Shown: positions 1-64,000 of the stretch, one piece after another
How positions within the stretch are numbered: position 1 is the first letter of the stretch
Layout: every line of letters starts with the position of its first letter
Source: Rhodocyclaceae bacterium
GTDB lineage: Bacteria > Pseudomonadota > Gammaproteobacteria > Burkholderiales > Rhodocyclaceae
Length of the DNA: 64,000 bases
NCBI GenBank assembly: GCA_019455325.1
Contig: JACFMQ010000001.1
Span: forward strand, 679,864 to 743,863
Direction of reading: 5' to 3'
The notes under the pieces: model-generated
The model's input: only the letters and a program-made list of their open reading frames with translations
Told to the model about the DNA's origin: nothing
Databases searched by the model: none
Position numbers and translations under genes: made by a program

Positions 1-162
1 ATCGGCTTCTCGCTGGTGCTCGTGCTCTTCGCCGGCATCCGCGAGCGCATCGAGGGCGCCGACGTGCCGGTGCACTTCCGCGGCGTGGCCATCGCCATGA
101 TCACCGCCGGCCTGATGTCGCTGGCCTTCATGGGCTTCGCCGGCCTGGACAAGTACCAATGA
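1..162 (+). CDS. rnfA: RnfA, C-terminal part (Rnf electron transport complex)
   Basis: Open from base 1 to a TGA at 160-162, giving the last 53 residues; the start lies outside the window. The fragment has the RnfA-type end: a hydrophobic helix, a short polar loop ([12 protein letters not shown]), then a final helix ending GFAGLDKYQ. RnfA is an integral membrane subunit of the Rnf (Rsx) complex, which couples ferredoxin and NAD to ion movement or reduces SoxR. Its stop overlaps the rnfB ATG by four bases. Identity rests mainly on position before rnfBCDGE. Confidence 0.85.
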
Positions 163-701
163 TCACCGCCATCGCCATCATGGCGCTCGGCGCCGTCGTG
201 CTCGGCGCCGCGCTCGGCTACGCGTCGATCAAGTTCAAGGTCGAGGGCGACCCGCTGGTCGAGAAGATCGAGGCCATCCTACCGCAGACGCAGTGCGGCC
301 AGTGCGGCTACCCCGGCTGCCGGCCCTACGCCGAGGCGATCAACAAGGGCGAGGCCGACATCAACCTGTGCCCGCCGGGCGGCGCCGAGGGCGTGCAGCG
401 GCTGGCCGACCTGCTCGGCCGCGAGGTGAAGCCGCTCGACGCCGAGGAGAAGCCGAAGGCCATCGCCTTCATCGACGAGCAGACCTGCATCGGCTGCACG
501 CTGTGCATCCAGGCCTGCCCGGTCGACGCCATCGTCGGCGCCGCCAAGCAGATGCACACCATCGTTCCCGAGCTGTGCACCGGCTGCGAGCTGTGCGTGC
601 CGCCGTGCCCAGTCGAGTGCATCAGCATGGAGCCGATCGGCGAGAACCTCGACAACTGGAAGTGGAAGTATCCGGTGATCGAACTGAAGAAGGTCGCCTG
701 A
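159..701 (+). CDS. rnfB: RnfB iron-sulfur subunit of the Rnf complex
   Basis: 180 aa. An N-terminal hydrophobic helix (about residues 1-24) anchors the protein. It is followed by the Fe-S cysteine motif CGQCGYPGC (first Cys at residue 46) with a further Cys in NLCPPGG, and then two ferredoxin-type motifs, [12 protein letters not shown] and [12 protein letters not shown], for two [4Fe-4S] clusters. This is the standard RnfB architecture. RnfB is expected to pass electrons between the soluble donor or acceptor and the membrane subunits. The start overlaps rnfA and the stop shares one base with rnfC, so translation is probably coupled. Confidence 0.97.
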
Positions 702-2434
702 TGCTGCAGTTGTTCAAGTTCAAGGGCGGCGTCAAGCCGCAGACCAACAAAACGCAGTCGGTCGGCGAACCGATCGGCGTCGCGCCCCTGCCCTCGCGCC
801 TGTTCGTGCCGCTGCACCAGTCCATCGGCGGCACGCCGCGGCCGCTGGTCGCGGCCGGCGAACGCGTGCTGAAAGGCCAGTTGATCGGCGGCGCCGACGG
901 CTGGATCTCGGCCGCCGTGCACGCGCCGACCTCGGGCACCGTGCGCGCCGTCGCCGAGCACGTCGCCGCGCACCCTTCCGGCCTGACCACGCTTTCCGTC
1001 GAGATCGAGCCGGACGGCCGCGACGAGTGGATCGAGCGCACGCCCATCGATCACGGCGCGCTGGCACCGGAGCGGGTCCGCGAACGCCTGCGCGAGGCCG
1101 GCGTCGTCGGCCTCGGCGGCGCCGTGTTCCCGACGCACGGCAAGCTGACCGCGTCGAAGACCGTGCCCATGGAGGAACTGGTGATCAACGGCGCCGAGTG
1201 CGAGCCGTACATCACCTGCGACGACCTGCTGATGCGCGAGCGCGCCGAGGAGATCGTGCGCGGCGTCGGCGTCTTCCGCGACCTGCTGCAGCCGAAGCGC
1301 GTGCTCATCGGCATCGAGGACAACAAGCCGGAGGCCGTGGCCGCATTGCAGGCAGCGGCGGCGAAGCTCGGCGAGAACTTCGCGGTGGTCGCCGTGCCGA
1401 CGCGCTACCCGGCCGGCGGCGCCAAGCAGTTGATCCGCGTGCTCACCGGCAAGGAAGTGCCTTCGACCAAGCGTTCGACCGACCTCGGCGTGCAGTGCTT
1501 CAACGTCGCCACCGCTTACACTGCGTGGCGCGCCGTCGCGCACGGCGAGCCGGTGGTCTCGCGCATCGTCACGCTCACCGGCAACGTCGAGCGGCCGCGC
1601 AACTGGGAGGCGCTGCTCGGCACGCCGCTCGCCGAGTTCGTCGCGCTCGGCGGCCCGAAGCCCGACACCGACGGCTACCTCATGGGCGGCCCGATGATGG
1701 GCTTCGCCATGCCGACCATGGACGCGCCGCTGGTCAAGGCCACCAACTGCATCATCGCCTCGTCGCCGGCGCTGTTCCCGCCGAAGGCGCCGGAGATGCC
1801 GTGCATCCGCTGCGGCGAATGCGCCAAGGTCTGCCCGCACGAGCTGCAGCCCTTCGAGCTGTACTGGTTCGCGCGTGCCAAGAACTTCGGCAAGACGCAG
1901 GAGTACCACATCTTCGACTGCATCGAGTGCGGCTGCTGCAGCTTCGTCTGCCCGTCGCGCATCCCGCTGGTGCAGTACTTCCGCTTCGCCAAGAGCGAAA
2001 TCTGGGCGCGCGAGAAGGAGAAGAACGCCGCCGACCAGGCAAAGGCGCGCTTCGAGTGGAAGACCGCGCGCGAGGAGCGCGAAAAGGCCGAGAAGGCGGA
2101 GAAGCTGGCCAAGGCCGCGGCCGCGCAGGCGGCGAAGAAGGCGGCGGAAGCCGCCGCCGCTGCGGCCGGCGAAGCGGCCCCGGCGCCGGCCGCAGCAGAA
2201 GCAGCGACAAACGTCCCGGCGGCGACGAATCCCCCGCTCGACGCAGAAGCCGCGAAGAAGGCCGCCATCGCCGCCGCGCTCGAACGCGCCCGCGCGCAGC
2301 GCGCCGCCGTCGAACCGAAGAACGTCGACCGCCTGACGCCGGCGCAGCAGAAGGACATCGCCGAGGTCGACGCACGCCGCCAGCAGGCCGGCATCGAAGC
2401 GCCGCCCACCGCGCCCGAGGAATCGCAGCCGTGA
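701..2434 (+). CDS. rnfC: RnfC, NADH/Fe-S subunit of the Rnf complex
   Basis: 577 aa from the ATG that overlaps the rnfB stop. The central flavin/NADH-binding type region contains a Gly-rich segment (GLGGAVFPTHGK). Two [4Fe-4S] motifs follow, CIRCGECAKVCP from residue 368 and CIECGCCSFVCP from residue 407. The last ~120 residues are an Ala/Lys/Glu-rich, probably helical tail, a low-complexity extension seen in many RnfC proteins and variable in length. RnfC is the peripheral subunit thought to react with NADH. Stop and next start overlap (GTGATGG). Confidence 0.97.
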   Translation: MLQLFKFKGGVKPQTNKTQSVGEPIGVAPLPSRLFVPLHQSIGGTPRPLVAAGERVLKGQLIGGADGWISAAVHAPTSGTVRAVAEHVAAHPSGLTTLSVEIEPDGRDEWIERTPIDHGALAPERVRERLREAGVVGLGGAVFPTHGKLTASKTVPMEELVINGAECEPYITCDDLLMRERAEEIVRGVGVFRDLLQPKRVLIGIEDNKPEAVAALQAAAAKLGENFAVVAVPTRYPAGGAKQLIRVLTGKEVPSTKRSTDLGVQCFNVATAYTAWRAVAHGEPVVSRIVTLTGNVERPRNWEALLGTPLAEFVALGGPKPDTDGYLMGGPMMGFAMPTMDAPLVKATNCIIASSPALFPPKAPEMPCIRCGECAKVCPHELQPFELYWFARAKNFGKTQEYHIFDCIECGCCSFVCPSRIPLVQYFRFAKSEIWAREKEKNAADQAKARFEWKTAREEREKAEKAEKLAKAAAAQAAKKAAEAAAAAAGEAAPAPAAAEAATNVPAATNPPLDAEAAKKAAIAAALERARAQRAAVEPKNVDRLTPAQQKDIAEVDARRQQAGIEAPPTAPEESQP

Positions 2435-3456
2435 TGGATTTCAGCACCCCGCCCTACCTGCTCAACAACGCCAGCGTGCAGCGCGTCATGCTGCAGGTGC
2501 TGGCCGCGCTGCTGCCGGGCATCGGCGCCTACGTCTGGATCTTCGGGCCGATCGTCCTCGTCCAGATCGCGCTGGCCACGGCCACGGCGCTCGCCGCCGA
2601 GGCGGCGATGCTGAGGCTGCGCGAGAAGCCGCTCGCGCCGTTCCTTACCGACGGCAGCGCCGTCGTCACCGCCTGGCTGATCGCCCTCGCCTTCCCGCCG
2701 CTGGCGCCGTGGTGGCTGATCGTCACCGGCACGCTGTTCGCCGTCGTCATCGCCAAGCACCTCTACGGCGGCCTCGGCCAGAATCCGTTCAACCCGGCGA
2801 TGATCGCCTTCGCCGTGTGCATCGTCTCCTTCCCGGCGCTCATGTCGCAGTGGCCGCCGGCCGCGCTGGACCTCGGCTTCGCCGAACAGGCGCGCATCGT
2901 CTTCGGCCTGGCGCCGCGCGTCGATGCGATCGTCGGCGCCACCCCGCTCGACGCGCTGAAGACCGGGCTCAAGCTGGAGGAAGGCCGCGTCGGCGTCAGC
3001 CAGTTGCTCGACAACCGCGAGGTGTTCGGCGCCGTCGCCGGCCGCGGCTGGGAATGGGTCACCGCCGGCTACCTGCTCGGCGGCCTCTGGCTGTGGCGGC
3101 GCGGTGTCGTTTCCTGGCACGCGCCGCTCGCCTTCCTCGCCGGCCTGTCGCTGCTCGCCGGCGGCCTCTGGCTGTACGATCCGGCGCAGTTCGCCGATCC
3201 GCTCTTCCACCTCTTCTCCGGCGGCGCCATGCTCGGCGCCTGGTTCATCGTCACCGACCCGGTCTCCGGCTGCACGACGCCGAAGGGCAAGCTGATCTTC
3301 GGCTTTTCCGCCGGCGCGCTCGCCTATGTCATCCGCGTCTTCGGCGGCTATCCGGACGGCGTCGCCTTCGCCGTGCTGCTGCTGAACCTCTGCGCGCCGC
3401 TGATCGACGTCTACACGCAGCCGGCGATCTTCGGCATGAAGGACAAATCGCGATGA
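2434..3456 (+). CDS. rnfD: RnfD, flavinylated membrane subunit of the Rnf complex
   Basis: 340 aa with about nine hydrophobic segments, of the NqrB/RnfD family. The sequence VGATPLDALKTG places Thr170 at the position where the family carries a covalently bound FMN through a phosphodiester bond. This is inferred from the GAT motif and was not tested. The C-terminal part (GCTTPKGKLIFG) is also family-typical. The gene overlaps rnfC and rnfG by one to four bases, within a tightly packed operon. Confidence 0.95.
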   Translation: MDFSTPPYLLNNASVQRVMLQVLAALLPGIGAYVWIFGPIVLVQIALATATALAAEAAMLRLREKPLAPFLTDGSAVVTAWLIALAFPPLAPWWLIVTGTLFAVVIAKHLYGGLGQNPFNPAMIAFAVCIVSFPALMSQWPPAALDLGFAEQARIVFGLAPRVDAIVGATPLDALKTGLKLEEGRVGVSQLLDNREVFGAVAGRGWEWVTAGYLLGGLWLWRRGVVSWHAPLAFLAGLSLLAGGLWLYDPAQFADPLFHLFSGGAMLGAWFIVTDPVSGCTTPKGKLIFGFSAGALAYVIRVFGGYPDGVAFAVLLLNLCAPLIDVYTQPAIFGMKDKSR

Positions 3457-4124
3457 AGAAGCGCGCGCCGACGGCAGCGACGATGGCGCTGCGCACCGCC
3501 GTCATCCTCTTCGTCTTCGTCATCGTGTTCACCGGCGTGCTCGCCGGCACCTACCTGTGGACCAAGCCGGCGCTGGACGCCTCGGCCGCCGAGGAGAAGA
3601 TGAAGCTGATCGACGAGGTGCTGCCGCGCGGCGCCTACGACAACGAGTTGCTCAAGGACGTGCTGACGCTGCCGGCCGAGCCGCTGCTCGGCACCGACGG
3701 GCCGACCGCGCTCTACCGCGCGCGCAAGGGCGGCGAACCGGTGGCGGTGGTCTTCGAGGCGGTGGCGCCGGACGGCTACTCCGGGCGCATTCGCCTGCTC
3801 GTCGCCGTCGGCGCCGACGGCGCCATCGTCGGCGTGCGCGTCAGCCAGCACAAGGAAACGCCCGGTCTCGGCGACTACATCGAGCCGAAGAAGGACAAGA
3901 ACAAGGCGCGCCCGTGGATCACGCAGTTCAACGGCCTGTCCTACGCCGCCGTCAGCGACGCCGAATGGAAGGTGCGGAAGGACGGCGGCCGCTTCGACTT
4001 CGTCGCCGGCGCCACGGTGACGCCGCGCGCCATCGTCAAGGCGGTGCGCAAGGCGACGCGCTTCGCCGCCGAGAACCAGGCGCGGCTCTACGCGCCGAAC
4101 CAGGAAAGCGAGGACAGCCGATGA
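3453..4124 (+). CDS. rnfG: RnfG, covalent-flavin subunit of the Rnf complex
   Basis: 223 aa. One N-terminal membrane helix (about residues 15-36) is followed by a periplasmic FMN-binding domain. The family motif appears as AGATVTPRAIV, with Thr188 as the predicted FMN attachment residue (the usual form is SGATxT). The preceding GLGDYIEPKK segment is also typical. The start overlaps rnfD by four bases (ATGA). Confidence 0.95.
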   Translation: MKKRAPTAATMALRTAVILFVFVIVFTGVLAGTYLWTKPALDASAAEEKMKLIDEVLPRGAYDNELLKDVLTLPAEPLLGTDGPTALYRARKGGEPVAVVFEAVAPDGYSGRIRLLVAVGADGAIVGVRVSQHKETPGLGDYIEPKKDKNKARPWITQFNGLSYAAVSDAEWKVRKDGGRFDFVAGATVTPRAIVKAVRKATRFAAENQARLYAPNQESEDSR

Positions 4125-4801
4125 TCGCCCGCGACGAATTCCGCAGCATCGCCGAGAACGGCGTCTGGAAGCAGAACAGCAGCCTGATCCAGATCCTCGG
4201 CCTGTGCCCGCTGCTGGCGGTGACGACCAACGCGGTGAACGGCATCATGCTGTCGCTGGCGACGATCCTCGTCATGGCCGTCGCCAACGTCGCCGTCGCC
4301 AGCCTGAGGAACCTGATCCCGCACGAGATCCGCATCCCGGTGTTCATCCTGATCATCGCCGCGCTGGTCACCGTCGTCGACCTCGCCTTCAACGTCTTCC
4401 TGCACGAGCTGTACCTCGTGCTCGGCATCTTCATCCCGCTGATCGTCACCAACTGCATCGTGCTCGCCCGCGTCGAGGCCTTCGCCGCCAAGAACCCGCC
4501 GCTGCAGTCGACGCTCGACGGTATCTTCATGGGCGTCGGCATGCTGTGGACGCTGGCGCTGCTCGGCGGCATGCGCGAGTTCTTCGGCGGCGGCACGCTG
4601 TTCGCCGGCATCGACATGGTCTTCCCCTCGCTCTCGCCGCTGCAGCTCCTGCCCGCCGACTACCCCGGCCTGCTGCTCGCCATCCTGCCGCCCGGCGCCT
4701 TCATCCTGCTCGGCTGCATGATCGCCTGGAAGAACTGGGTCGAAGCGCGCGCCGCCAGGCGCCAGGCGCGCGGCGCCGAGCCGGCGGCGGCGGGCGGCTG
4801 A
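4121..4801 (+). CDS. rnfE: RnfE membrane subunit of the Rnf complex
   Basis: 226 aa, almost wholly hydrophobic, with about six membrane helices. The start region (ENGVWKQNSSLIQILGLCPLLAVT) and the internal NCIVLARVEAFA are RnfE/NqrD hallmarks, with the two conserved half-membrane Cys residues present. It is the last gene of the rnfABCDGE set. In many Proteobacteria nth follows directly; here a small toxin-antitoxin remnant lies in between. Confidence 0.96.
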   Translation: MIARDEFRSIAENGVWKQNSSLIQILGLCPLLAVTTNAVNGIMLSLATILVMAVANVAVASLRNLIPHEIRIPVFILIIAALVTVVDLAFNVFLHELYLVLGIFIPLIVTNCIVLARVEAFAAKNPPLQSTLDGIFMGVGMLWTLALLGGMREFFGGGTLFAGIDMVFPSLSPLQLLPADYPGLLLAILPPGAFILLGCMIAWKNWVEARAARRQARGAEPAAAGG

Positions 4802-4880
4802 CGCCCCCGAACGTTCCGCGCTGCCGGCCCCGGTGCTACGATGCATTCGAAGCGACCGGCAACGGATACGGAGAAACACC

Positions 4881-5108
4881 ATGGCTGAACTGTCCAGAAT
4901 CACCATCGAACCAGGCAAGCGCGGTGGGCGTCCCTGCGTTCGCGGGCTGCGGATCACCGTGTGCGACGTCCTGGCGATGCTGGCGGAGAACATGAGCGAA
5001 ACCGAGATCCTGGAGGATTTCCCGGAGCTCGAAGCCGAGGACATCCGCGCCTGCCTGGCTTTCGCCGCCCAACGCGAGCACAACCATTACACGCTCGCGG
5101 TGCAATGA
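4881..5108 (+). CDS. DUF433 antitoxin-like protein
   Basis: 75 aa, starting at an ATG with a weak purine-rich leader. The pattern (ITIEPGKRGGRPCVRGLRITVCDVL, then SETEILEDFPELEAEDIRACLAFAA) is that of DUF433, a small winged-helix family usually acting as antitoxin to a DUF5615 PIN-like toxin encoded just downstream. The family reading is strong; the antitoxin role is inferred from family. The expected partner is only a fragment here, so the gene may be a leftover antitoxin. It separates rnfE from nth, which are normally adjacent. Confidence 0.88.
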   Translation: MAELSRITIEPGKRGGRPCVRGLRITVCDVLAMLAENMSETEILEDFPELEAEDIRACLAFAAQREHNHYTLAVQ

Positions 5109-5227
5109 AGCTGCTGCTCGACGACGACAACCTTTTTCGACGACTGCTTCCCTCTCTGCAACAACAGGTATTGCTGACACGCCCAGGCGGCGTGGCCGCG
5201 CAAACTTGTTTCCATAGCCCCCCATGA
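5105..5227 (+). pseudogene. Truncated DUF5615 (PIN-like) toxin remnant
   Basis: A 40-codon frame whose ATG overlaps the DUF433 stop (ATGA), as in intact DUF433-DUF5615 pairs. It opens MKLLLDDDNLFRRLLPSL, matching the toxin N-terminus (MKLLxDxNLS type, with an acidic residue of the nuclease site). After about 25 residues the reading loses family resemblance and runs into the nth start, with which its stop overlaps. Intact DUF5615 proteins are about 110-120 aa, so two thirds is missing. I read this as a deletion that disabled the toxin. Confidence 0.7.
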
Positions 5228-5880
5228 ACGCCGCCAAACGCGCCGAAATCTTCGCCCGCCTCAAGGCCGCCAACCCGGCGCCGACCACCGAACTCGCCTA
5301 CACCTCGCCGTTCCAGTTGCTGATCGCCGTCATCCTCTCGGCGCAGGCCACCGACGTGTCGGTGAACAAGGCGACGAAAAAGCTCTTCGCCGACGCGCCG
5401 ACGCCGGCGGCGGTGGCCGCGCTCGGCGAGGAACGGCTGGCCGACTACATCAGGACCATCGGCCTCTACCGGACCAAGGCGAAGAACGTCATCGCCACCT
5501 GCAATATCCTCCTCGCCCAGCACGGCGGCGAGGTGCCGCGCACGCGCGAGGCGCTGGAGGCGCTGCCCGGCGTCGGCCGCAAGACGGCCAACGTCGTGCT
5601 CAACACCGCCTTCGGCGAGCCGACCATCGCCGTCGACACGCACATCTTCCGCGTCGCCAACCGCACCGGCCTGGCGCCGGGCAAGACGCCGCTGGCGGTC
5701 GAACTCAAGCTGCTAAAATCGGTGCCGGAAGCATACCGACACGACGCGCACCACTGGCTGATCCTGCACGGACGCTACGTGTGCACGGCGCGCCGGCCGC
5801 AGTGCGAACGCTGCCTGATCGTCGACCTCTGCGAGTTCAAGGGGAAGGCGCTGGCCCAATCTCCCGACCCGACGCCATGA
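5224..5880 (+). CDS. nth: Endonuclease III (DNA glycosylase/AP lyase)
   Basis: 218 aa, removing oxidised pyrimidines in base-excision repair. The helix-hairpin-helix LPGVGRKTANVV carries the catalytic Lys120, and VDTHIFRV carries Asp138; both fall at the numbers used for the E. coli enzyme. The C-terminal [4Fe-4S] ligands are C187-x6-C194-x2-C197-x5-C203. Length is standard. The gene follows the Rnf operon as in many Proteobacteria, and its stop overlaps the next ATG. Confidence 0.98.
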   Translation: MNAAKRAEIFARLKAANPAPTTELAYTSPFQLLIAVILSAQATDVSVNKATKKLFADAPTPAAVAALGEERLADYIRTIGLYRTKAKNVIATCNILLAQHGGEVPRTREALEALPGVGRKTANVVLNTAFGEPTIAVDTHIFRVANRTGLAPGKTPLAVELKLLKSVPEAYRHDAHHWLILHGRYVCTARRPQCERCLIVDLCEFKGKALAQSPDPTP

Positions 5881-6944
5881 CCGCCGCCACCGCCCTCATC
5901 ACCGGCAACGAAGCCTCGCCGCAGCTCGCCGAACAGGCCGTGCGGGAAGCCCTCGCGCGCCTCGGCGAGGCGCAGGCCAACGGCGTCATCCTCTTCCTCA
6001 GCCCGGAATTCGCCCGCCACGCGCAGCCAGCGGTGCTCGCCGCCGCTCGCGCCGCGCGCTGCATGCAGGTCTTCGGCGGCATCGCCGCCGGCCTGTGCAC
6101 CGAGGACGGCTGGGCGCTCGACCGGCCGGCGGCGGCGGCCATGACGCTCGGCGGCGGCGTCGCGCTGATGCCGGCGGAGAACGCCGACCACCGGCCGCTG
6201 CTGTGCTGCACCGGCAGCCCCTTCCCCTCAGCCTGGGCGCAGAGCCGGCGCTACGGCATGCTCTTCCACGGTAGCGGCGACGACGGCGCGGTCTGGCACG
6301 GCGGCCGCGTGCTGGCGCAGGGCAGCGCCGAGGCGGCGGTGCGCGGCGCGCACGTCCGCCTCGCCCTGTCCACCGGCCTGCGCCGGCTCGGCGCGGCGCT
6401 GCCCGTGGACCGGCTGCGCGGCTACGACCTGGAGGCGCTCGGCGGCCTGCCGGCGCTCGACTCGCTGCTCGCCCACCTGCCGGCGGACTGGCGGGAGCGC
6501 CTGCCGCTGCACCTGATCAACGTCCTCGTCGACGACCCGGCGGCGCCGGACGGCGTGCAGGCGGCGGCGATCATCTCGGCCAACGCCGACCGCTCGCTGA
6601 CGCTCACCGCGCCGCTGCGCACCGGCCAGGCGCTGACCTGGGCGATCCGCCAGCCGCTCGCCGCCGAGGCCGACATGCAGGCCGTGCTGCAGGACGGCGA
6701 GGCGCCGGACTTCGCCCTCTTCTTTTCCTGCATCGGCCGCGGCCCGTACTTCTACGGCGGCGAGGACCGCGACCTGGCGACGCTGACCGGCCGCCACCCC
6801 GGCCTGCCGGTGCTCGGCGCCTACGGCACCGGGCAGATCGCCTTCCGCGGCGGCAACAGCCGGCAGTTGCACAACGCCGTGGTCACCGCCCTGTTCAACG
6901 ACGCCGACGACGAGACCGACCATGTTGTTCAATCCCAGCCGTGA
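5877..6944 (+). CDS. FIST N/C domain sensory protein
   Basis: 355 aa from the ATG overlapping the nth stop. It shows FIST signatures: an N-terminal domain with FLSPEFARHAQPAVLAAA and GGIAAGLCTEDG, and a C-terminal domain with CIGRGPYFYGGEDRD and LPVLGAYGTGQIAFRGG. FIST proteins are thought to bind small ligands, perhaps amino acids, and usually feed signalling proteins; this one has no attached output domain. It overlaps the downstream DUF1841 gene by 23 bases. Confidence 0.85.
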   Translation: MTAATALITGNEASPQLAEQAVREALARLGEAQANGVILFLSPEFARHAQPAVLAAARAARCMQVFGGIAAGLCTEDGWALDRPAAAAMTLGGGVALMPAENADHRPLLCCTGSPFPSAWAQSRRYGMLFHGSGDDGAVWHGGRVLAQGSAEAAVRGAHVRLALSTGLRRLGAALPVDRLRGYDLEALGGLPALDSLLAHLPADWRERLPLHLINVLVDDPAAPDGVQAAAIISANADRSLTLTAPLRTGQALTWAIRQPLAAEADMQAVLQDGEAPDFALFFSCIGRGPYFYGGEDRDLATLTGRHPGLPVLGAYGTGQIAFRGGNSRQLHNAVVTALFNDADDETDHVVQSQP

Positions 6945-7353
6945 GCAGGTGCGTCGCTTCTTCTGCGACGCCTGGAAGAAGCACCTCGCCCGCTCGGTGC
7001 TCGACGGCGCCGAAGTCACCGCCGTCGACATCATCCTCCGCCACCCCGAATACCACGCGCTGCTGGCAAGCGGCGACGAGGCCGTGGCCCGCGACTGGAC
7101 GCCGGAAGGCGGCGAGATGAATCCCTTCCTGCATCTCTCGCTGCATCTCGCGGTGGCCGAGCAGATCGCCATCGACCAGCCGCCCGGCATCCGCGCCGCC
7201 TGGCAGAAGCTCGCCGCGCGCCGCGACCCGCATGCGGCCGAGCATGTCATCCTCGAATGCCTCGGCGAAACCATCTTCCGCGCGCAGCAGGTCGGCGGCG
7301 GCATGGACGCGCAGGCCTACGTCGAGAGCATCGAACGCGCCGCGCGCGGCTGA
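6922..7353 (+). CDS. DUF1841 family protein
   Basis: 143 aa soluble protein. MLFNPSREQVRRFFCDAWKK and HPEYHALLASGDEA are characteristic of DUF1841, a proteobacterial family of unknown function. The start lies inside the end of the FIST gene, so the two are probably translationally coupled. No catalytic residues can be named. Confidence 0.85.
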   Translation: MLFNPSREQVRRFFCDAWKKHLARSVLDGAEVTAVDIILRHPEYHALLASGDEAVARDWTPEGGEMNPFLHLSLHLAVAEQIAIDQPPGIRAAWQKLAARRDPHAAEHVILECLGETIFRAQQVGGGMDAQAYVESIERAARG

Positions 7354-7385
7354 ACCGAACCAACCCGCCACAGGAGAACCCGCTC

Positions 7386-8468
7386 ATGAGCCAGGAAACC
7401 ACGCTGTTCACCCCGATCCGCCTCGGCGCGCTGCCCCTGCCCAACCGCATCGTCATGGCGCCGCTGACGCGCAACCGCGCGCTCGCCGGCAACGTGCCCG
7501 GCCCACTCGCCGTCACCTACTACCGCCAGCGCGCCACGGCCGGCCTGATCGTCACCGAGGCGTCACCGGTCTGCGCGGAAGGCCACGGCTATCCGCGCAC
7601 GCCGGGCATCCACACGCCGGAACAGGTCGCCGGCTGGCGTGCCGTCACCGACGCGGTGCACGCCGAGGGCGGCCGCATCTTCCTGCAACTATGGCACGTC
7701 GGCCGCATCTCGCACCCCTCGCTGCAGCCGGGCAACGCCGCGCCGGTGGCGCCGTCGGCGCTGAGGCCGGCCGGCCAGGTGTGGACCGGCAGCGGCCTGC
7801 AGGATTACGCGACGCCGCGCGCGCTCGCCCGCGACGAACTGTCCGGCGTCGTCGCCGCCTACCGGCAGGCGGCGGAAAACGCCCGAGCCGCCGGCTTCGA
7901 CGGCGTCGAGGTGCACGGCGCCAACGGCTACCTGCTTGACCAGTTCCTGCGCTCCTCGACCAACCGGCGCGACGACGACTACGGCGGCCCGGTCGAGAAC
8001 CGCGCCCGCCTGCTGCTGGAAGTCGTCCGGGCGGTCACCGACGTGTTCGGCGCGGACCGCGTCGGCGTGCGCCTGTCGCCGGAGAACCGCTTCAACGACA
8101 TCGCCGACGACGACCCGCAGGCCACCTTCGAATACGCCGCGCGCGCCCTCGCACCGCTCGGCCTCGCCTACCTGCACGTGCTCGAAGGCGACATGACCGG
8201 GCAATCCGCGCCGGCCGTCGACTACGCGAAGATCAAGGCCGCCTTCGCCGGGCCGTACATGGCGAACAACGGCTACGACCAGGCGCGCGCCACGGCGGCC
8301 ATCGCCGCCGGCCGTGTCGACCTCGTCGCCTTCGGTCGCCCGTTCATCTCGAACCCTGACCTGCCGGCGCGCTTCGCCGCCGGCGCGCCGCTCGCCGAGG
8401 CCGACGCGAAGACTTTCTACAGCGGCGAGGAAAAAGGCTACGTCGACTACCCGGCGCTGGAGCAATGA
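7386..8468 (+). CDS. Old Yellow Enzyme family FMN oxidoreductase (NemA-like)
   Basis: 360 aa TIM barrel. The ATG is preceded by an AGGAGAA ribosome binding site. Motifs in order are MAPLTRNRA, YYRQRATAGLIVTEASPV, FLQLWHVGRISH, and EVHGANGYLLDQFLRSSTN followed by RRDDDYGGPVENRARL, the NemA/XenB-type OYE signature. These enzymes reduce activated alkenes, N-ethylmaleimide, nitroesters or nitroaromatics with NAD(P)H. The in vivo substrate cannot be read from sequence. The stop overlaps the MoxR gene start. Confidence 0.93.
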   Translation: MSQETTLFTPIRLGALPLPNRIVMAPLTRNRALAGNVPGPLAVTYYRQRATAGLIVTEASPVCAEGHGYPRTPGIHTPEQVAGWRAVTDAVHAEGGRIFLQLWHVGRISHPSLQPGNAAPVAPSALRPAGQVWTGSGLQDYATPRALARDELSGVVAAYRQAAENARAAGFDGVEVHGANGYLLDQFLRSSTNRRDDDYGGPVENRARLLLEVVRAVTDVFGADRVGVRLSPENRFNDIADDDPQATFEYAARALAPLGLAYLHVLEGDMTGQSAPAVDYAKIKAAFAGPYMANNGYDQARATAAIAAGRVDLVAFGRPFISNPDLPARFAAGAPLAEADAKTFYSGEEKGYVDYPALEQ

Positions 8469-9310
8469 TGCGCTTCGAGGGTTCCGACAACTACGTCGCC
8501 ACGCGCGACCTGACGCTTGCGGTGAACGCCGCGGTGACGCTGCAACGCCCGCTGCTCATCAAGGGCGAGCCGGGCACCGGCAAAACCATGCTTGCCGAGG
8601 AAGTGGCGGCGGCGCTCGGCCTGCCGCTGTTCCAGTGGCACATCAAGTCGACCACCAAGGCGCAGCAGGGCCTCTACGAGTACGACGCGGTCTCGCGGCT
8701 GCGCGACTCGCAGCTCGGCGACCCGAAGGTCGGCGACATCGCCCACTACATCGTCAAGGGCGTGCTCTGGCAGGCGTTCGAGTGCGAGACGCCGAGCGTC
8801 GTGCTGATCGACGAGGTCGACAAAGCCGACATCGAGTTTCCCAACGACCTGCTGCGCGAGCTCGACCGCATGGAGTTCCACGTCTACGAGACGCGGCAGA
8901 CCGTGCGCGCGCGGCACCGGCCGCTCGTCTTCATCACCTCGAACAACGAGAAGGAACTGCCGGACGCCTTCCTGCGCCGCTGCTTCTTCCACTACATCCA
9001 GTTCCCGGACCGCGAGACGATGACGAAGATCGTCGACGTGCACTTCCCGGGCCTGAAGAAGGACCTGCTGCGCGAGGCGCTGGAAGTGTTCTTCGAGCTG
9101 CGCGAGGTGCCCGGCCTGAAAAAGAAGCCGTCGACCTCGGAACTGCTCGACTGGCTGAAGCTGCTGCTCGCCGAAGACATCCCGCCCGAGGCGCTGCGCG
9201 CCAAGGACAGGAAGGCGGCGATCCCGCCGCTGCACGGCGCGCTGTTGAAGAACGAGCAGGACGTGCACCTCTTCGAGCGGCTGATCTTCATGGCGCGGCA
9301 GAACCGCTGA
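8465..9310 (+). CDS. MoxR-type AAA+ ATPase
   Basis: 281 aa. The Walker A motif GEPGTGKTM has Lys40, the Walker B is VLIDEVDKAD, and sensor 1 is FITSNNEKELPDAFLRR. MoxR ATPases act as chaperones in assembling or activating enzymes together with a VWA partner. The partner is the next gene, six bases downstream, so the two form a MoxR/VWA module. The start overlaps the OYE stop; a second ATG at 8468 is an alternative start. Confidence 0.93.
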   Translation: MMRFEGSDNYVATRDLTLAVNAAVTLQRPLLIKGEPGTGKTMLAEEVAAALGLPLFQWHIKSTTKAQQGLYEYDAVSRLRDSQLGDPKVGDIAHYIVKGVLWQAFECETPSVVLIDEVDKADIEFPNDLLRELDRMEFHVYETRQTVRARHRPLVFITSNNEKELPDAFLRRCFFHYIQFPDRETMTKIVDVHFPGLKKDLLREALEVFFELREVPGLKKKPSTSELLDWLKLLLAEDIPPEALRAKDRKAAIPPLHGALLKNEQDVHLFERLIFMARQNR

Positions 9311-9316
9311 AGCGGC

Positions 9317-10486
9317 ATGCTGGTCGACTTCTTCCTGCATCTGAAGGACCGCAAGCTGCCGGTCTCGACCAAGGAGTTCCTGACCCTGCTGGAAGCGCTG
9401 CGGCAGGGCCTCGCCGGCCACAGCCTCGACGACTTCTACTACCTGGCGCGCAGCGCGCTGGTCAAGGACGAGGCGCACTTCGACCGCTACGACCGCGCCT
9501 TCGCCGAATATTTCAAGGGCGTGGAATCGCTGCCCGGCATGGACGCGCAGATCCCCGAGGACTGGCTGCGGCAGACGATGAAGCGGCACCTCACGCCGGA
9601 AGAGCGGGCGAAGCTGGAAAAGCTCGGCTGGGACAAGCTGATGGAAGAATTCAGCAAGCGCCTCGCCGAACAGAAGGGGCGGCACGCCGGCGGCAGCAAG
9701 TGGATCGGCACCGGCGGCACCTCGCCCTTCGGCCACGGCGGCACGCACCCGGAAGGCATCCGCGTCGGCGGCAAGAGCGAGAACCGCTCGGCGGTGAAGG
9801 TCTGGGAGAAGCGCGAGTTCAGGAACCTCGACGACCAGGTCGAGCTCGGCACGCGCAACATCAAGGTGGCGCTGCGCCGGCTGCGCCGCTTCGCGCGCCA
9901 GGGCGCGGCCGAGGAGCTGGATCTCGACGGCACCATCGCCGGTACGGCGAAGAACGCCGGCTGGCTCGACCTGAAGCTCCGCCCGGAGCGGCACAACGCG
10001 GTCAAGGTGCTGCTCTTCCTCGACGTCGGCGGCTCCATGGACGACCACGTGCGCGTCTGCGAGGAACTGTTCTCCGCCTGCCGCAGCGAGTTCAAGCACC
10101 TCGAACACTACTACTTCCACAACTGCGTCTACGAATCGCTGTGGCGCGACAACCGCCGCCGCCACAACGAGCGCATCCCGACGCACGACGTGCTGCACCG
10201 CTACGGCGGCGACTACAAGGCGGTCTTCGTCGGCGACGCGAGCATGAGCCCGTACGAGATCCTGCAGCCCGGCGGCAGCATCGAACACTGGAACGAGGAA
10301 CCCGGCGCGGTCTGGCTCGGTCGAATCGTTGAAGCCTTCCCGCACGCCATCTGGCTCAACCCGGAGCCGGAGCGCGCCTGGCAGTACCGGCAGTCGACGG
10401 CGCTCGTGCGCAACCTGATGGGCGGCCGCATGTTTCCGCTGACGCTCGACGGCTTGGCCCGCGGCATGCACCAACTGGGCAAGTAA
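9317..10486 (+). CDS. VWA domain protein (CoxE-like), MoxR partner
   Basis: 389 aa. The N-terminal helical part contains FFLHLKDRKLPVSTKEFL, followed by a charged linker and a von Willebrand A domain whose metal site reads FLDVGGSM (Asp236, Ser240). Such proteins work with MoxR ATPases in metal-centre or complex assembly. The client is not evident from the neighbours. Confidence 0.9.
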   Translation: MLVDFFLHLKDRKLPVSTKEFLTLLEALRQGLAGHSLDDFYYLARSALVKDEAHFDRYDRAFAEYFKGVESLPGMDAQIPEDWLRQTMKRHLTPEERAKLEKLGWDKLMEEFSKRLAEQKGRHAGGSKWIGTGGTSPFGHGGTHPEGIRVGGKSENRSAVKVWEKREFRNLDDQVELGTRNIKVALRRLRRFARQGAAEELDLDGTIAGTAKNAGWLDLKLRPERHNAVKVLLFLDVGGSMDDHVRVCEELFSACRSEFKHLEHYYFHNCVYESLWRDNRRRHNERIPTHDVLHRYGGDYKAVFVGDASMSPYEILQPGGSIEHWNEEPGAVWLGRIVEAFPHAIWLNPEPERAWQYRQSTALVRNLMGGRMFPLTLDGLARGMHQLGK

Positions 10487-10584
10487 CAACCCGCGGCGCG
10501 GCGCAAGATGCGCGGCGGGTATATTTCCGCTCGCAACTGGGCTAGAGTGAAAGCAACAAATCGAGTCAGCACGAGGAGGAGATC

Positions 10585-11145
10585 ATGGAACAGGGAGCCA
10601 TGCAGTACCGCCCGACGACCGAAGCCGGAATCCCGCATCGCCGCCGCGCCGGCGGCCTGCCGGACGACGACCTGATCGAACTCGTCGACGATCCCGTCGA
10701 CGAACGCCCCGGACCACAGACACAGCAGCCCTGGCGGGTGCTCATCGCCGACGACGACAGCAGCGTGCACGAAGCGACGGTCGCCGCGCTGGCCGGCCAG
10801 CGCATCCACGACCGGCCGATCGATTTCGTGCATGCCTACTCGGCGCGCGAAACGGTGGCGCTGCTCGCTGCCGGCGATCCGGTACACCTCGTGCTGCTCG
10901 ACGTGGTCATGGAGTCGCCCGAGGCCGGGCTGCGCGCCGTCGACGAAATCCGCGAGACCCTCGGCCTGCGCGACCTGAAGATCGTCATCCGCACCGGCCA
11001 GCCGGGCCTCAAGCCGGAGCGGGAGATCCGCCGCAGCTACGCCATCGACGGCTACGCCAACAAGGCCGAACTGACGCGCAGCATGCTGCGCGAGGTGATC
11101 GCCAGCGCCCTGGCGCCGTCGGCCGCGACCGGCCGGGCGCACTGA
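10585..11145 (+). CDS. Response regulator receiver protein
   Basis: 186 aa with a strong SD (GAGGAGGAG) before ATG. After about 50 unstructured residues comes a receiver domain: acidic cluster ADDD at residues 55-58, phospho-acceptor Asp106 in VLLDVVME, and a conserved-type Lys near the end (YANKAEL). No effector domain follows. The RTGQPGLKPEREIRRSYAIDGYANK stretch resembles the receivers that normally precede DUF3369/GGDEF or HD-GYP outputs, so this may be a stand-alone form. No histidine kinase is adjacent. Confidence 0.85.
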   Translation: MEQGAMQYRPTTEAGIPHRRRAGGLPDDDLIELVDDPVDERPGPQTQQPWRVLIADDDSSVHEATVAALAGQRIHDRPIDFVHAYSARETVALLAAGDPVHLVLLDVVMESPEAGLRAVDEIRETLGLRDLKIVIRTGQPGLKPEREIRRSYAIDGYANKAELTRSMLREVIASALAPSAATGRAH

Positions 11146-11163
11146 GGCCGGCGGCGCGGCCGG

Positions 11164-12945
11164 CTACTGCTCGCCCGGCGGCGCCACCTTGAGGATTTCG
11201 TCGAGCGTCGTCAGCCCCTGCGCCGCCTTCGTCGCGCCGGAGATGCGCAGCGGCTTCATGCCCTCCCGGTAGGCCTGTTCGCGCACCCTGGCGATGTCGG
11301 TGTCGGGGCGGATCAGCTTCTTCAACTCCGGGCTCATCGGCATGAGTTCGTACAGGCCGACGCGGCCGGCGTAGCCGGTCATGCGGCATTCCAGGCAGCC
11401 GACCGGGTGCTGCAACTGCGGCGGCCGGCTGGCCTTCCACGGCGCCACCAGCGCCTTCCACGTCTCCTCGTCCTCCGGCCGGATCGCCGCCGTCCGCTTG
11501 CAGTGCGGGCAGAGCGTGCGTACCAGGCGCTGCGCCATGACGCCGAGCAGCGTCGAGCCGATCAGGTAGGACGGCACGCCGAGGTCCAAAAGCCGCGTCA
11601 CCGCCGACGGCGCATCGTTGGTGTGCAGCGTCGACAGCACCAGGTGGCCGGTGAGCGCCGCCTGGATCGCCATGTCGGCGGTCTCCAGGTCGCGGATCTC
11701 GCCGACCATGATGATGTCCGGGTCCTGCCGCATCAGCGCGCGCACGCCGTCGGCGAAGCCGAGGTCGATGGCCGGGTTGGCCTGCATCTGGTTGAACGCC
11801 GGCTCGATCATCTCGATCGGGTCCTCGATCGTGCACACGTTCACTTCCGGCGTCGCCAGTTGCTTCAAGGTCGAGTAGAGCGTCGTCGTCTTGCCCGAGC
11901 CGGTCGGGCCGGTGACCAGGACGATGCCGTTCGGCTGCGCGGTCATCGCGTGCCAGCGCCTCTGGTCCTCGTCGGAGAAGCCGAGCTCGCGGAAGTCGCG
12001 CACCAGCACCTCGGGGTCGAAGACGCGCATCACCAGCTTCTCGCCGAAGGCGGTCGGCAGCGTGGAGAGGCGCAGTTCGATCTCCTGCCCGTCCGGCGTG
12101 CGCGTCTTGATGCGGCCGTCCTGCGGGCGGCGCTTCTCGATCACGTCCATGCGTCCGAGCAGCTTGATGCGGCTGGTCATCGCCGTGGCCACGGCCATCG
12201 GGATCTGATACACCTGATGCAGCACGCCGTCGATGCGGAAGCGGACGATGCCCAGCTCGCGCCGCGGCTCGATGTGGATGTCCGAGGCGCGCTGCTCGAA
12301 GGCGTACTGCCACAGCCAGTCGACGATGTTGACGATGTGCTGGTCGTTGGCGTCGAACTGCCGGTTGCTGCGGCCGAGGTCGATCAACTGCTCGAAGGAG
12401 GCGAGGCCGCCGGTGTGGCCGCCGGCCTTGGCCGCCGTCTTCACCGAACGCGCCAGGTTGTAGAACTCGACCAGGTAGCGGGCGATGTCCGCGGGGTTGG
12501 CGACGACGCGGCGGATTTCCTTCTTCAGGATCGGCGCCAGTTCCGCCACCCACTCGGTGACGTAGGGCTCGGCGGTGGCGATCACCACCTCGCGGGTCGT
12601 CACCTGCAGGGGCAGTATCTTGAAGCGCGTGGCGTAGGCGCTCGACATGACGTCGGTGACGATCGAGAAATCGACCTTGAGCGGGTCGATGTGCACGTAT
12701 TCCAGGCCGACGCGCTTCGCCAGCCACTCGGTCAGCTCCTCGATCTGCAGCGGCCGGTTCGGCGGCAGCAGGCTGCGCCACTTCTGGTCCGCGGCCAGCA
12801 CCAGCGGATGGGCGTCGCCGCGGAAGAGCCGGCGCTCGGCGATCAGGCGCTCGCCCTCGGCCGGCGCCACCATGCCGTCGGCGACCAGCCAGCCGACCAG
12901 CTCCGGCAGGGTCAAACGATGTTCGTGCACAGCCTGGGCCTTCAT
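11164..12945 (-). CDS. GspE/PilB-type secretion ATPase
   Basis: 593 aa. An N-terminal GspE-N/MshEN-like domain (about residues 10-150) precedes the ATPase core: Walker A GPTGSGKTT (Lys352), Asp box (TIEDPIE), Walker B DPDIIMVGEIRD, and the His box LSTLHTNDAP. A C-terminal zinc-binding set CPHC...CLEC is present. It powers type II secretion or type IV pilus assembly. It stands alone with no pseudopilin or secretin genes nearby, so which machine it serves cannot be decided here. Confidence 0.9.
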   Translation of the reverse strand: MKAQAVHEHRLTLPELVGWLVADGMVAPAEGERLIAERRLFRGDAHPLVLAADQKWRSLLPPNRPLQIEELTEWLAKRVGLEYVHIDPLKVDFSIVTDVMSSAYATRFKILPLQVTTREVVIATAEPYVTEWVAELAPILKKEIRRVVANPADIARYLVEFYNLARSVKTAAKAGGHTGGLASFEQLIDLGRSNRQFDANDQHIVNIVDWLWQYAFEQRASDIHIEPRRELGIVRFRIDGVLHQVYQIPMAVATAMTSRIKLLGRMDVIEKRRPQDGRIKTRTPDGQEIELRLSTLPTAFGEKLVMRVFDPEVLVRDFRELGFSDEDQRRWHAMTAQPNGIVLVTGPTGSGKTTTLYSTLKQLATPEVNVCTIEDPIEMIEPAFNQMQANPAIDLGFADGVRALMRQDPDIIMVGEIRDLETADMAIQAALTGHLVLSTLHTNDAPSAVTRLLDLGVPSYLIGSTLLGVMAQRLVRTLCPHCKRTAAIRPEDEETWKALVAPWKASRPPQLQHPVGCLECRMTGYAGRVGLYELMPMSPELKKLIRPDTDIARVREQAYREGMKPLRISGATKAAQGLTTLDEILKVAPPGEQ

Positions 12946-13050
12946 CCCGCTCCCCCGTCAGGCAGATGACGGACTATACCGCCCCGCGCTGGTCGCGCTC
13001 AATGGCGGCAGGGCAATCGCATGAACGTTCAGCGGTATGAACGGCGTAAA

Positions 13051-13150
13051 CACCTACCGCAGAGGCGCAGAGACGCAGAGATTCGCAGAGGAAAACCGAG
13101 AAAAAGCATTTCTCTGCGTTACCTCTGCGTCTCTGCGCCTCTGCGGTGGA
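13051..13150. repeat. Long imperfect inverted repeat, copy 1
   Basis: The left arm (13051-13091) and right arm (13111-13150) are near-perfect reverse complements built on the core CCGCAGAGGCGCAGAGACGC, separated by about 20 bases. Transcribed, it would form a very stable hairpin. A second copy in reverse orientation lies at 56167-56267. Here it sits between gspE and the next gene, both on the minus strand. It is a dispersed palindromic element; similar CGCAGAGGCGCAGAG-type repeats are known from other bacterial genomes. Confidence 0.85.
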
Positions 13151-13162
13151 CGTTCGCCTTTA

Positions 13163-14419
13163 TCAGGCCGCCTCGGCCTCGGGCAGCGCGATCCGGCCGT
13201 CGGTGCTGAACTGGTAGTCGCTGAAGATGTGCTCGGCGCTGAGGACCTGATAGCTGCCGTCGGCGCGCTGGCGCGTCGTGTCCTTCAGCCGGTAGGTGTA
13301 GTGGCCGCAGGTCCAGCAGTCGAAGTTGCGCATGTGCGTGCACAGGCAGGTCTTGTCCATCACCGAGACGCGGCGCGCGTCGGGGTGCGCGGCGACCTCG
13401 CGGTTGTACGAGGTGATGTAGGCGCACTTGCCGTTGGCGTCGAGCAGGTAGCCGTAGGCCTCGCAGTTCGGGCGGATGCCGCTGCCGATCGCCGGGCTGT
13501 TCCTGAGCATGCGCATCGGGTAGCCGGTCGGCGAGATCTGGTTGACCTCGATGTCCTCCTCGCCGGCCCTGAAGTACTCCTGCTGCACCTTCTCCGGCAG
13601 GCCGCATTCCTTGGCCACGGTGAAGCGCGTCGCCACCTGCACGGCGGCGGCGCCGGCCTCCAGGAAGCCGACCGCGTCGCTGCCGGTGAAGATGCCGCCG
13701 GCCGGGATCACCGGGATGTCGAGCTTTTCGTCCTTCAGGTACTGCAGCACCTCGACGACGATCGTGGCCAGGTCGTACTGCGCCCAGTCCATGCCGAAGC
13801 CGAGGTGGCCGCCGGCGAGCGGGCCCTCGACGACGACGAAGTCGGGCAGGCGATCCAGCCGCGCGCTCTTCTTCAGGAAGAGCTGCAGCGCGCGCACCGA
13901 GGAGACGATGATGCCGATCTTCGCGTCGCGGAAGCGCGGGTGATCCTCGATCAGCGCCAGCGAGCCGAGGTGCAGGCCGGCGGCCAGCGTGATGCCGTCG
14001 ATGCCGGCGTCGAGCGCGGCCGAGAGGCGCACCCTGAGCGTCTCCTTCGGCGCGTTCATCGTCAGCTTTTCCATGCAGTTGATGAACACCATGCCGTCGC
14101 CGCGCTTGCGGTCCATGGCGCTGCGCACGTGCAGGCGGGTCGCTTCCTCGACCGTGCCGAGGTCGAACTTGACCACCGCCTTGTCGGCGTTCTCGACGTT
14201 GAACTTGTACTGCTTGAGCTTGTCCTTGACGAATTTGGTCTGGTAGCGGCGGTCGGCGACGGTGTTGATCATCGCGTCCGAGATGTGTCCGATCCCGCCC
14301 AGCCGCGCGGCTTCCAGCGCCAGATCGGTCGTCGAGATATCGACGCCCATGCCTCCGATCATGATCGGCACCAGCTCGCGCCTGCCGAATCGCAGACGGA
14401 AATCATCCACACGCTTCAT
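13163..14419 (-). CDS. Nitronate monooxygenase-like FMN enzyme with Cys-rich tail
   Basis: 418 aa. A TIM-barrel flavoprotein of the nitronate monooxygenase/enoyl reductase II family: PIMIGGMGVDIST at the start, GGHLGFG mid-way, and IPVIPAGGIFTGSDAVGFLEAGAAAVQVATRF for the phosphate site. The last ~80 residues are an added segment rich in Cys (CEAYG, KCAY, TCLCTHM, CWTCGHY) that could hold a metal or Fe-S cluster. Substrate unknown. The gene lies downstream of the inverted-repeat element, divergent from nnrS. Confidence 0.8.
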   Translation of the reverse strand: MKRVDDFRLRFGRRELVPIMIGGMGVDISTTDLALEAARLGGIGHISDAMINTVADRRYQTKFVKDKLKQYKFNVENADKAVVKFDLGTVEEATRLHVRSAMDRKRGDGMVFINCMEKLTMNAPKETLRVRLSAALDAGIDGITLAAGLHLGSLALIEDHPRFRDAKIGIIVSSVRALQLFLKKSARLDRLPDFVVVEGPLAGGHLGFGMDWAQYDLATIVVEVLQYLKDEKLDIPVIPAGGIFTGSDAVGFLEAGAAAVQVATRFTVAKECGLPEKVQQEYFRAGEEDIEVNQISPTGYPMRMLRNSPAIGSGIRPNCEAYGYLLDANGKCAYITSYNREVAAHPDARRVSVMDKTCLCTHMRNFDCWTCGHYTYRLKDTTRQRADGSYQVLSAEHIFSDYQFSTDGRIALPEAEAA

Positions 14420-14635
14420 TACTCATCCTTCCGGTTCGCGGCCCAGGCGCAAATTCGGCGCGCCGCCCGCAGCAAGGGCCGGATTTTACGCGATTGTGCC
14501 GGCCCGCGCTCGCCCGTTTCAAACAGCGGCCGTGGCCGCCTGCGAGGCGCCCGGCGGGCGGGGCAAAGCGCGGCGCACGGTATACTGTGAGCCTTTTTTC
14601 GGCCCGCCCCGCGGCCACGACGAGGATTCGAATCC

Positions 14636-15799
14636 ATGCGCCTTTCGCAGCACCCGCTCTGGCTCGCCGGTTTCCGCCCCTTCTTCACGCTGGCCTGTCT
14701 CTCCGGCATGAGCCTGCCGCTCGTCTGGGCGCTGGTGTTCACCGGCACCGTCGCGCTGCCGCCGTCGCCGCTCTCGCCGAACCAGTGGCACGCCCACGAG
14801 ATGTTCTACGGCTTCGGCTGGGCCGTGCTCGGCGGCTTCCTGCTGACCGCGACGAAGAACTGGGTGAGCATCCGCGGCTACCACGGCACGCCGCTGATGC
14901 TGCTCGCCGCCGCCTGGCTGCTGGAACGGCTCGGCCTGTGGTACGCCGGCCACCTGCCGCCGGCGCTGTTCCTCGTCGCCAGCAACCTCTTCCTCGGCGC
15001 CATCGTCGTCATGCTGCTGTGGACGCTAGTCGCGCACCGCAAGGACGACAGCTACCGCATCGACAACGGCTTCTTCCTCATTGCGCTGCCGCTGTTCATC
15101 GTCGCCAAGAACCTGCTGCTCGGCGCCGACACCTTCGCCGCCGGCTGGAACATGACGCTCGCCCTCTTCCGCCTGGCCTTCCTGGTCATGCTCGAACGCA
15201 CGCTGTCACAGTTCATGAAGGGCGTGTTCCAGGCGACGATCCTGCGGCGGGCGCCGCTCGACAACGCGATCAAGCTGCTGGCGCTGACGCTGGTTTTCGC
15301 CGGCCTGCTGCCGTCAACGCTGGCCGGTGCCATCGAGTTGACGCTCGCCTCGGCGCTGCTCGGCCGCTTCTTCTTCTGGAAGCCGCTGCTGGCCATGACG
15401 CGCATCGACATCGGCGTCATGCACCTCGGCTACCTCGGCATCGTCGCCCAACTGCTGCTCGACGGCTTCGGCCGCTTCGCCGACCTGCACTGGATCGGCA
15501 CGCTGCCGGTGCACGTCTTCACCTTCGGCGTCATGGGCCTGATCATCCCGGCGATGATCATCCGCATCGCCAACGGCCACACCGGCCGCAAGGTGGTCTT
15601 CGACCGCCTCGACAAGCTGCTGCTGAAGATCATGATCGCCGCCCTGGCGCTGCGCGTGGTCGCGCCGCAGCTCTGGCCGGAAGCCTACGCCGCCTGGGTG
15701 CACGCCGCGGCCGCCTGCTGGTTCGCCTGCTTCGGCCTGCTCGGCTGGCGCTACATCCCGCGGCTGATGCAGCCGCGGGTGGACGGCAAGGTGCACTGA
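14636..15799 (+). CDS. nnrS: NnrS family haem/copper membrane protein
   Basis: 387 aa with about twelve hydrophobic segments. The start (HPLWLAGFRPFFTLA) and the histidine motif NQWHAHEMFYGFGWAVLGGFLLTATKNW are NnrS hallmarks. NnrS proteins are linked to nitric oxide tolerance and denitrification. It is divergent from the nitronate monooxygenase-like gene, with 216 bases between, where I see no clear FNR or NorR site. Confidence 0.93.
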   Translation: MRLSQHPLWLAGFRPFFTLACLSGMSLPLVWALVFTGTVALPPSPLSPNQWHAHEMFYGFGWAVLGGFLLTATKNWVSIRGYHGTPLMLLAAAWLLERLGLWYAGHLPPALFLVASNLFLGAIVVMLLWTLVAHRKDDSYRIDNGFFLIALPLFIVAKNLLLGADTFAAGWNMTLALFRLAFLVMLERTLSQFMKGVFQATILRRAPLDNAIKLLALTLVFAGLLPSTLAGAIELTLASALLGRFFFWKPLLAMTRIDIGVMHLGYLGIVAQLLLDGFGRFADLHWIGTLPVHVFTFGVMGLIIPAMIIRIANGHTGRKVVFDRLDKLLLKIMIAALALRVVAPQLWPEAYAAWVHAAAACWFACFGLLGWRYIPRLMQPRVDGKVH

Positions 15800-15802
15800 G
15801 CG

Positions 15803-15828
15803 CCGTTGCCGGCACGCGCCGGCAACGG
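15803..15828 (+). terminator. Hairpin after nnrS
   Basis: A perfect 11-bp stem (15803-15813 with 15818-15828) and a 4-base loop, starting three bases after the nnrS stop. There is no following T-run, so it may be a stabilising hairpin or a Rho-assisted terminator. Confidence 0.55.
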
Positions 15829-15882
15829 ATCAGTCCTAGGGTGTTTACGCCAGATTTGTTTGGTGATGCCGGAGAGGAAAGG

Positions 15883-16968
15883 ATGGCGAAGAAAAAACGG
15901 GAAGTTTCCATTGTCCGTTCCTCGGCAGCGGAATACCTGACCTTTGTCGCCGCCAGCGGCCAGAACAGTGTGCAGGCCGTGTATGCGGATGAGAACGTCT
16001 GGCTGACGCAAAAGATGATGGGGCAGCTTTACGACGTGGAAACCCACACCATCAACTACCACCTTAAAAAAATCTTTTCCGACAGCGAGCTGCAGGAAGA
16101 GGCAGTTATTCGAAATTTTCGAATAACTGCCGCCGACGGCAAGACTTACGAAACCCGGCACTACAACCTGGCCGCCATCATCGCGGTGGGTTACAAGGTC
16201 AATTCGGAGCGAGCGGTGCAGTTCCGCAAATGGGCAACCACCATCGTCGAGGAATTCACCATCAAGGGTTGGACGATGGACGACGAGCGCCTGAAATGCG
16301 GCGGCTCCGTCCTGACGGAACAGTACTTCGAGGAGCAGCTTCAACGCGTCCGCGAGATACGCCTGTCCGAGCGCAAGTTCTACCAGAAGATCACCGACAT
16401 CTATGCCACGGCGATTGATTACGACATGACGGCACAAGCCACCAAGCGGTTCTTCGCCACGGTACAGAACAAATTGCACTGGGCCATTCATGGCCAGACG
16501 GCGGCGGAAGTCGTCTACCACCGTGCGGATGCGGAACGGTCCAACATGGGCCTGACAACCTGGACGGATGCACCGCTGGGCAAGATTCAGAAGTTCGATG
16601 TGAGCGTTGCCAAGAACTACCTGACCGAACACGAAATGGCGCAGCTTTCCCGACTGGTCAATGCCTATCTGGACGTGGCCGAAGACATGGCGCTGCGCAA
16701 GATGCCCATGACCATGCAGGATTGGGAAACGCGGCTGAATCGTTTTCTTTCCGCGACAGACCGCGAAATTTTGCAGGACGCTGGCAAGGTGACTGCGGAA
16801 ATCGCCAAAACGCATGCTGAAAGCGAGTTTGAAAAATACCGCATCGTGCAGGACAGGCTATTCGAGAGCGATTTTGACCGCATGGTGAAGCTGCTTGAAG
16901 CCGGGCGACCGACTGGCAGCGGTGATGAACCCATAGGCAAGACGAAGAAAAAGGGGAAAGAAGAATGA
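15883..16968 (+). CDS. RhuM family protein
   Basis: 361 aa, with SD GGAGAGGAAAGG before ATG. The sequence (SVQAVYADENVWLTQKMMGQLYDVETHTINYHLKKIF; then RHYNLAAIIAVGYKVNSERAVQFRKWA) is the RhuM/virulence-associated family. It combines a KilA-N/ORF6N-like N-terminal part with a C-terminal helical part rich in charged residues, ending in a Lys-rich tail. RhuM proteins are widespread accessory genes; their function is not settled. Base composition is clearly lower in GC than the flanking genes, and fragments of other genes follow, so this is probably transferred DNA. Confidence 0.85.
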   Translation: MAKKKREVSIVRSSAAEYLTFVAASGQNSVQAVYADENVWLTQKMMGQLYDVETHTINYHLKKIFSDSELQEEAVIRNFRITAADGKTYETRHYNLAAIIAVGYKVNSERAVQFRKWATTIVEEFTIKGWTMDDERLKCGGSVLTEQYFEEQLQRVREIRLSERKFYQKITDIYATAIDYDMTAQATKRFFATVQNKLHWAIHGQTAAEVVYHRADAERSNMGLTTWTDAPLGKIQKFDVSVAKNYLTEHEMAQLSRLVNAYLDVAEDMALRKMPMTMQDWETRLNRFLSATDREILQDAGKVTAEIAKTHAESEFEKYRIVQDRLFESDFDRMVKLLEAGRPTGSGDEPIGKTKKKGKEE

Positions 16969-17051
16969 ACGCCCGCGTGCAGAACCATGTGGCGGGGCGC
17001 TTGCTGGTGCAGCACGACGAGGACATACACTGGATCGGCACGCGGCACTGA
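16965..17051 (+). CDS. Small ORF overlapping the RhuM stop
   Basis: 28 codons whose ATG overlaps the RhuM stop (ATGA). I recognise no family. The overlap suggests coupling, but it could equally be the residue of a truncated downstream gene. Confidence 0.25.
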   Translation: MNARVQNHVAGRLLVQHDEDIHWIGTRH

Positions 17052-17063
17052 GCGCCACCCGGT

Positions 17064-17236
17064 TCAGCCCTTAGGGGGCGGCCGGAACTGCAGCGACTTG
17101 TATTCGAGCCGGTGCAGGAGACTATGTCCACGTCCAGATGCGTCGCCGGCGGGAACCGTCGCCAGCACGCCGTCGTCGGCCGGGCACTCGACCGCGCGAT
17201 GTCGCCGCCGATGTAGAACCGCCTGTATTCGCGCAT
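17064..17236 (-). pseudogene. Aldehyde dehydrogenase N-terminal fragment (frameshifted)
   Basis: Reading from an ATG with SD AAAGGAG, the frame opens MREYRRFYIGGD, the usual start of aldehyde dehydrogenases. It continues in the +1 frame as VECPADDGVLATVPAGDA, matching the family's NPATGEVIATVPAG segment. Start and stop are 173 bases apart, not a multiple of three, confirming a frameshift. The catalytic domain is absent. The final residues (LEYKSLQFRPPPKG) do not look like this family and may come from a fusion scar. It lies in the gap between the RhuM region and psd. Confidence 0.5.
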
Positions 17237-17302
17237 GCGCGCGCTCCTTTCCGGGCCGTCTGAAAGACCTTCATCTCAGCGTGGGGTACGGCGAAGGGCC
17301 GG

Positions 17303-17308
17303 TATAAT
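17303..17308 (+). promoter_or_regulatory. Likely -10 element for psd
   Basis: A perfect TATAAT, 30 bases before the GTG start of psd, in an otherwise GC-rich leader. I find no good -35. The short leader fits the chosen GTG. Confidence 0.45.
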
Positions 17309-17337
17309 CGCCGATCGCCATTTTCGCCGCCGCCGCC

Positions 17338-18189
17338 GTGTCCGACCGCCTCGCCGTCCTGCCGCAGTACCTGCTCCCGAAACAGGCCCTCACCGCGCTC
17401 GCCGGCCGGCTGGCCGGCGCCGAGGCCGGCGCGCTGACCAGCGCCGTCATCCGCTGGTTCGTCGGCCGCTACGGCGTGGACATGAGCGAGGCGGCCGAGC
17501 CCGACCCCGCCGCCTACAAGAGCTTCAACGCGTTCTTCACGCGGCCGCTGAAGGACGGCGCGCGGCCGCTGGCCGAGGCCGATTTCGTCTGCCCGGTGGA
17601 CGGCGCCATCAGCCAGTTCGGCGCCATCGAGCGCGACCAGATCTTCCAGGCCAAGGGCCACCGCTACTCGACGACGGCGCTCGTCGGCGGCGACCGCGAA
17701 CTCGCCGCGCGCTTCGACAACGGCGCCTTCGCCACGCTCTACCTCAGCCCGCGCGACTATCACCGCATCCACATGCCCTGCGACGGCCGGCTGACGCGCA
17801 TGATCCACGTGCCCGGCGAGCTGTTCTCGGTGAACCCGACGACGGCGCGCGGCGTGCCCGGCCTGTTCGCCAGGAACGAGCGCGTCGTCTGCGTCTTCGA
17901 GAGCGAGCGCGGCCCCTTCGCGCTGGTTCTCGTCGGCGCCACCATCGTCGGCAGCATGGCCACCGTCTGGCACGGCACGGTCAACCCGCCGCGCCCCGGC
18001 GTCGTCCGCGAGTGGCGCTACGACGAGCAGGGCATCGTGCTGCGGCAGGGCGAGGAGATGGGCCGCTTCCTGCTCGGCTCGACGGTGGTCCTGCTCTTCC
18101 CCAAGGGTGCGCTCGCCTTCGCCGCCGACTGGGCGCCCGCCCGCGCCGTGCGCATGGGCGAGGCCATGGGCGCGGCGCCCGACCGCTGA
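17338..18189 (+). CDS. psd: Phosphatidylserine decarboxylase proenzyme
   Basis: 283 aa from GTG; the upstream leader has no better start. It makes phosphatidylethanolamine in the inner membrane. Seen are the triad regions: Asp in PVDGAISQFG, His in YHRIHMP, and the self-cleavage site LGST with Ser248, the residue converted to the pyruvoyl group. The N-terminal QYLLPKQALTALAG is typical of bacterial Psd. Length is near the family norm. No pssA is adjacent. Confidence 0.95.
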   Translation: MSDRLAVLPQYLLPKQALTALAGRLAGAEAGALTSAVIRWFVGRYGVDMSEAAEPDPAAYKSFNAFFTRPLKDGARPLAEADFVCPVDGAISQFGAIERDQIFQAKGHRYSTTALVGGDRELAARFDNGAFATLYLSPRDYHRIHMPCDGRLTRMIHVPGELFSVNPTTARGVPGLFARNERVVCVFESERGPFALVLVGATIVGSMATVWHGTVNPPRPGVVREWRYDEQGIVLRQGEEMGRFLLGSTVVLLFPKGALAFAADWAPARAVRMGEAMGAAPDR

Positions 18190-18253
18190 GCGCCGCCGGC
18201 TACCCTTCGCCCGCCGCAGCGCCTAAACTGCGGAATGGAAAGGAGGTTGCGGC

Positions 18254-18883
18254 ATGTTCGGAATCTTCGGCGTCAACGGCGTCCTCTTCCAGGGGCGCCT
18301 GGAGGAACTGCCGGCGATACGCCCGGTATCGCGCCGGCGGCCGGTGGAGGCGATCGGCACCGACGGCAACGAACTCGGCGACCCTGCCGCCAATCCGCCG
18401 CTGACGCCCGACCAGGCCGGCGTCGCCGCCTACCGGCGCATGCTGCGCATCGAGGAGGAACGCGGCCCGCTCGTGTACGCCCGCCAGATCATGCAGCCGG
18501 AGGTCATCAGCGTGCGCGCCGACGACGAGGTGGTGCACGCCTGGCGCACGCTCACCGGCCAGCGCATCCACCAGGCGCCGGTGGTCGACGCGGGCGGCGC
18601 GCTGGTCGGCATCGTCAGCGAGCGCGACCTGCTGACCGTGCTCAACCTCGACCACGGCCAGGTGCGCGACGCGCTCGCCCGCCGCGTCGCCGACGTGATG
18701 AGCTCGCCGGTGGTCGCCGCCGCCCCGTCCACCGACATCCGCCGCATCGCCCACGTCATGCTCGCGCGCGACGTGGACGGCGTGCCGATCGTGGACGAGT
18801 ATGAGGTCATGGTCGGCTTCGTCTCGCGCGGCGACGTGCTGCGCGCCGTCGTCGCCGATCCGCCGCTGTCGCTGTGGCGCTGA
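18254..18883 (+). CDS. Tandem CBS domain protein
   Basis: 209 aa preceded by a strong SD (AAAGGAGG). After a ~75-residue N-terminal segment of unknown role there are two CBS motifs: ARQIMQPEVISVRADDEV to VGIVSERDLL, and VADVMSSPVVAAAPSTDI to VGFVSRGDVL. CBS pairs bind adenine nucleotides and act as energy sensors. No enzyme or channel domain is attached, so its target is unknown. Confidence 0.88.
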   Translation: MFGIFGVNGVLFQGRLEELPAIRPVSRRRPVEAIGTDGNELGDPAANPPLTPDQAGVAAYRRMLRIEEERGPLVYARQIMQPEVISVRADDEVVHAWRTLTGQRIHQAPVVDAGGALVGIVSERDLLTVLNLDHGQVRDALARRVADVMSSPVVAAAPSTDIRRIAHVMLARDVDGVPIVDEYEVMVGFVSRGDVLRAVVADPPLSLWR

Positions 18884-18895
18884 AGCGCCGCCCCT

Positions 18896-21800
18896 TCACC
18901 CTGCCAAGGTCATCAGCGTCGCATTGCCGCCGGCCGCCGCCGTGTTGGTGCTGACCACGCGCTCGGCAAGCATGCGGTAGAGCGGATAGCGCCCGCTGCC
19001 GCGCTCCGGCAGATAGAGCGGCAGCAGCGGCCCGGGCGCGGCCGCCAGGCGGCGGCGCAGCGCCGCGTCGTCGGCCTCGGCGAGCACGCCGGCGAGCCCG
19101 GCGAAATCGTCGGCCGTGCGCCACTCGATGCGCCCGGCCAGCGTCGCCGGCAGCAGGTCGCGCCGCGGCCCGGCGAGCGCCGCCGGCGAATTGCCGGTGG
19201 CGAGCACGGCGGACAACTGGCGCAGCCACGCCACCTCGTCGCCGGCCAGGCAAAGCATGCGGCCGCGCGGCGCGAACGAATAGACGTTGCGCTCGCCGGT
19301 CGGACCGACGAGCTGGCAGCGGACGTCGACCAGGCTCGCCGCGGCGTCCTCCGCGCAGCGCGCCGCCAGCGCCGGCCGGCCGCTCGCCGCGGCCCAGGCG
19401 GCGAGCGCGCACAGCCCGTCACGACGGTCGGTCGGCGCGTCGTCGATGCGCCCCGGCAGCGTTGCCGGCGGCACTTCGCCGCAGCCGGCGAGGCGCGGCA
19501 GGTAAAGCGGGCCGCCGGCCTTCGGGCCGGTGCCGGACAGGCCCTCGCCGCCGAAGGGCTGGACGCCGACGACGGCGCCGATCATGTTGCGGTTCACGTA
19601 GACGTTGCCGACCCGCGCGCGCTCGACGACGAGATCGACGGTCTCGTCGATGCGGCTGTGCACGCCGAGCGTCAGCCCGTAGCCGAGCGCGTTGATGCGC
19701 TCGACGAGCGCCGGCAGTTCGTCGGCGGCAAAGCTCAGCGCGTGCACCACCGGCCCGAACACCTCGCCGCTCAGTTCGTCGAGCGAGTCGATGCGGATCA
19801 GCGTCGGCGGCACGAAGGTGCCGTCGGCGCAGGCTTCCGGCAGCGGCACCTGGAACACCTCGCGGCCGGCCGCGCGCATGCGCTCGATGTGCGCCAGCAG
19901 CCGATCGCGCGCTTCCTCGTCGATCACCGGCCCGACGTCGGTGGCCAGCCGGGCCGGATCGCCGACGACCAGCTCACGCATCGCCGCACGCAGCATCGTC
20001 AGCGTGCGCTCGGCGACGTCCGCCTGCAGGCAGAGCACGCGCAGCGCCGAGCAACGCTGGCCGGCGCTGTCGAAGCCGGAGGCGAGCGCGTCCTGCACCG
20101 CCTGTTCGGGCAGCGCCGAGGAGTCGACGATCATCGCGTTCTGGCCGCCGGTCTCGGCGATCAGGCGCACGCCGGGGCGTTCGGCGACGCTGCGCTGGAT
20201 CATCCGGGCAACCTCGGTCGAGCCGGTGAACGCCACGCTCTGCACGCGCGCATCGGCGACCAGCGCGGCGCCGACCGTCTCACCCGGGCCGGGCAGGCAC
20301 TGAAGCACGGCCTCAGGCACGCCGGCCGCGTGCAGCAGCTCGACGGCGACGTGGGCGATCAGCGGCGTCTGCTCGGCCGGCTTGGCGATGGCCGGGCTGC
20401 CGGCGGCGAGCGCGGCGGCGACCTCGCCGACGAGGATGGCCAGCGGAAAATTCCACGGGCCGATGCACACCGCCGGCCCCGGCGGCGCCGGCGGCAGGCG
20501 CCGGGCGACGGCTTCGCGCGCGTAGTAGCGGCAGAAATCGACGGCCTCGCGCACCTCGGCGACGGCGCCACTCAAAGTCTTGCCCGCCTCGCGCACGCAC
20601 AGGCCGATCAGTTCGTCGCGCCAGGTCTCGAACAGATCGGCGGCGTGCAGCAGCATCGCCGCGCGCTCGGCCGGCGGCGTGCGCGCCCACTCGTCGGCGG
20701 CGCCGGCGGCGACGGCCAGCGCATGTCCGACCGTCGCCGCGTCGGCATGGATGACGCTGCCCACGCAGTCGTCGCGCTGCGCCGGATTGCGCACCGCGTG
20801 CATCTCGCCCGAGGCGGTGCCGCCGGCGACCAGCGGCCAGGCCTGCCAGCGGCGCCCGGCGGCGCGCGCGAGCATGTCGTCCAGATGGGCGAGCGTCGCC
20901 TCGTCGGCGAGATCGACGCCGGCCGAGTTGCGCCGCGCCTCGCCGTAGAGGTCGGCCGGCAGCGGAATCGCCGGATGGCGGTAGGGGCCGTCGCGGCGGA
21001 TGCGCTGCAGCGGCTCCTCGATCAGTTCCTCGACCGGCACCGCCTCGTCGACGATGCGGTTCACGAAGGACGAGTTGGCGCCGTTCTCCAGCAGGCGGCG
21101 CACCAGATACGGCAGCAGCGTCTCGTGCGTGCCGACCGGCGCATAGATGCGGCACGGCCGGACGCCGACGACCTCGTCGTAGAGCGCCTCGCCCATGCCG
21201 TGCAGGCACTGGAACTCGTAGTCCTCGACGCCGCGCTCGGCGGCCATCTGCAGCACCGCCGACAGCGTCTGCGCGTTGTGCGTGGCGAACTGCGCGTGGA
21301 TCGCGTCGGCGGCGGCGAGCAGGCGGCCGGCGCAGACCAGGTAGGCGAGATCGGTGTGCGCCTTGCGCGTGTAGACCGGGTAGTCGGCCAGCCCGTCGAC
21401 CTGCGCGCGCTTGATCTCGGCGTCCCAGTAGGCGCCCTTGACCAAGCGCACCATCAGGCGCCGGCCGCTGCGCCGGGCGAGGTCGACGAGCCAGTCGACG
21501 ACGCCGGGCGCGCGCTTCTGGTAAGCCTGGACGACGAAGCCCAGGCCGTCCCAGCCGGCCAGTTCGGGATCGGCGGCGAGCGCGGCGAAGAGGTCGAGCG
21601 AGAGTTCGAGGCGGTCGGCCTCCTCGGCGTCGATGCTGCAGCCGATGTCGTAGCGGCGGGCGAGCAGCATCAGCCCTTTGAGGCGCGGCAGCAGCTCGTC
21701 CATCACCCGCTCGCGCTGGCTGCGCGCGTAGCGCGGGTGCAGCGCGGAGAGCTTGATCGAGATGCCCGGCCCGGCGGCGACGCCGCGCCCGCCGGCGGCC

Positions 21801-22471
21801 GCGCCGATGGCGTGGATCGCCGCTTCGTAGGCGCGGCCATAGCGTTCGGCGTCGTCCGCGGTCAGCGCCGCCTCGCCGAGCATGTCGAAGGAATGGCGGT
21901 AGCCGCGCGCCTCGTTGCGCGCGCTGCGCGCCAGCGCGTCGGCGATGTTCTCGCCCATGACGAACTGCTGCCCGAGCAGGCGCATCGCGTAATCGACCGC
22001 GCGCCGGATCAGCGGCTCGCCGCCGCGCGCGAGGATGCGCGTCAGCGCGCCGCCGAGCGCGCCGTGGCTGTGCGTGGCGACCAGCCGGCCGGTCAGCAGC
22101 AGCCCCCAGGTCGCCGCGTTCACGAACAGCGACGGGCTGCCGCCGAGGTGCGACTGCCAGTCGCCGCGGCCGATCTTGTCGCGGATCAGGCGGTCGGCGG
22201 TGGCCGCGTCGGGGATGCGCAGCAGCGCCTCGGCGAGGCACATCAGCGCCACGCCTTCCTGGCTCGACAGCGAGAATTCGTGCATCAGGTGGTCGATGCC
22301 GCCGGCGTGGCGGCGCTGCCGGCGCACGGCGACGACCCGTTCGCGCGCCCGCGCGGCGACCGCCTCGCCGTCGGCGACGAGGCCCGCCGCCTCCGCCGCC
22401 AGCGCCTCGACGCAGGCCGTTTCGTCCCGCCGGCAGGCCTGGCGGATCGCTTCGCGCAATGCTTCGTCCAT
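18896..22471 (-). CDS. putA: Bifunctional proline dehydrogenase / glutamate semialdehyde dehydrogenase
   Basis: 1191 aa, with the start chosen at the ATG just after GAGGAGAGG. The proline dehydrogenase part is a TIM barrel (about residues 80-500) with GPGISIKLSALHPRY and RLVKGAYWDAEIK for FAD binding. The aldehyde dehydrogenase part (about 540-1050) has IGPWNFPLAI, TGSTEVARMI, LIAETGGQNAMIVD, and catalytic Cys807 in GQRCSALR. A C-terminal domain follows. It converts proline to glutamate with a channelled intermediate. The N-terminal ribbon-helix-helix DNA-binding domain of enteric PutA is absent, so this is the enzyme-only form; no putP or separate regulator is next to it. Confidence 0.97.
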   Translation of the reverse strand: MDEALREAIRQACRRDETACVEALAAEAAGLVADGEAVAARARERVVAVRRQRRHAGGIDHLMHEFSLSSQEGVALMCLAEALLRIPDAATADRLIRDKIGRGDWQSHLGGSPSLFVNAATWGLLLTGRLVATHSHGALGGALTRILARGGEPLIRRAVDYAMRLLGQQFVMGENIADALARSARNEARGYRHSFDMLGEAALTADDAERYGRAYEAAIHAIGAAAGGRGVAAGPGISIKLSALHPRYARSQRERVMDELLPRLKGLMLLARRYDIGCSIDAEEADRLELSLDLFAALAADPELAGWDGLGFVVQAYQKRAPGVVDWLVDLARRSGRRLMVRLVKGAYWDAEIKRAQVDGLADYPVYTRKAHTDLAYLVCAGRLLAAADAIHAQFATHNAQTLSAVLQMAAERGVEDYEFQCLHGMGEALYDEVVGVRPCRIYAPVGTHETLLPYLVRRLLENGANSSFVNRIVDEAVPVEELIEEPLQRIRRDGPYRHPAIPLPADLYGEARRNSAGVDLADEATLAHLDDMLARAAGRRWQAWPLVAGGTASGEMHAVRNPAQRDDCVGSVIHADAATVGHALAVAAGAADEWARTPPAERAAMLLHAADLFETWRDELIGLCVREAGKTLSGAVAEVREAVDFCRYYAREAVARRLPPAPPGPAVCIGPWNFPLAILVGEVAAALAAGSPAIAKPAEQTPLIAHVAVELLHAAGVPEAVLQCLPGPGETVGAALVADARVQSVAFTGSTEVARMIQRSVAERPGVRLIAETGGQNAMIVDSSALPEQAVQDALASGFDSAGQRCSALRVLCLQADVAERTLTMLRAAMRELVVGDPARLATDVGPVIDEEARDRLLAHIERMRAAGREVFQVPLPEACADGTFVPPTLIRIDSLDELSGEVFGPVVHALSFAADELPALVERINALGYGLTLGVHSRIDETVDLVVERARVGNVYVNRNMIGAVVGVQPFGGEGLSGTGPKAGGPLYLPRLAGCGEVPPATLPGRIDDAPTDRRDGLCALAAWAAASGRPALAARCAEDAAASLVDVRCQLVGPTGERNVYSFAPRGRMLCLAGDEVAWLRQLSAVLATGNSPAALAGPRRDLLPATLAGRIEWRTADDFAGLAGVLAEADDAALRRRLAAAPGPLLPLYLPERGSGRYPLYRMLAERVVSTNTAAAGGNATLMTLAG

Positions 22472-22624
22472 CGTCCTCTCCTCACGCATGTCGGGAAGGC
22501 GCACCTCGGCAGACAATCGTAGCCGCATTCCGCGGTCTCCGGATGCCCCCGTTCTGCTCTCGAAATATAGGAAAAAAGTTCGACCGGCCGGCAACCCCCG
22601 CGAAGCGCGGAGTTCCGGCCGCCT

Positions 22625-24103
22625 TCAGAAATTGTGGCGCAGCAGCAGGCTGGCCTCCGTCTGCCGGAACCCGAAGGCCCAGTCGAGGTTGCTGCGGTTG
22701 ACGCTGTGCCGCAGCCGCAGCTCGGGCGTCAGCCCGGCGATCTTCCAGGCATTGACGCCCAGGCTGACGATGTAGACCTGCTGGCGGTCGCGGCGCTGCC
22801 CACCGAGGAAGCCGTCGAACGCGTCGTTGCGGCTGAAGCGCAGAATCCCCAGCGCATTGACGAAGACCCCGGCCTCGCCGGGAAAGACGTGGTACAGCCC
22901 GGCACGCAGCGCCAGTTCCTTGCTGCTGGCCTGCTCGACCGCGTGTTTCTTGCGGGTGGCGTCCAGGCCGCCATACACGCTGGTGTTGGCCTGCGGCATG
23001 TAGCTGGCGGAAAGGCTCCACTGGTACTGCGAGTAGTCGGTCGCCATGCGCAGGCCGCGCGAGGTGTGCGCATAGCGCTTGGCATCGAGCATGCTGCCGA
23101 GCTGCCAGCCGTTGCCGAGCGCGCGACTCCATTCCAGTTGCAGGCCGCGCGCCAGGTACTGGGTGTGGCCGTCGCGGTGGTAGTGCTCGGCGTACGGCGT
23201 GACCGCGAAGCTGTCGTGCGCATCCAGCCAGTTGTAGCCCAGGTACAGCATGGCGGTGTTGTTGCTGTAGTCCTCGATCGGCACAGCGCCCGTCGTGTCG
23301 TCACGGCGGTATTGGCTGCCGTAGGCGACCGGCCGCACCTGCAGGTTGTGGTTGCCGCCCAGGTGGATGCGGCGCACGAACGCCAGTTCGTAGTTCGCCA
23401 TGCTCGAAGCGATCGGCTTGGGCATCTTGCGTTCGAACAGGCAGAAATCCTCGACCGCGAGCAGGCAACTGTAATCGCCGCTGGCCTGGTTGATGTTGTC
23501 GTTGCGGCCCACGCCCAGCGCCGCGCTGCCATGCCAGCGGGCCCGCTCGTCCAGCGCCCGCAGGTATTGCTGCGCCATCATCTGCACCTGCTCGGGCAGG
23601 CCGCCGGAAATGGCCTGGGCGAAGGCCGCGCGGGCGGCCCCGTCCTGGTTGTCCTCGAAGCGCAGCCGCGCCAGCTCCAGGCGGATGCGCGCATCCCCGG
23701 GGTCCGCGTCGTGCGCGGCCTGCATGCGGTGTAGCGCCAGCGCGTGGTCGCCCTGCTGGCGAGCGAGCAGGGCCTCGGCCATCGCCACCAGCGCCGGGCG
23801 ATGGTCGCGCAGCAGACGGTAGCGGCTGGTGAATTCGGTCAGGCGCTCCCACTGGCCGGTGTTGATGGCGACGTAGATCGCCGGTTCCAGCGCATCCAGG
23901 CGCGTCGGCACCGTGTAGATCTGCCCTTCGTACACCAGGGCGCCGGGCGGCGCGACCAGTTCGCCCGGCTGCGCGGTGCGGCGCTCGGCGGCGCGGCGCG
24001 CCTGTTCCAGCAGGAAGCGGGTGTCGTCGTCATCGGCATGGACGGCGGGCGTGGCGAGCATGCATAGCAGCACGGCCAGCGCGGCGGAGAAACGGCAGAA
24101 CAT
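22625..24103 (-). CDS. Slam-type outer membrane exporter (TPR plus DUF560 barrel)
   Basis: 492 aa. A signal peptide (FSAALAVLLCMLATPAVHA) precedes an N-terminal TPR region (about residues 90-190; RIRLELARLRFEDNQDGAARAAFAQA) and a long beta-barrel with alternating hydrophobic strands. It ends FRQTEASLLLRHNF with the C-terminal Phe expected of an outer membrane barrel. This is the Slam (surface lipoprotein assembly modulator) layout. Slams move TbpB-like lipoproteins or soluble hemophilins across the outer membrane. It lies just downstream of a hemophilin-like gene and is the only Slam for the two such genes here. SD AGGGGAA is well spaced. Confidence 0.82.
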   Translation of the reverse strand: MFCRFSAALAVLLCMLATPAVHADDDDTRFLLEQARRAAERRTAQPGELVAPPGALVYEGQIYTVPTRLDALEPAIYVAINTGQWERLTEFTSRYRLLRDHRPALVAMAEALLARQQGDHALALHRMQAAHDADPGDARIRLELARLRFEDNQDGAARAAFAQAISGGLPEQVQMMAQQYLRALDERARWHGSAALGVGRNDNINQASGDYSCLLAVEDFCLFERKMPKPIASSMANYELAFVRRIHLGGNHNLQVRPVAYGSQYRRDDTTGAVPIEDYSNNTAMLYLGYNWLDAHDSFAVTPYAEHYHRDGHTQYLARGLQLEWSRALGNGWQLGSMLDAKRYAHTSRGLRMATDYSQYQWSLSASYMPQANTSVYGGLDATRKKHAVEQASSKELALRAGLYHVFPGEAGVFVNALGILRFSRNDAFDGFLGGQRRDRQQVYIVSLGVNAWKIAGLTPELRLRHSVNRSNLDWAFGFRQTEASLLLRHNF

Positions 24104-24142
24104 CGGAATTCCCCTGACAGGAAAGGGGTTGGGAAATAGAAT

Positions 24143-24165
24143 GGAGGCCGGCGGAGCCGGCCTCC
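24143..24165 (-). terminator. Hairpin between hemophore gene and slam
   Basis: A 10-bp perfect stem with a 3-base loop (GGAGGCCGGC and its complement), between the first hemophilin-like gene and slam. A T-rich stretch (ATTCTATTT) follows on the minus strand. It could be a leaky terminator that lowers slam expression relative to its substrate. The same hairpin occurs at 30908-30930. Confidence 0.55.
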
Positions 24166-24198
24166 ATGTGTCACATCACTTTCCTACTGGCGCACGCC

Positions 24199-25101
24199 TC
24201 ACCGTTTGCCACCGAAAGCGACGTTGCCGCTGGCTCCGCCACCCGTATAGATGCCGGCCAGGGCATTGGCGTTGTTGTAGAAGCGGCCTTGGATGGTGCC
24301 GGGGTTACCTCCCGGACCATTGCCGAATTCACCAGTGCTCTTGATGCTGGTGCCGGCAAAGCTCACGCTGTCGCTGCCGCGGACGATCGAACCCGTGATC
24401 GAGCCACTGCCGCCAGAGTAGTTCGCCACCAGCGCCCCGGTGTACAGGTCAGGCGCATACGGCTGGTTGCCGGCGCTGGTGCCCACGCCGCGGATGCCCA
24501 CCACGTTGTAGGTCACACTGGTCAGCGTCGGCATGCTGGTCGTCGGGTTGTCGCCCACGTACCAGACGGTGCGGCCGCTGCTGCCCATGTTCAGGTCGGT
24601 GCTGGGCGCAGGCAGCGCACCGCCGGTACGTGCCGGCGACCATTCGCCGAAGTACACGCCATCGGTGTTGCCGGTGCCGGCCACGCGGCCGATCACCAGG
24701 CCGCCGAAGTGCGGCCAATTGGCTGCCGTCGGGTAGCTCAGTTGGCGCAGGCTGAAGGTTTCCGCCGTCGCGTTGTAGCTGGTGTCGGTGCGCCACACTT
24801 GCGCGATGTTGGGCATCAGCAGCGGAATGCCGGCGATGTAGGTGCCGTTCGTGTTGGCCGTGGCCGCAGTGGTAGTCAGCGTCACCGGCGCGCGCAGCGG
24901 GATGAAGCCTGAGAAGTTCCCGTCGTTGCGCTTCATGCTGAGCGCGGCATAGCCATCAGGGGCAATGATGGGAATGCTCGGGAAATCCGAGGTGCCTGCC
25001 AGGACGTTGGCGGTATTCGAAGAGCCGCCTGCGGGCGCGGCCCAAGCGGCGGACGTGCCGATCACGGCCAGAACGGCTGCGGCGATCAATTGCGTTTTCA
25101 T
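24199..25101 (-). CDS. Secreted hemophilin-like protein, copy 1 (predicted Slam substrate)
   Basis: 300 aa, with SD AAGGAG before ATG. The signal peptide MKTQLIAAAVLAVIGTSAAWA has an AxA-type cleavage site and no lipobox Cys, so the protein is soluble or secreted rather than a lipoprotein. The mature part is Gly/Thr/Asn-rich. The C-terminal portion (FYNNANALAGIYTGGGAS, ending VAFGGKR) resembles the small beta-barrel of TbpB-like and HphA proteins that Slam recognises. It sits between an STN-type TonB receptor and slam, as in HphA/HphR/Slam loci. Haem binding is inferred, not shown. It shares WPHFGGLVIG, GVYFGEWSP and STDLNMGS with copy 2. Confidence 0.65.
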   Translation of the reverse strand: MKTQLIAAAVLAVIGTSAAWAAPAGGSSNTANVLAGTSDFPSIPIIAPDGYAALSMKRNDGNFSGFIPLRAPVTLTTTAATANTNGTYIAGIPLLMPNIAQVWRTDTSYNATAETFSLRQLSYPTAANWPHFGGLVIGRVAGTGNTDGVYFGEWSPARTGGALPAPSTDLNMGSSGRTVWYVGDNPTTSMPTLTSVTYNVVGIRGVGTSAGNQPYAPDLYTGALVANYSGGSGSITGSIVRGSDSVSFAGTSIKSTGEFGNGPGGNPGTIQGRFYNNANALAGIYTGGGASGNVAFGGKR

Positions 25102-25186
25102 AAAAAGACTCCTTGCGAGTTGGTTGAGGGAAACGCTGGTTTTTTCAGAAAAAACCAGCAAAAAATTCTGAAATCCGGTACGGGCG

Positions 25187-28100
25187 TCAGAAGCGCAGCG
25201 TCACGTCGAGCATGGTGGTGCGGCCTGGCGCGGGCGCGGTCAGGCGGGTCAGCGGGTCCATGTAGTAGCGGTTGGTCAGGTTGTCCACCGACAGGCGTAC
25301 GGTGGTGTCGCGGCCGATGCGATACTCGGCGTACAGGTCGAGCAGCGTGACCGGGTCCCAGAAATAGGGGCGGTTGTTGCCGCTCAGGCCAAGGATAGGG
25401 TAGGCGTAGCCATTGGCGGCCCAACCGCCGCTCTGGTGCCGGCTTAGCATGCGCTCCATTGTTTCGTTCTCGGCCTTGCTGTGGTGGCGCACGCGCATGC
25501 CGAGGTCCAGCTTGCGTTCCAGCAGGCGCGTGCCGAGGTCGAGGTTCACCGAATACTGCGGCTGCAGGGTGGAGTAGGACAGGGTGCCGATCAGGCCGCC
25601 GTCCATGCACTCGGGTACACGGTTGTAGTGCGGGTCGAGCATGACGGCGTAGTCCTTGTCGCACATCTTCTGCTGGAGGCGGTAGGTGACGCCGAGGTTG
25701 CCGTAGAAGCGGCCGGTATCGAAACGCCCTTGCAGTTCGATGCCGCTGCTGATCTTGCGGTCGAACTGCATGGTGATCAGCGAGATGTTGCGGTCGTAGT
25801 AGTCGTGAATGGTGTTGTGGTAGTAGGCCAGTTTCACGTCCGCCTTATCCACGCCGCGCAGCAGGCCGCCGAGGTCGTGGTGGTAGCCGATTTCCCAGGC
25901 GTCGTTGCGCTCGGGCCGGCTTTTCATGTTGGCGAATTCCGTGCTGGCATACCCCAGGCGGTTGGCGGTTTCCAGCAGGCTGGCGAAGCGCGCCATGCTG
26001 GCGAAACGGACATAGGCGCGGGAACGCTCGGCCAGCAGATAGGAGGCCACCAGTTGCGTGCTCCAGGCCGTGGATTGTTGCCGCTGCGGACGCTTCCAGG
26101 GGTTGACGGCCGCGTTCGTGACATAGTTATAGCCGTTTCCATGTGCAGGAGTTACAGCCTTGTACTTGTCGTAAGTGCCGGGAACGGTGATGGCGGAATA
26201 ATTGGTGGCCCAGTCCTGCCCTGTAGGATCAGTGACGGTTTCCTTGAGATCGATACTGCCGTTGTAGAACGGATTCTGATTGCGGTCGGCCTTGCCGTTA
26301 TTCAGCGGTACGGGATTGTCGATCTGCGCATACAGGAGGCCGGTGTTGTTGCCATCGCTATCCCAGTCCCACTCAATCACGCCCGGCATGTTGTTGGCGG
26401 CTTTATAGGCTTCCCATTCCTGATACCTGTTCGGGTCTGAAGACATCGCTATCTCTTCGGCGCTCATCAAGCGCATCACCTGCACGTTCTGCGCCACCGC
26501 CTCGTTGCGCAGGCGCCATTCCTCGGTCTGGGCGGCGCGCTGTTTTGCGGTTTCGTCGTCGAAACCCCAGTAGCCGCCGTAGCGCACGCCGGCGCTCAGT
26601 TGCAGGCGGTCGGTGGCCTGCCATTCCAGGTTGGCGCTGACACCGTACTCGCTGCGCCGCCCCGAGGCAGGGCCGTAGGCCTGGGCCAGCGAGCCGTTGA
26701 GGATGACGGCCACGTCCGTCACCGGCTTGTTGTCGCGCACTTCCTCATACTGGTAGTCGGCAGCGGCGGTGAGGCTGAGGCGCTCGCTCAGGCGGAAGCG
26801 GTTGCTGATGTCGAAGCCGGTGCGCACGGCATGGCTGTCGATGCGGTTGCCGATCTTCAGGTTGTAACGGCCGCCGGTGTTGGGTTGGCGCTCGGGGGCC
26901 GGGCCGCCGGGCGTGACGCCGGGGCAGTACATCTCGTAATACCAGGGCATGCTCTCCCTGACCTCCAGCAGGCTCCGGTCGTAGTTGCATTGCGTGTACT
27001 GGTCCCAGGCCCTGTCGCGATCGGTCACGCCATAGGCGTAGTCGCCCGACTGGTAGCGGCTGCTCCTGCTGTCGGTACGCCACAGGTTGGCTTCGAGGTC
27101 GAGCAGGCGCGAGCCGGCGGGCTTGAGTTCGTAGCCGAGGCGCCAGATGTCCTGTTTGACGGTGGTGTCGGGATTGGGGTATTCGAGGTGGGTGTTGGCG
27201 TTGTCGATGCCCCGCCAGTCGTCGCCGGCGGCCTTGTTGACGAAATAGTCCACGATGGGCACCGGCAGCTCGCCGAATTGCAGGTTGTTGCGGGTATAGC
27301 CAAAGCTCAGTTTCTGGCCCTGGTCGATTTTCCAGTTGCCCTTGAACAGGTAGCTTTCGGTATGGCTGCTGGTGTAGGGCACCTCGTATCCGGCCGGGAA
27401 TACCAGGGCGATGTCCGGGTACATGTTGCGGGTGTTGCTCACGCCGATCTGGCCGCGGTCGGTGTTGCCGGCGTAGCTGCCCGCTCCTTTCTTGCCGGCG
27501 TAGTAGTTGCCGCGTTTCTGGTCGCTGTAGGCGGCGAGGATGTCGAAGCGTTCGTGCTGGTGACCGCCGGCAATGAAGATGTTGTAGGCATCGCCGTTGA
27601 AGCTGGAGCCGCCGCTTTGGCGCTGGCGCGTCGGCGGTTCGTAAAAACCGACGCCGGGCGTGCCGAACAGGGTGTTGCCGCCAGCCGCCCCCGGGATGTC
27701 GCGGTAGTCCCGGCCCTCGAAACTGTGCGCGTCGAACGATGGCTTGAGCGAGTTGTTGGCGGTGCCGAGCTTGATCTCGGCCCCCCAGCTCTTGCCGGGT
27801 TCGATGATGTCGGTGGCGTCGATGGTGCGGATGCTGACCGAGCCGCCGACACCGCTCTTGATGCCGCGCGTCATCGACGGGCCTTTTTCCACCTCGATGC
27901 TGCGGAACAGGTTGGGATCGACGTAGCTGCGGTTGCTGATGCCATGCACCGCCTGCCACACGTCCAGCGACTGCACCGTGCCATCCACTGTGATGGGAAT
28001 GCGGCCATTGCCCGAAAATCCCCGGATGATGGGCGACAGCGCCGAGCCGTTGCGGTTGTCGATGTTGTACACGCCGTTCGTGCCCGCGAACACGTCGCCA

Positions 28101-28672
28101 GTGGATACGCCCTTGTAGCGTTCCATGTACTTGCGGTCGACGTACAGGTTGGAAATGTCCTTCTCATAGACGTTGTCATGCCCGATTTCATCCCGGGTAC
28201 GCTGGCCGGAGACCACGACGCTCTTCAGTTCGGTCGCATTCCTGCCGTCCTCGCCCGAGATATCCGGCAGCACCCGCCGCAGCACGTAGCGATCGCCTCC
28301 CGTGGCAACGGCCTCCAGACCGCTGCCGGCGAGCAGTTGCCGGAAGCCCTCGCCCACCGGATAGCTGCCCCGCACGCCGCCGGAATGCCGCCCCTGCACC
28401 GCCGCCGCATCGAAGGAGAGCAGCACGCCCGCCTCCCGCGCAAAACGGTTGAGCACCTGGGCCAGCGGGCCAGGCCCGATGTCATAGCTACGCACGCCCT
28501 GCTGCTGCGCTCTCTGGCCGGCAGGCATGGTCTGCGCATGGCTCTGGCTTTCGGGCAGGAAGGCCGCCACGATGCACAGCAGCGTGGCGTTGAGGCGGAT
28601 GTTTCGCCATCCACGGAGAGAAGACCTGTCCGTCGAAAATGGCGTCATGCAGGGTCGAACTGCTCTAGGCAT
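25187..28672 (-). CDS. STN-type TonB-dependent receptor, copy 1 (haem/hemophore)
   Basis: 1161 aa. The start has GGAG five bases upstream. An N-terminal signal region (residues ~25-46) precedes an STN signalling domain (about 60-142: SYDIGPGPLAQVLNRFAREA...RYVLRR), a plug (NVYEKDISNLYVDRKYMERYKG, EVEKGPSMTRGIKSGVGGSVSI), and a long 22-strand barrel ending TTMLDVTLRF. The size and plug resemble large hemoglobin/hemophore receptors of the HphR type. The STN domain indicates signalling to a FecR-like anti-sigma factor; fecIR lies at 36.5-38.0 kb. The adjacent hemophilin-like gene is the likely ligand donor. Confidence 0.85.
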   Translation of the reverse strand: MPRAVRPCMTPFSTDRSSLRGWRNIRLNATLLCIVAAFLPESQSHAQTMPAGQRAQQQGVRSYDIGPGPLAQVLNRFAREAGVLLSFDAAAVQGRHSGGVRGSYPVGEGFRQLLAGSGLEAVATGGDRYVLRRVLPDISGEDGRNATELKSVVVSGQRTRDEIGHDNVYEKDISNLYVDRKYMERYKGVSTGDVFAGTNGVYNIDNRNGSALSPIIRGFSGNGRIPITVDGTVQSLDVWQAVHGISNRSYVDPNLFRSIEVEKGPSMTRGIKSGVGGSVSIRTIDATDIIEPGKSWGAEIKLGTANNSLKPSFDAHSFEGRDYRDIPGAAGGNTLFGTPGVGFYEPPTRQRQSGGSSFNGDAYNIFIAGGHQHERFDILAAYSDQKRGNYYAGKKGAGSYAGNTDRGQIGVSNTRNMYPDIALVFPAGYEVPYTSSHTESYLFKGNWKIDQGQKLSFGYTRNNLQFGELPVPIVDYFVNKAAGDDWRGIDNANTHLEYPNPDTTVKQDIWRLGYELKPAGSRLLDLEANLWRTDSRSSRYQSGDYAYGVTDRDRAWDQYTQCNYDRSLLEVRESMPWYYEMYCPGVTPGGPAPERQPNTGGRYNLKIGNRIDSHAVRTGFDISNRFRLSERLSLTAAADYQYEEVRDNKPVTDVAVILNGSLAQAYGPASGRRSEYGVSANLEWQATDRLQLSAGVRYGGYWGFDDETAKQRAAQTEEWRLRNEAVAQNVQVMRLMSAEEIAMSSDPNRYQEWEAYKAANNMPGVIEWDWDSDGNNTGLLYAQIDNPVPLNNGKADRNQNPFYNGSIDLKETVTDPTGQDWATNYSAITVPGTYDKYKAVTPAHGNGYNYVTNAAVNPWKRPQRQQSTAWSTQLVASYLLAERSRAYVRFASMARFASLLETANRLGYASTEFANMKSRPERNDAWEIGYHHDLGGLLRGVDKADVKLAYYHNTIHDYYDRNISLITMQFDRKISSGIELQGRFDTGRFYGNLGVTYRLQQKMCDKDYAVMLDPHYNRVPECMDGGLIGTLSYSTLQPQYSVNLDLGTRLLERKLDLGMRVRHHSKAENETMERMLSRHQSGGWAANGYAYPILGLSGNNRPYFWDPVTLLDLYAEYRIGRDTTVRLSVDNLTNRYYMDPLTRLTAPAPGRTTMLDVTLRF

Positions 28673-28694
28673 TGCGGCTCCGAAAGAAGTAATG

Positions 28695-28713
28695 GTTAAT
28701 GAGAACGATTACT
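28695..28713 (-). promoter_or_regulatory. Fur-box-like site before receptor 1
   Basis: GTTAATGAGAACGATTACT matches the 19-bp Fur consensus at 13 positions and lies 23-41 bases before the receptor start. Related sites precede receptor 2 and fecI, supporting iron control. Matching was done by eye. Confidence 0.55.
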
Positions 28714-28777
28714 ATCAGAAGGACACGCGAGCGAAGCCGAAAGTGCACCTCGGGGCCAAACAAATTGCTAAATAAGC

Positions 28778-28803
28778 AGTGATTCAATGCTGAAGAAGGG
28801 GAA
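28778..28803. repeat. 26-bp direct repeat, left copy, bounding the AbiE module
   Basis: AGTGATTCAATGCTGAAGAA plus GGGGAA, identical to 30831-30856. It lies directly upstream of receptor 1's promoter. The pair brackets the abiE genes exactly. The stretch from here to the AbiEi start (about 290 bases) holds no gene I can support, only the abiE promoter region. Confidence 0.85.
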
Positions 28804-29018
28804 CCGGCACCGTCAGCGGACGCTCCCCGGGCCCTTCAGAGGCCGGCGTGACAGACTGCAAGGGAGCGTTGCCGGCCTTGGGCCGCCGTGCCGCCGATTT
28901 GCAATCCGTTCAAAGCATCCTGGCCGACGGGGGATACGTCGGCCGGCCATTTGCTCAGGCCGTTGAGGAACTTCCAATCAGAAGATCGTGACCAGGCTAT
29001 TAGAAAGTTCTCAATTAT

Positions 29019-29033
29019 CGTAGCTTGGCTACG
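29019..29033. promoter_or_regulatory. Palindrome upstream of abiEi
   Basis: CGTAGC-TTG-GCTACG, a perfect 6-bp inverted repeat in an AT-rich stretch 57 bases before the AbiEi ATG. AbiEi antitoxins autoregulate by binding inverted repeats in their promoter, so this is a candidate operator. Confidence 0.5.
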
Positions 29034-29089
29034 GTTCAATATATCAATCCAAATTGACGGCCATTTGGGAAAGGTGCTTCAATCGCAGC

Positions 29090-29827
29090 ATGGCTACGAC
29101 TGGAACAAGCAAGCTAAATGCGCTCTACACCCGCCTGGCCCCGGGAGCGCCGCTGACCTCGGAAGACTTGGCGACCCTGGGTATCTCGGCGGACCTGGCC
29201 GTGCACTACGTGCGCGCCGGCTGGCTCACGCGCCTGACGCGCGGGGTGTTCTGCCGTCCCAACGACGCCCTGGCGCTGCATCCGAGCCTCGTGCTGCTGC
29301 AGCGCCGGTTCGAGGGGCTGCACGTGGGCGGCAAATCGGCGCTGGACTGGTACGGCGTGCGCCAGTACGTGGCGCAGCAGCCAGTGCTGCAACTCTACGG
29401 CTGGGCGGCCGGGAACCTGCCGGGGTGGTTCACCGAGCGCTTTCCGGCAGAGTACCGCCGCAAGCGCCTGTTCGACGAGCAGCCGGACGCCTTGCTGTAC
29501 GTTGCTCCCTTCGAGAAGCGCAGCGGGGCGCCGAAAGTGTCGGCGCCGGAGCGCGCACTGCTGGAACTACTGAGCGACGTGGGTGTGCGCCAGCCACTGC
29601 AGGAGGCTCGTGAACTCGTGGAAAGCACCTACAACCTGCGCGCCGATGCGCTGCGCGAGTTGCTGCAGCGCTGCACGAGCGTCAAGACCGTGCGGCTGTG
29701 CCTACAGCTCGGCCGCGAGGCGTCGCTGCCCTGGGCGGCCAGGCTCGACCCGGCCACGCTGCCGACGGGCAGCGACCGGCCCTGGGTGTCCCGATCGGCC
29801 GACGGCCTGCTGGTGCTCAAGCCATGA
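29090..29827 (+). CDS. abiEi: AbiEi-type antitoxin (type IV TA)
   Basis: 245 aa from the ATG at MATTGTSKLNAL; an in-frame TTG at 29054 is less likely. An N-terminal winged helix (residues ~5-60, with YVRAGWLTRLTRGVFCRP) precedes a C-terminal domain with GGKSALDWYGVRQYV and SAPERALLELLSDV, both typical of AbiEi. It represses its own promoter and counters AbiEii without direct contact. Its stop overlaps the toxin start. The pair runs opposite to the surrounding iron genes. Confidence 0.9.
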   Translation: MATTGTSKLNALYTRLAPGAPLTSEDLATLGISADLAVHYVRAGWLTRLTRGVFCRPNDALALHPSLVLLQRRFEGLHVGGKSALDWYGVRQYVAQQPVLQLYGWAAGNLPGWFTERFPAEYRRKRLFDEQPDALLYVAPFEKRSGAPKVSAPERALLELLSDVGVRQPLQEARELVESTYNLRADALRELLQRCTSVKTVRLCLQLGREASLPWAARLDPATLPTGSDRPWVSRSADGLLVLKP

Positions 29828-30756
29828 ACCCGGTCTATCTCGATACCGCGCGCCTGCTGACGCAGGTGGCGCCGCAGGTGTTCGTGGATGACACCTTCGC
29901 GTTGAAGGGCGGCACGGCGATCAACCTGTTCGTACGTGACATGCCGCGCCTGTCGGTAGACCTCGATCTGGTCTTTCCTGACCACACGCTGCCGCGCGAC
30001 GAGGCGCTGGCGCGCATCAACGACGCCATTCGGCAAGCGGCCGAGCGCTTGAGGAAGCGCGGCTTCCAGACGCACGCGCCGGCGGCGGCAGTCGGTGAGA
30101 CCAAGCTGCTGGTGCGCCGTGGCGCCGTTCAGGTGAAGATCGAAGTGAACTTCGTGATGCGCGGCACCGTGCTGCCGGTGCGCCATGCGTCGCTCACGCC
30201 GGCCGCCCGCGACGTGCTGATGGCCGACCTGGAGATTCCGGTGGTGTCGCTGGAGGACGTGTACGGCGGCAAGCTGGTCGCGGCGCTGGACCGGCAGCAT
30301 CCGCGCGACCTGTTCGACGTGATGAAGCTCTTTGCCCACGAGGGCATCACACCAGGCATCCGGCGCGCTTTCGTGGTCTACCTGGCCAGCAGCAACCGGC
30401 CGGTGCACGAAGTGCTGTTCCCGCCGCTGCGGGACATTCGCTACGACTACGAACACAACTTCCTGGGCATGACGGCCGAGCCGGTGCCGCTGGAGGCACT
30501 GCTGGCCACGCGCGAGCGGCTGATGCAGGAGATCCAGCAGGGGTTGGATGACGACGAACGGCGCTTCCTGCTGTCGCTGGTTGCCGGCATGCCCGAGTGG
30601 GCGCTGCTGGGCATCGGCCACCTCGAACATCTGCCGGGCGTGCGCTGGAAGCTGCAGAACCTGGCGCAGCTTCGGAAGAAGTTTGCGGAGCAGGCCGACG
30701 TGCTGGCCACGCGGCTGGCGGCGATACCCGCCAATGCGAGCAAGCCGGCCGGTTGA
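29824..30756 (+). CDS. abiEii: AbiEii nucleotidyltransferase toxin
   Basis: 310 aa. The nucleotidyltransferase core is intact: FALKGGTAINLF (Lys28, GGT 29-31) and SVDLDLVF (Asp46, Asp48), then KIEVNFVMRG and the LEDVYGGKLVAALDRQHPRDLFDVMKL segment typical of AbiEii/DUF1814. It overlaps abiEi by four bases. The pair is a phage-defence/plasmid-stability type TA system and appears functional from sequence. Confidence 0.92.
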   Translation: MNPVYLDTARLLTQVAPQVFVDDTFALKGGTAINLFVRDMPRLSVDLDLVFPDHTLPRDEALARINDAIRQAAERLRKRGFQTHAPAAAVGETKLLVRRGAVQVKIEVNFVMRGTVLPVRHASLTPAARDVLMADLEIPVVSLEDVYGGKLVAALDRQHPRDLFDVMKLFAHEGITPGIRRAFVVYLASSNRPVHEVLFPPLRDIRYDYEHNFLGMTAEPVPLEALLATRERLMQEIQQGLDDDERRFLLSLVAGMPEWALLGIGHLEHLPGVRWKLQNLAQLRKKFAEQADVLATRLAAIPANASKPAG

Positions 30757-30830
30757 TCCGCTCCGCGATCGGCGATGGCGCTGCACCTGCTGCGGTGCGC
30801 CTGAGATTGCGGGCTCGCGGCTCCCAAGCA

Positions 30831-30856
30831 AGTGATTCAATGCTGAAGAAGGGGAA
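30831..30856. repeat. 26-bp direct repeat, right copy
   Basis: Identical to 28778-28803. On the minus strand the bases beyond it (30857-30870) read ATTCTCTGCCGC, which resembles the slam start ATGTTCTGCCGT. Unit 2 therefore keeps a vestige of a second slam start with ATG changed to ATT. Confidence 0.8.
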
Positions 30857-30907
30857 GCGGCAGAGAATTGGAATTCCCCTGACAGGAAAGGGGTTGGGAA
30901 ATAGAAT

Positions 30908-30930
30908 GGAGGCCGGCGGGGCCGGCCTCC
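30908..30930 (-). terminator. Hairpin after hemophore gene copy 2
   Basis: The same 10-bp stem as at 24143-24165, with one loop base changed and a T-rich stretch after it on the minus strand. With no slam following, it would act as a terminator for the unit-2 transcript facing the abiE genes. Confidence 0.55.
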
Positions 30931-30963
30931 AGATGTCACATCACTTTCCTGGTGGCGCACACC

Positions 30964-31839
30964 TCACTGTTTGCCACCGAAAGCAACATGGTTGCCGGCT
31001 CCGCCACCCGTATAGATGCCGGCCAGGGCTGTGGCGTTGTTGTAGAACTGGCCTGTGGCACCGTTGCCTGAAAACGTGCCGTTGCCATAGATGGTCGAGT
31101 TGATGCCGACGTTGGCATCGCCCGTACGGCTCAGGGTGCCGGTCAGTGCGTTGGCGCTGCCGCCCGACACGTAGTTGGCGGTCAGGGTGCCAGAGTACAA
31201 CTGCGGCGAGTGCGGCAGGTTGCTGCCGACGCCGGTCTGGCGGATGCCCACCACGTTGTAGGTCACATTGGTCAGCGTCGGCATGCTGGTCACGGCGTTG
31301 TCGCCCACGTACCACACGGTGCGGTCGGCGCTGCCCATGTTCAGGTCGGTGCTGTCACCCTGATTCGGCGTGCCGCTCACGGGCGGCGACCACTCGCCGA
31401 AGTACACCCCGCTGCCCGCCGCCATGCCCTTGACCTGGCCGATGACCAAGCCGCCGAAGTGCGGCCAACCGGTCTGCGTCAGATACCTGACCTGGCGCAG
31501 GCTGTAGACGTTGGCCACGGCGTTCTGGTTGTTGTACCAGACCTGGGCGATGGGCAGCCCGTCACCGGGGAACGGCGCGTAGAACGGCCCCGCCTGGTTC
31601 GCCGTCGCGGCGCCGGTCACCTGGGTGATCGGCGCGGCGGCAATGTTGACGTAGCCAGACATGCTTCCGTCGTTGCGCAGCATGCTGATCCCGGCGTAGC
31701 CGGTCGGCGCTCCGGGCGGGAAGTCGGACGGACCGACCTGCACGTTGGCCGTGTTCGAGGAACCGCCCTGCGCCGCCGCAAAGGCAGGTGCGGCAGCGGC
31801 GAGGGCCAGTACGGCGGTGGCAATCACTGTCATTTTCAT
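30964..31839 (-). CDS. Secreted hemophilin-like protein, copy 2 (predicted Slam substrate)
   Basis: 291 aa, with AGGAGA before ATG. The signal peptide (MKMTVIATAVLALAAAAPAFA) has an AxA cleavage site and no lipobox Cys. It shares with copy 1 the N-terminal QGGSSNTANV-type start, the central WPHFGGLVIG and GVYFGEWSP blocks, STDLNMGS, RTVWYVGDN, and the C-terminal FYNNATALAGIYTGGGAG. The first ~110 residues differ most, which may mean a different ligand or receptor pairing. Export presumably uses the single Slam encoded at 22.6-24.1 kb. Confidence 0.65.
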   Translation of the reverse strand: MKMTVIATAVLALAAAAPAFAAAQGGSSNTANVQVGPSDFPPGAPTGYAGISMLRNDGSMSGYVNIAAAPITQVTGAATANQAGPFYAPFPGDGLPIAQVWYNNQNAVANVYSLRQVRYLTQTGWPHFGGLVIGQVKGMAAGSGVYFGEWSPPVSGTPNQGDSTDLNMGSADRTVWYVGDNAVTSMPTLTNVTYNVVGIRQTGVGSNLPHSPQLYSGTLTANYVSGGSANALTGTLSRTGDANVGINSTIYGNGTFSGNGATGQFYNNATALAGIYTGGGAGNHVAFGGKQ

Positions 31840-31912
31840 GGCATTTCTCCTGATGAAAGGTTGAGTGCTGCAACAATCTGGTTTTTCAAGAAAAACCAGC
31901 AAAAATCTGAAG

Positions 31913-34900
31913 CTAGAACCTGAACACGGCGTCCAGCATCACGGTGCGGCCCGGCCCCGGCACCGCCGCCTTGTTCAGCGGGTCGAGGTAGTAGCGGTCG
32001 GTGAGGTTCTCCACCGACAGGCGCAGCGTGGTCTTGCGATCGAAGCGGTACTCGGCGTACAGGTCGATGAGCTTCACCGGGTCCCAGTAATAGGGGCGCA
32101 CGGTGGCGGAGGTAAAAATCAACTGGTAGGCGTAGCCCTGCGCGCCGCCGCCGTTGTAGTGCCGCAGCAGGCGGTCGAGCTTGTCGTTGTCGGCGCTGCT
32201 GTGGTAGCGCAGGCGCATGCCCAGGTCCAGCCTGCGCTCCAGCAGGCGCGCGCCGAGATCCAGGTTGATCGAGTATTTCGGCTGCAGGCTGGCGAAGGAC
32301 AGGGTGCCGGGGAAGCCGCCCGGCAGGCATTCGGGCACGCGGCTGTAGTGCGGGTCGAGGAACACCGCGTAGTCCTTGTCGCACATCTCCTGGCGCTTGC
32401 GCCAGGTGGCGCCCAGGCCGCCGTAGAAGCGGCCGGTGTCGAAGCGGCTCTGCAGTTCGAGGCCGCTCATGATCTTGCGGTCGAACTGGATCATCGCCAT
32501 GTTGAGGGTGCGGTCGTAGAAGTCGTGGATGGTGTTGTGGAAGTAGCTCAGCTTCACGTCCGCACGCCGCAGTTCCGGCAGCAGGCCGCTCAGGTCGTAG
32601 ACGTAGCCGACCTCCCAGGCGTCGTTGCGCTCGGGCCTGGGCGAGGAATACTCGAACTCCCCGCCGAGGCCCGTCCGGTTGGCCGCCTCGAGAATGCTCG
32701 GGAAGCGCGGCATGCTGGAATAGCGCGCATACACCCGGGCGCGCTCACCCAGCAGGTAGGAGGCGGCGAGCATGTGCGACCAGGCATGCGCGCGCTGCGT
32801 TTCCGGGCGCCTCCACGGCTCGCCGGAGGTTTGATAGACGAAGCTGCCCCCGAAACCCGGTACTCCCGGTCGGTATTTCTTGAAGGTTCCGGCAACCCCT
32901 TGCGGGTTCTCCACCGTCTCGTTCAGATCGATGCTGCCGTTGTGGAAGGGATTCTGGCCGCTGTCCGGCTTGCCGTTCTGCAGCGGCACCGCGGCGGACA
33001 TGAACCAGTATTGAAGGCCCGTATTCCTATCGGTCCACTGCGAGGTGATGTTGTTGGCCTTCTTGTAGTCATCAAATGACTGCTGCACCGGAAGACTGGC
33101 GGCGAGGGCGATCAGATAGGCATCCCACTCAGGCCCGGCCTGAACCGTCCCTCCCGTTGCCGTCAGCCAATCCATAAACGCTGTCGACGTAGCATTGGAC
33201 AAAACCCCGAGGGCGGCCATCGTCGCCATTTCGTCATTGCTCACCACGCGGTAGTAGTCCACTCTCTGGTGCGTATACACAAGCTTGCTCTCCCACAGTT
33301 CATTGCGCTCGGCGCGGCGCTTGTCCAGTTCGTCGTCGTACACCCAGTAGCCGCCGTAGCGCGCCCCGGCGCTCAGTTGCAGGCGGTCGGTGGGCCGCCA
33401 TTCGGCGACGGCGCCGGCGCCGTATTCCTGCCGCCGCCCGGAGGCCGGGCCGAACTTGGAGGGCGCGAGGCCCACGCCCATGACCGAGGTTTCGATCGGC
33501 ACGTAATCCTTCTGCCGTTCGTACTGCCAATCGGCGGTGGCGGTCAGAGCCAGGCGGTCGGTGAGGCGGAAGCGGTTGCTCATGTCCACCCCGCTGCGGG
33601 TGGAGCGGGTCTGGATTTCGTTGCCGATGAACACCGTGTACTGGTCGTCGGTATTCGGCGTCTTGGCCGGTTCCGGGGTGCCGATGAGGGCGGGGTTGGA
33701 GCAGAAGGCACCACCGTTGCAGCCCACCCAGTAATCCCAGGCGAAATCCTTCGCCAGCACCTGATAGGTGAAGTCACCGTTCTGGTAGCGCCGGTTCTTG
33801 CTGTCCGTCTGCCACAGCCCGAGGTCGAGGTCGATCCAGCGCGAGCCGGCCGGTTTCCACTGGTAGCCCAGGCGGTAGATGTCCTGCTTGACGGTGGTGG
33901 CCGGAAAGGGGTACTGGATGACCTCCTTGCCCTTGTTTAAATAAATGTCGTGGTCCAACTGGTAGATGTAGTCGCCCGTCAGGGCGGACGGCTGCTCGGC
34001 GAAGGCCAGGTCGTTGCGGGTGTAGTTGAAGCTGAGCGTCTGGTCGTTGGGCAGCCTCCAGTTGTTCTTGAGCACCAGGCTTTCGGCCTCGGTGTGGGTG
34101 TAGGGCACCTCCCAGCCGGGTGCGAACAGGCGGGCGATATTGGGGTACAGGTTCCGCGCCCTTTGCTCCTGCCCGGCGCCGGCGAGGCCGTTGTACATAT
34201 AGCTGCCCGCCCCGTTCTTGCCGGCGAAGTAGTTGCCGCGACGGGCGTTGCTGTAGGCGACCAGCACGTCGAAGACATCATGCTTGTAGGCGCCGGCGAG
34301 GAACAGCTTGCGGTCGTCCAGGTTGAACAGGCGGCTGTCGCTCCGGCTGCGCAACTCGGCCTGCGGCTGGTAGAACGCCAGCCCGGGCGTTCCGAACGGA
34401 GAGGCGGCGATGGCGCCGGGAATGTCGCGGTAATCCTTGCCGACCAGGCTGTAGGCATCGGTGGAATCCTTGATCGAGTTGCTGGCGGTGCCCACCTTCA
34501 GCTCCATCCCCCAGTTCTTGCCCGCCTGGATGATGTCCTCGGCGTCGATGGTGCGGATGTTCACCGAGCCGCCGATGCCGCTCTTGATGCCGCGCGTCAT
34601 CGACGGACCTTTTTCCACCTCGATGCTGCGGAACAGGTTGGGGTCCACATAGTTGCGGTTGTTGATGCCCTGCCGTCCCATCCACACGTCGACGGACTGC
34701 ACGGTGCCGTCGACCGTCACCGGAACACGGCCGTTGCCCTGCAGGCCCCGGATGTTGGGAAAGAGCGCCGCGCCGTTGCGGTTGTCGGAGTTGTAGACGC
34801 CGTTCATGCCGGCGAAGACGTCGCCGGCGGACACGCCGCGATAGCGATCCAGGTACTGACGGTCGACATAGGCGTTGGAAATGTCCTTCTCATAGACGTT

Positions 34901-35398
34901 GTCATGCCCGATCTCGTCCCGAGTACGCCGGCCGGTGACCAGAACGCTCTTCAGTTCGGTCGCACTCTTGCCGTCCTCGCCCGAGATATCCGGCAGCACT
35001 CGCCGCAACACGTAGCGATCGCCTCCCGTGGCAACGGCTTCCAGACCGCTGCCGGCGAGCAGTTGCCGGAAGCCCTCGCCCACCGGATAGCTGCCCCGCA
35101 CGCCGCCGGAATGCCGCCCCTGCACCGCCGCCGCATCGAAGGAGAGCAGCACGCCCGCCTCCCGCGCAAAACGGTTGAGCACCTGGGCCAGCGGGCCAGG
35201 CCCGATGTCATAGCTACGCACGCCCTGCTGCTGCGCTCTCTGGCCGGCAGGCATGGTCTGCGCATGGCTCTGGCTTTCGGGCAGGAAGGCCGCCACGATG
35301 CACAGCAGCGTGGCGTTGAGGCGGATGTTTCGCCATCCACGGAAGGAAGACCTGTCCGTCGGAAACGGCGTCATGCAGGGTCGAACTGCTCCAGGCAT
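31913..35398 (-). CDS. STN-type TonB-dependent receptor, copy 2 (haem/hemophore)
   Basis: 1161 aa, exactly the length of copy 1. Residues 21-142 (signal region and STN domain) are identical to copy 1. The plug is similar (NVYEKDISNAYVDRQYLDRYRG, EVEKGPSMTRGIKSGIGG), while the barrel and its loops are strongly diverged. It ends TVMLDAVFRF. It lies downstream of fecI-fecR on the same strand and 73 bases before its own hemophilin-like gene. A shared STN with different barrels suggests both report to the same FecR while binding different ligands. Confidence 0.85.
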   Translation of the reverse strand: MPGAVRPCMTPFPTDRSSFRGWRNIRLNATLLCIVAAFLPESQSHAQTMPAGQRAQQQGVRSYDIGPGPLAQVLNRFAREAGVLLSFDAAAVQGRHSGGVRGSYPVGEGFRQLLAGSGLEAVATGGDRYVLRRVLPDISGEDGKSATELKSVLVTGRRTRDEIGHDNVYEKDISNAYVDRQYLDRYRGVSAGDVFAGMNGVYNSDNRNGAALFPNIRGLQGNGRVPVTVDGTVQSVDVWMGRQGINNRNYVDPNLFRSIEVEKGPSMTRGIKSGIGGSVNIRTIDAEDIIQAGKNWGMELKVGTASNSIKDSTDAYSLVGKDYRDIPGAIAASPFGTPGLAFYQPQAELRSRSDSRLFNLDDRKLFLAGAYKHDVFDVLVAYSNARRGNYFAGKNGAGSYMYNGLAGAGQEQRARNLYPNIARLFAPGWEVPYTHTEAESLVLKNNWRLPNDQTLSFNYTRNDLAFAEQPSALTGDYIYQLDHDIYLNKGKEVIQYPFPATTVKQDIYRLGYQWKPAGSRWIDLDLGLWQTDSKNRRYQNGDFTYQVLAKDFAWDYWVGCNGGAFCSNPALIGTPEPAKTPNTDDQYTVFIGNEIQTRSTRSGVDMSNRFRLTDRLALTATADWQYERQKDYVPIETSVMGVGLAPSKFGPASGRRQEYGAGAVAEWRPTDRLQLSAGARYGGYWVYDDELDKRRAERNELWESKLVYTHQRVDYYRVVSNDEMATMAALGVLSNATSTAFMDWLTATGGTVQAGPEWDAYLIALAASLPVQQSFDDYKKANNITSQWTDRNTGLQYWFMSAAVPLQNGKPDSGQNPFHNGSIDLNETVENPQGVAGTFKKYRPGVPGFGGSFVYQTSGEPWRRPETQRAHAWSHMLAASYLLGERARVYARYSSMPRFPSILEAANRTGLGGEFEYSSPRPERNDAWEVGYVYDLSGLLPELRRADVKLSYFHNTIHDFYDRTLNMAMIQFDRKIMSGLELQSRFDTGRFYGGLGATWRKRQEMCDKDYAVFLDPHYSRVPECLPGGFPGTLSFASLQPKYSINLDLGARLLERRLDLGMRLRYHSSADNDKLDRLLRHYNGGGAQGYAYQLIFTSATVRPYYWDPVKLIDLYAEYRFDRKTTLRLSVENLTDRYYLDPLNKAAVPGPGRTVMLDAVFRF

Positions 35399-35420
35399 TG
35401 CGGCTCCAGAAAGAAGTAAA

Positions 35421-35439
35421 GTTAATGAGAACTGTTACT
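35421..35439 (-). promoter_or_regulatory. Fur-box-like site before receptor 2
   Basis: GTTAATGAGAACTGTTACT matches the Fur consensus at 12 of 19 positions, at the same distance from the start as the site in unit 1. The 35501-35770 stretch beyond it holds no complete gene. Confidence 0.45.
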
Positions 35440-35642
35440 ACTTGGAGGACACGCGAGCGAAGCCGAAAGTGCACCTCGGAGCCAAACAAATTGCTAAATA
35501 GTCCGCCCTGAACGACCCGCAACTCATTGATCCGGCGTGCGGTTTGTCGGGTTGATGGGAACGGGATTTGCGAGGTATGGTTTTACCCGAGTGAGTTTTC
35601 TTGCAAATTCCTCCGAGGACCGGGCGCGGCATTCCCGAGCCT

Positions 35643-35753
35643 GTGAAGGTGCTCCTGCAAATCACCTATGGGACCGACAAGCAGGCCGCAGCAGCCGTCG
35701 CCAAGCTGCGCCGGGAGACTACGGAAGCCGAGTTCCTGACCCGCTTCTTGTGA
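35643..35753 (+). other. Small open frame, possible gene remnant
   Basis: 36 residues from GTG (VKVLLQITYGTDKQAAAAVAKLRRE...FLTRFL), in a lower-GC stretch between receptor 2 and the XRE gene. It could be the C-terminal scrap of a lost gene. I do not recognise the family. Confidence 0.2.
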
Positions 35754-35771
35754 CCGGCGCGCTCGACGGGA

Positions 35772-36053
35772 TCAGGCAGCTTCCAGCACCCGCATTTCAA
35801 TGTGGAGCCCGGCCGCCGCTGCCATGTTCACCAGAGCATCGAGGCCGAACAGATTGATCTTGCCGCGCAGCAAGTCCGAAACACGGGGCTGCGTCACGCC
35901 AAAGAGCTTGGCGGCCTGCGCCTGACTCATTTTCGTGCGGGCGATGTGGTTCTTCAGCGCCATCATCAGCATAGAGCGCAGCTTCATGTTTTCCGCTTCT
36001 TCCGGGGTGTCCTCGATGGCATCCCAGACATTGGTAAATTTCTGATTGCTCAT
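35772..36053 (-). CDS. XRE-family antitoxin (HigA-like)
   Basis: 93 aa. A helix-turn-helix at about residues 40-65 (KMSQAQAAKLFGVTQPRVSDLLRGKI) is typical of the short XRE/HTH antitoxins paired with phage Gp49-like HigB toxins. The start overlaps the end of the upstream toxin frame, the reverse (toxin-first) order usual for HigBA. The toxin is broken, so the antitoxin may be orphaned. Confidence 0.85.
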   Translation of the reverse strand: MSNQKFTNVWDAIEDTPEEAENMKLRSMLMMALKNHIARTKMSQAQAAKLFGVTQPRVSDLLRGKINLFGLDALVNMAAAAGLHIEMRVLEAA

Positions 36054-36404
36054 TGACCCACCTCCTTCAACAAGTCGCGGTAGCGTTTGCCCACCAAGTC
36101 CAAATCAGCTTTGCTGGTCTTCTCCGTCTTTTTCTGGAAGCAGTGCAAAACGTAGACCGCAGCAGCAAATTTTGCGATGTAGATGACACGGAACGCCCCA
36201 GCCACATCTCGAATCCGAATCTCCTTCACGCCTTGACCCACGGTATTCATGGGCTTCCAGTCGTCCGGCTCCAAACCATTCTGCACTCGGTCGAGTTGAT
36301 GACCTGCTTCCCGCGGCAGTAAGCGGGAAGGCGCGAAGGTCATCAAGGGAACTGCCCCTGAACTCGATGGGTTTGCCATCGTGCAACGGCATGACACTGA
36401 CCAT
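36050..36404 (-). pseudogene. HigB/Gp49-like toxin with internal frameshift
   Basis: The family reads as two frames. The N-terminal part runs from ATG 36404 (or 36392) as KPIEFRGSSLDDLRAFPLTA. The rest lies in another frame as REAGHQLDRVQNGLEPDDW, then VKEIRIRDVAGAFRVIYIAKF and the end KRYRDLLKEVGQ. Joined, they give a full-length phage-derived Gp49-like toxin (about 110 aa). The break is near 36318-36325, a net change of +1 or -2 bases within GCCGCGGGAA. A sequencing error in this GC-rich spot is the alternative. Confidence 0.75.
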
Positions 36405-36507
36405 ACAAAATTTTATATAGGCTCACAAGCCGCTTGCTTTCATCGTGACCCGCCAACGAATCCCGCAAGGTCGATCTCACCGTTGATGAACCGCTGTCCG
36501 TCGGAAA

Positions 36508-37482
36508 TCAGAGAGAGGCGTCGCCCCTCGCCTCGCGCGGCAGCACCTTCGCCCAATAGCGGGTGAGGTAGCGCACCTGGACGGGGAAGACGTCCGGCAG
36601 CATGGCCAGCGCCTTGTCCGTATCGTCCAGCGGAAACACCCCGGATACGCGCAGCCCGGCAAGTTCGGGGGCGCAGCCCAGGTAGCCCTTGCGGTAGCGC
36701 GCAAGCTCGGACACGAAGTCCTGCAGGCGCATGTCGACGACGCTCAGCCGCCCCTCCCGCCAGGCCCCCGCCCCTGCCGGCTGCGGCCGCGGCATGCCGG
36801 TGCTGCGGCTGTCGAAGACGGCCTCCTGCCCTTCGACGAGGCGGACGGCGGGCGCCATCGACAGCACCGGGCTCACCTCGACGGCATCCTGCAGCACCTG
36901 GACGCTGGAATGCCCGTCGTACAGCCTGACCACGAAACGCGTCCCCAACGCCCGCACCCTGCCGTGCGGGGTATGCACGACGAACGGACGCGCGGGCCCG
37001 GCCGCATTGTCCGGCCGCGTTTCGATCAGGATTTCTCCGGCGCGCAGCAGGATCGCGCGTTCGTCGCGGCTGAACGCCACGTCGACGGCGCTGTGCGTGT
37101 TCAGGTACAGCAGCGAACCGTCTGCGAGCACTTCCCGCCGCTGTTCCCCGGTGCCGGTCCGAAGATCGGCGAGCCATTCCTGCGCGGGCAGCCGGCGCCA
37201 GGTTTCCGCCCCCGCCAGGCCGGCGCAGACCACCACCGCCACGCCGCGCAGCACGGCGCGCCGGGATGCCTTCTTTTGCGCCAGCACCGGAGAAGCGAAC
37301 TTGCCGGGAACCTTCTCGAACAGGCTGCGTATCTCCTGAATCCGCGCCCAGGCCTGCTGGTTGGACGGGCTGGCGTCGAGCCACTGCTGCCAGCGGCAAT
37401 GGTCCCGCTCGGTGGCGTCCTCCGCCTGCAGGCAGGCATACCAGAAGGCGGCTTCCTCGATGGGGGTGGAAGGCTTGCTCAT
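36508..37482 (-). CDS. FecR-type anti-sigma / signal transducer
   Basis: 324 aa from ATG at MSKPSTPIEE. A cytoplasmic N-terminal DUF4880 region (EEAAFWYACLQAEDATERD...WQQWLDASPSNQQAWARI) precedes one membrane helix (RRAVLRGVAVVVCAGLAGA, about residues 83-101). The periplasmic FecR domain follows (GTGEQRREVLADGSLLYLNTHSAVDV; PHGRVRALGTRFVVRLY), with a C-terminal DUF4974-like segment. It senses a loaded receptor through the STN domain and controls the FecI-type sigma factor encoded 31 bases upstream. Confidence 0.92.
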   Translation of the reverse strand: MSKPSTPIEEAAFWYACLQAEDATERDHCRWQQWLDASPSNQQAWARIQEIRSLFEKVPGKFASPVLAQKKASRRAVLRGVAVVVCAGLAGAETWRRLPAQEWLADLRTGTGEQRREVLADGSLLYLNTHSAVDVAFSRDERAILLRAGEILIETRPDNAAGPARPFVVHTPHGRVRALGTRFVVRLYDGHSSVQVLQDAVEVSPVLSMAPAVRLVEGQEAVFDSRSTGMPRPQPAGAGAWREGRLSVVDMRLQDFVSELARYRKGYLGCAPELAGLRVSGVFPLDDTDKALAMLPDVFPVQVRYLTRYWAKVLPREARGDASL

Positions 37483-37513
37483 GCCTCGGCCCGGAGAAAG
37501 GCGGCTTTCCGCG

Positions 37514-38029
37514 TCACGGCAGCATCGCGCTGCAATGCACCATGGCGCGCGCCACGTAGTTCTTGACGGTGCGCAGGGAAACGCCGAGGCGTTCGGCGAT
37601 CTGCGCATACGGCAGCTCCTCGAACTGGGCGAGCACGAACGCCAGTTTGACCTTGCGGCCCAGGCCGTCGAGCATCTGGTCGATTTCCAGCAGCGCCTCC
37701 TTCATCAGCGCCTGGGTTTCGAGCGAGGGAATGTCGTCCTGGGGCAGGGTCGCCAGGACTTCGAGGTAGGCGCGTTCGATCGACTGGCGGCGATAGAAGT
37801 TGACCAGCAATCGCCCGGCGACGGTGGCCAGGTAGGCCCTCGGCTCGCGCAGCGCCAACTGCGTGCCGGCATGGGCACACAGCACGCGGATGAAGGTGTC
37901 TTGCGTCAGGTCGTCGGCATCGGCCTTGTTGCCCATCCTGGCACGCAGCCAAGCGCTCAGCCAGCGGTGATTGTTCTGGTAAAGCGCTGCGACATCCCGC
38001 GCGAGCATGTCAGCGTCGGTCGTTTCCAT
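37514..38029 (-). CDS. FecI-type ECF sigma factor
   Basis: 171 aa from ATG at METTDADML; an in-frame TTG at 38056 would overlap the Fur-box-like site and is less likely. Region 2 has ADDLTQDTFIRVL and region 4 has LPYAQIAERLGVSLRTVKNYVARAM, as in iron-starvation sigma factors. It probably directs transcription of the two STN-type receptors downstream. Start choice is the least certain part, since no strong SD is seen. Confidence 0.9.
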   Translation of the reverse strand: METTDADMLARDVAALYQNNHRWLSAWLRARMGNKADADDLTQDTFIRVLCAHAGTQLALREPRAYLATVAGRLLVNFYRRQSIERAYLEVLATLPQDDIPSLETQALMKEALLEIDQMLDGLGRKVKLAFVLAQFEELPYAQIAERLGVSLRTVKNYVARAMVHCSAMLP

Positions 38030-38054
38030 GAGGAGGTGGCGAGCCTTTACAGAC

Positions 38055-38073
38055 AATAACGATTCGCATTATA
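38055..38073 (-). promoter_or_regulatory. Fur box upstream of fecI
   Basis: On the minus strand TATAATGCGAATCGTTATT matches 14 of the 19 Fur consensus positions and has the GCGAATCGTTAT core common before fecI-type genes. It lies just upstream of the chosen fecI start, fitting iron repression of the whole island. Confidence 0.7.
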
Positions 38074-38233
38074 TATTCCCCCGCATCCCCCGTGCATGAA
38101 AACCTCGGGATGCTCTGACCGTCGAATCGCCAGGTCGCACGAACCGGACAGACGCTCGAAAAAAACGACTCGGTAATGAAGCGAGGGCTTCGGGATTTAT
38201 CCAGCTCTATGACGTTTGAACAGGGAGATTTGC

Positions 38234-38581
38234 ATGAATACCGGGCAGCATGTCATTGATGGATTGCAGTTCATGTCACTAGAGCTGCCATGTCTTGCCG
38301 GACTGGGATTGATCCTGCTGTTCGGGGTGATCCTCCAGCGGGACATGCCCGAAAAAACCTGGCTCCTTCCGCTAGGCTTTGCCGCGGCAGCAATCACACG
38401 GGGCTGGTGGAACGGAGCAGCTTGGAGCGCAAGCTGCCTGTTTCCTGTGTGGGCGCTACTGCTCTTGTTCCTGGCTTCGGAACTGATCAGGCGGTTGGGC
38501 AAGAGGGAGTGGGGACCTGGTGCGAGTATTTCGAACTATTGGGTTTCCACATTCCTGGTCATCGTCATGAAAACGACCTGA
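38234..38581 (+). CDS. Small membrane protein of unknown function
   Basis: 115 aa with CAGGGAGA upstream of ATG. Three hydrophobic segments are visible (LPCLAGLGLILLFGVIL; TWLLPLGFAAAAI; LFPVWALLLLFLASELI). No family recognised. It lies divergent from fecI, just before the acnB-derived remnant, so it may be accessory DNA. Confidence 0.45.
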   Translation: MNTGQHVIDGLQFMSLELPCLAGLGLILLFGVILQRDMPEKTWLLPLGFAAAAITRGWWNGAAWSASCLFPVWALLLLFLASELIRRLGKREWGPGASISNYWVSTFLVIVMKTT

Positions 38582-38629
38582 TATGACAGTAGCTGTTTGT
38601 CGGGCGCTTCGATTTCCGGATTTGTCCAG

Positions 38630-38735
38630 AAAAACGCCCCGGTCGGCTTTTGGCGATCACCACCTGGATCTGCTCCATGTACTCAGCCACCGTCGGGGTT
38701 TTGTCCATCAGCGCGCACACCGCCGCCAACTGAGC
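38630..38735 (-). pseudogene. Displaced acnB 3'-end remnant plus half terminator
   Basis: On the minus strand it encodes SAQLAAVCALMDKTPTVAEY and MEQIQVV, matching the AcnB segment [20 protein letters not shown] and MEQIQVV encoded near 45562-45636. The bases AAAAACGCCCCGG at its far end match the left arm of the acnB/cobN terminator at 45420. The nucleotide match over the ~76 coding bases is about 84%. The region between (the last ~25 codons of acnB) is missing. It sits at the other end of the riboswitch-receptor-cobN block from intact acnB. Confidence 0.8.
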
Positions 38736-38784
38736 GGAATGAAAATTGACCCAATATGGCGATGGCCCCTATACTCGCCGCCGT

Positions 38785-38965
38785 TGATGGTTCCCCGCCC
38801 GGGGATTAAAAGGGAATCCGGTGACTGGTCCAAGGACCGGGAATCCGGGGCTGCCCCCGCAACTGTCATCGGCGAGCGCTTCGCCAACCCCAGCCACTGG
38901 ATGCGTCCGGGAAGGCCGGCGAAGCGCGGAGAACCGAGAGCCAGGAGACCTGCCGCAACGTCCAT
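38785..38965 (+). ncRNA. Cobalamin riboswitch
   Basis: Conserved blocks in order: AAAAGGGAATCCGGTG (38808-38823), GGGGCTGCCCCCGCAACTGT (the B12-box side, 38848-38867), GCCACTGG followed by GGGAAGGC, and GAGAGCCAGGAGACCTGCC (38935-38953). This is the class I cobalamin/AdoCbl riboswitch layout. It lies about 130 bases before the receptor-cobN operon, which is therefore expected to be switched off by cobalamin. Confidence 0.95.
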
Positions 38966-39091
38966 CCATCCATCAATGGGGCGGGGTGTCCCTGACGTGA
39001 GGTCGAACGTGAACGTTCAGCTTGCCGCTTCCTTTGCGCCGGCCTGCGACAGACCGCAGCCGGGATTCTCCCCCTTCGCCGGAGAATCGCC

Positions 39092-41476
39092 TTGTACCAG
39101 AACGCCCTAGACTTTCTGCGCAGCGGAAAAGCCGCCGCTTCCGCCCCACGGGTCATCCGCCGCAACGGCACAGCCCCCGAGAAAACCGCGCCATTCTCGC
39201 CGCGCCGCCTTTCCCTGATGCTGGGCCTGGCTTTCGCCGGCCTTCCCCTCGGCGCGGCGGCGGATTCACCGCCCAGCCTCGATGAAGTGGTGGTGTCGGC
39301 CACCCGCGTCGAAACCTCCGCCGACAGCGTCGCCGCCACCGTGACCACGGTGGACCGCAAGGCCATCGACCGCCGCCTGCCGCAGGACGAGGCCGAGCTT
39401 TTCCAGAACGAGCCGGACGTGGTCATTTCCCGCGACCTGCGGCGCTTCGGCGCCTCCACGGTCAACATCCGGGGCATCGAGGGCAGCAACCGGGTGCTGC
39501 AGATGGTGGACGGGATACGCCTGCCGGACGCCTACATGGCCGTCAATAGCAACAACAACACGACGGCCACCGCCGACAGCCCGGAGCTGGATTTCCTGAA
39601 GCGGGTCGAGATCCTGCGCGGCCCGGCCTCCAGCCTCTACGGTTCGGATGCCCTCGGCGGCGTAGTCGGCTACATGACGCTCGATCCCCAGGACATCCTC
39701 GCCGGGCGCTCCGTCGGGGCGCGCTACAAGGGCACCTGGCGGCAGGCCGATGACAGCATGCAACATACCGCCTATCTGGCGGCCGGCGGCGACACCCTGG
39801 AAGGGCTTCTCGCCATCACGCGCCGGGACGGGCACGAACAGGACAACAAGGGACGGGTCGGCGGCAAGGGCTTCTACCGCGAAGATCCCAATCCCCAGGA
39901 CACCCGCGCCGAAGGCATCCTCGCCAAGCTGGTGGTGAAGCCGTTCGTGGGGCATCGTATCCGGATGACCTTCGAGGATCGGCAAATGGACAACAAGGTC
40001 GATACCCTGCGCATCCTGACCGCGACACCGAGGCTCGACGAGACCGGCGGCACGGAGGACGTCGAACGTCGCCGCATTTCCGCCGACTGGGAATGGAAGC
40101 CCGCCGGCGGCTGGCTCGACCGCCTTCTGGTGAGCGCCTTCCATCAGAAATCGGACAACAAGAACTACACGCTGCAGCAGCGTGTGGATACGAACTCCAC
40201 CTGCTCGCTGACGGCCGCCATCCCCGCGCTCGCCAGCCGATACAACTGCCGTCTCGACATGGATTTCGGTTTCGAGCAGGAAAGCCGGGGGCTGGGCTTG
40301 CAGGCGGAGAAGGTTTTTGGCTGGGGCGCAACGACACACCAGATCGTCGCCGGCATCGACTGGCGCGAGCACGAAGTATCCCAATACCGGGACTACCTCT
40401 ACACCCGAGCCCGCATCTCCACCGGAGAGGTCTTCCAGACCCGGGCGCTGGGCAACGACAACTTCCCGACCAATGATTTCGCGCCGGGCAGCACGACCCA
40501 TCTGGGCGTGTTCGTTCAGGACGAGGTCGCCTTCATGGATGGCCGCCTGACGGTCACGCCGGGCCTGCGCTACGACCACTACGAACTGAAACCGGACAAC
40601 GGCGCCCTGTTGAGCGGCACGACCCGCATTACGCCGGCCGTCAGGCAGTCCGATTCCGCCGTCTCTCCCAAGCTGAGCACCCTCTGGCAAGCAACGCCGG
40701 ACACGGCCTTCTACGGGCAACTGGTGCGCGGCTTCCGGGCGCCCAACTACCTTGAGGTCAATCGCCTGCTCGTGGTCACGACCCAGGCGGCCGCCAGCAT
40801 CCCGAATCCCGACCTCAAGCCGGAAACGAGCACGGGGCTCGAACTCGGCAGCCGTCTCAAGGGGCTGGGCGGTGACCTCAAGATCGCCGTCTTCGACAAT
40901 CATTACCGCAACTTCATCGACACCCAGAAAGTCTGCGGCGTACCGGCCGGGCAGAGCTGCCCCGGCCTTCCGGGTATCCGCAACGTAACCCAGCACGTCA
41001 ATCTGAAGAAGGTCCGCATCTACGGCGCCGAAGTGCGCGGCGCCTGGAAGCTGGCCAACAACTTCAAGGCGGATGCCGCTCTGGCCTGGTCACGGGGCAG
41101 TATCACCTCGGCCGGCGGCGGCCCTCTGGAGAGCATCGAACCCATGCGCCTCGCCCTCGGGCTGGGCTGGGAAGGCAGCGTCCAGAGCCAGCCGGTGGGC
41201 GTGGAAACCCGGCTGCGGGCGGCAACGGGCGTATCCCGCTCCAACAGGAACGGAGACTATTACCAGCCGGGCGGCTACGGCGTGGTGGATATCTTCGGCT
41301 GGTGGCAGATCCATCCGAAGGCCCGCCTGAACCTGGCGGTGAACAACCTGTTCGACCGCAAGTACTGGCTGTGGAGTGACGTACGCCAGGCCAGCGTGAC
41401 TCAGGACGACGTCGCCCCGGCCTTCTACACCCAGCCCGGCCGCAACCTCGCTGCCTCCGTGGTGGTGGATTTCTGA
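39092..41476 (+). CDS. TonB-dependent receptor under cobalamin riboswitch
   Basis: 794 aa from a TTG preceded by GGAG seven bases upstream; an in-frame ATG at 39218, just before the hydrophobic signal LGLAFAGLPLGAAA, is the alternative. The TonB box is SLDEVVVSATRVE. The plug includes FGASTVNIRGIEGSNRVLQMVDGIRLPD and EILRGPASSLYGSDALGG. The barrel ends NLAASVVVDF. The plug and NxFDRKYW end resemble the hemoglobin/haem receptor branch, yet the riboswitch and the co-transcribed cobN point to corrinoid, cobalt or another tetrapyrrole. It has no STN domain. The stop overlaps the cobN start by one base. Confidence 0.9.
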   Translation: MYQNALDFLRSGKAAASAPRVIRRNGTAPEKTAPFSPRRLSLMLGLAFAGLPLGAAADSPPSLDEVVVSATRVETSADSVAATVTTVDRKAIDRRLPQDEAELFQNEPDVVISRDLRRFGASTVNIRGIEGSNRVLQMVDGIRLPDAYMAVNSNNNTTATADSPELDFLKRVEILRGPASSLYGSDALGGVVGYMTLDPQDILAGRSVGARYKGTWRQADDSMQHTAYLAAGGDTLEGLLAITRRDGHEQDNKGRVGGKGFYREDPNPQDTRAEGILAKLVVKPFVGHRIRMTFEDRQMDNKVDTLRILTATPRLDETGGTEDVERRRISADWEWKPAGGWLDRLLVSAFHQKSDNKNYTLQQRVDTNSTCSLTAAIPALASRYNCRLDMDFGFEQESRGLGLQAEKVFGWGATTHQIVAGIDWREHEVSQYRDYLYTRARISTGEVFQTRALGNDNFPTNDFAPGSTTHLGVFVQDEVAFMDGRLTVTPGLRYDHYELKPDNGALLSGTTRITPAVRQSDSAVSPKLSTLWQATPDTAFYGQLVRGFRAPNYLEVNRLLVVTTQAAASIPNPDLKPETSTGLELGSRLKGLGGDLKIAVFDNHYRNFIDTQKVCGVPAGQSCPGLPGIRNVTQHVNLKKVRIYGAEVRGAWKLANNFKADAALAWSRGSITSAGGGPLESIEPMRLALGLGWEGSVQSQPVGVETRLRAATGVSRSNRNGDYYQPGGYGVVDIFGWWQIHPKARLNLAVNNLFDRKYWLWSDVRQASVTQDDVAPAFYTQPGRNLAASVVVDF

Positions 41477-44400
41477 TGCCCGGAGCCATCCGGCTTCTCG
41501 GCGCAGCGGCCTGCGCCCTCCTGCTGCTCTGGGGGGGCGCGGCCCATGCCGCCAGGATTCTTTTCATCGTCGACGGCCCCGTCCAGCCCGGCATGTTCGT
41601 CAAGCTGGCGGAGGTGGGCCAGCCACTGGGCATCCAGGTGGAAGCCCGGTTTGCCCAGCACCTGCCCGCCGAAGTCGCTGCCGCCGACCTGGCCGGCCAT
41701 GACCTCATTCTCTTGCAGGCACCTCGGCCACAGCAGCGGGTGGCCCTGCGGACCCGGCTGGCCGGCGCCCTGGGCAGCCTGCAGACACCGACCCTGTGGC
41801 TGCAGAAGGCCGGCCCGGAGTGGCGGGGCCTGCCGGAGCCCCTGGCCCGGCGGCTGCTGGCCTACTACGTGAACGGCGGCCGGGCCAATTTTGAGGGCTT
41901 CCTGCAGACCCTGGCCGCCCATTTTTCCGGCAAGCCTTGGCAGGGTATCCGGGACCCCGTCGTCTTCCCCGAGTTCGGCCTCTACCACCCGGACTATCCC
42001 GGCCAGGTCTTTCCCGAGACCGCCGACTACCTAAAATGGAAGGGCGTCGACCCCGCCGGCGCTGCCAGCGCCCGGCCGCCCATCATCGCCATCGCCCTGC
42101 ACCAGAATTACATCGCCGCCGAGCAGACCGCCTTCATCGACGCCCTGATCGCCCGCATCGAGGCGACCGGTGCCCTGCCCCTGCCTTTCTACGGACTGAT
42201 GATGGAGCCCGACTCCGTCGGCCGCATGGTCACCGTGGCCGGCAAGCCGGTGGCCGACGTCATCATCAACACCCAGATCATGATGAACCCGGAGGGGCGC
42301 CGGCAGGAATTCGACGCCCTCGGCCTGCCGGTGATCCAGGCCATGCCCTACCGGCGGGGCGACGAAGCCGCGTGGCGCGCCGACCCGCACGGCATCTCCC
42401 AGATGGACATCCCTTTCTACATGGCCCACGCCGAATACGCCGGCGTCACCGACATCCAGGTGGCTGCCGCCACCCGCAGAAGCGACGATCAGGTGACTCC
42501 CATCGACGCCCAGGTGGCGGCGGTGGTGGACAAGGCCCTGAACCTGGTAAAACTCCAGCGCCTCGCCCCGGCCGACAAGAAGGTGGCGGTCTTCTTCTGG
42601 AACTACCCGCCGGGAGAAAAGAACCTCACCGCCTCCTACATGAACGTGCCGAGAAGCCTGGTGGCGACCCTGGCCGCGATGAAGCAGGCTGGCTACACGA
42701 CGGAGACCCCTGGGGAACTGGAGCTGACCCTGCGCCTGCAGCGCCTCCTTTCTCCCTACTACCAGCCGGCCGGCGACCGGCGGGAACTGGAAGCCCTGCT
42801 GCGGGAGGGCCTGGCGGAACGCCTGCCGGTGGCCGTCTACCGGGACTGGCTGAAGACCCTGCAGGCCGCCGTGCGCGAGGCCTTGCAGGAACGCTGGGGC
42901 GAGCCGGAAGAATCCGCGATGGTGATCCATCAGGATGGCGCGGCCTGGTTCGTGGTACCCCGCCTGCAACTCGGCAAACTCAGCCTGCTGCCCCAGGCCC
43001 CCCGGGGCGAGCGCTGGGAGGACAAGGAAAAGGCCCTCTACCATTCCACCAACGAGGTGCCTTCCCATTTCTATCTGGCCAGCTACCTGTGGGCCCGCCA
43101 GCAGTTCGGCGCGCACGCCCTGGTGCACTACGGCACCCATGGCACCCAGGAATGGCTGCCGGGCAAGGAGCGGGGCCTCTCCGTCTCCGACTATCCGATG
43201 CTGGCGGTGGGAAACATTCCCGTCGTCTATCCCTACATCGTGGACAACATCGGCGAGTCGACCCAGGCCAAGCGCCGCGGCCGGGCCACCATCATCTCCC
43301 ACCAGACCCCGCCCTTCGCCCCGGCCGGGCTCTACGAGGCCCTGACCCGAATCCACGACCGGCTCCACGCCTGGCAGGCCCAGGGCGAAGGGGCGGTGAA
43401 GGACAAGATCAAGGCCGAATTCCTGGCCGGCGTCAGGAAGGAGCGCATCGACAAGGATCTGGGCTGGAGCGTCGAGCGCATCGAGAAGGAATTCCCGGCC
43501 TTCGTGACCCAGGTCCACGACCACCTCCACGAACTGGCCCGCACCGCCCAGCCCATGGGACTCCACACCTTCGGCCGGGGCCCCGAGGAAAAGTGGCGCC
43601 TGGCCACCGTCCTGATGATGCTCGGCCAGCCCTTCTGGGAAAGCGTCGCCGGCCCCGGGGAGGAGGCCGACGAGATGCTGGTGGGGGACTACACCCGGCT
43701 GACGGAATCGACGCCCTATCGCTTCCTGAGAAAGCATGTGCTGGAAGGCGCGTCGGCCGCCGACCTCGCTCCCGACGCCAGGGAGGCGGTGGAAAAGGCG
43801 AAGGGCTGGTACCGGGCACTGGGCGCCGACAACGAACTGGCCGCCTTCCTCGCCGCCCTGGCGGGGCGCCACATCCCGACCACCTACGGCGGCGATCCCA
43901 TCAAGAACCCGGACACCCTGCCCACTGGCCGCAACATCTACGGCTTCGATCCTTCCCGCGTCCCTACCCAGCCTGCCTGGGAAGCCGGCAAGGAAGCCCT
44001 GGAGAACCTGCTGGCCGCCCACCGCAGGCAGTCCGGCAAGACGCCCAGGAAGCTCGCCTTCTCCCTGTGGTCGGTGGAAACCATGCGCCATCTCGGCCTG
44101 CTGGAAGCCCAGGCCCTCTGGGCGCTCGGCGTCGAGCCGGTATGGGACGCCGGCGGCCGGGTGACGGACGTGAAGCTGGTGCCCCGGGAGAAACTGGGCC
44201 GCCCCCGGGTGGACGTGGTGCTCTCCGCCACCGGCCTCTACCGGGACCATTTCCCCAATGTGATGAAGCGGCTCGCCAAGGCGGTCCAACTGGCGGCGGA
44301 AGCGGACGAGGCCGACAACCCGGTGGCGGAGAACACCCGCCGCATCGCCCGATCCCTCGTGGCCAAGGGTCTGTCGCCGGAAGCCGCCCAGCGGGCCGGG

Positions 44401-45420
44401 CAGACCCGCATCTTCGCCTCCGAGTCCGGCAAGTACGGCACCGGGGTGAACCACGCGGCCCTGGTCACCGACACCTGGAAGGGCAAGAAGGAAGGCGACC
44501 GGAAGCTGGCCGCCCTCTATCTCTCCCGCATGCAGTTCGCCTACGGGCCGGACGAGGCGGAATGGGGGCAGAAGGGCCAGACCGGGAACCTCTACGCCGA
44601 GCACCTCAAGGGCACGGAAGGGGCGGTGCTGTCCCGCACCTCCAACCTCTTCGGCATGCTCACCACCGACGATCCCTTCCAGTACCTGGGCGGTATCGCG
44701 CTGGCCGTGCGCCATCTGGATGGCAAGGCGCCGGAGCTTTACATCTCCAACCTGCGCGGCTCCGGTTCCGGCAAGGTGGAAGGCGCCGCCCAGTTCCTGT
44801 CCAAGGAGCTAGCCACCCGTAATTTTCACCCGGGCTACATCCAGGGCCTGATAGCCGAGGGTTACGCCGGGACGCTGGATGTGCTGGACTCCATGAACAA
44901 TTTCTGGGGCTGGACGGCGGTAGCCCGGGAAATCGTGCGGGACGACCAATGGCAGGAATTCGTGGACGTCTATGTCCGGGACAAGCACCGCCTGGGCCTG
45001 AAAGAGTGGTTCGAGGGCAAGAATCCCCACGCCCTGGCCCAGACCATGGAGCGCATGCTGGAAGCGGTCCGCCAGGGTTACTGGCAGGCCGATGCCAGGA
45101 CCGTGGCCGAACTGAAGGAACGCTACCGGGACCTCGCCGCGCGCTATCAGGTGAAGACCGACAACGCCACCTTCCGGTCTTTCGTGAATGCAGGCTTCGG
45201 CTTCCAGGGCGCTGCCCCGGCCAAGCCATCGCCCACCCGCCCGCAGCAGGCCGCCGATCTGGTGGAACCGGAACCGGCGCCGCCGCCCATCCAGGGCATG
45301 CAACTGGAAAAAGCCGAGCCGCCCAAGCCGGCCGCGCTGACCGGCCTCGCCGTCGTTGCGGCGCTCCTGCTCCTGGCCTTCCTGGGCGGGGCCGGGCGGG
45401 GGCTGACCCGGCGAGGATAA
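41476..45420 (+). CDS. cobN: CobN-like chelatase large subunit, apparently membrane-anchored
   Basis: 1314 aa. The CobN/ChlH family core is clear: NPEGRRQEFDALGLPVIQAM, HYGTHGTQEWLPGKERGLS, YPYIVDNIGESTQAKRRGRA, SGKYGTGVNHAA, and EKYRD-type late motifs. It differs from cytoplasmic cobalt chelatase in having an N-terminal signal-like helix (LLGAAACALLLLWGGAAHA) and a C-terminal helix (LTGLAVVAALLLLAFLGGAG) before a basic tail. That suggests placement outside the cytoplasm or at the membrane. No cobS/cobT or chlI/chlD partner is in the window. CobN relatives with this layout have been linked to haem demetallation in Bacteroides (HmuS), so chelation or dechelation is open. Confidence 0.88.
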   Translation: MPGAIRLLGAAACALLLLWGGAAHAARILFIVDGPVQPGMFVKLAEVGQPLGIQVEARFAQHLPAEVAAADLAGHDLILLQAPRPQQRVALRTRLAGALGSLQTPTLWLQKAGPEWRGLPEPLARRLLAYYVNGGRANFEGFLQTLAAHFSGKPWQGIRDPVVFPEFGLYHPDYPGQVFPETADYLKWKGVDPAGAASARPPIIAIALHQNYIAAEQTAFIDALIARIEATGALPLPFYGLMMEPDSVGRMVTVAGKPVADVIINTQIMMNPEGRRQEFDALGLPVIQAMPYRRGDEAAWRADPHGISQMDIPFYMAHAEYAGVTDIQVAAATRRSDDQVTPIDAQVAAVVDKALNLVKLQRLAPADKKVAVFFWNYPPGEKNLTASYMNVPRSLVATLAAMKQAGYTTETPGELELTLRLQRLLSPYYQPAGDRRELEALLREGLAERLPVAVYRDWLKTLQAAVREALQERWGEPEESAMVIHQDGAAWFVVPRLQLGKLSLLPQAPRGERWEDKEKALYHSTNEVPSHFYLASYLWARQQFGAHALVHYGTHGTQEWLPGKERGLSVSDYPMLAVGNIPVVYPYIVDNIGESTQAKRRGRATIISHQTPPFAPAGLYEALTRIHDRLHAWQAQGEGAVKDKIKAEFLAGVRKERIDKDLGWSVERIEKEFPAFVTQVHDHLHELARTAQPMGLHTFGRGPEEKWRLATVLMMLGQPFWESVAGPGEEADEMLVGDYTRLTESTPYRFLRKHVLEGASAADLAPDAREAVEKAKGWYRALGADNELAAFLAALAGRHIPTTYGGDPIKNPDTLPTGRNIYGFDPSRVPTQPAWEAGKEALENLLAAHRRQSGKTPRKLAFSLWSVETMRHLGLLEAQALWALGVEPVWDAGGRVTDVKLVPREKLGRPRVDVVLSATGLYRDHFPNVMKRLAKAVQLAAEADEADNPVAENTRRIARSLVAKGLSPEAAQRAGQTRIFASESGKYGTGVNHAALVTDTWKGKKEGDRKLAALYLSRMQFAYGPDEAEWGQKGQTGNLYAEHLKGTEGAVLSRTSNLFGMLTTDDPFQYLGGIALAVRHLDGKAPELYISNLRGSGSGKVEGAAQFLSKELATRNFHPGYIQGLIAEGYAGTLDVLDSMNNFWGWTAVAREIVRDDQWQEFVDVYVRDKHRLGLKEWFEGKNPHALAQTMERMLEAVRQGYWQADARTVAELKERYRDLAARYQVKTDNATFRSFVNAGFGFQGAAPAKPSPTRPQQAADLVEPEPAPPPIQGMQLEKAEPPKPAALTGLAVVAALLLLAFLGGAGRGLTRRG

Positions 45421-45423
45421 AAA

Positions 45424-45453
45424 ACGCCCCGGTCAGTTTCCCGACCGGGGCGT
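45424..45453. terminator. Bidirectional terminator between cobN and acnB
   Basis: A perfect 11-bp stem (ACGCCCCGGTC, 45424-45434, with 45443-45453), flanked by A-run and T-run, so it works for both convergent genes. Its left arm is also present at the acnB remnant near 38630. Confidence 0.9.
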
Positions 45454-45475
45454 TCCTTTTACCGCTGACCTGCGC

Positions 45476-48073
45476 TCAGGCCTCGACCGTCGCCGCCACC
45501 TCGACGAAGTCCTGAATCTGGTCGAAGTTCATGTAGCGGTAGATGTCGGCCGCCTTGGCGTTCACCACCTGGATCTGCTCCATGTACTCGGCCACCGTCG
45601 GAATCTTGCCCATCAGCGCGCACATCGCCGCCAGCTCGGCCGAACCCAGATAGACGCGGGTGTCGATGCCGAGGCGGTTCGGGAAGTTGCGCGTGGACGT
45701 CGACATCGCCGTCGAGCCCTTCCTGATCTGCGCCTGGTTGCCCATGCACAGCGAGCAGCCCGGCATCTCCATGCGCGCGCCCGACTTGCCGAGGATCGCG
45801 TAGTAGCCTTCCTCGTTCAGGATCATGGCGTCCATCTTGGTCGGCGGCGCGATCCACAGGCGCGTCGGGAGGTCCGACTTGCCGTCCAGCACCTTGCCGG
45901 CCGCGCGGAAGTGGCCGATGTTGGTCATGCACGAACCGATGAACACTTCCTCGATCTTGTCGCCGGCGACTTCCGAGAGCAGCTTCACGTCGTCCGGGTC
46001 ATTCGGGCAGGCGACGATCGGCTCCTTCACGTCGGCCAGGTCGATCTCGATCACCGCGGCGTACTGCGCGCCGGCGTCGCCCTTCAGCAGCGTGCCGTTG
46101 GCGATCCAGTCCTCCATCGACTTGATGCGGCGGCGCAGCGTGCGCGCGTCCTGGTAGCCCTCGGCGATCATCCACTTCATCAGCGTGATGTTCGAGCGCA
46201 TGTACTCGACGATCGGCTCCTTGTTCAGCGCCACGGTGCAGCCGGCGGCGGAACGCTCGGCCGAGGCGTCGGTCAGCTCGAACGCCTGTTCCACCTTGAG
46301 GTCCGGCAGACCCTCGATTTCCAGGATGCGGCCGGAGAAGACGTTCTTCTTGCCCTTCTTCTCGACGGTGAGCAGCCCTTGCTTGATCGCGTACAGCGGA
46401 ATCGCATTGACCAGGTCGCGCAGCGTGATGCCGGGCTGCATCTTGCCCTTGAAGCGGACCAGCACCGATTCCGGCATGTCCAGCGGCATGACGCCGGTGG
46501 CCGCGGCAAACGCCACGAGGCCGGAGCCGGCCGGGAACGAGATGCCGATCGGGAAGCGCGTGTGCGAGTCGCCGCCGGTGCCGACGGTGTCCGGCAGCAG
46601 CAGGCGGTTCAGCCAAGAGTGGATGACGCCGTCGCCCGGGCGCAGCGAGACGCCGCCGCGGGTCGAGATGAACGACGGCAGTTCGCGGTGCATGCGCACA
46701 TCGACCAGCTTCGGATAGGCGGCGGTATGGCAGAACGACTGCATCACCAGGTCGGCCGAGAAGCCGAGGCAGGCAAGGTCCTTCAGTTCGTCGCGGGTCA
46801 TCGGGCCGGTGGTGTCCTGCGAACCGACGGTGGTCATCTTCGGCTCGCAGTAGGTGCCGGGCAGGATGCCCTTGCCTTCCGGCAGGCCGCAGGCGCGGCC
46901 GACCATCTTCTGCGCCAGCGAGTAGCCGGTGCCCGGGTCCTGCGGCTGCTGCGGCAGGCGGAACAGCGTCGAGGCCGGCAGGCCGAGCGCCTCGCGCGCC
47001 TTGGTCGTCAGGCCGCGGCCGATGATCAGCGGGATGCGGCCGCCGGCGCGCACTTCGTCGAGGATCACCGGCGTCTTCAGTTGCGCTTCGGCGATCACGG
47101 CGCCGTTCTTGGTGGCGACGACCTTGGCCGTGGCGTGGTCGATCTTCAGCTCGATCTCGTCGCCCATGTCCATCTGGCCGCAATCGATCTCGATCGGCAG
47201 CGCGCCGGCGTCTTCCATCGTGTTGAAGAAGATCGGGGCGATCTTCGAGCCCAGGCAGACGCCGCCGAAGCGCTTGTTCGGCACGAACGGGATGTCCTCA
47301 CCGGTGAACCACAGCACCGAGTTGGTGGCGGACTTGCGCGAGGAGCCGGTGCCGACCACGTCGCCGACGTAGGCGATCAGGTTGCCCTTGGCGGCGAGCT
47401 TTTCCAGTTGCTTGACCGGGCCGCGGGTGCCCGGTTCGTCAGGCTCGATGCCCGGACGCGGGTTCTTCAGCATGGCCAGCGCGTGCAGCGGGATGTCCGG
47501 ACGCGACCAAGCGTCCGGCGCCGGGGAAAGGTCGTCGGTGTTGGTCTCGCCGGTGACCTTGAACACGGTCAGCTTCTGCGACGCCGGCACTTCCGGACGC
47601 GAGGTGAACCACTCGGCGTCGGCCCAGCTCTGCATCACGGCCTTGGCGTTGGCGTTGCCCTGCTTGGCGAGTTCGGCGACGTCGTGGAAGTAGTCGAACA
47701 CCAGCAGCGTCTTCTTCAGCCCCTCGGCGGCGACGGCGCCGACGGCCGCGTCCGCGAGCAGGTCGATCAGCGGCTTGACGTTGAAGCCGCCGAGCATCGT
47801 GCCGAGCAGTTCGGTGGCCTTCTCCTTGGCGATCAGCGCACAGCTTTCCTCGCCCTTGGCGACCTTGGACAGGAATTCGGCCTTGACCTTGGCGGCGTCG
47901 TCCACGCCGGCCGGCACGCGGTAGGTGATCAGTTCGACCAGGAAGGCTTCCTCGCCCTGCGGCGGGTTCTTCAGCAGGCCGACGAGGTCGACGGTCTGCT
48001 GCTTGGAGAGGGGCAGCGGCGGGATACCGAGGGCAGCACGTTCAGCGACGTGGGCGCGATAGGCTTCAAGCAC
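45476..48073 (-). CDS. acnB: Aconitate hydratase B
   Basis: 865 aa from a GTG preceded by AAGGAAG, giving [22 protein letters not shown] and the exact length of E. coli AcnB. The N-terminal HEAT-like domain is followed by the aconitase core. Cluster ligands are Cys715 (SCMTNIGHF), Cys773 and Cys776 (CSLCMGNQ). It interconverts citrate and isocitrate in the TCA cycle and can bind mRNA when its cluster is lost. It is convergent with cobN across a shared terminator. Confidence 0.98.
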
Positions 48074-48179
48074 GGCGACTTCCTTTCGATAACGGGTGGC
48101 TCGAAAAATCGTAATTTTACGACAAGGCGCAAAACCCTCGGACACCGGCTCGTGGCACAGGTTCGGGGGAATTTCTGGC

Positions 48180-48215
48180 AAGTCTTATATATGTTATATT
48201 TTATCACATAAACGA
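48180..48215 (-). promoter_or_regulatory. AT-rich acnB promoter region
   Basis: The 330-base gap between acnB and the PagL-like gene holds a sharply AT-rich stretch 110-140 bases before acnB, with TTGTCG and TATAAC/ATATAAG blocks on the minus strand. This is a likely promoter; exact boxes are uncertain. A GC-rich hairpin at 48325-48345 may end the PagL-like transcript. Nothing else is seen in the gap. Confidence 0.4.
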
Positions 48216-48403
48216 CAAATCGGAAGCGAGCCCGGAACGCACCGGCGCCTCTCGCCCGACGGGGCGATATCGCTTTTCAATCAATCCGTTGGGTCGTGAC
48301 GGCGCCAAGGCAGACAAGGGCGGACGGCCCGGTGCGCCCGGGCCGCATCGCCTCTTCAGGAAAATCCGGCGGCGGCCGCCCCGAAGGACGCCCGTCCGCA
48401 CGC

Positions 48404-48946
48404 TCAGTAGTTGTAGCGCAACAGCACCTGGTGGAAGTTGATCCCGTCGTTCGGGCTGGCAGTGCCGGCGTTGGAGATATGCTGGAAACGGTAGCCGAGG
48501 TCGTACTGGCCGTTGTCGCCGAACAGCACGCCAAAGCCGACGTGCGTGCCGAAATTGAAATGGCTGCCGAACTCGCGGTCGCGGTTGATCCGCTTGGCGG
48601 AGGCCAGGTGCACGCCGATGCCCGCCTCGGCGTACAGCCCCGATTTCCGGCCGGCCGGCAGCAGCCGGAACACCGGCGTGACCGCCGCTTCGGCGAGCGT
48701 CTTCGCGCCGTTGCCCTTGCCTTCCCAGCGGCCGAGCGAGGCTTCCCAGTAGCCGGTCAGGAGCCAGTCGCCGCCCACCGGCCATTTCCTGTCCCAGTTC
48801 CATTTCGCATCGACGCGCAGCAGATCGGTCGAATCGTCGCCGTGACCGGCCTGGATGCCGAAGCCATCGACCGCATGGGCCACCGAAAGGCCCGACGACA
48901 GCACGCAGGCAAGCGAGAGAGACGCCAGTTTTTTCATGGTATTCAT
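48404..48946 (-). CDS. pagL: PagL-like lipid A 3-O-deacylase
   Basis: 180 aa, with GAGGGA before ATG. A signal peptide (LASLSLACVLSSGLSVAHA) precedes a small beta-barrel ending LLRYNY. The catalytic site appears as FQHISNAG, His156 and Ser158, with an acidic residue downstream at SPNDGINF in place of the usual Glu environment. It would remove the 3-position acyl chain from lipid A in the outer membrane. Assignment is good; the third catalytic residue is less clear. Confidence 0.85.
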   Translation of the reverse strand: MNTMKKLASLSLACVLSSGLSVAHAVDGFGIQAGHGDDSTDLLRVDAKWNWDRKWPVGGDWLLTGYWEASLGRWEGKGNGAKTLAEAAVTPVFRLLPAGRKSGLYAEAGIGVHLASAKRINRDREFGSHFNFGTHVGFGVLFGDNGQYDLGYRFQHISNAGTASPNDGINFHQVLLRYNY

Positions 48947-49160
48947 TTTTTTCCCTCGTTCAGTCAATGACTCCGGCCGGTCGGCGCTGCACGAAGCGAG
49001 CGCCGGCCCCGGGCTCCGAAGGCGCGCCGGACGCTGCCGAGCGCCCCCTCGGCACGCCATTCACGCAGGCATTTGACCAGAACCGGGCACGGCGCTCAAT
49101 CCCCCTGGAAGCCATGCAGGGCAGCGGATAGACGGGGTTTCAAAGAAAGGTCCGCGACGC

Positions 49161-49562
49161 TCACGCAGCGCCGACCGGCGGCAGCCCATGCCGCTTCCGG
49201 GCGCGGGCGCAGGCGTCGTGGTGGACGTCGAACTCGCGGCACGGCGACGGCCGCGCATCGTAGATGGCGCAGGCGACGGCGCCGCCAACTTCGCCGGAGA
49301 GCGCCGCGCAGCGCGGCGGCGCGGCGTCGGTGCCGCGCATGCGCACCAGCCGCGCGGCGACCGGCACGGTCAATTCCCGCGGCACGCCGCCCGCCCAGGC
49401 GAAGGTGCCGCCGGCCAGCTCGGCCGGATGGAAGTCGACGCGGAACGCGGCGCAGCAGGCGCCGCAGGCGGTGCACGGGTTCGGCGCGCTTGCCGGACCA
49501 CCCTCCGGTCGCTGCGCGACCACCTGAGCGTCCCCTTCTGACGGCCGGGCGGGGGCACTCAC
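49161..49562 (-). CDS. YkgJ family Cys-cluster protein
   Basis: 133 aa from GTG overlapping the trmB stop (GTGA). Cysteines occur as CTACGACC near the start, then RCAAL, VACAIYDARPSPCREF, the YkgJ/UPF0153 pattern thought to bind zinc or an Fe-S cluster. Function unknown. Probably cotranscribed with trmB. Confidence 0.85.
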   Translation of the reverse strand: MSAPARPSEGDAQVVAQRPEGGPASAPNPCTACGACCAAFRVDFHPAELAGGTFAWAGGVPRELTVPVAARLVRMRGTDAAPPRCAALSGEVGGAVACAIYDARPSPCREFDVHHDACARARKRHGLPPVGAA

Positions 49563-50233
49563 CCACCCTCCCGCAGATCGACGACGCAGCGATAGAGCGA
49601 CAGCCCCGAATCGCGGTACTTGCGCTCGAACGGCGATACTGGCTCACCCAGCGGCTCACCCGGCGCGAACGCCTCCCAGCCGATCTCGCGCCCGAGCAGC
49701 AGGCCGAGCGCGAAGGCGAACTCCTCGACGTAGATGCGCCAGTTGCTGCGGCATTCGATCACCCCGCCGAGCCGCGGCAGGACGGGAAACACCGCGTGCC
49801 CATGCCAGCGCCGCGAGAGGTGGCCGATCTTCGGCCACGGGTTCGGATAGAAGAGGCAGTGCCGCGCCAGCTTCACGCCGCGCTCGGCGAGCAGCCGCCA
49901 GAAATCGACGAGATCGGCGCGCACCAGGCAAAGATTCGCCGGCAGTTCGCCCTTGGCGGTCGCCAGGCGCGCCAGCGACTGGTCCACGCCGATCACGAAG
50001 GCGTCGGGGTTCTGCCGCGCGAGCAGCACGCTGCTGGCGCCCGTACCGCAGGCGGCGTCGAGGATCAGCGGTTTCTCGCCGCCCCACGCGACCATCGCCG
50101 CCTCGAAGGCGGCGCGGTTGTAGTCGAGGATCGGCTTGCGGAACGGTTCGCGCCGGTGCCGCTCGACAAGTTCGGCGAGGCGCTCGTGGATGCCGGTCTG
50201 CGCGCTCTCCGGCACGCGGGAGTTGGCGTACAT
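49559..50233 (-). CDS. trmB: tRNA (guanine-N7-)-methyltransferase-like
   Basis: 224 aa. The SAM site is ILDAACGTGASSVLLA, and FYPNPWPKIGHLSRRWHG matches the TrmB YPDPWPKxRHxKRR motif with one Asp-to-Asn change. Would methylate G46 of tRNA. It lies 5 bases downstream of dusC, another tRNA-modifying enzyme. Confidence 0.85.
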   Translation of the reverse strand: MYANSRVPESAQTGIHERLAELVERHRREPFRKPILDYNRAAFEAAMVAWGGEKPLILDAACGTGASSVLLARQNPDAFVIGVDQSLARLATAKGELPANLCLVRADLVDFWRLLAERGVKLARHCLFYPNPWPKIGHLSRRWHGHAVFPVLPRLGGVIECRSNWRIYVEEFAFALGLLLGREIGWEAFAPGEPLGEPVSPFERKYRDSGLSLYRCVVDLREGG

Positions 50234-50238
50234 GGGGC

Positions 50239-51207
50239 CTAGGCCGCCGCGCGCAGCGCCGGCGCCTGCGCGTCCAGCAGCGCCGTGATCTCCGCCGGCT
50301 GCCGCAGCGGCCGCACCGCCGCGTGCAGCGCCTCGGCCTCGCGCCAGGTGCGGCGCAGGTAGCCGAGCCAGAGCTTCAGGCGCCCCGGCGCGTGGCGCGG
50401 CTCGACCTTGGCCTGCACGCCGCGCCAGAAGGCTGCGATGTGCGGCAGCAGCGCAGCCCATTCGTCGGCCGTCGGCGCCGGCGCCGCCGTGCCGCGAATG
50501 CGCCGCGCCAGCCAGGGGTCGGACACCGCGCCGCGGCCCAGCATCACGTCCTCGCAGCCGCTCGTCGCGCGGCAGCGCCGCCAGTCCTCGACCGTCCACA
50601 CCTCGCCGTTGGCGACGACCGGCACCTTCACCGCCTCGCGGATCGAGGCGATCCATTCCCAATGCGCCGGCGGCCTGTAGCCCTGCGCCTTCGTTCGCGC
50701 ATGCACCGTCAGCGCCTGCGCGCCGCCCTCGGCGAGCGCCTGCGCGCAGTCGACGGCCAGGGAGGCGTCGGCGATGCCGAGGCGCATCTTGGCGGTCACG
50801 GGGATTGCCGCCGGCACCGCCGCGCGCACCGCGGCGACGATGGCGTTCAGCAGTTCCGGCTCGCCGAGCAGCGCGGCGCCGCCGCGGTGGCGGTTCACCG
50901 TCGGCGCCGGACAGCCGAAGTTGAGGTCGATGCCTGGCGGCGCGAGCAGCGCCAGCCGCGCCGCGTTCGCCGCCAGGCATTCCGGGTCGCTGCCGAGCAA
51001 CTGCACGGCGACCGGCGTGCCCGCCGCGGTCCTGCCGCCGTTCGCCAGCTCGGGCGAAATGCGCACGAAGGCGCGCGCCGGCAGCAGCGTGCCGGAGACG
51101 CGGACGAACTCGGTCACCGCCCGGTCGTAGCCGCCGACGCGCGTCAGCACGTCGCGCAGCACGTCGTCGGCAAGGCCTTCCATCGGCGCGAGCAGGAGTC
51201 GGGACAT
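50239..51207 (-). CDS. dusC: tRNA-dihydrouridine synthase (DusC type)
   Basis: 322 aa FMN TIM barrel. [22 protein letters not shown] at the start and the catalytic loop [19 protein letters not shown] (Cys99) are the Dus signature. [18 protein letters not shown] and VANGEVW follow. The PMEG start and length fit DusC, which acts at U16. Divergent from the FAD oxidoreductase. Confidence 0.92.
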
Positions 51208-51260
51208 CGGAGGAACGGGAAACGGCGGGGAGAAGGCGGGTATTCTACAATGCCGCCCTT

Positions 51261-52382
51261 ATGGAACGAATCGAAGCAGCCATCATCGGCGCCGGCGTCG
51301 TCGGCCTCGCCTGCGCGCGCGCGCTCGCCGCGCGCGGCGTCGACACCGTGATCCTCGAACGACACGGCGCCTTCGGCACCGAGACCAGCGCCCGCAACAG
51401 CGAGGTCATCCACGCCGGCATCTACTACCCGACCGGCTCGCACAAGGCCCGTCTCTGCGTCGCCGGCCGCGACGCGCTCTACGCCTACTGCGCCGAGCGC
51501 GGCATCGCGCACCGCCGCTGCGGCAAGCTGATCGTCGCCACCGACGCAAGCCAGTTGCCGAAACTCGAAGCGCTCCACCGGCAGGGGCTGGAGAACGGCG
51601 TCGCCGACCTGCGCCTGATCGGCGCCGACGAGGCCAAGGCCATGGAGCCGAACCTCGCCTGCATCGCCGCCGTGCATTCGCCGTCGACGGGCATCTTCGA
51701 CAGCCACGCCTGCATGCTGGCGCTCCTCGGCGACGCCGAGCGCGACGGCGCCGCGCTGGCGCTGAAGAGCCCGGTCGCCGGCGGCCGCGTCGACGCGGAC
51801 GGCATCGTCCTCGACGTCGGCGCCGACGGCGAGCGCTTCCAGATCAAGGCGCGCCGGGTCATCAACGCCGCCGGCCTCTACGCCACGCAGGTCGCGCGCG
51901 GCATCGACGGCTATCCGCCGGCGCACTGCCCGACGCCGCACTACGCCAAGGGCAACTATTACGTGCTCGCGGGCGCGCCGCCGTTCTCGCGGCTGATCTA
52001 TCCGCTGCCCGAGGCCGGCGGCGCCGGCCTGCATTTCACGCTGGACCTCGCCGGCCAGGCGCGCTTCGGCCCGGACGTCGAGTGGCTGCCCGACGACTGG
52101 ATCGCCCACCCGGAATACGGCGTGGACGGCGCGCGCACCGACGGCTTCTACGCGAAGATCCGCAGCTACTGGCCGGGCCTCGCCGACGGCGCGCTGGCGC
52201 CGGCCTACTGCGGCGTGCGCCCGAAAATCCACGGCCCGGAACAGGCCGCCGCCGACTTCGTCATCCAGGGGCCGGCCGTGCACGGCGTTCCCGGGCTGGT
52301 CCACCTCTTCGGCATCGAGTCGCCGGGCCTCACGTCCGCGCTCGCCATCGCCGACGCGGCCGTCGCCGAGCTCTGCGCGTGA
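51261..52382 (+). CDS. FAD-dependent oxidoreductase (L-2-hydroxyglutarate oxidase-like)
   Basis: 373 aa. The dinucleotide fold is [18 protein letters not shown], with [26 protein letters not shown], a hallmark of the L2HGDH/LhgO group, and a C-terminal [30 protein letters not shown]. Likely oxidises a 2-hydroxyacid or amino acid. The stop overlaps the PIN gene start. Confidence 0.88.
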
Positions 52383-52819
52383 AGCTCGTCCTCGACACCA
52401 ACGTCGTGCTCGACCTGCTCTTCTGGCGCGACCCGCGCTGCGCCGCGCTGGCCGCGGCGCTGGCCGAGGGCCGCGCGCGCTGCTTCACCGACGACGCCTG
52501 CCTCGCCGAACTCGAACGCGTGCTCGCCTACCCGAAGTTCGCGCTCGACGCGGCGGCGCAGCAGGCGCTCTACGCGCGCTACGCCGGGCTTGCCGAGCGC
52601 GTCGACGACGCGCCGGCCGACGCCGACCTGCCCCGCTGCCGCGACGCCGACGACCAGAAGTTCATGGCACTCGCCGCGCGCTGCGGCGCCGATCTGCTGC
52701 TCTCACGCGACCGCGAGCTGCTGCGCCTGGCGCACAGCCGCCGCCGGCCGCCGCCGTTCGCCATCCTCGCGCCCGAGCGGGCGGCCGCACTGCAACCTTC
52801 CCCGGAGCCCGCCCGATGA
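52379..52819 (+). CDS. PIN-domain protein (putative toxin)
   Basis: 146 aa from GTG overlapping the previous stop. Starts [16 protein letters not shown], with acidic residues of the PIN nuclease site, then [17 protein letters not shown] and [27 protein letters not shown]. This is the 'PIN family toxin component' type. No antitoxin is adjacent, and overlap with an enzyme gene on each side suggests a domesticated role. Confidence 0.85.
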
Positions 52820-53262
52820 TCCGCAAAGCCGCCGCCCTCGCCTGCCTGCTCGCCGCCGGCGCCGCCGTCGCATCCGAGGTCGAGATCGTTGCCGCCGAGT
52901 TCGGCCTGTTCGAGGCCGGCCGGGGCGACGAGACCGTCTTCCAGCCGGCGACCGTCGTGCCGCACGCCGTCGGCCAGCGCTACGGCTGGATCATCGTGGT
53001 GCGCACGCAGAAGCGCAGCCTGGCCGTGCGCGAGGAATACGTGCTGCCCGGCAAGGCCGACGCGGTGCCGGACGAGCCGGTGGCGAAGAACCTGCACGTC
53101 CCCGACCTGCGCCGCAGCCAGGTCAGCCAGCGGCAACTGGTGCCGGTCGACGGGCAGATCGTCGGCGAGTGGTCGGTCGGCCCGGACGAGCCGGCCGGGC
53201 GGCGGCGGCTGCGGGTGACGGTGGAAGGCGAGGTCGCCAGCTTCGACTTCGAGGTCAGGTAG
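52816..53262 (+). CDS. Secreted hypothetical protein
   Basis: 148 aa with a signal peptide (AAALACLLAAGAAVASE) and a mostly beta-strand mature part ending EVASFDFEVR. ATGA overlap with the PIN gene. No family recognised. Confidence 0.7.
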   Translation: MIRKAAALACLLAAGAAVASEVEIVAAEFGLFEAGRGDETVFQPATVVPHAVGQRYGWIIVVRTQKRSLAVREEYVLPGKADAVPDEPVAKNLHVPDLRRSQVSQRQLVPVDGQIVGEWSVGPDEPAGRRRLRVTVEGEVASFDFEVR

Positions 53263-53305
53263 CCCCGCCGGAGCGGGATGCCCCGCGTTTCCGGAAAGAC
53301 GACAC

Positions 53306-54991
53306 GTGCGCCACTGGTTCGGCAGTTTCCGCATCCGCCTCACCGTCCTCTTCGGCGGCCTGTCGCTGCTCGCCGGCCTCGGCATCGCGCTCTACGTCGC
53401 CCAGGCCGCCACCGTCCGCATGAGCGCGGCCGTCGGCGACGCCCTGCTCGGCATCGGCAGGACCACGGCGAACGCGCTAGCCGAGACGCTGATGGAGCGG
53501 GAGCGGGAGATCGTCCTCATCAGCAAGCGGCCGCTGTTCGTCCACGCCGACTTCGGCGACGCCGAACTCCGCCGGAGCCTGGAGCAGGCCAAGCACACCT
53601 ACCGCCACTACGCCTGGATGGGCATCGCCGACGCCGACGGCATGGTCCGCGTCGAGGCCGACGGCCTGCTCGAAGGCGAGAAGGTGGCGCAGCGCCCCTG
53701 GTTCCAGGGCGGCCGGGAAGGCGCATTCATCGGCGACGTGCACGACGCCGTGCTGCTGGCGAAGAAGATTCGCGCGCCAAACCCGGACGAGCCGCTGCGC
53801 TTCGTCGACTTCGCGGCGCCGATCCACGGCGCGGACGGCCGGCTGCGCGGCGTCGTCGCCGCGCACGCGCACTGGTCCTGGGCCGGCGAGGTGCTGCGTT
53901 CCTCGCTCGCCACCGCCGGCGAGGGCGTCGAAGCCTTCGTCGTCAATGCAGCGGGCGAGATCATCTATCCCTATGAGCACGTCGGTCGCCTGGCGCTGCC
54001 GGCGGCGCTGCCCGATAGCGGCGGCTACGCCCGCGTCGACTGGGACGACGGCGAACCCTTCCTGACCGCCCGCGCGGCGATGAACTCCACCACCGACCTC
54101 GGCTGGCAGGTCGTCGTCCGCCAGCCGGTGGCCAAGGCGCTGGCCCCGGTGAGCGAGCTGCACCGGACGCTGCTCGTCCTCGGCGGCGCCGTCGCCGTTG
54201 CCTTCATGTTCCTCGCCTACCGCCTGGCCGCCGCCTTCAGCCGCCCGGTGGAGGCGCTGGCCGGCGCCGCCCAGCGCGTCGAGCAGGGCGACGAGGAGAC
54301 GCCGTTCGACGTGCGCAGCGACATCCGCGAGGTGCGCATGCTGGCCGATTCGCTGCGCGGCATGACCGCGCGCCTGCTCGGCCGCCGGCGCGAGCTGCAG
54401 GAGATCAACGCCACGCTGGAACGGAAGGTCGAGGCGCGGACCGCGGAGCTGGCCGCGGCCAACCGCGCGCTGGAAAAGCTCGCGCGCAGCGACGCGCTGA
54501 CCGGGCTGGCCAACCGGCTGGCGGCCAACGAGCGCCTGCACGGCGAGTTCCTGCGCATGCAGCGCACCGGCGTCCGCTACGCCGTGCTGCTGATGGACGT
54601 CGACCATTTCAAGCGGGTCAACGACACCTACGGGCACGAGGTCGGCGACCGCGTCCTGCGGCACGTCGCCGGCATCGCCGCCGACTCGGCGCGCGCCACC
54701 GATTTCGTCGCCCGCTTCGGCGGCGAGGAATTCTTCGCCATCCTGCCCGACACCGACCTCGCCGGCGCCCTGGTCGTCGCCGAGAAGATCCGCGCCGCGG
54801 TGGCCGACGCCGCGGCGCCGGTCGTCGGCCAGGTGACGCTGAGCGTGGGCGTCGCGCAGGCGACGCCGGACGACGCGAGCGAGGACGACGCGGTGAACCT
54901 GGCCGACCGCCATCTCTACCGGGCCAAGGCCGAGGGCAGGAACCGCGTGGCCGCGGCGGACCGCCTGCCCGACGCGGTTCTCGCCTCGTGA
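53306..54991 (+). CDS. Membrane diguanylate cyclase with dCACHE sensor, HAMP and GGDEF
   Basis: 561 aa from GTG. A first membrane helix (residues ~8-32) precedes an extracytoplasmic dCACHE-like sensor (about 40-280, with WFQGGREGAFIGDVHDAVLLAKK), a second helix (~290-312), a HAMP linker, a coiled coil (ATLERKVEARTAELAAANRALEKLARSD), and a GGDEF domain. The active site is GGEEF (472-476) and the inhibitory site R463xxD466 is intact. It should make c-di-GMP in response to an external small molecule. Confidence 0.95.
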   Translation: MRHWFGSFRIRLTVLFGGLSLLAGLGIALYVAQAATVRMSAAVGDALLGIGRTTANALAETLMEREREIVLISKRPLFVHADFGDAELRRSLEQAKHTYRHYAWMGIADADGMVRVEADGLLEGEKVAQRPWFQGGREGAFIGDVHDAVLLAKKIRAPNPDEPLRFVDFAAPIHGADGRLRGVVAAHAHWSWAGEVLRSSLATAGEGVEAFVVNAAGEIIYPYEHVGRLALPAALPDSGGYARVDWDDGEPFLTARAAMNSTTDLGWQVVVRQPVAKALAPVSELHRTLLVLGGAVAVAFMFLAYRLAAAFSRPVEALAGAAQRVEQGDEETPFDVRSDIREVRMLADSLRGMTARLLGRRRELQEINATLERKVEARTAELAAANRALEKLARSDALTGLANRLAANERLHGEFLRMQRTGVRYAVLLMDVDHFKRVNDTYGHEVGDRVLRHVAGIAADSARATDFVARFGGEEFFAILPDTDLAGALVVAEKIRAAVADAAAPVVGQVTLSVGVAQATPDDASEDDAVNLADRHLYRAKAEGRNRVAAADRLPDAVLAS

Positions 54992-55076
54992 ATGAGGCGG
55001 GCACGGCGACGGCCGGCCATTCGTTTGCGATAATCCGTGAATCAGCCGGCATCGCCGGCGCCAAGGAGCGGCAACG

Positions 55077-56150
55077 ATGACTGGACAAGGAAAGAAATGG
55101 CTGGCGTGGTCGGCCGCCGCGCTGGCCGTCGGCGCCGCGGCGCTGTTCGCCTGGCAGGACTTCGCCGCCAGGGAAAAGGAGAACGGCGTGGTCCGCGGCA
55201 ACGGCCGCATCGAGGCGGTCGAGATCGACGTCGCCGCGCGCACCGCCGGCCGCCTGAAGGAAGTCCTCGTGCGCGAGGGCGAGTTCGTCACCGCCGGCAA
55301 GGTCGTGGCGCTGATCGACACCGAGGCGCTCGACGCGCAGCGCCGCCAGGCCGAGGCGCAGTTGCGGCAGGCCGACAGCGCGGTGGCGACGGCGACCAGC
55401 CAGGTGGCGCAGCGCGAGAGCGACAAGGCGGCGGCGCTGGCCACCGTGGCGCAGCGCGAGGTCGAGCTGCGCGCGGCGCAGACGCGGCTGACCCGCTCGA
55501 CCGGCCTCGCCGGCAAGGGCTTCATCTCGCCGCAGGCGGTCGACGACGAGCGGGCGCGGGTGGACACCGCCCGCGCGGCGGTCGCCGCGGCGCGCGCGCA
55601 GGTCGCCGCCGCCGAGTCGGCGATCGTCAGCGCCCGCTCCCAGGTCGCCGGCGCCCGCTCCACGGCGGCGGCGGCGCAGGCGAGCATCGAGCGCATCCAG
55701 GCCGACATCGACGACGCCGTGCTCAAGTCGCCGCGCGACGGCCGCGTGCAGTACATCGTCGCCCGCCCCGGCGAGGTGGTCGCCGCCGGCGGCCGCGTGC
55801 TCAACCTGGTCGACCTCTCCGACGTGTTCATGACCTTCTTCCTGCCGACCGCGTCGGCCGGGCGCCTGGCCATCGGCGACGAGGCGCGCATCGTGCTCGA
55901 CGCCGCGCCGCAGTACGTGATTCCGGCGAACGTCTCCTTCGTCGCCGACGTCGCGCAGTTCACGCCGAAGACCGTGGAGACGGCGAGCGAGCGGGAAAAG
56001 ATGATGTTCCGCGTGCGCGCGCAGATCCCGCCCGAGCTGCTGCGGAAATACATCCTCCAGGTGAAGACCGGCCTGCCCGGCGTCGCCTACGTGCGCAGCG
56101 ACGCCGGCGCCGACTGGCCCGAGCGCCTGCGGGTGAAGCTGCCGGAGTGA
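55077..56150 (+). CDS. HlyD/YhiI-type membrane fusion protein
   Basis: 357 aa. One N-terminal helix ([19 protein letters not shown]), then biotinyl-lipoyl-like halves ([44 protein letters not shown]) around a long alanine/glutamine-rich coiled coil. It is the periplasmic adaptor of the exporter that follows. The order matches E. coli yhiI-rbbA-yhhJ. A palindromic repeat lies between it and the ATPase gene. Confidence 0.9.
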
Positions 56151-56166
56151 ATGTGAAAAGGCGGAC

Positions 56167-56267
56167 GTCCACCGCAGAGGCGCAGAGACGCAGAGGTAAC
56201 GCAGAGAAGTGCCCTGTCTTGGTTTCTCTCTGCGAATCTCTGCGCCTCTGCGTCTCTGCGGTAGGTG
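56167..56267. repeat. Long imperfect inverted repeat, copy 2
   Basis: Arms at 56167-56207 and 56224-56267 around the same core as 13051-13150, but in reverse orientation: the GTAACGCAGAGA side comes first here. It lies inside the exporter operon, 16 bases after the adaptor stop and about 30 bases before the ATPase start. Its hairpin could change the ratio of the two products. Confidence 0.85.
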
Positions 56268-56295
56268 TCGATCCCGCCGAACGAGGAACGGCCCC

Positions 56296-59025
56296 GTGAC
56301 CGCGTTCGCCGCCCGCATCCGCGACCTCGGCCTCGCCTACGGCAAGACGCGCGCGCTCGACGGCATCACGCTCGACGTGCCGGCCGGCTGCACGGTCGGC
56401 GTCATCGGGCCGGACGGCGTCGGCAAGTCCAGCCTCTTCTCGCTGATCGCCGGCGCCCGCGCCGTCCAGACGGGCCATGTCGAGGTGCTCGGCGGCGACA
56501 TGGCTGACGCCCGCCACCGCCGCGCCGTCTGCCCGCGCATCGCCTACATGCCGCAGGGCCTCGGCAGGAACCTCTACCCGACGCTCTCGGTGTTCGAGAA
56601 CGTCGATTTCTTCGGCCGCCTGTTCGGCCACGGCCGCGACGAGCGCATGCGGCGCATCGGCGAACTGCTCGCCGCCACCGGCCTTTCGCCCTTCGCCGAC
56701 CGGCCGGCCGGCAAGCTCTCGGGCGGCATGAAGCAGAAGCTCGGCCTGTGCTGCGCGCTGATCCACGACCCGGACCTGCTCATCCTCGACGAGCCGACCA
56801 CCGGCGTCGACCCGCTCTCGCGGCGGCAGTTCTGGGAGCTGATCGAGCGCATCCGCAGCGGCCGGCCGGGCATGAGCGTGCTCGTCGCCACCGCCTACAT
56901 GGAGGAGGCGGCGCGCTTCGACTGGCTGGTGGCGATGAACGACGGCCAGGTGCTGGCCACCGGCACGCCGGCCGAACTCTTGACACGTACCGGCACGCGC
57001 ACGCTGGAAGAAGCCTTCATCGCGCTGCTGCCGGCGGCGCGGCGGGCAGGCCACCGGCCGGTCGAGATCCGCCCGCGCGGCGCCGAGGAAGACGGCGAAA
57101 CGGCGATCGAAGCGCGCGACCTGACCATGCGCTTCGGCGACTTCACGGCCGTCGACCGCGTCAGCTTCCGCATCCGCAAGGGCGAGATCTTCGGCTTCCT
57201 CGGCTCGAACGGCTGCGGCAAGACGACGACGATGAAGATGCTCACCGGCCTCTTGCCGGCGAGCGCGGGCCAGGCCTGGCTGTTCGGGCACGCGCTCGAC
57301 CCGCACGACCTCGACACGCGCCGCCGCGTCGGCTACATGACGCAGTCCTTCTCGCTCTACGGCGAACTCACCGTGCGCCAGAACCTGGTGCTGCACGCGC
57401 GGCTGTTCGGCATGCCGGCCGAGCGCATCGCGCCGCGCGTGGCGGAGATGGCCGAACGCTTCGACCTCGCCGGCGTCATGGACGCCCTGCCCGACGCGCT
57501 GCCGCTCGGCGAGCGGCAGCGCCTGTCGCTCGCCGTGGCCATGATCCACGGGCCGGAGATGCTGATCCTCGACGAACCGACCTCGGGCGTGGACCCGGTG
57601 GCGCGCGACGGCTTCTGGCGCATCCTGCTCGACCTCGCCCGCCAGGACGACGTCACCATCTTCATCTCAACCCACTTCATGAACGAGGCCGAGCGCTGCG
57701 ACCGCATCTCGCTGATGCACGCCGGCCGCGTGCTGGTCAGCGACACACCGGCCGCCATCGTGGCGCGGCGCGGCGCGAAGAACCTGGAAGAAGCCTTCAT
57801 CGGCCATCTCGAAGAGGCCGTGGCCGAGGCGCGGACGCCGGCCGCCGACGCCGCGCCGCTGCAGGCGCCGCCCGCGGCCGCGGACAGCGCGCCCGCGCAG
57901 CCGGGCTTCAGCCTGCGCCGCCTGCTCAGCTACGCCCGGCGCGAATCACTGGAACTGAGCCGCGACCGCATCCGCCTGACGCTGGCGGCCTTCGGCAGCG
58001 TGCTGCTGATGCTCGTCCTCGGCTACGGCATCAGCATGGACGTGGAAGACCTCAGCTTCGCCGTGCTCGACCGCGACCAGACCGGGCTGAGCCGGGACTA
58101 CGCGCTCAACCTCGCCGGCTCGCGCTACTTCGTCGAACGCCCGCCGCTCGCCAGCCAGGCCGACATGGACCGGCGCATGCGCAGCGGCGAGATCAGCCTG
58201 GCGCTGGAAATCCCGCCCGGCTTCGCGCGCGACGTGGCGCGCGGCACGCCGGTGGCGATCGGCGCCTGGATCGACGGCGCCATGCCAGAACGCGCCGAGA
58301 CCGTGCGCGGCTACGTGCTCGGCATGCACCAGCACTGGCTCGCCGCCCAGGCGCGCGCGGCCGGCGGCGGCGCGGCCGGCGCCTTCGCCGTCGAGACGCG
58401 CTTCCGCTACAACCCGGAGGTGACCAGCCTGCCGGCGATGGTGCCGGCGGTGATCCCGCTCCTGCTGATGCTCATCCCGGCGATCCTGAGCGCGCTCTCC
58501 GTGGTGCGCGAGAAGGAGCTGGGCTCGATCGTCAATCTCTACGTGACGCCGGTGACGCGCCTGGAATTCCTGGTCGGCAAGCAGTTGCCCTACATCGCGC
58601 TGGCCATGTTGAGCTTCCTGCTGCTCGTGGCGCTGGCCATCTTCGTCTTCGGCGTGCCGCTCAAGGGGAGCTTCGTCGCGCTCAGCGCCGGCGCCCTGCT
58701 CTACGTCGCCGCGGCCACCGCCCTCGGCCTCTTCATCTCGGCCTTCATGAAGAGCCAGATCGCCGCCCTCTTCGGCACCGCCCTGCTCACCCTGCTGCCG
58801 GCCGTGCAGTTCTCCGGGCTGATCGACCCCGTTTCCTCGCTGGAAGGCGGCGGCGCGCTGATCGGGCAGGCGTACCCGACGACGCACTTCATCACCATCG
58901 CCCGCGGCACCTTCTCCAAGGGACTCGGCTTCGCCGACCTCGGCGACGCCTTCGTGCCGCTGCTGATCGCCGTGCCGGTGCTGGTCGGCCTCGGCGCCGC
59001 CCTGCTCAGGAAACAGGAACGATGA
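56296..59025 (+). CDS. rbbA: RbbA-like fused ABC exporter (two ATPases plus permease)
   Basis: 909 aa from a GTG, because the frame upstream runs through the palindromic repeat. The first ABC domain (about 1-240) has Walker [10 protein letters not shown] (Lys44) and LSGGMKQKL. The second (about 270-510) has GSNGCGKTT (Lys309), and its signature is changed to [11 protein letters not shown] where LSGGQ is expected. An ABC-2 permease follows (about 550-909) with six helices. The layout equals E. coli RbbA. Substrate unknown. Confidence 0.92.
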
Positions 59026-60152
59026 ACACGCGCGGCCTGCACAACGTCTTCCACCTGGGCGTCAAGGAGCTGCGCAGCCTGGCGCGCGATCCGGTGATGC
59101 TGGTGCTGATCGTCTATGCGTTCACGTTCTCGATCCACACCGCCGCCACGGCGATGCCGGAGACGCTGAACAAGGCGCCGATCGCCATCGTCGACGAGGA
59201 CCGCTCGCCACTCTCCATGCGCATCGTCGACGCCTTCTACCCGCCGCTGTTCCTGCCGCCGGTGCCGATCACACCGGCGGAGATGGACGCCCGCATGGAC
59301 GCCGGGCTGGACACCTTCGCGCTGCATATCCCGTCCGGCTTCGAACGCGATGTGCTGGCCGGCCGCGCGCCGGCGCTGCAGCTCAACGTGGACGCGACGC
59401 GCATGCGCCAGGGCTTCACCGGCAGCGCCTACGTCCAGACCATCGTCGCCGACGAGGTGACCGACTTCGTGCGCGGCTACCGCGCGGAAACGACGCCGGC
59501 GGTCGACCTGGCGCTGCGCGTGCGCTTCAACCCGGAGCTGAGCAAGGTCTGGTTCGGCTCGATCATGGAGATCATCAACCGCATCACCATGCTCGCCATC
59601 GTGCTCACCGGCGCCGCCCTGATCCGCGAGCGCGAGCACGGCACGGTCGAACACCTGCTGGTGATGCCGGTGACGCCCTTCGAAATCATGAGCAGCAAGG
59701 TGCTGGCCATGGGGCTGGTGGTGCTCGCCGGCGCCTGGCTGTCGCTGACTGTCGTCGTCCGCGGCCTGCTGGCGGTGCCGATCGAGGGATCGCTGGCGCT
59801 GTTCCTCGCCGGCGCGGCCCTGCAGCTTTTCGCCACGACCTCGCTCGGCATCTTCCTCGCCACGCTGGCGCGCACCATGCCGCAGTTCGGCCTGCTGCTG
59901 CTGATGGTGCTGCTGCCGCTGCAGATACTGGCCGGCGGCATGACGCCGCGCGAAAGCATGCCGGAGGCCGTGCAGTTCATCATGCTCGCCGCGCCGGACA
60001 CGCACTTCGTCATGCTGGCGCAGGGCATCCTCTTCCGCGGCGCCGGCCTCGACGTGGTCTGGCCGCAGTTCGTCGCCCTGGCGGTGATCGGGGTCACCCT
60101 GTTCTCGCTCTCGCTGGCGCGCTTCCGCAAGACCCTGGCGTCGATGGCGTGA
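59022..60152 (+). CDS. ABC-2 permease (YhhJ-like)
   Basis: 376 aa, starting in an ATGA overlap with rbbA. One N-terminal helix, a large periplasmic domain (about 50-200), then five helices with [22 protein letters not shown], and the [10 protein letters not shown] loop. Pairs with the permease half of the RbbA-like protein. Confidence 0.92.
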
Positions 60153-60186
60153 GCCGGCGGCGGCCGGGCCGTTTCCGCCCGATCGT

Positions 60187-60615
60187 CTATTCGCCCTCCG
60201 GCCAGCGGAAGACCGTGGCGCCGAGCCGGCCTTCGGTGACCGTCAGCCGCTCCTTCAGCTCGCGGCCGCCGACCGTGGCGAAGCACTCGTAGCGGCCGGC
60301 CGGCAGACGGGCAAGCAGGATCGGCCCCTCGCTCGTCGTCTCCAGCACCGTCCGGCCGCCTGCGTCGACGATGCGCACGGCGACCGCGCTCAGGTAGTCG
60401 CCGGAGGCCAGCGCGAAAGTCACCTTCAGGTTGAAGCCGAAGCCGGCCTCCAGCGCGCCCAGCCGCTCGCGCGACTCCTCGCCGACGCCGCCGGAAACCC
60501 AGGTCACGTCGCCGGCCGTGGCCACGGCCTCGTCGTCGGCGAACGCCGGTATGGCCAGCAGCAACGCGGCCAGCGCCAGCGCCGGCAGATTTCCCATCCT
60601 TCGCTTTCCGTTCAT
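60187..60615 (-). CDS. Secreted hypothetical protein, Ig/carboxypeptidase-regulatory-like
   Basis: 142 aa from ATG after a GAGGAG. A signal peptide (LPALALAALLLAIPAFA) precedes a single beta-sandwich-like domain (VRIVDAGGRTVLETTSEGPILLARLPAGRYECFATV). This resembles the CarboxypepD-regulatory fold and is often found in exported proteins of unknown role. It lies next to the integron integrase. Confidence 0.65.
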   Translation of the reverse strand: MNGKRRMGNLPALALAALLLAIPAFADDEAVATAGDVTWVSGGVGEESRERLGALEAGFGFNLKVTFALASGDYLSAVAVRIVDAGGRTVLETTSEGPILLARLPAGRYECFATVGGRELKERLTVTEGRLGATVFRWPEGE

Positions 60616-60653
60616 CGCACTCTCCTCGTAGTGAAGCCGCGACGCGCCGTGTG

Positions 60654-61631
60654 TCAGCACCGGGCAGCGTCCAGCGGCGAAACCACGCCGCGCCCGCCGC
60701 GATTGAGCACGTGCGTGTAGATCATCGTCGTCGATACGTCAGCATGGCCGAGCAATTCCTGCACCGTACGGATATCGTAGCCGGCTTCCAGCAAATGGGT
60801 GGCGAAGGAATGGCGCAAGGCGTGCGTCGATGCCGGCTTGGCGATGCCGGCCTGCGCCACCGCCCGCCTGATCGCCCGTTGCAGGGCCTGCTCGTGTGTG
60901 TGATGACGCCGCTCGGCACCGCTGCGCGGATCGACCGAGAAGCCGGCCGCCGGAAACACCCAGAACCACGCCCAGGATGCCGGCGCCGCCGGATACTTCC
61001 GGGCCAGCGCATCCGGCAGATACACCCCGGAGCGCCCGGCCGCCCGATCTCCCTCCCATAGCGCCCGAACCCTTGCCAGATGCGCCCGCAGGTTCGGCGC
61101 CAACGAAAGCGGCAGCATCGTCAAACGATCCTTTCCGCCCTTGCCCTGGCGAACCGTCAGTTCACCGCGCTCGAAATCGACGTCCTTGACCCGCAGGCGG
61201 ACGCACTCCATCAGACGCATTCCCGTTCCGTACAACAGGCGCGCCATCAGCGCATGCGTTCCCTCCATCGCCGCCAGCAGACGCCCGATCTCGCTGCGCG
61301 ACAACACCACCGGCTTGCGCACCGGCTTTTTCGGGCGCTCCAGTTCACCGAGCCAAGGCAGATCGATCGCCAGTACCTCACGGTACAGAAACAGCAAGGC
61401 CGACAAGGCTTGCTGGTGCGTCGACGCCGCCACGTTCTGCTCGACCGCCAGATGCCGGAGAAACGCCCGCACCTCGTCAGCCCCCATCTCACGCGGATGC
61501 CGCCCCCCGTGAAACGCCAGAAACCGGCGCACCCACTCGACATAGGTCGCTTCCGTCCTTATGCTGTAGTGCTTGTAACGGATCACTTCCCGGAGACGGC
61601 CGAACAAGGTTGGAGACTGCGGCTGCGACAT
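60654..61631 (-). CDS. intI: Integron integrase
   Basis: 325 aa from ATG at [10 protein letters not shown]; earlier in-frame starts would overlap the LexA site. Tyrosine recombinase catalytic residues: Arg in [13 protein letters not shown], HxLRH in [18 protein letters not shown], His in [10 protein letters not shown], and nucleophile Tyr305 in MIYTHV. The integron-specific extra segment is present ([21 protein letters not shown]). It would recombine attC sites with attI. Transcribed away from the cassettes. Confidence 0.96.
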
Positions 61632-61893
61632 GATTCCATCCGAAATAACTGTATGCATGAACAGTAGTATTTTTTGATGCAAATGGCAAATACGAGGCGG
61701 ACAGGATGTGCCGGAAGCATGCAAGGAGCGCGGGGAGCATGGGCCGGGGCCTTGTTTCACTGCCACCTATCCCAAGGCGCACGGGGGAAAATCAGTTGAA
61801 ATTCATTTATTTTCAATGCATTAAAACCGAATCGCATACCGGAATAGGTGGCAACGCCCCGGAATACATGGCGGTTTTGATGTCCACTTCTAG
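61632..61893. other. attI region and candidate cassette promoter
   Basis: The 260 bases between intI and the first cassette. The crossover point is the GTTAGGG at 61893-61899, where the first cassette joins. A TTGAAA at 61796-61801 with a weak -10-like CATTAA 17 bases on could be the cassette promoter Pc, though the match is poor. An inverted repeat TGCCACCTATYCC occurs at 61761-61773 and 61841-61853. I see no protein gene. Confidence 0.6.
61649..61664 (-). promoter_or_regulatory. LexA box before intI
   Basis: CTGTATGCATGAACAG fits the CTGT-N8-ACAG SOS box exactly and lies 18 bases before the intI ATG. SOS control of integron integrases by LexA is established in several species, and is expected here. 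Confidence 0.85.
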
Positions 61894-61906
61894 TTAGGGG
61901 GCTCGT

Positions 61907-62383
61907 GTGGATTGGTCGCAACTCAACGACAAGCAGCTACTCGGGGCGTACTGCTCGTTGATGACAGAACTAAAAGACCGTGGAGTAGTTCGCAGCTCAA
62001 ACAATCCCGTGGCCGACTACACGGAGACCCTTGTATCCCGTGCTCTCGGGCTTTCACTTGAGTCGCAGTCTCAAGCGGGCTATGACGCTCGCGGCGCTGA
62101 CGGCACCCGATACCAGATCAAGGGACGCAGGCTCACAGCCCATAACAAGTCCACTCAGCTCAGTGCACTACGCAATCTGGCTCAACGCCCTTTCGACACT
62201 TTGGCCGCCGTTGCATACTCGCAAGATCTGTCTGTTCTCTATGGCGCCCTGGTCCCTATTGAGGTCGTCATAGAGCTTAGTAGCTTCTCAGCACACAGCA
62301 ACAGTCACATCTTCATGTTTCGGCGTAATGTCCTGGAGGACTCGCGTGTTACAGACATCACCAGTACGCTCGCCGCCCCCTAA
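61907..62383 (+). CDS. Integron cassette 1: PD-(D/E)XK-like nuclease fold protein
   Basis: 158 aa from GTG eight bases into the cassette. SNNPVADYTETLVSRALGLS is followed by GYDARGADGTRYQIKGRR, where Asp60 and Gln70-Ile-Lys72 resemble a PD-(D/E)XK nuclease core with Gln in place of the acidic residue. This is a fold guess. Restriction-like cassette genes are common in integrons. Stop TAA overlaps the attC start. Confidence 0.6.
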   Translation: MDWSQLNDKQLLGAYCSLMTELKDRGVVRSSNNPVADYTETLVSRALGLSLESQSQAGYDARGADGTRYQIKGRRLTAHNKSTQLSALRNLAQRPFDTLAAVAYSQDLSVLYGALVPIEVVIELSSFSAHSNSHIFMFRRNVLEDSRVTDITSTLAAP

Positions 62384-62437
62384 CAATTCATTCAAGCCGA
62401 CGTTGCTTCGCAACGCGGCTTAATTCAAGCGTTAGGC
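62378..62437 (+). repeat. attC site 1
   Basis: Runs from CCCTAAC to GTTAGGC (62431-62437) with an imperfect inverted arm CAAGCCG/CGGCTTA around ACGTTGCTTCGCAACGC. Typical 60-bp attC. Confidence 0.92.
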
Positions 62438-62510
62438 GTCACGAAAACTGCTGGTGTATCTTCAGCCGGTCTCAACTGCGAGTTCTGATTACCTAGCTTC
62501 GGAGGTTCTC

Positions 62511-62756
62511 ATGGCAAATCAAGAGAAGTACTGGTTCCCCGCCAAACGCTATGGCTGGGGTTGGGGCATCCCAAGTTCTTGGCAAGGCCGGGCTGTTCTC
62601 CTGGGCTTTTTCGTCTTGCTGGCAGTAGGCGCAGTTCTTTTCCTACCCCGGCTCGGTCCACTCTCATTCGCCCTTTATTCCTTTCTCCTGTGCGCAGCCC
62701 TCATTGCCGTTTGCTGGTTTAAAGGCGAGCCGCCACGTTGGCGTTGGGGGAAGTAG
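62511..62756 (+). CDS. Integron cassette 2: small two-helix membrane protein
   Basis: 81 aa with SD GGAGG seven bases before ATG. Two hydrophobic helices (AVLLGFFVLLAVGAVLFL; FALYSFLLCAALIAVCWF) and a Trp/Arg-rich end. No family recognised. Small membrane proteins of this kind are frequent integron cassette products. Confidence 0.7.
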   Translation: MANQEKYWFPAKRYGWGWGIPSSWQGRAVLLGFFVLLAVGAVLFLPRLGPLSFALYSFLLCAALIAVCWFKGEPPRWRWGK

Positions 62757-62761
62757 GTGAC

Positions 62762-62830
62762 GCCTAACAATTCATTCCACTGGATCTTGCGCATAAAGCC
62801 GCGCAAGGCCGGTGAATTTAAACGTTAGCC
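62762..62830 (+). repeat. attC site 2
   Basis: From GCCTAAC to GTTAGCC (62824-62830), with arms TTGCGC...GCGCAA and CACTGG/CCGGTG. About 69 bp. Confidence 0.9.
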
Positions 62831-62867
62831 ATCGACACTGTCGCCCCACTTATTCTTATTCTTATTC

Positions 62868-62896
62868 TTGACACAAGAGAATTCTTACGATATTCT
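62868..62896 (+). promoter_or_regulatory. Promoter inside cassette 3
   Basis: TTGACA (62868-62873), a 17-base spacer and TATTCT (62891-62896). Upstream lie three tandem TATTCT units and the -10 itself is a fourth. An inverted pair ACACAAGA (62871-62878) and TCTTGTGT (62904-62911) brackets the -10. The site looks like an autoregulated promoter. Confidence 0.7.
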
Positions 62897-62929
62897 TATC
62901 CTGTCTTGTGTTAAGAAAGGAATGACGAA

Positions 62930-63439
62930 ATGCAAACCATCGAGATCGACACCGACCTTTTTGCCTACCTGCAAAAGAACGCTCGGCCATTCGTTGATAC
63001 CCCAAACTCAACTCTTCGTCGGCTGCTTGGCCTTGATGGATCAAAGGCCCAAGCCCAAAGGAAAGCGCCGTCGGCCTCCTCCGACGCCGACCTTGATGCA
63101 CTTCTCGCTGACAGCCTAGCTATCTCCGCCGCGCGAAGCAAAGCCCCCAAAGCCGACTTGCAGTTGTTGGTCCAAAAGGGGGTTCTCCGAAATGGCCAGA
63201 AGTTGTATCTCATCGACTATCAAGGCAACCGCGTACAGAAGATTTCGGCTTCTGTTTCGGGCGCAGACGTGATCTACAACGGGCAACGGTATTCCATGAG
63301 TAACCTTGCTCAGCAACTGCTTGGTCAGGCGGGCTTTAAGAGCAATTCGGTCCGCGGCCCTGCTCACTGGGTCACTGACGACGGAAAGACAGTCAAAGAC
63401 CTCTGGCAGCAGCACCTTGATATCCAGTCGAAGAAGTGA
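62930..63439 (+). CDS. Integron cassette 3: SeqA-N-like plus RAMA-like protein
   Basis: 169 aa. Residues 1-36 (MQTIEIDTDLFAYLQKNARP...NSTLRRLLGL) match the ribbon-helix-helix oligomerisation part of SeqA. A Lys/Ser/Ala linker follows. Residues ~78-163 (LQLLVQKGVLRNGQKLYL; VIYNGQRYSMSNLAQQLLGQ; RGPAHWVTDDGKTVKDLW) resemble the RAMA/DUF4357-type domain, predicted to bind modified DNA. So this may be a small modified-DNA binding regulator. The fold reading is by eye. Confidence 0.65.
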   Translation: MQTIEIDTDLFAYLQKNARPFVDTPNSTLRRLLGLDGSKAQAQRKAPSASSDADLDALLADSLAISAARSKAPKADLQLLVQKGVLRNGQKLYLIDYQGNRVQKISASVSGADVIYNGQRYSMSNLAQQLLGQAGFKSNSVRGPAHWVTDDGKTVKDLWQQHLDIQSKK

Positions 63440-63446
63440 AGTCGAT

Positions 63447-63515
63447 GGCTAACCCTGCGGTCCACCGGACGCTGCGCGATAAAGCCGCGCAGCGCCGGTG
63501 ACCTCCACGTTATGC
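63447..63515 (+). repeat. attC site 3
   Basis: From GGCTAAC to GTTATGC (63509-63515), with arms GCTGCGCG/CGCGCAGC and CACCGG/CCGGTG-like. About 69 bp. Confidence 0.88.
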
Positions 63516-63543
63516 ATCATCAACCACCATACGGAGTTCATCC

Positions 63544-63894
63544 ATGGCAAACGAAATTTCCACACTTGAATCCGCAACGAGCTTGACGGGTATAGACATC
63601 AACAAAGCAGTTGCCGAAGCTCAAGCCGTTGGCAAGTTGTTCGAGAGAATGGGCATTAAAGAAGCAACTCTCCACAATGGGAATTATTTCAACCATAACC
63701 TTGAGAGCAACACAAAAACTGTAGTAACTGAAGGTTGTATTGTGCAAGAGCAGGAAAACACGGTAACGGTCATTCTCAAGAAAACAGATGCAGCACCTCT
63801 CGCAGCCGTCTCAGAGATTGATAGCCAAACACAAAAAGCTCTTGGGTCTTTCGTCGGAAAATCTCAACCTTGGATTTCTCAAAATAAAGAGTAA
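63544..63894 (+). CDS. Integron cassette 4: hypothetical protein
   Basis: 116 aa from ATG with CGGAG nearby. Polar, no signal or membrane segment. No family recognised. Low GC compared with the chromosome. Confidence 0.6.
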   Translation: MANEISTLESATSLTGIDINKAVAEAQAVGKLFERMGIKEATLHNGNYFNHNLESNTKTVVTEGCIVQEQENTVTVILKKTDAAPLAAVSEIDSQTQKALGSFVGKSQPWISQNKE

Positions 63895-63895
63895 T

Positions 63896-63945
63896 GCATA
63901 ACAATTCGCTCAAGCCGACCCGCTGAAGCGGGCGGCTTAGCCCCA
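63896..63945 (+). repeat. attC site 4, incomplete or decayed
   Basis: Starts GCATAACAATTCGCTCAAGCC, with arms CCCGCT/AGCGGG and a GGCTTAG end, like attC 1. No GTTRRRY right end follows before base 64000, so it is either damaged or unusually long. Confidence 0.6.
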
Positions 63946-64000
63946 ACTACAAGGGCTTCCCCAAAACGCAAGCGCCAAGACGGTTTTCTAGTTCATCATT

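Follow-up and report, generated by a model that had tools for sequence, protein, structure and literature searches.

A hemO-type locus in a Rhodocyclaceae bacterium with two receptor-hemophore cassettes of separate descent, probably behind one cell-surface-signalling circuit

Introduction

In A. baumannii, the hemO cluster encodes an ECF sigma factor, an anti-sigma factor, hphR, hphA, hsmA (a Slam), TonB and a haem oxygenase; through the Slam this is the gene order of the locus described here. The available part of PMC10483418 includes a gene table that gives sigma factor, FecR-like protein, TonB receptor, hemophilin and Slam in order, and the part of PMC3224125 at hand suggested Fec control of the cluster in 2011. 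According to the sections of PMC8560813 available to us, HphA ligates haem through H43 and H106, and the H. haemolyticus hemophilin binds haem by a single His, so bis-His ligation is not universal in the family.

Two further systems share parts with our locus. The has system of Serratia (HasI, HasS, HasR, HasA), in the accessible text of PMC9249621, also combines a hemophore and an STN receptor with a sigma/anti-sigma pair. The hrp/hemophilin T11SS loci (Xenorhabdus HrpA-HrpB-HrpC, Haemophilus hemophilin), as presented in the accessible part of PMC8406197, likewise have a soluble cargo with a C-terminal barrel, a Slam-type exporter and a TonB receptor.

Results

The locus encodes a complete surface-signalling set

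We analysed a 64,000-nt stretch of DNA (the window) from a Rhodocyclaceae bacterium that is a Thauera relative, and the locus spans positions 22625-38073. FecI, FecR, two STN-type TonB receptors, two hemophilin-like proteins and one Slam are all encoded on the minus strand in the hemO-type order (sigma factor, anti-sigma factor, receptor, hemophore, Slam), to which a second receptor-hemophore pair and two toxin-antitoxin (TA) inserts are added. The preliminary description had two tandem units running on one strand between FecI/FecR and Slam; these genes are indeed on the minus strand, but the run is broken by a plus-strand AbiE pair between the units and by HigB/HigA (36397-35772) between FecR and receptor 1.

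The FecI/FecR pair and the two 1161-aa STN-type receptors that had been named from the sequence were confirmed by profile matches in Pfam and NCBIfam. The FecI-type ECF sigma factor (37514-38029, minus strand, 171 aa from ATG) matches Sigma70_r2 and r4_2 over the Pfam cut-off; among NCBIfam models it scores 184.2 bits against PRK12528 (cut-off 184) and 188 bits against the FecI equivalog, under the cut-off of 260. The FecR-type anti-sigma factor (36508-37482, minus strand, 324 aa with a start codon picked by homology) matches FecR (8.8e-20) and DUF4880 (2.6e-11), both over cut-off. Receptor 1 (W1; 31913-35398, minus strand) and receptor 2 (W2; 25187-28672, minus strand) each score over cut-off for STN, plug and barrel, so that sigma factor, anti-sigma factor and STN receptor complete a cell-surface-signalling set by Pfam. 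Of the receptors compared, all 10 whose locus includes FecI-FecR carry STN and none of the 4 whose locus lacks the pair does, an agreement of 14/14. The source genome has 28 FecR matches, which makes cross-talk possible.

A candidate promoter precedes both receptors

We found a 27-bp motif upstream of receptor 1 (35447-35473, minus strand) and of receptor 2 (28721-28747, minus strand). Allowing up to 2 mismatches, it occurs at two places in the source genome (G000), one before each receptor and nowhere else, once each in the relatives G773, G728 and G733 and not at all in G757; the matches in these five aligned regions follow by construction and the informative part is the absence of others. 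The reversed pattern, used as a control, gave 0 matches in all five genomes. FecI identity is 82-87% in the three motif-bearing relatives, and in G757, which lacks the motif, the best-scoring FecI match is 48% and the receptor has no STN. Across the five genomes the motif thus co-occurs with FecI and STN, and this co-occurrence together with its exclusivity marks it as a candidate FecI promoter.

Fur-like sites, scored against a consensus, are found upstream of fecI (38055-38073, 14/19, the best of the window) and near the candidate promoter motifs of receptor 1 (35421-35439, 12/19) and receptor 2 (28695-28713, 13/19).

Inserts, spacer copy and exporter

The HigB/HigA-type pair lies at 35772-36397 on the minus strand (Gp49 3.1e-23, HTH_37 3.6e-22), and the AbiEi/AbiEii type IV pair at 29090-30756 on the plus strand (AbiEii 5.9e-44, AbiEi_3 1.8e-40), flanked by a 37-column direct repeat that includes 21 identical nucleotides, at 28778 and at 30831. 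Two open reading frames that overlap the AbiE genes were discarded as spurious: 28888-29613 (plus strand), with no Pfam or NCBIfam match, and 29629-30960 (minus strand), with no NCBIfam match. The locus of G733 (P. nasutitermitis) carries similar AbiE and integrase-fragment inserts.

The Slam, a T11SS outer-membrane exporter of 492 aa (22625-24103, minus strand), had been proposed for a profile check, which it passes: SlipAM scores 108.2 bits (7.1e-31; cut-off 22) and TPR_Slam 60.4 bits (2.6e-16; cut-off 35.2). No second SlipAM match occurs in the genome, and we assume that this one Slam exports both cargoes. A copy of the hemophore-to-Slam spacer follows hemophore 1 (30851-30964, minus strand); it aligns over 114 columns with the spacer after hemophore 2 and runs about 18 nt into the Slam start, with the ATG missing.

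This Slam stub, the TA inserts at the unit borders, the similar inserts in G733 and a unit of Thauera sp. Sel9 in which no hemophore was detected would all suit a locus in which only one unit functions, the other being redundant or a remnant. We consider such a locus improbable, as both receptor and both hemophore genes are intact open frames and the 27-bp motif is kept without mismatch in both units.

The two cassette bodies have separate ancestry

In our trees, the body of W1 and hemophore 1 group with Pseudothauera, the latter on a branch with support of 94/97, below the starred level, and the body of W2 and hemophore 2 group with Thauera sp. Sel9. A clade of W1 with W2 is rejected by the AU test (p-AU 5.7e-6 for 14 receptors and 2.4e-45 for 13 hemophores), a test that presumes a group named in advance and is applied here to trees with long branches. 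Barrel identity follows the same pattern, at 53% between W1 and W2, 76% between W1 and L034 and 83% between W2 and L033. The two cassette bodies are therefore of separate ancestry, and the word "duplicated" in the preliminary description is wrong for the gene bodies.

The flanks behave differently from the bodies: DNA identity between units 1 and 2 is 87-100% over promoter and STN, 46-83% in the bodies and 87% at the unit end, so that the promoter plus STN segment and the hemophore-to-Slam spacer are near-duplicates. The excess of STN core (100%) over barrel (53%) identity between W1 and W2 is the largest among 45 pairs, a count that excludes pairs involving the four STN-less receptors (rest: mean 3, maximum 31). 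Cross-type pairs elsewhere also have STN above barrel, by up to 31 points, and part of the contrast may thus reflect fast barrel evolution. The best reading of this pattern is that the putatively FecI/FecR-responsive front end, promoter and STN, was homogenised across both units.

An in-place tandem duplication of a single receptor-hemophore pair with later divergence, as first proposed, would also produce near-duplicate spacer, promoter and STN segments, and Sel9 (L049) does have a tandem of whole units. It is nevertheless very improbable here, since each body groups with genes of other species, the W1-W2 clade is rejected and the two barrels resemble each other far less than they resemble L034 and L033.

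We dropped an early view in which the locus received FecI-FecR from Thauera relatives and Slam from Pseudothauera relatives. A Thauera origin of FecI-FecR is not claimed because the proteins of G733 (81%/72%) are little below those of Sel9 (86%/75%). The Slams nearest to that of the window are those of L034 (79%) and L035 (75%), identities that, like the tree, omit the Slam of the second L049 unit (a frame of only 84 aa from the start). A Pseudothauera origin of Slam is not claimed because the L034/L035 fork is not starred and because Sel9's two Slams are nearly identical to each other, so that the Sel9 Slam may itself have been replaced.

Both cargoes resemble hemophilins but lack the HphA ligand pair

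Hemophilin-like protein 1 (30964-31839, minus strand, 291 aa) and hemophilin-like protein 2 (24199-25101, minus strand, 300 aa, one His) both have a signal-like start and no Cys. Against NF041636, the NCBIfam family of Slam-dependent cargoes with a curated cut-off of 80 bits, protein 2 scores 84.7 bits and protein 1 just misses at 73.8 bits; the Pfam domains HphA_N and HphA_C are under cut-off. A cargo profile built without HphA (alignment A3) retrieves hemophilins from the PDB (8glo 1.2e-13, 7re4 4.9e-11). A match to 7re4 at 2e-60 from alignment A2 was discarded, because A2 contains HphA and the search is circular. The top four Foldseek matches of a hemophore model are also hemophilins (best 5e-8), with a mean pLDDT of only 49 and the N-terminal half weakest of all. 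The hemophilin likeness proposed from the sequence thus holds in sequence and fold, with family membership over cut-off for one of the two proteins.

At the position of HphA H43 both proteins have Ala, so neither retains the full pair of haem-ligand histidines; His131/His127 adjoin the H106 position, and the relative in L052 has no His at all. For both receptors the best solved-structure match is HasR. At the position of HasR H189, receptor 2 has His and receptor 1 Gln, and HasR H603 has no counterpart in either; we take both to be haem-binding residues of HasR. The receptors score 238.0 (receptor 1) and 206.5 bits (receptor 2) against the TonB-hemin family TIGR01785, under its cut-off of 316.85. 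A receptor structure model (mean pLDDT 40) was set aside. The genome has no match to haem oxygenase PF01126 or to HemS PF05171. A haem-type receptor gene adjoins the locus.

Haem is a plausible ligand of the hemophilin-like proteins; the two haem sources put forward in the preliminary description are hypothetical. A rival account keeps the circuit and exporter and lets one or both cassettes take a non-haem ligand, or bind haem otherwise. The Ala at H43, the single His of hemophore 2, its absence in the L052 relative, the receptor residues, the TonB-hemin scores and the genome without a PF01126 or PF05171 protein all speak for it, and we regard it as unlikely but a serious contender: for either receptor no solved structure matches better than HasR, the profile without HphA retrieves hemophilins, the neighbouring gene encodes a haem-type receptor, and the single-His binding of the H. 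haemolyticus hemophilin (in the available text of PMC8560813) would suit His131/His127 beside the H106 position. Loss of the HphA ligand pair in this branch makes ligand identity a directly testable question.

Discussion

We conclude that this is probably a hemO-type locus in which two separately descended receptor-hemophore cassettes stand behind one cell-surface-signalling circuit and one exporter. Judging from the Fur-like sites, iron starvation would lift Fur repression of fecI-fecR and both units. Both hemophilin-like proteins would leave through the single Slam, and each would capture its ligand, most likely haem, and, as the gene pairing suggests, pass it to the receptor encoded next to it. 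The loaded receptor would signal via STN to the common FecR and free FecI, which would then transcribe from the same 27-bp promoter before both units. Because the STN cores of the two receptors are identical, the circuit should act as an OR gate, with both units induced by either ligand.

More tentatively, the locus could be a natural cassette array. Modules of receptor body and hemophore from deep separate lineages would pass from species to species through recombination in the conserved flanks, with promoter and STN before the module and the hemophore-to-Slam spacer after it. Two would be kept side by side here while gene conversion keeps their signalling front end identical; both scavengers would then respond to either ligand, and the ligands may be other than haem.

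If the two-cassette circuit is real, a new scavenger and receptor can join an existing sensor circuit as long as signalling domain and promoter, and nothing else, stay constant. In a natural setting with two inputs, the locus would then let one test how modular signalling domains are and how one Slam serves two cargoes. In line with the proposed circuit, the available text of PMC9249621 describes Pseudomonas PupA/PupB chimeras in which a swapped signalling domain reroutes a receptor with a different specificity to the same PupI/PupR; these are laboratory constructs of siderophore receptors, unlike the natural locus of the window, and a cassette array, if true, would be the natural counterpart of the PupBA chimera.

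The preliminary description had treated the wiring of duplicated hemophore/receptor pairs to a surface-signalling sigma factor as new, but A. baumannii hemO already has the same order, and its receptor HphR has STN over the Pfam cut-off. By tblastn, identity between window and hemO is 37% for FecI, 26% for FecR, 30-31% for the receptors, 31-32% for the hemophores and 24% for Slam. Whereas hemO has a single receptor-hemophore pair, TonB and haem oxygenase after Slam, and the H43/H106 ligand pair in HphA, the window has two pairs, neither gene after Slam, and hemophores without that ligand pair. The has system differs in another way: as described in the text of PMC9249621 at hand, HasA leaves via HasD/HasE with no Slam, and there is one pair.

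For hrp/hemophilin loci, the terms FecI, FecR and sigma do not occur in the searchable part of PMC8406197, nor do sigma/Fec terms in that of PMC12282271. No two-cassette locus appears in the titles and abstract openings of the literature searched, although the 2024 hemophilin/exporter papers PMC11332172 and PMC11332152 might describe one. The underlying circuit has a precedent in Acinetobacter; what looks new here is its apparent sharing by two unlike receptor-hemophore pairs.

Two receptor-hemophore cassettes of different ancestry

On the minus strand, the locus begins in transcription order with FecI (38029-37514) and FecR (37482-36508), followed by a HigB/HigA-type pair (36397-35772), receptor 1 (35398-31913) and hemophilin-like protein 1 (31839-30964). 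Unit 2, with receptor 2 (28672-25187) and hemophilin-like protein 2 (25101-24199), lies on the same strand, and an AbiEi/AbiEii pair on the plus strand (29090-30756) separates the two units. One copy of Slam, the T11SS outer-membrane exporter (24103-22625, minus strand), is last of the set and is the sole SlipAM match in the 4.46-Mb genome. The PutA gene downstream of Slam looks unrelated to the receptor-hemophore locus. The genome has 28 FecR matches, which would make its collection of surface-signalling loci unusually large.

The preliminary description had called the two units duplicated; we found instead that their gene bodies have different ancestries. The barrels of receptors 1 and 2 are 53% identical and the hemophores 56%. 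The body of receptor 1 and hemophore 1 are closest to Pseudothauera (barrel 75-76%, hemophore 71-74% identity), and the body of receptor 2 and hemophore 2 are closest to Thauera sp. Sel9 (83% and 87%). In trees built from 14 receptors and 13 hemophores, unit 1 groups with the Pseudothauera-side loci L034/L035 (support 100/100 for receptors; 94/97, not starred, for hemophores) and unit 2 groups with the Sel9 locus L033 (100/100 and 96/96). A clade uniting the two units was rejected (p-AU 5.7e-6 for receptors, 2.4e-45 for hemophores).

The signalling front end is probably homogenised between the units

DNA identity between the two units is 87-100% in the stretch that starts at the promoter and ends near codon 160, is 46-83% over the remainder, and returns to 87% around the hemophore end and spacer. 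The core of the N-terminal signalling domain (STN) is 100% identical between the two receptors as compared to 53% for the barrels, and this 47-point excess is the top of 45 pairs; in the other pairs the excess has a mean of 3 (sd 12) and a largest value of 31. Same-type pairs do not have the excess: receptor 2 and L033 share 80% in the STN and 83% in the barrel, and receptor 1 and L035 share 66% and 75%. In Sel9, locus L049 (432-15371) carries two FecI-FecR-receptor-Slam units in tandem, so each receptor has its own FecI-FecR; the STNs are 25% and the barrels 35% identical. In the second of these units no hemophore was detected, and the Slam frame extends only 84 aa from its start. Rapid barrel evolution may account for part of the contrast between STN and barrel. 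We read the sequence pattern as that of a conserved locus at which cassettes have probably been exchanged and the signalling front end has probably been homogenised recently, and we infer the order and direction of these events.

A direct repeat borders the AbiE pair on both sides (28778-30851; 35 identities in 37 columns, exact core of 21 nt), as though the pair had been inserted or could be excised. A 114-nt stretch 3' of hemophore 1 is a further copy of the hemophore-to-Slam spacer together with about 18 nt from the beginning of Slam, but the ATG is missing. This spacer contains a G+C-rich inverted repeat in both units (24104-24199 and 30868-30964), which might keep Slam less strongly expressed than the hemophore. 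In P. nasutitermitis (L069, 2881-13820), the gap between FecR and the STN receptor, corresponding to the gap filled by HigBA in the window, contains an AbiE-type pair (DUF6088, AbiEii), a ShlB-type transporter gene, a 1807-aa ORF and an integrase-like fragment.

Candidate promoter and Fur-like sites

Aligned regions upstream of five STN receptors contain a conserved 27-bp block, then a Fur-like block. Allowing up to 2 mismatches, the 27-bp pattern occurs at 2 places in the window's genome, each directly upstream of one of the receptors; there is a single copy in each of Sel9, P. nasutitermitis and a further relative, G728, and none in another relative, G757. The matches at receptors arise by construction, and the informative part is that there is no further genome copy. 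A reversed-pattern control gave 0 matches in all five genomes. Each of the three relatives that carry the motif has a match to the window's FecI, at 82-87% identity; in motif-less G757, the best-scoring match is 48% identical (others up to 53%) and the receptor is without an STN. Against a Fur consensus, 14 positions in the 64 kb score at least 12/19: the best is just upstream of fecI, one is upstream of receptor 1, two overlapping sites are upstream of receptor 2, and the remaining ten are elsewhere, including one at the hemophore 1 start. These data support, without proving, the 27-bp motif as a putative FecI promoter under Fur control.

Evidence for and against haem as the ligand

Among solved structures, HasR is the best match for each of the two receptors. 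A cargo profile built without HphA, the A. baumannii hemophilin, found four PDB sequences at E < 0.001 (three named hemophilin, one named TbpB-like solute-binding protein), and in Foldseek, with a weak predicted model, A. baumannii hemophilin holds the first four places (best 5e-8). Divergent from fecI is a haem-type TonB receptor gene, above two NCBIfam cut-offs, and a second protein that scores as CobN in NCBIfam; its best PDB match is the HmuS dechelatase (7e-126), with CobN at 3e-116. This stretch (39092-45420) encodes the receptor, then the 1314-aa CobN/HmuS-like protein, which has a signal-like start and a hydrophobic C-terminus. The two genes may form a haem dechelation pair or may instead provide a cobalt chelatase, and the role of the CobN/HmuS-like protein is ambiguous.

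Against haem, the position of HphA H43 is Ala in both window hemophores, and hemophore 2 has a single His. HasR uses H189 and H603 as ligand residues. The H189 position is His in receptor 2 and Gln in receptor 1, and in the alignment to HasR neither receptor has a counterpart of H603. TonB-hemin scores of the receptors are below cut-off, and no protein of the window's genome matches either of the two haem-related families searched, PF01126 and PF05171. In G728, a hemophilin-like protein with zero His, which also counts against haem, is found beside a FecI-FecR-STN receptor set (L052, 57-869). A passage of PMC8560813 describes H. haemolyticus hemophilin as binding haem by a single His; by analogy, the window hemophores may bind it in this way.

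Distribution and comparison with known circuits

Each of the following counts includes the window's own genome. An eight-row hemophore profile had matches in 5 of 297 genomes sampled from the family and in 2 of 369 sampled from the class, a two-row profile in 1 of 200 from the order, and NF041636 in 16 of 369 from the class. The eight-row profile had no match in the six genus mates listed. Five named loci came from a contig scan that used the two-row alignment, and Sel9 and G728 have three hemophores apiece, at separate places. Among the loci examined (two G728 contigs stop just past the hemophore), two cassettes with one FecI-FecR and one Slam were found only in the window. No other locus of this sample has the arrangement, in which a pair of unlike cassettes lies behind a single exporter and a single sensor that is shared and homogenised; we infer the ligand, the control by FecI and the sharing of Slam by both units.

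An STN is present in 10 of the 14 receptors compared, and all ten have FecI-FecR in the locus, which for L035 lies some 12 kb upstream, with an insert in between. FecR is absent from the stretches of all four STN-less receptors; L034 has a weak ECF match (31%) without FecR. For L034 and L036 the Pfam scan was confined to the sequence downstream of where the STN would lie; that these receptors have none is based on tblastn as well, which found no match to the STN in either locus.

The wiring of a hemophore/receptor pair to a surface-signalling sigma factor is already present in an A. baumannii record; the preliminary description knew of no described case of it with duplicated pairs. There, genes for a sigma-70 factor, a DUF4880 protein, a TonB receptor with an STN above the Pfam cut-off, a transferrin-binding-like protein (hemophilin) and a DUF560 protein (Slam) lie in a row, with TonB and haem oxygenase after Slam. 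The gene table of PMC10483418 lists an ECF sigma factor, an anti-sigma factor, hphR, hphA and hsmA, a passage of PMC3224125 (2011) takes the flanking fecIR as a hint that the Fec system controls haem internalization, and an excerpt of PMC5382811 describes a FecI-FecR-TonB-HemO cluster. The window circuit is of the known hemO type.
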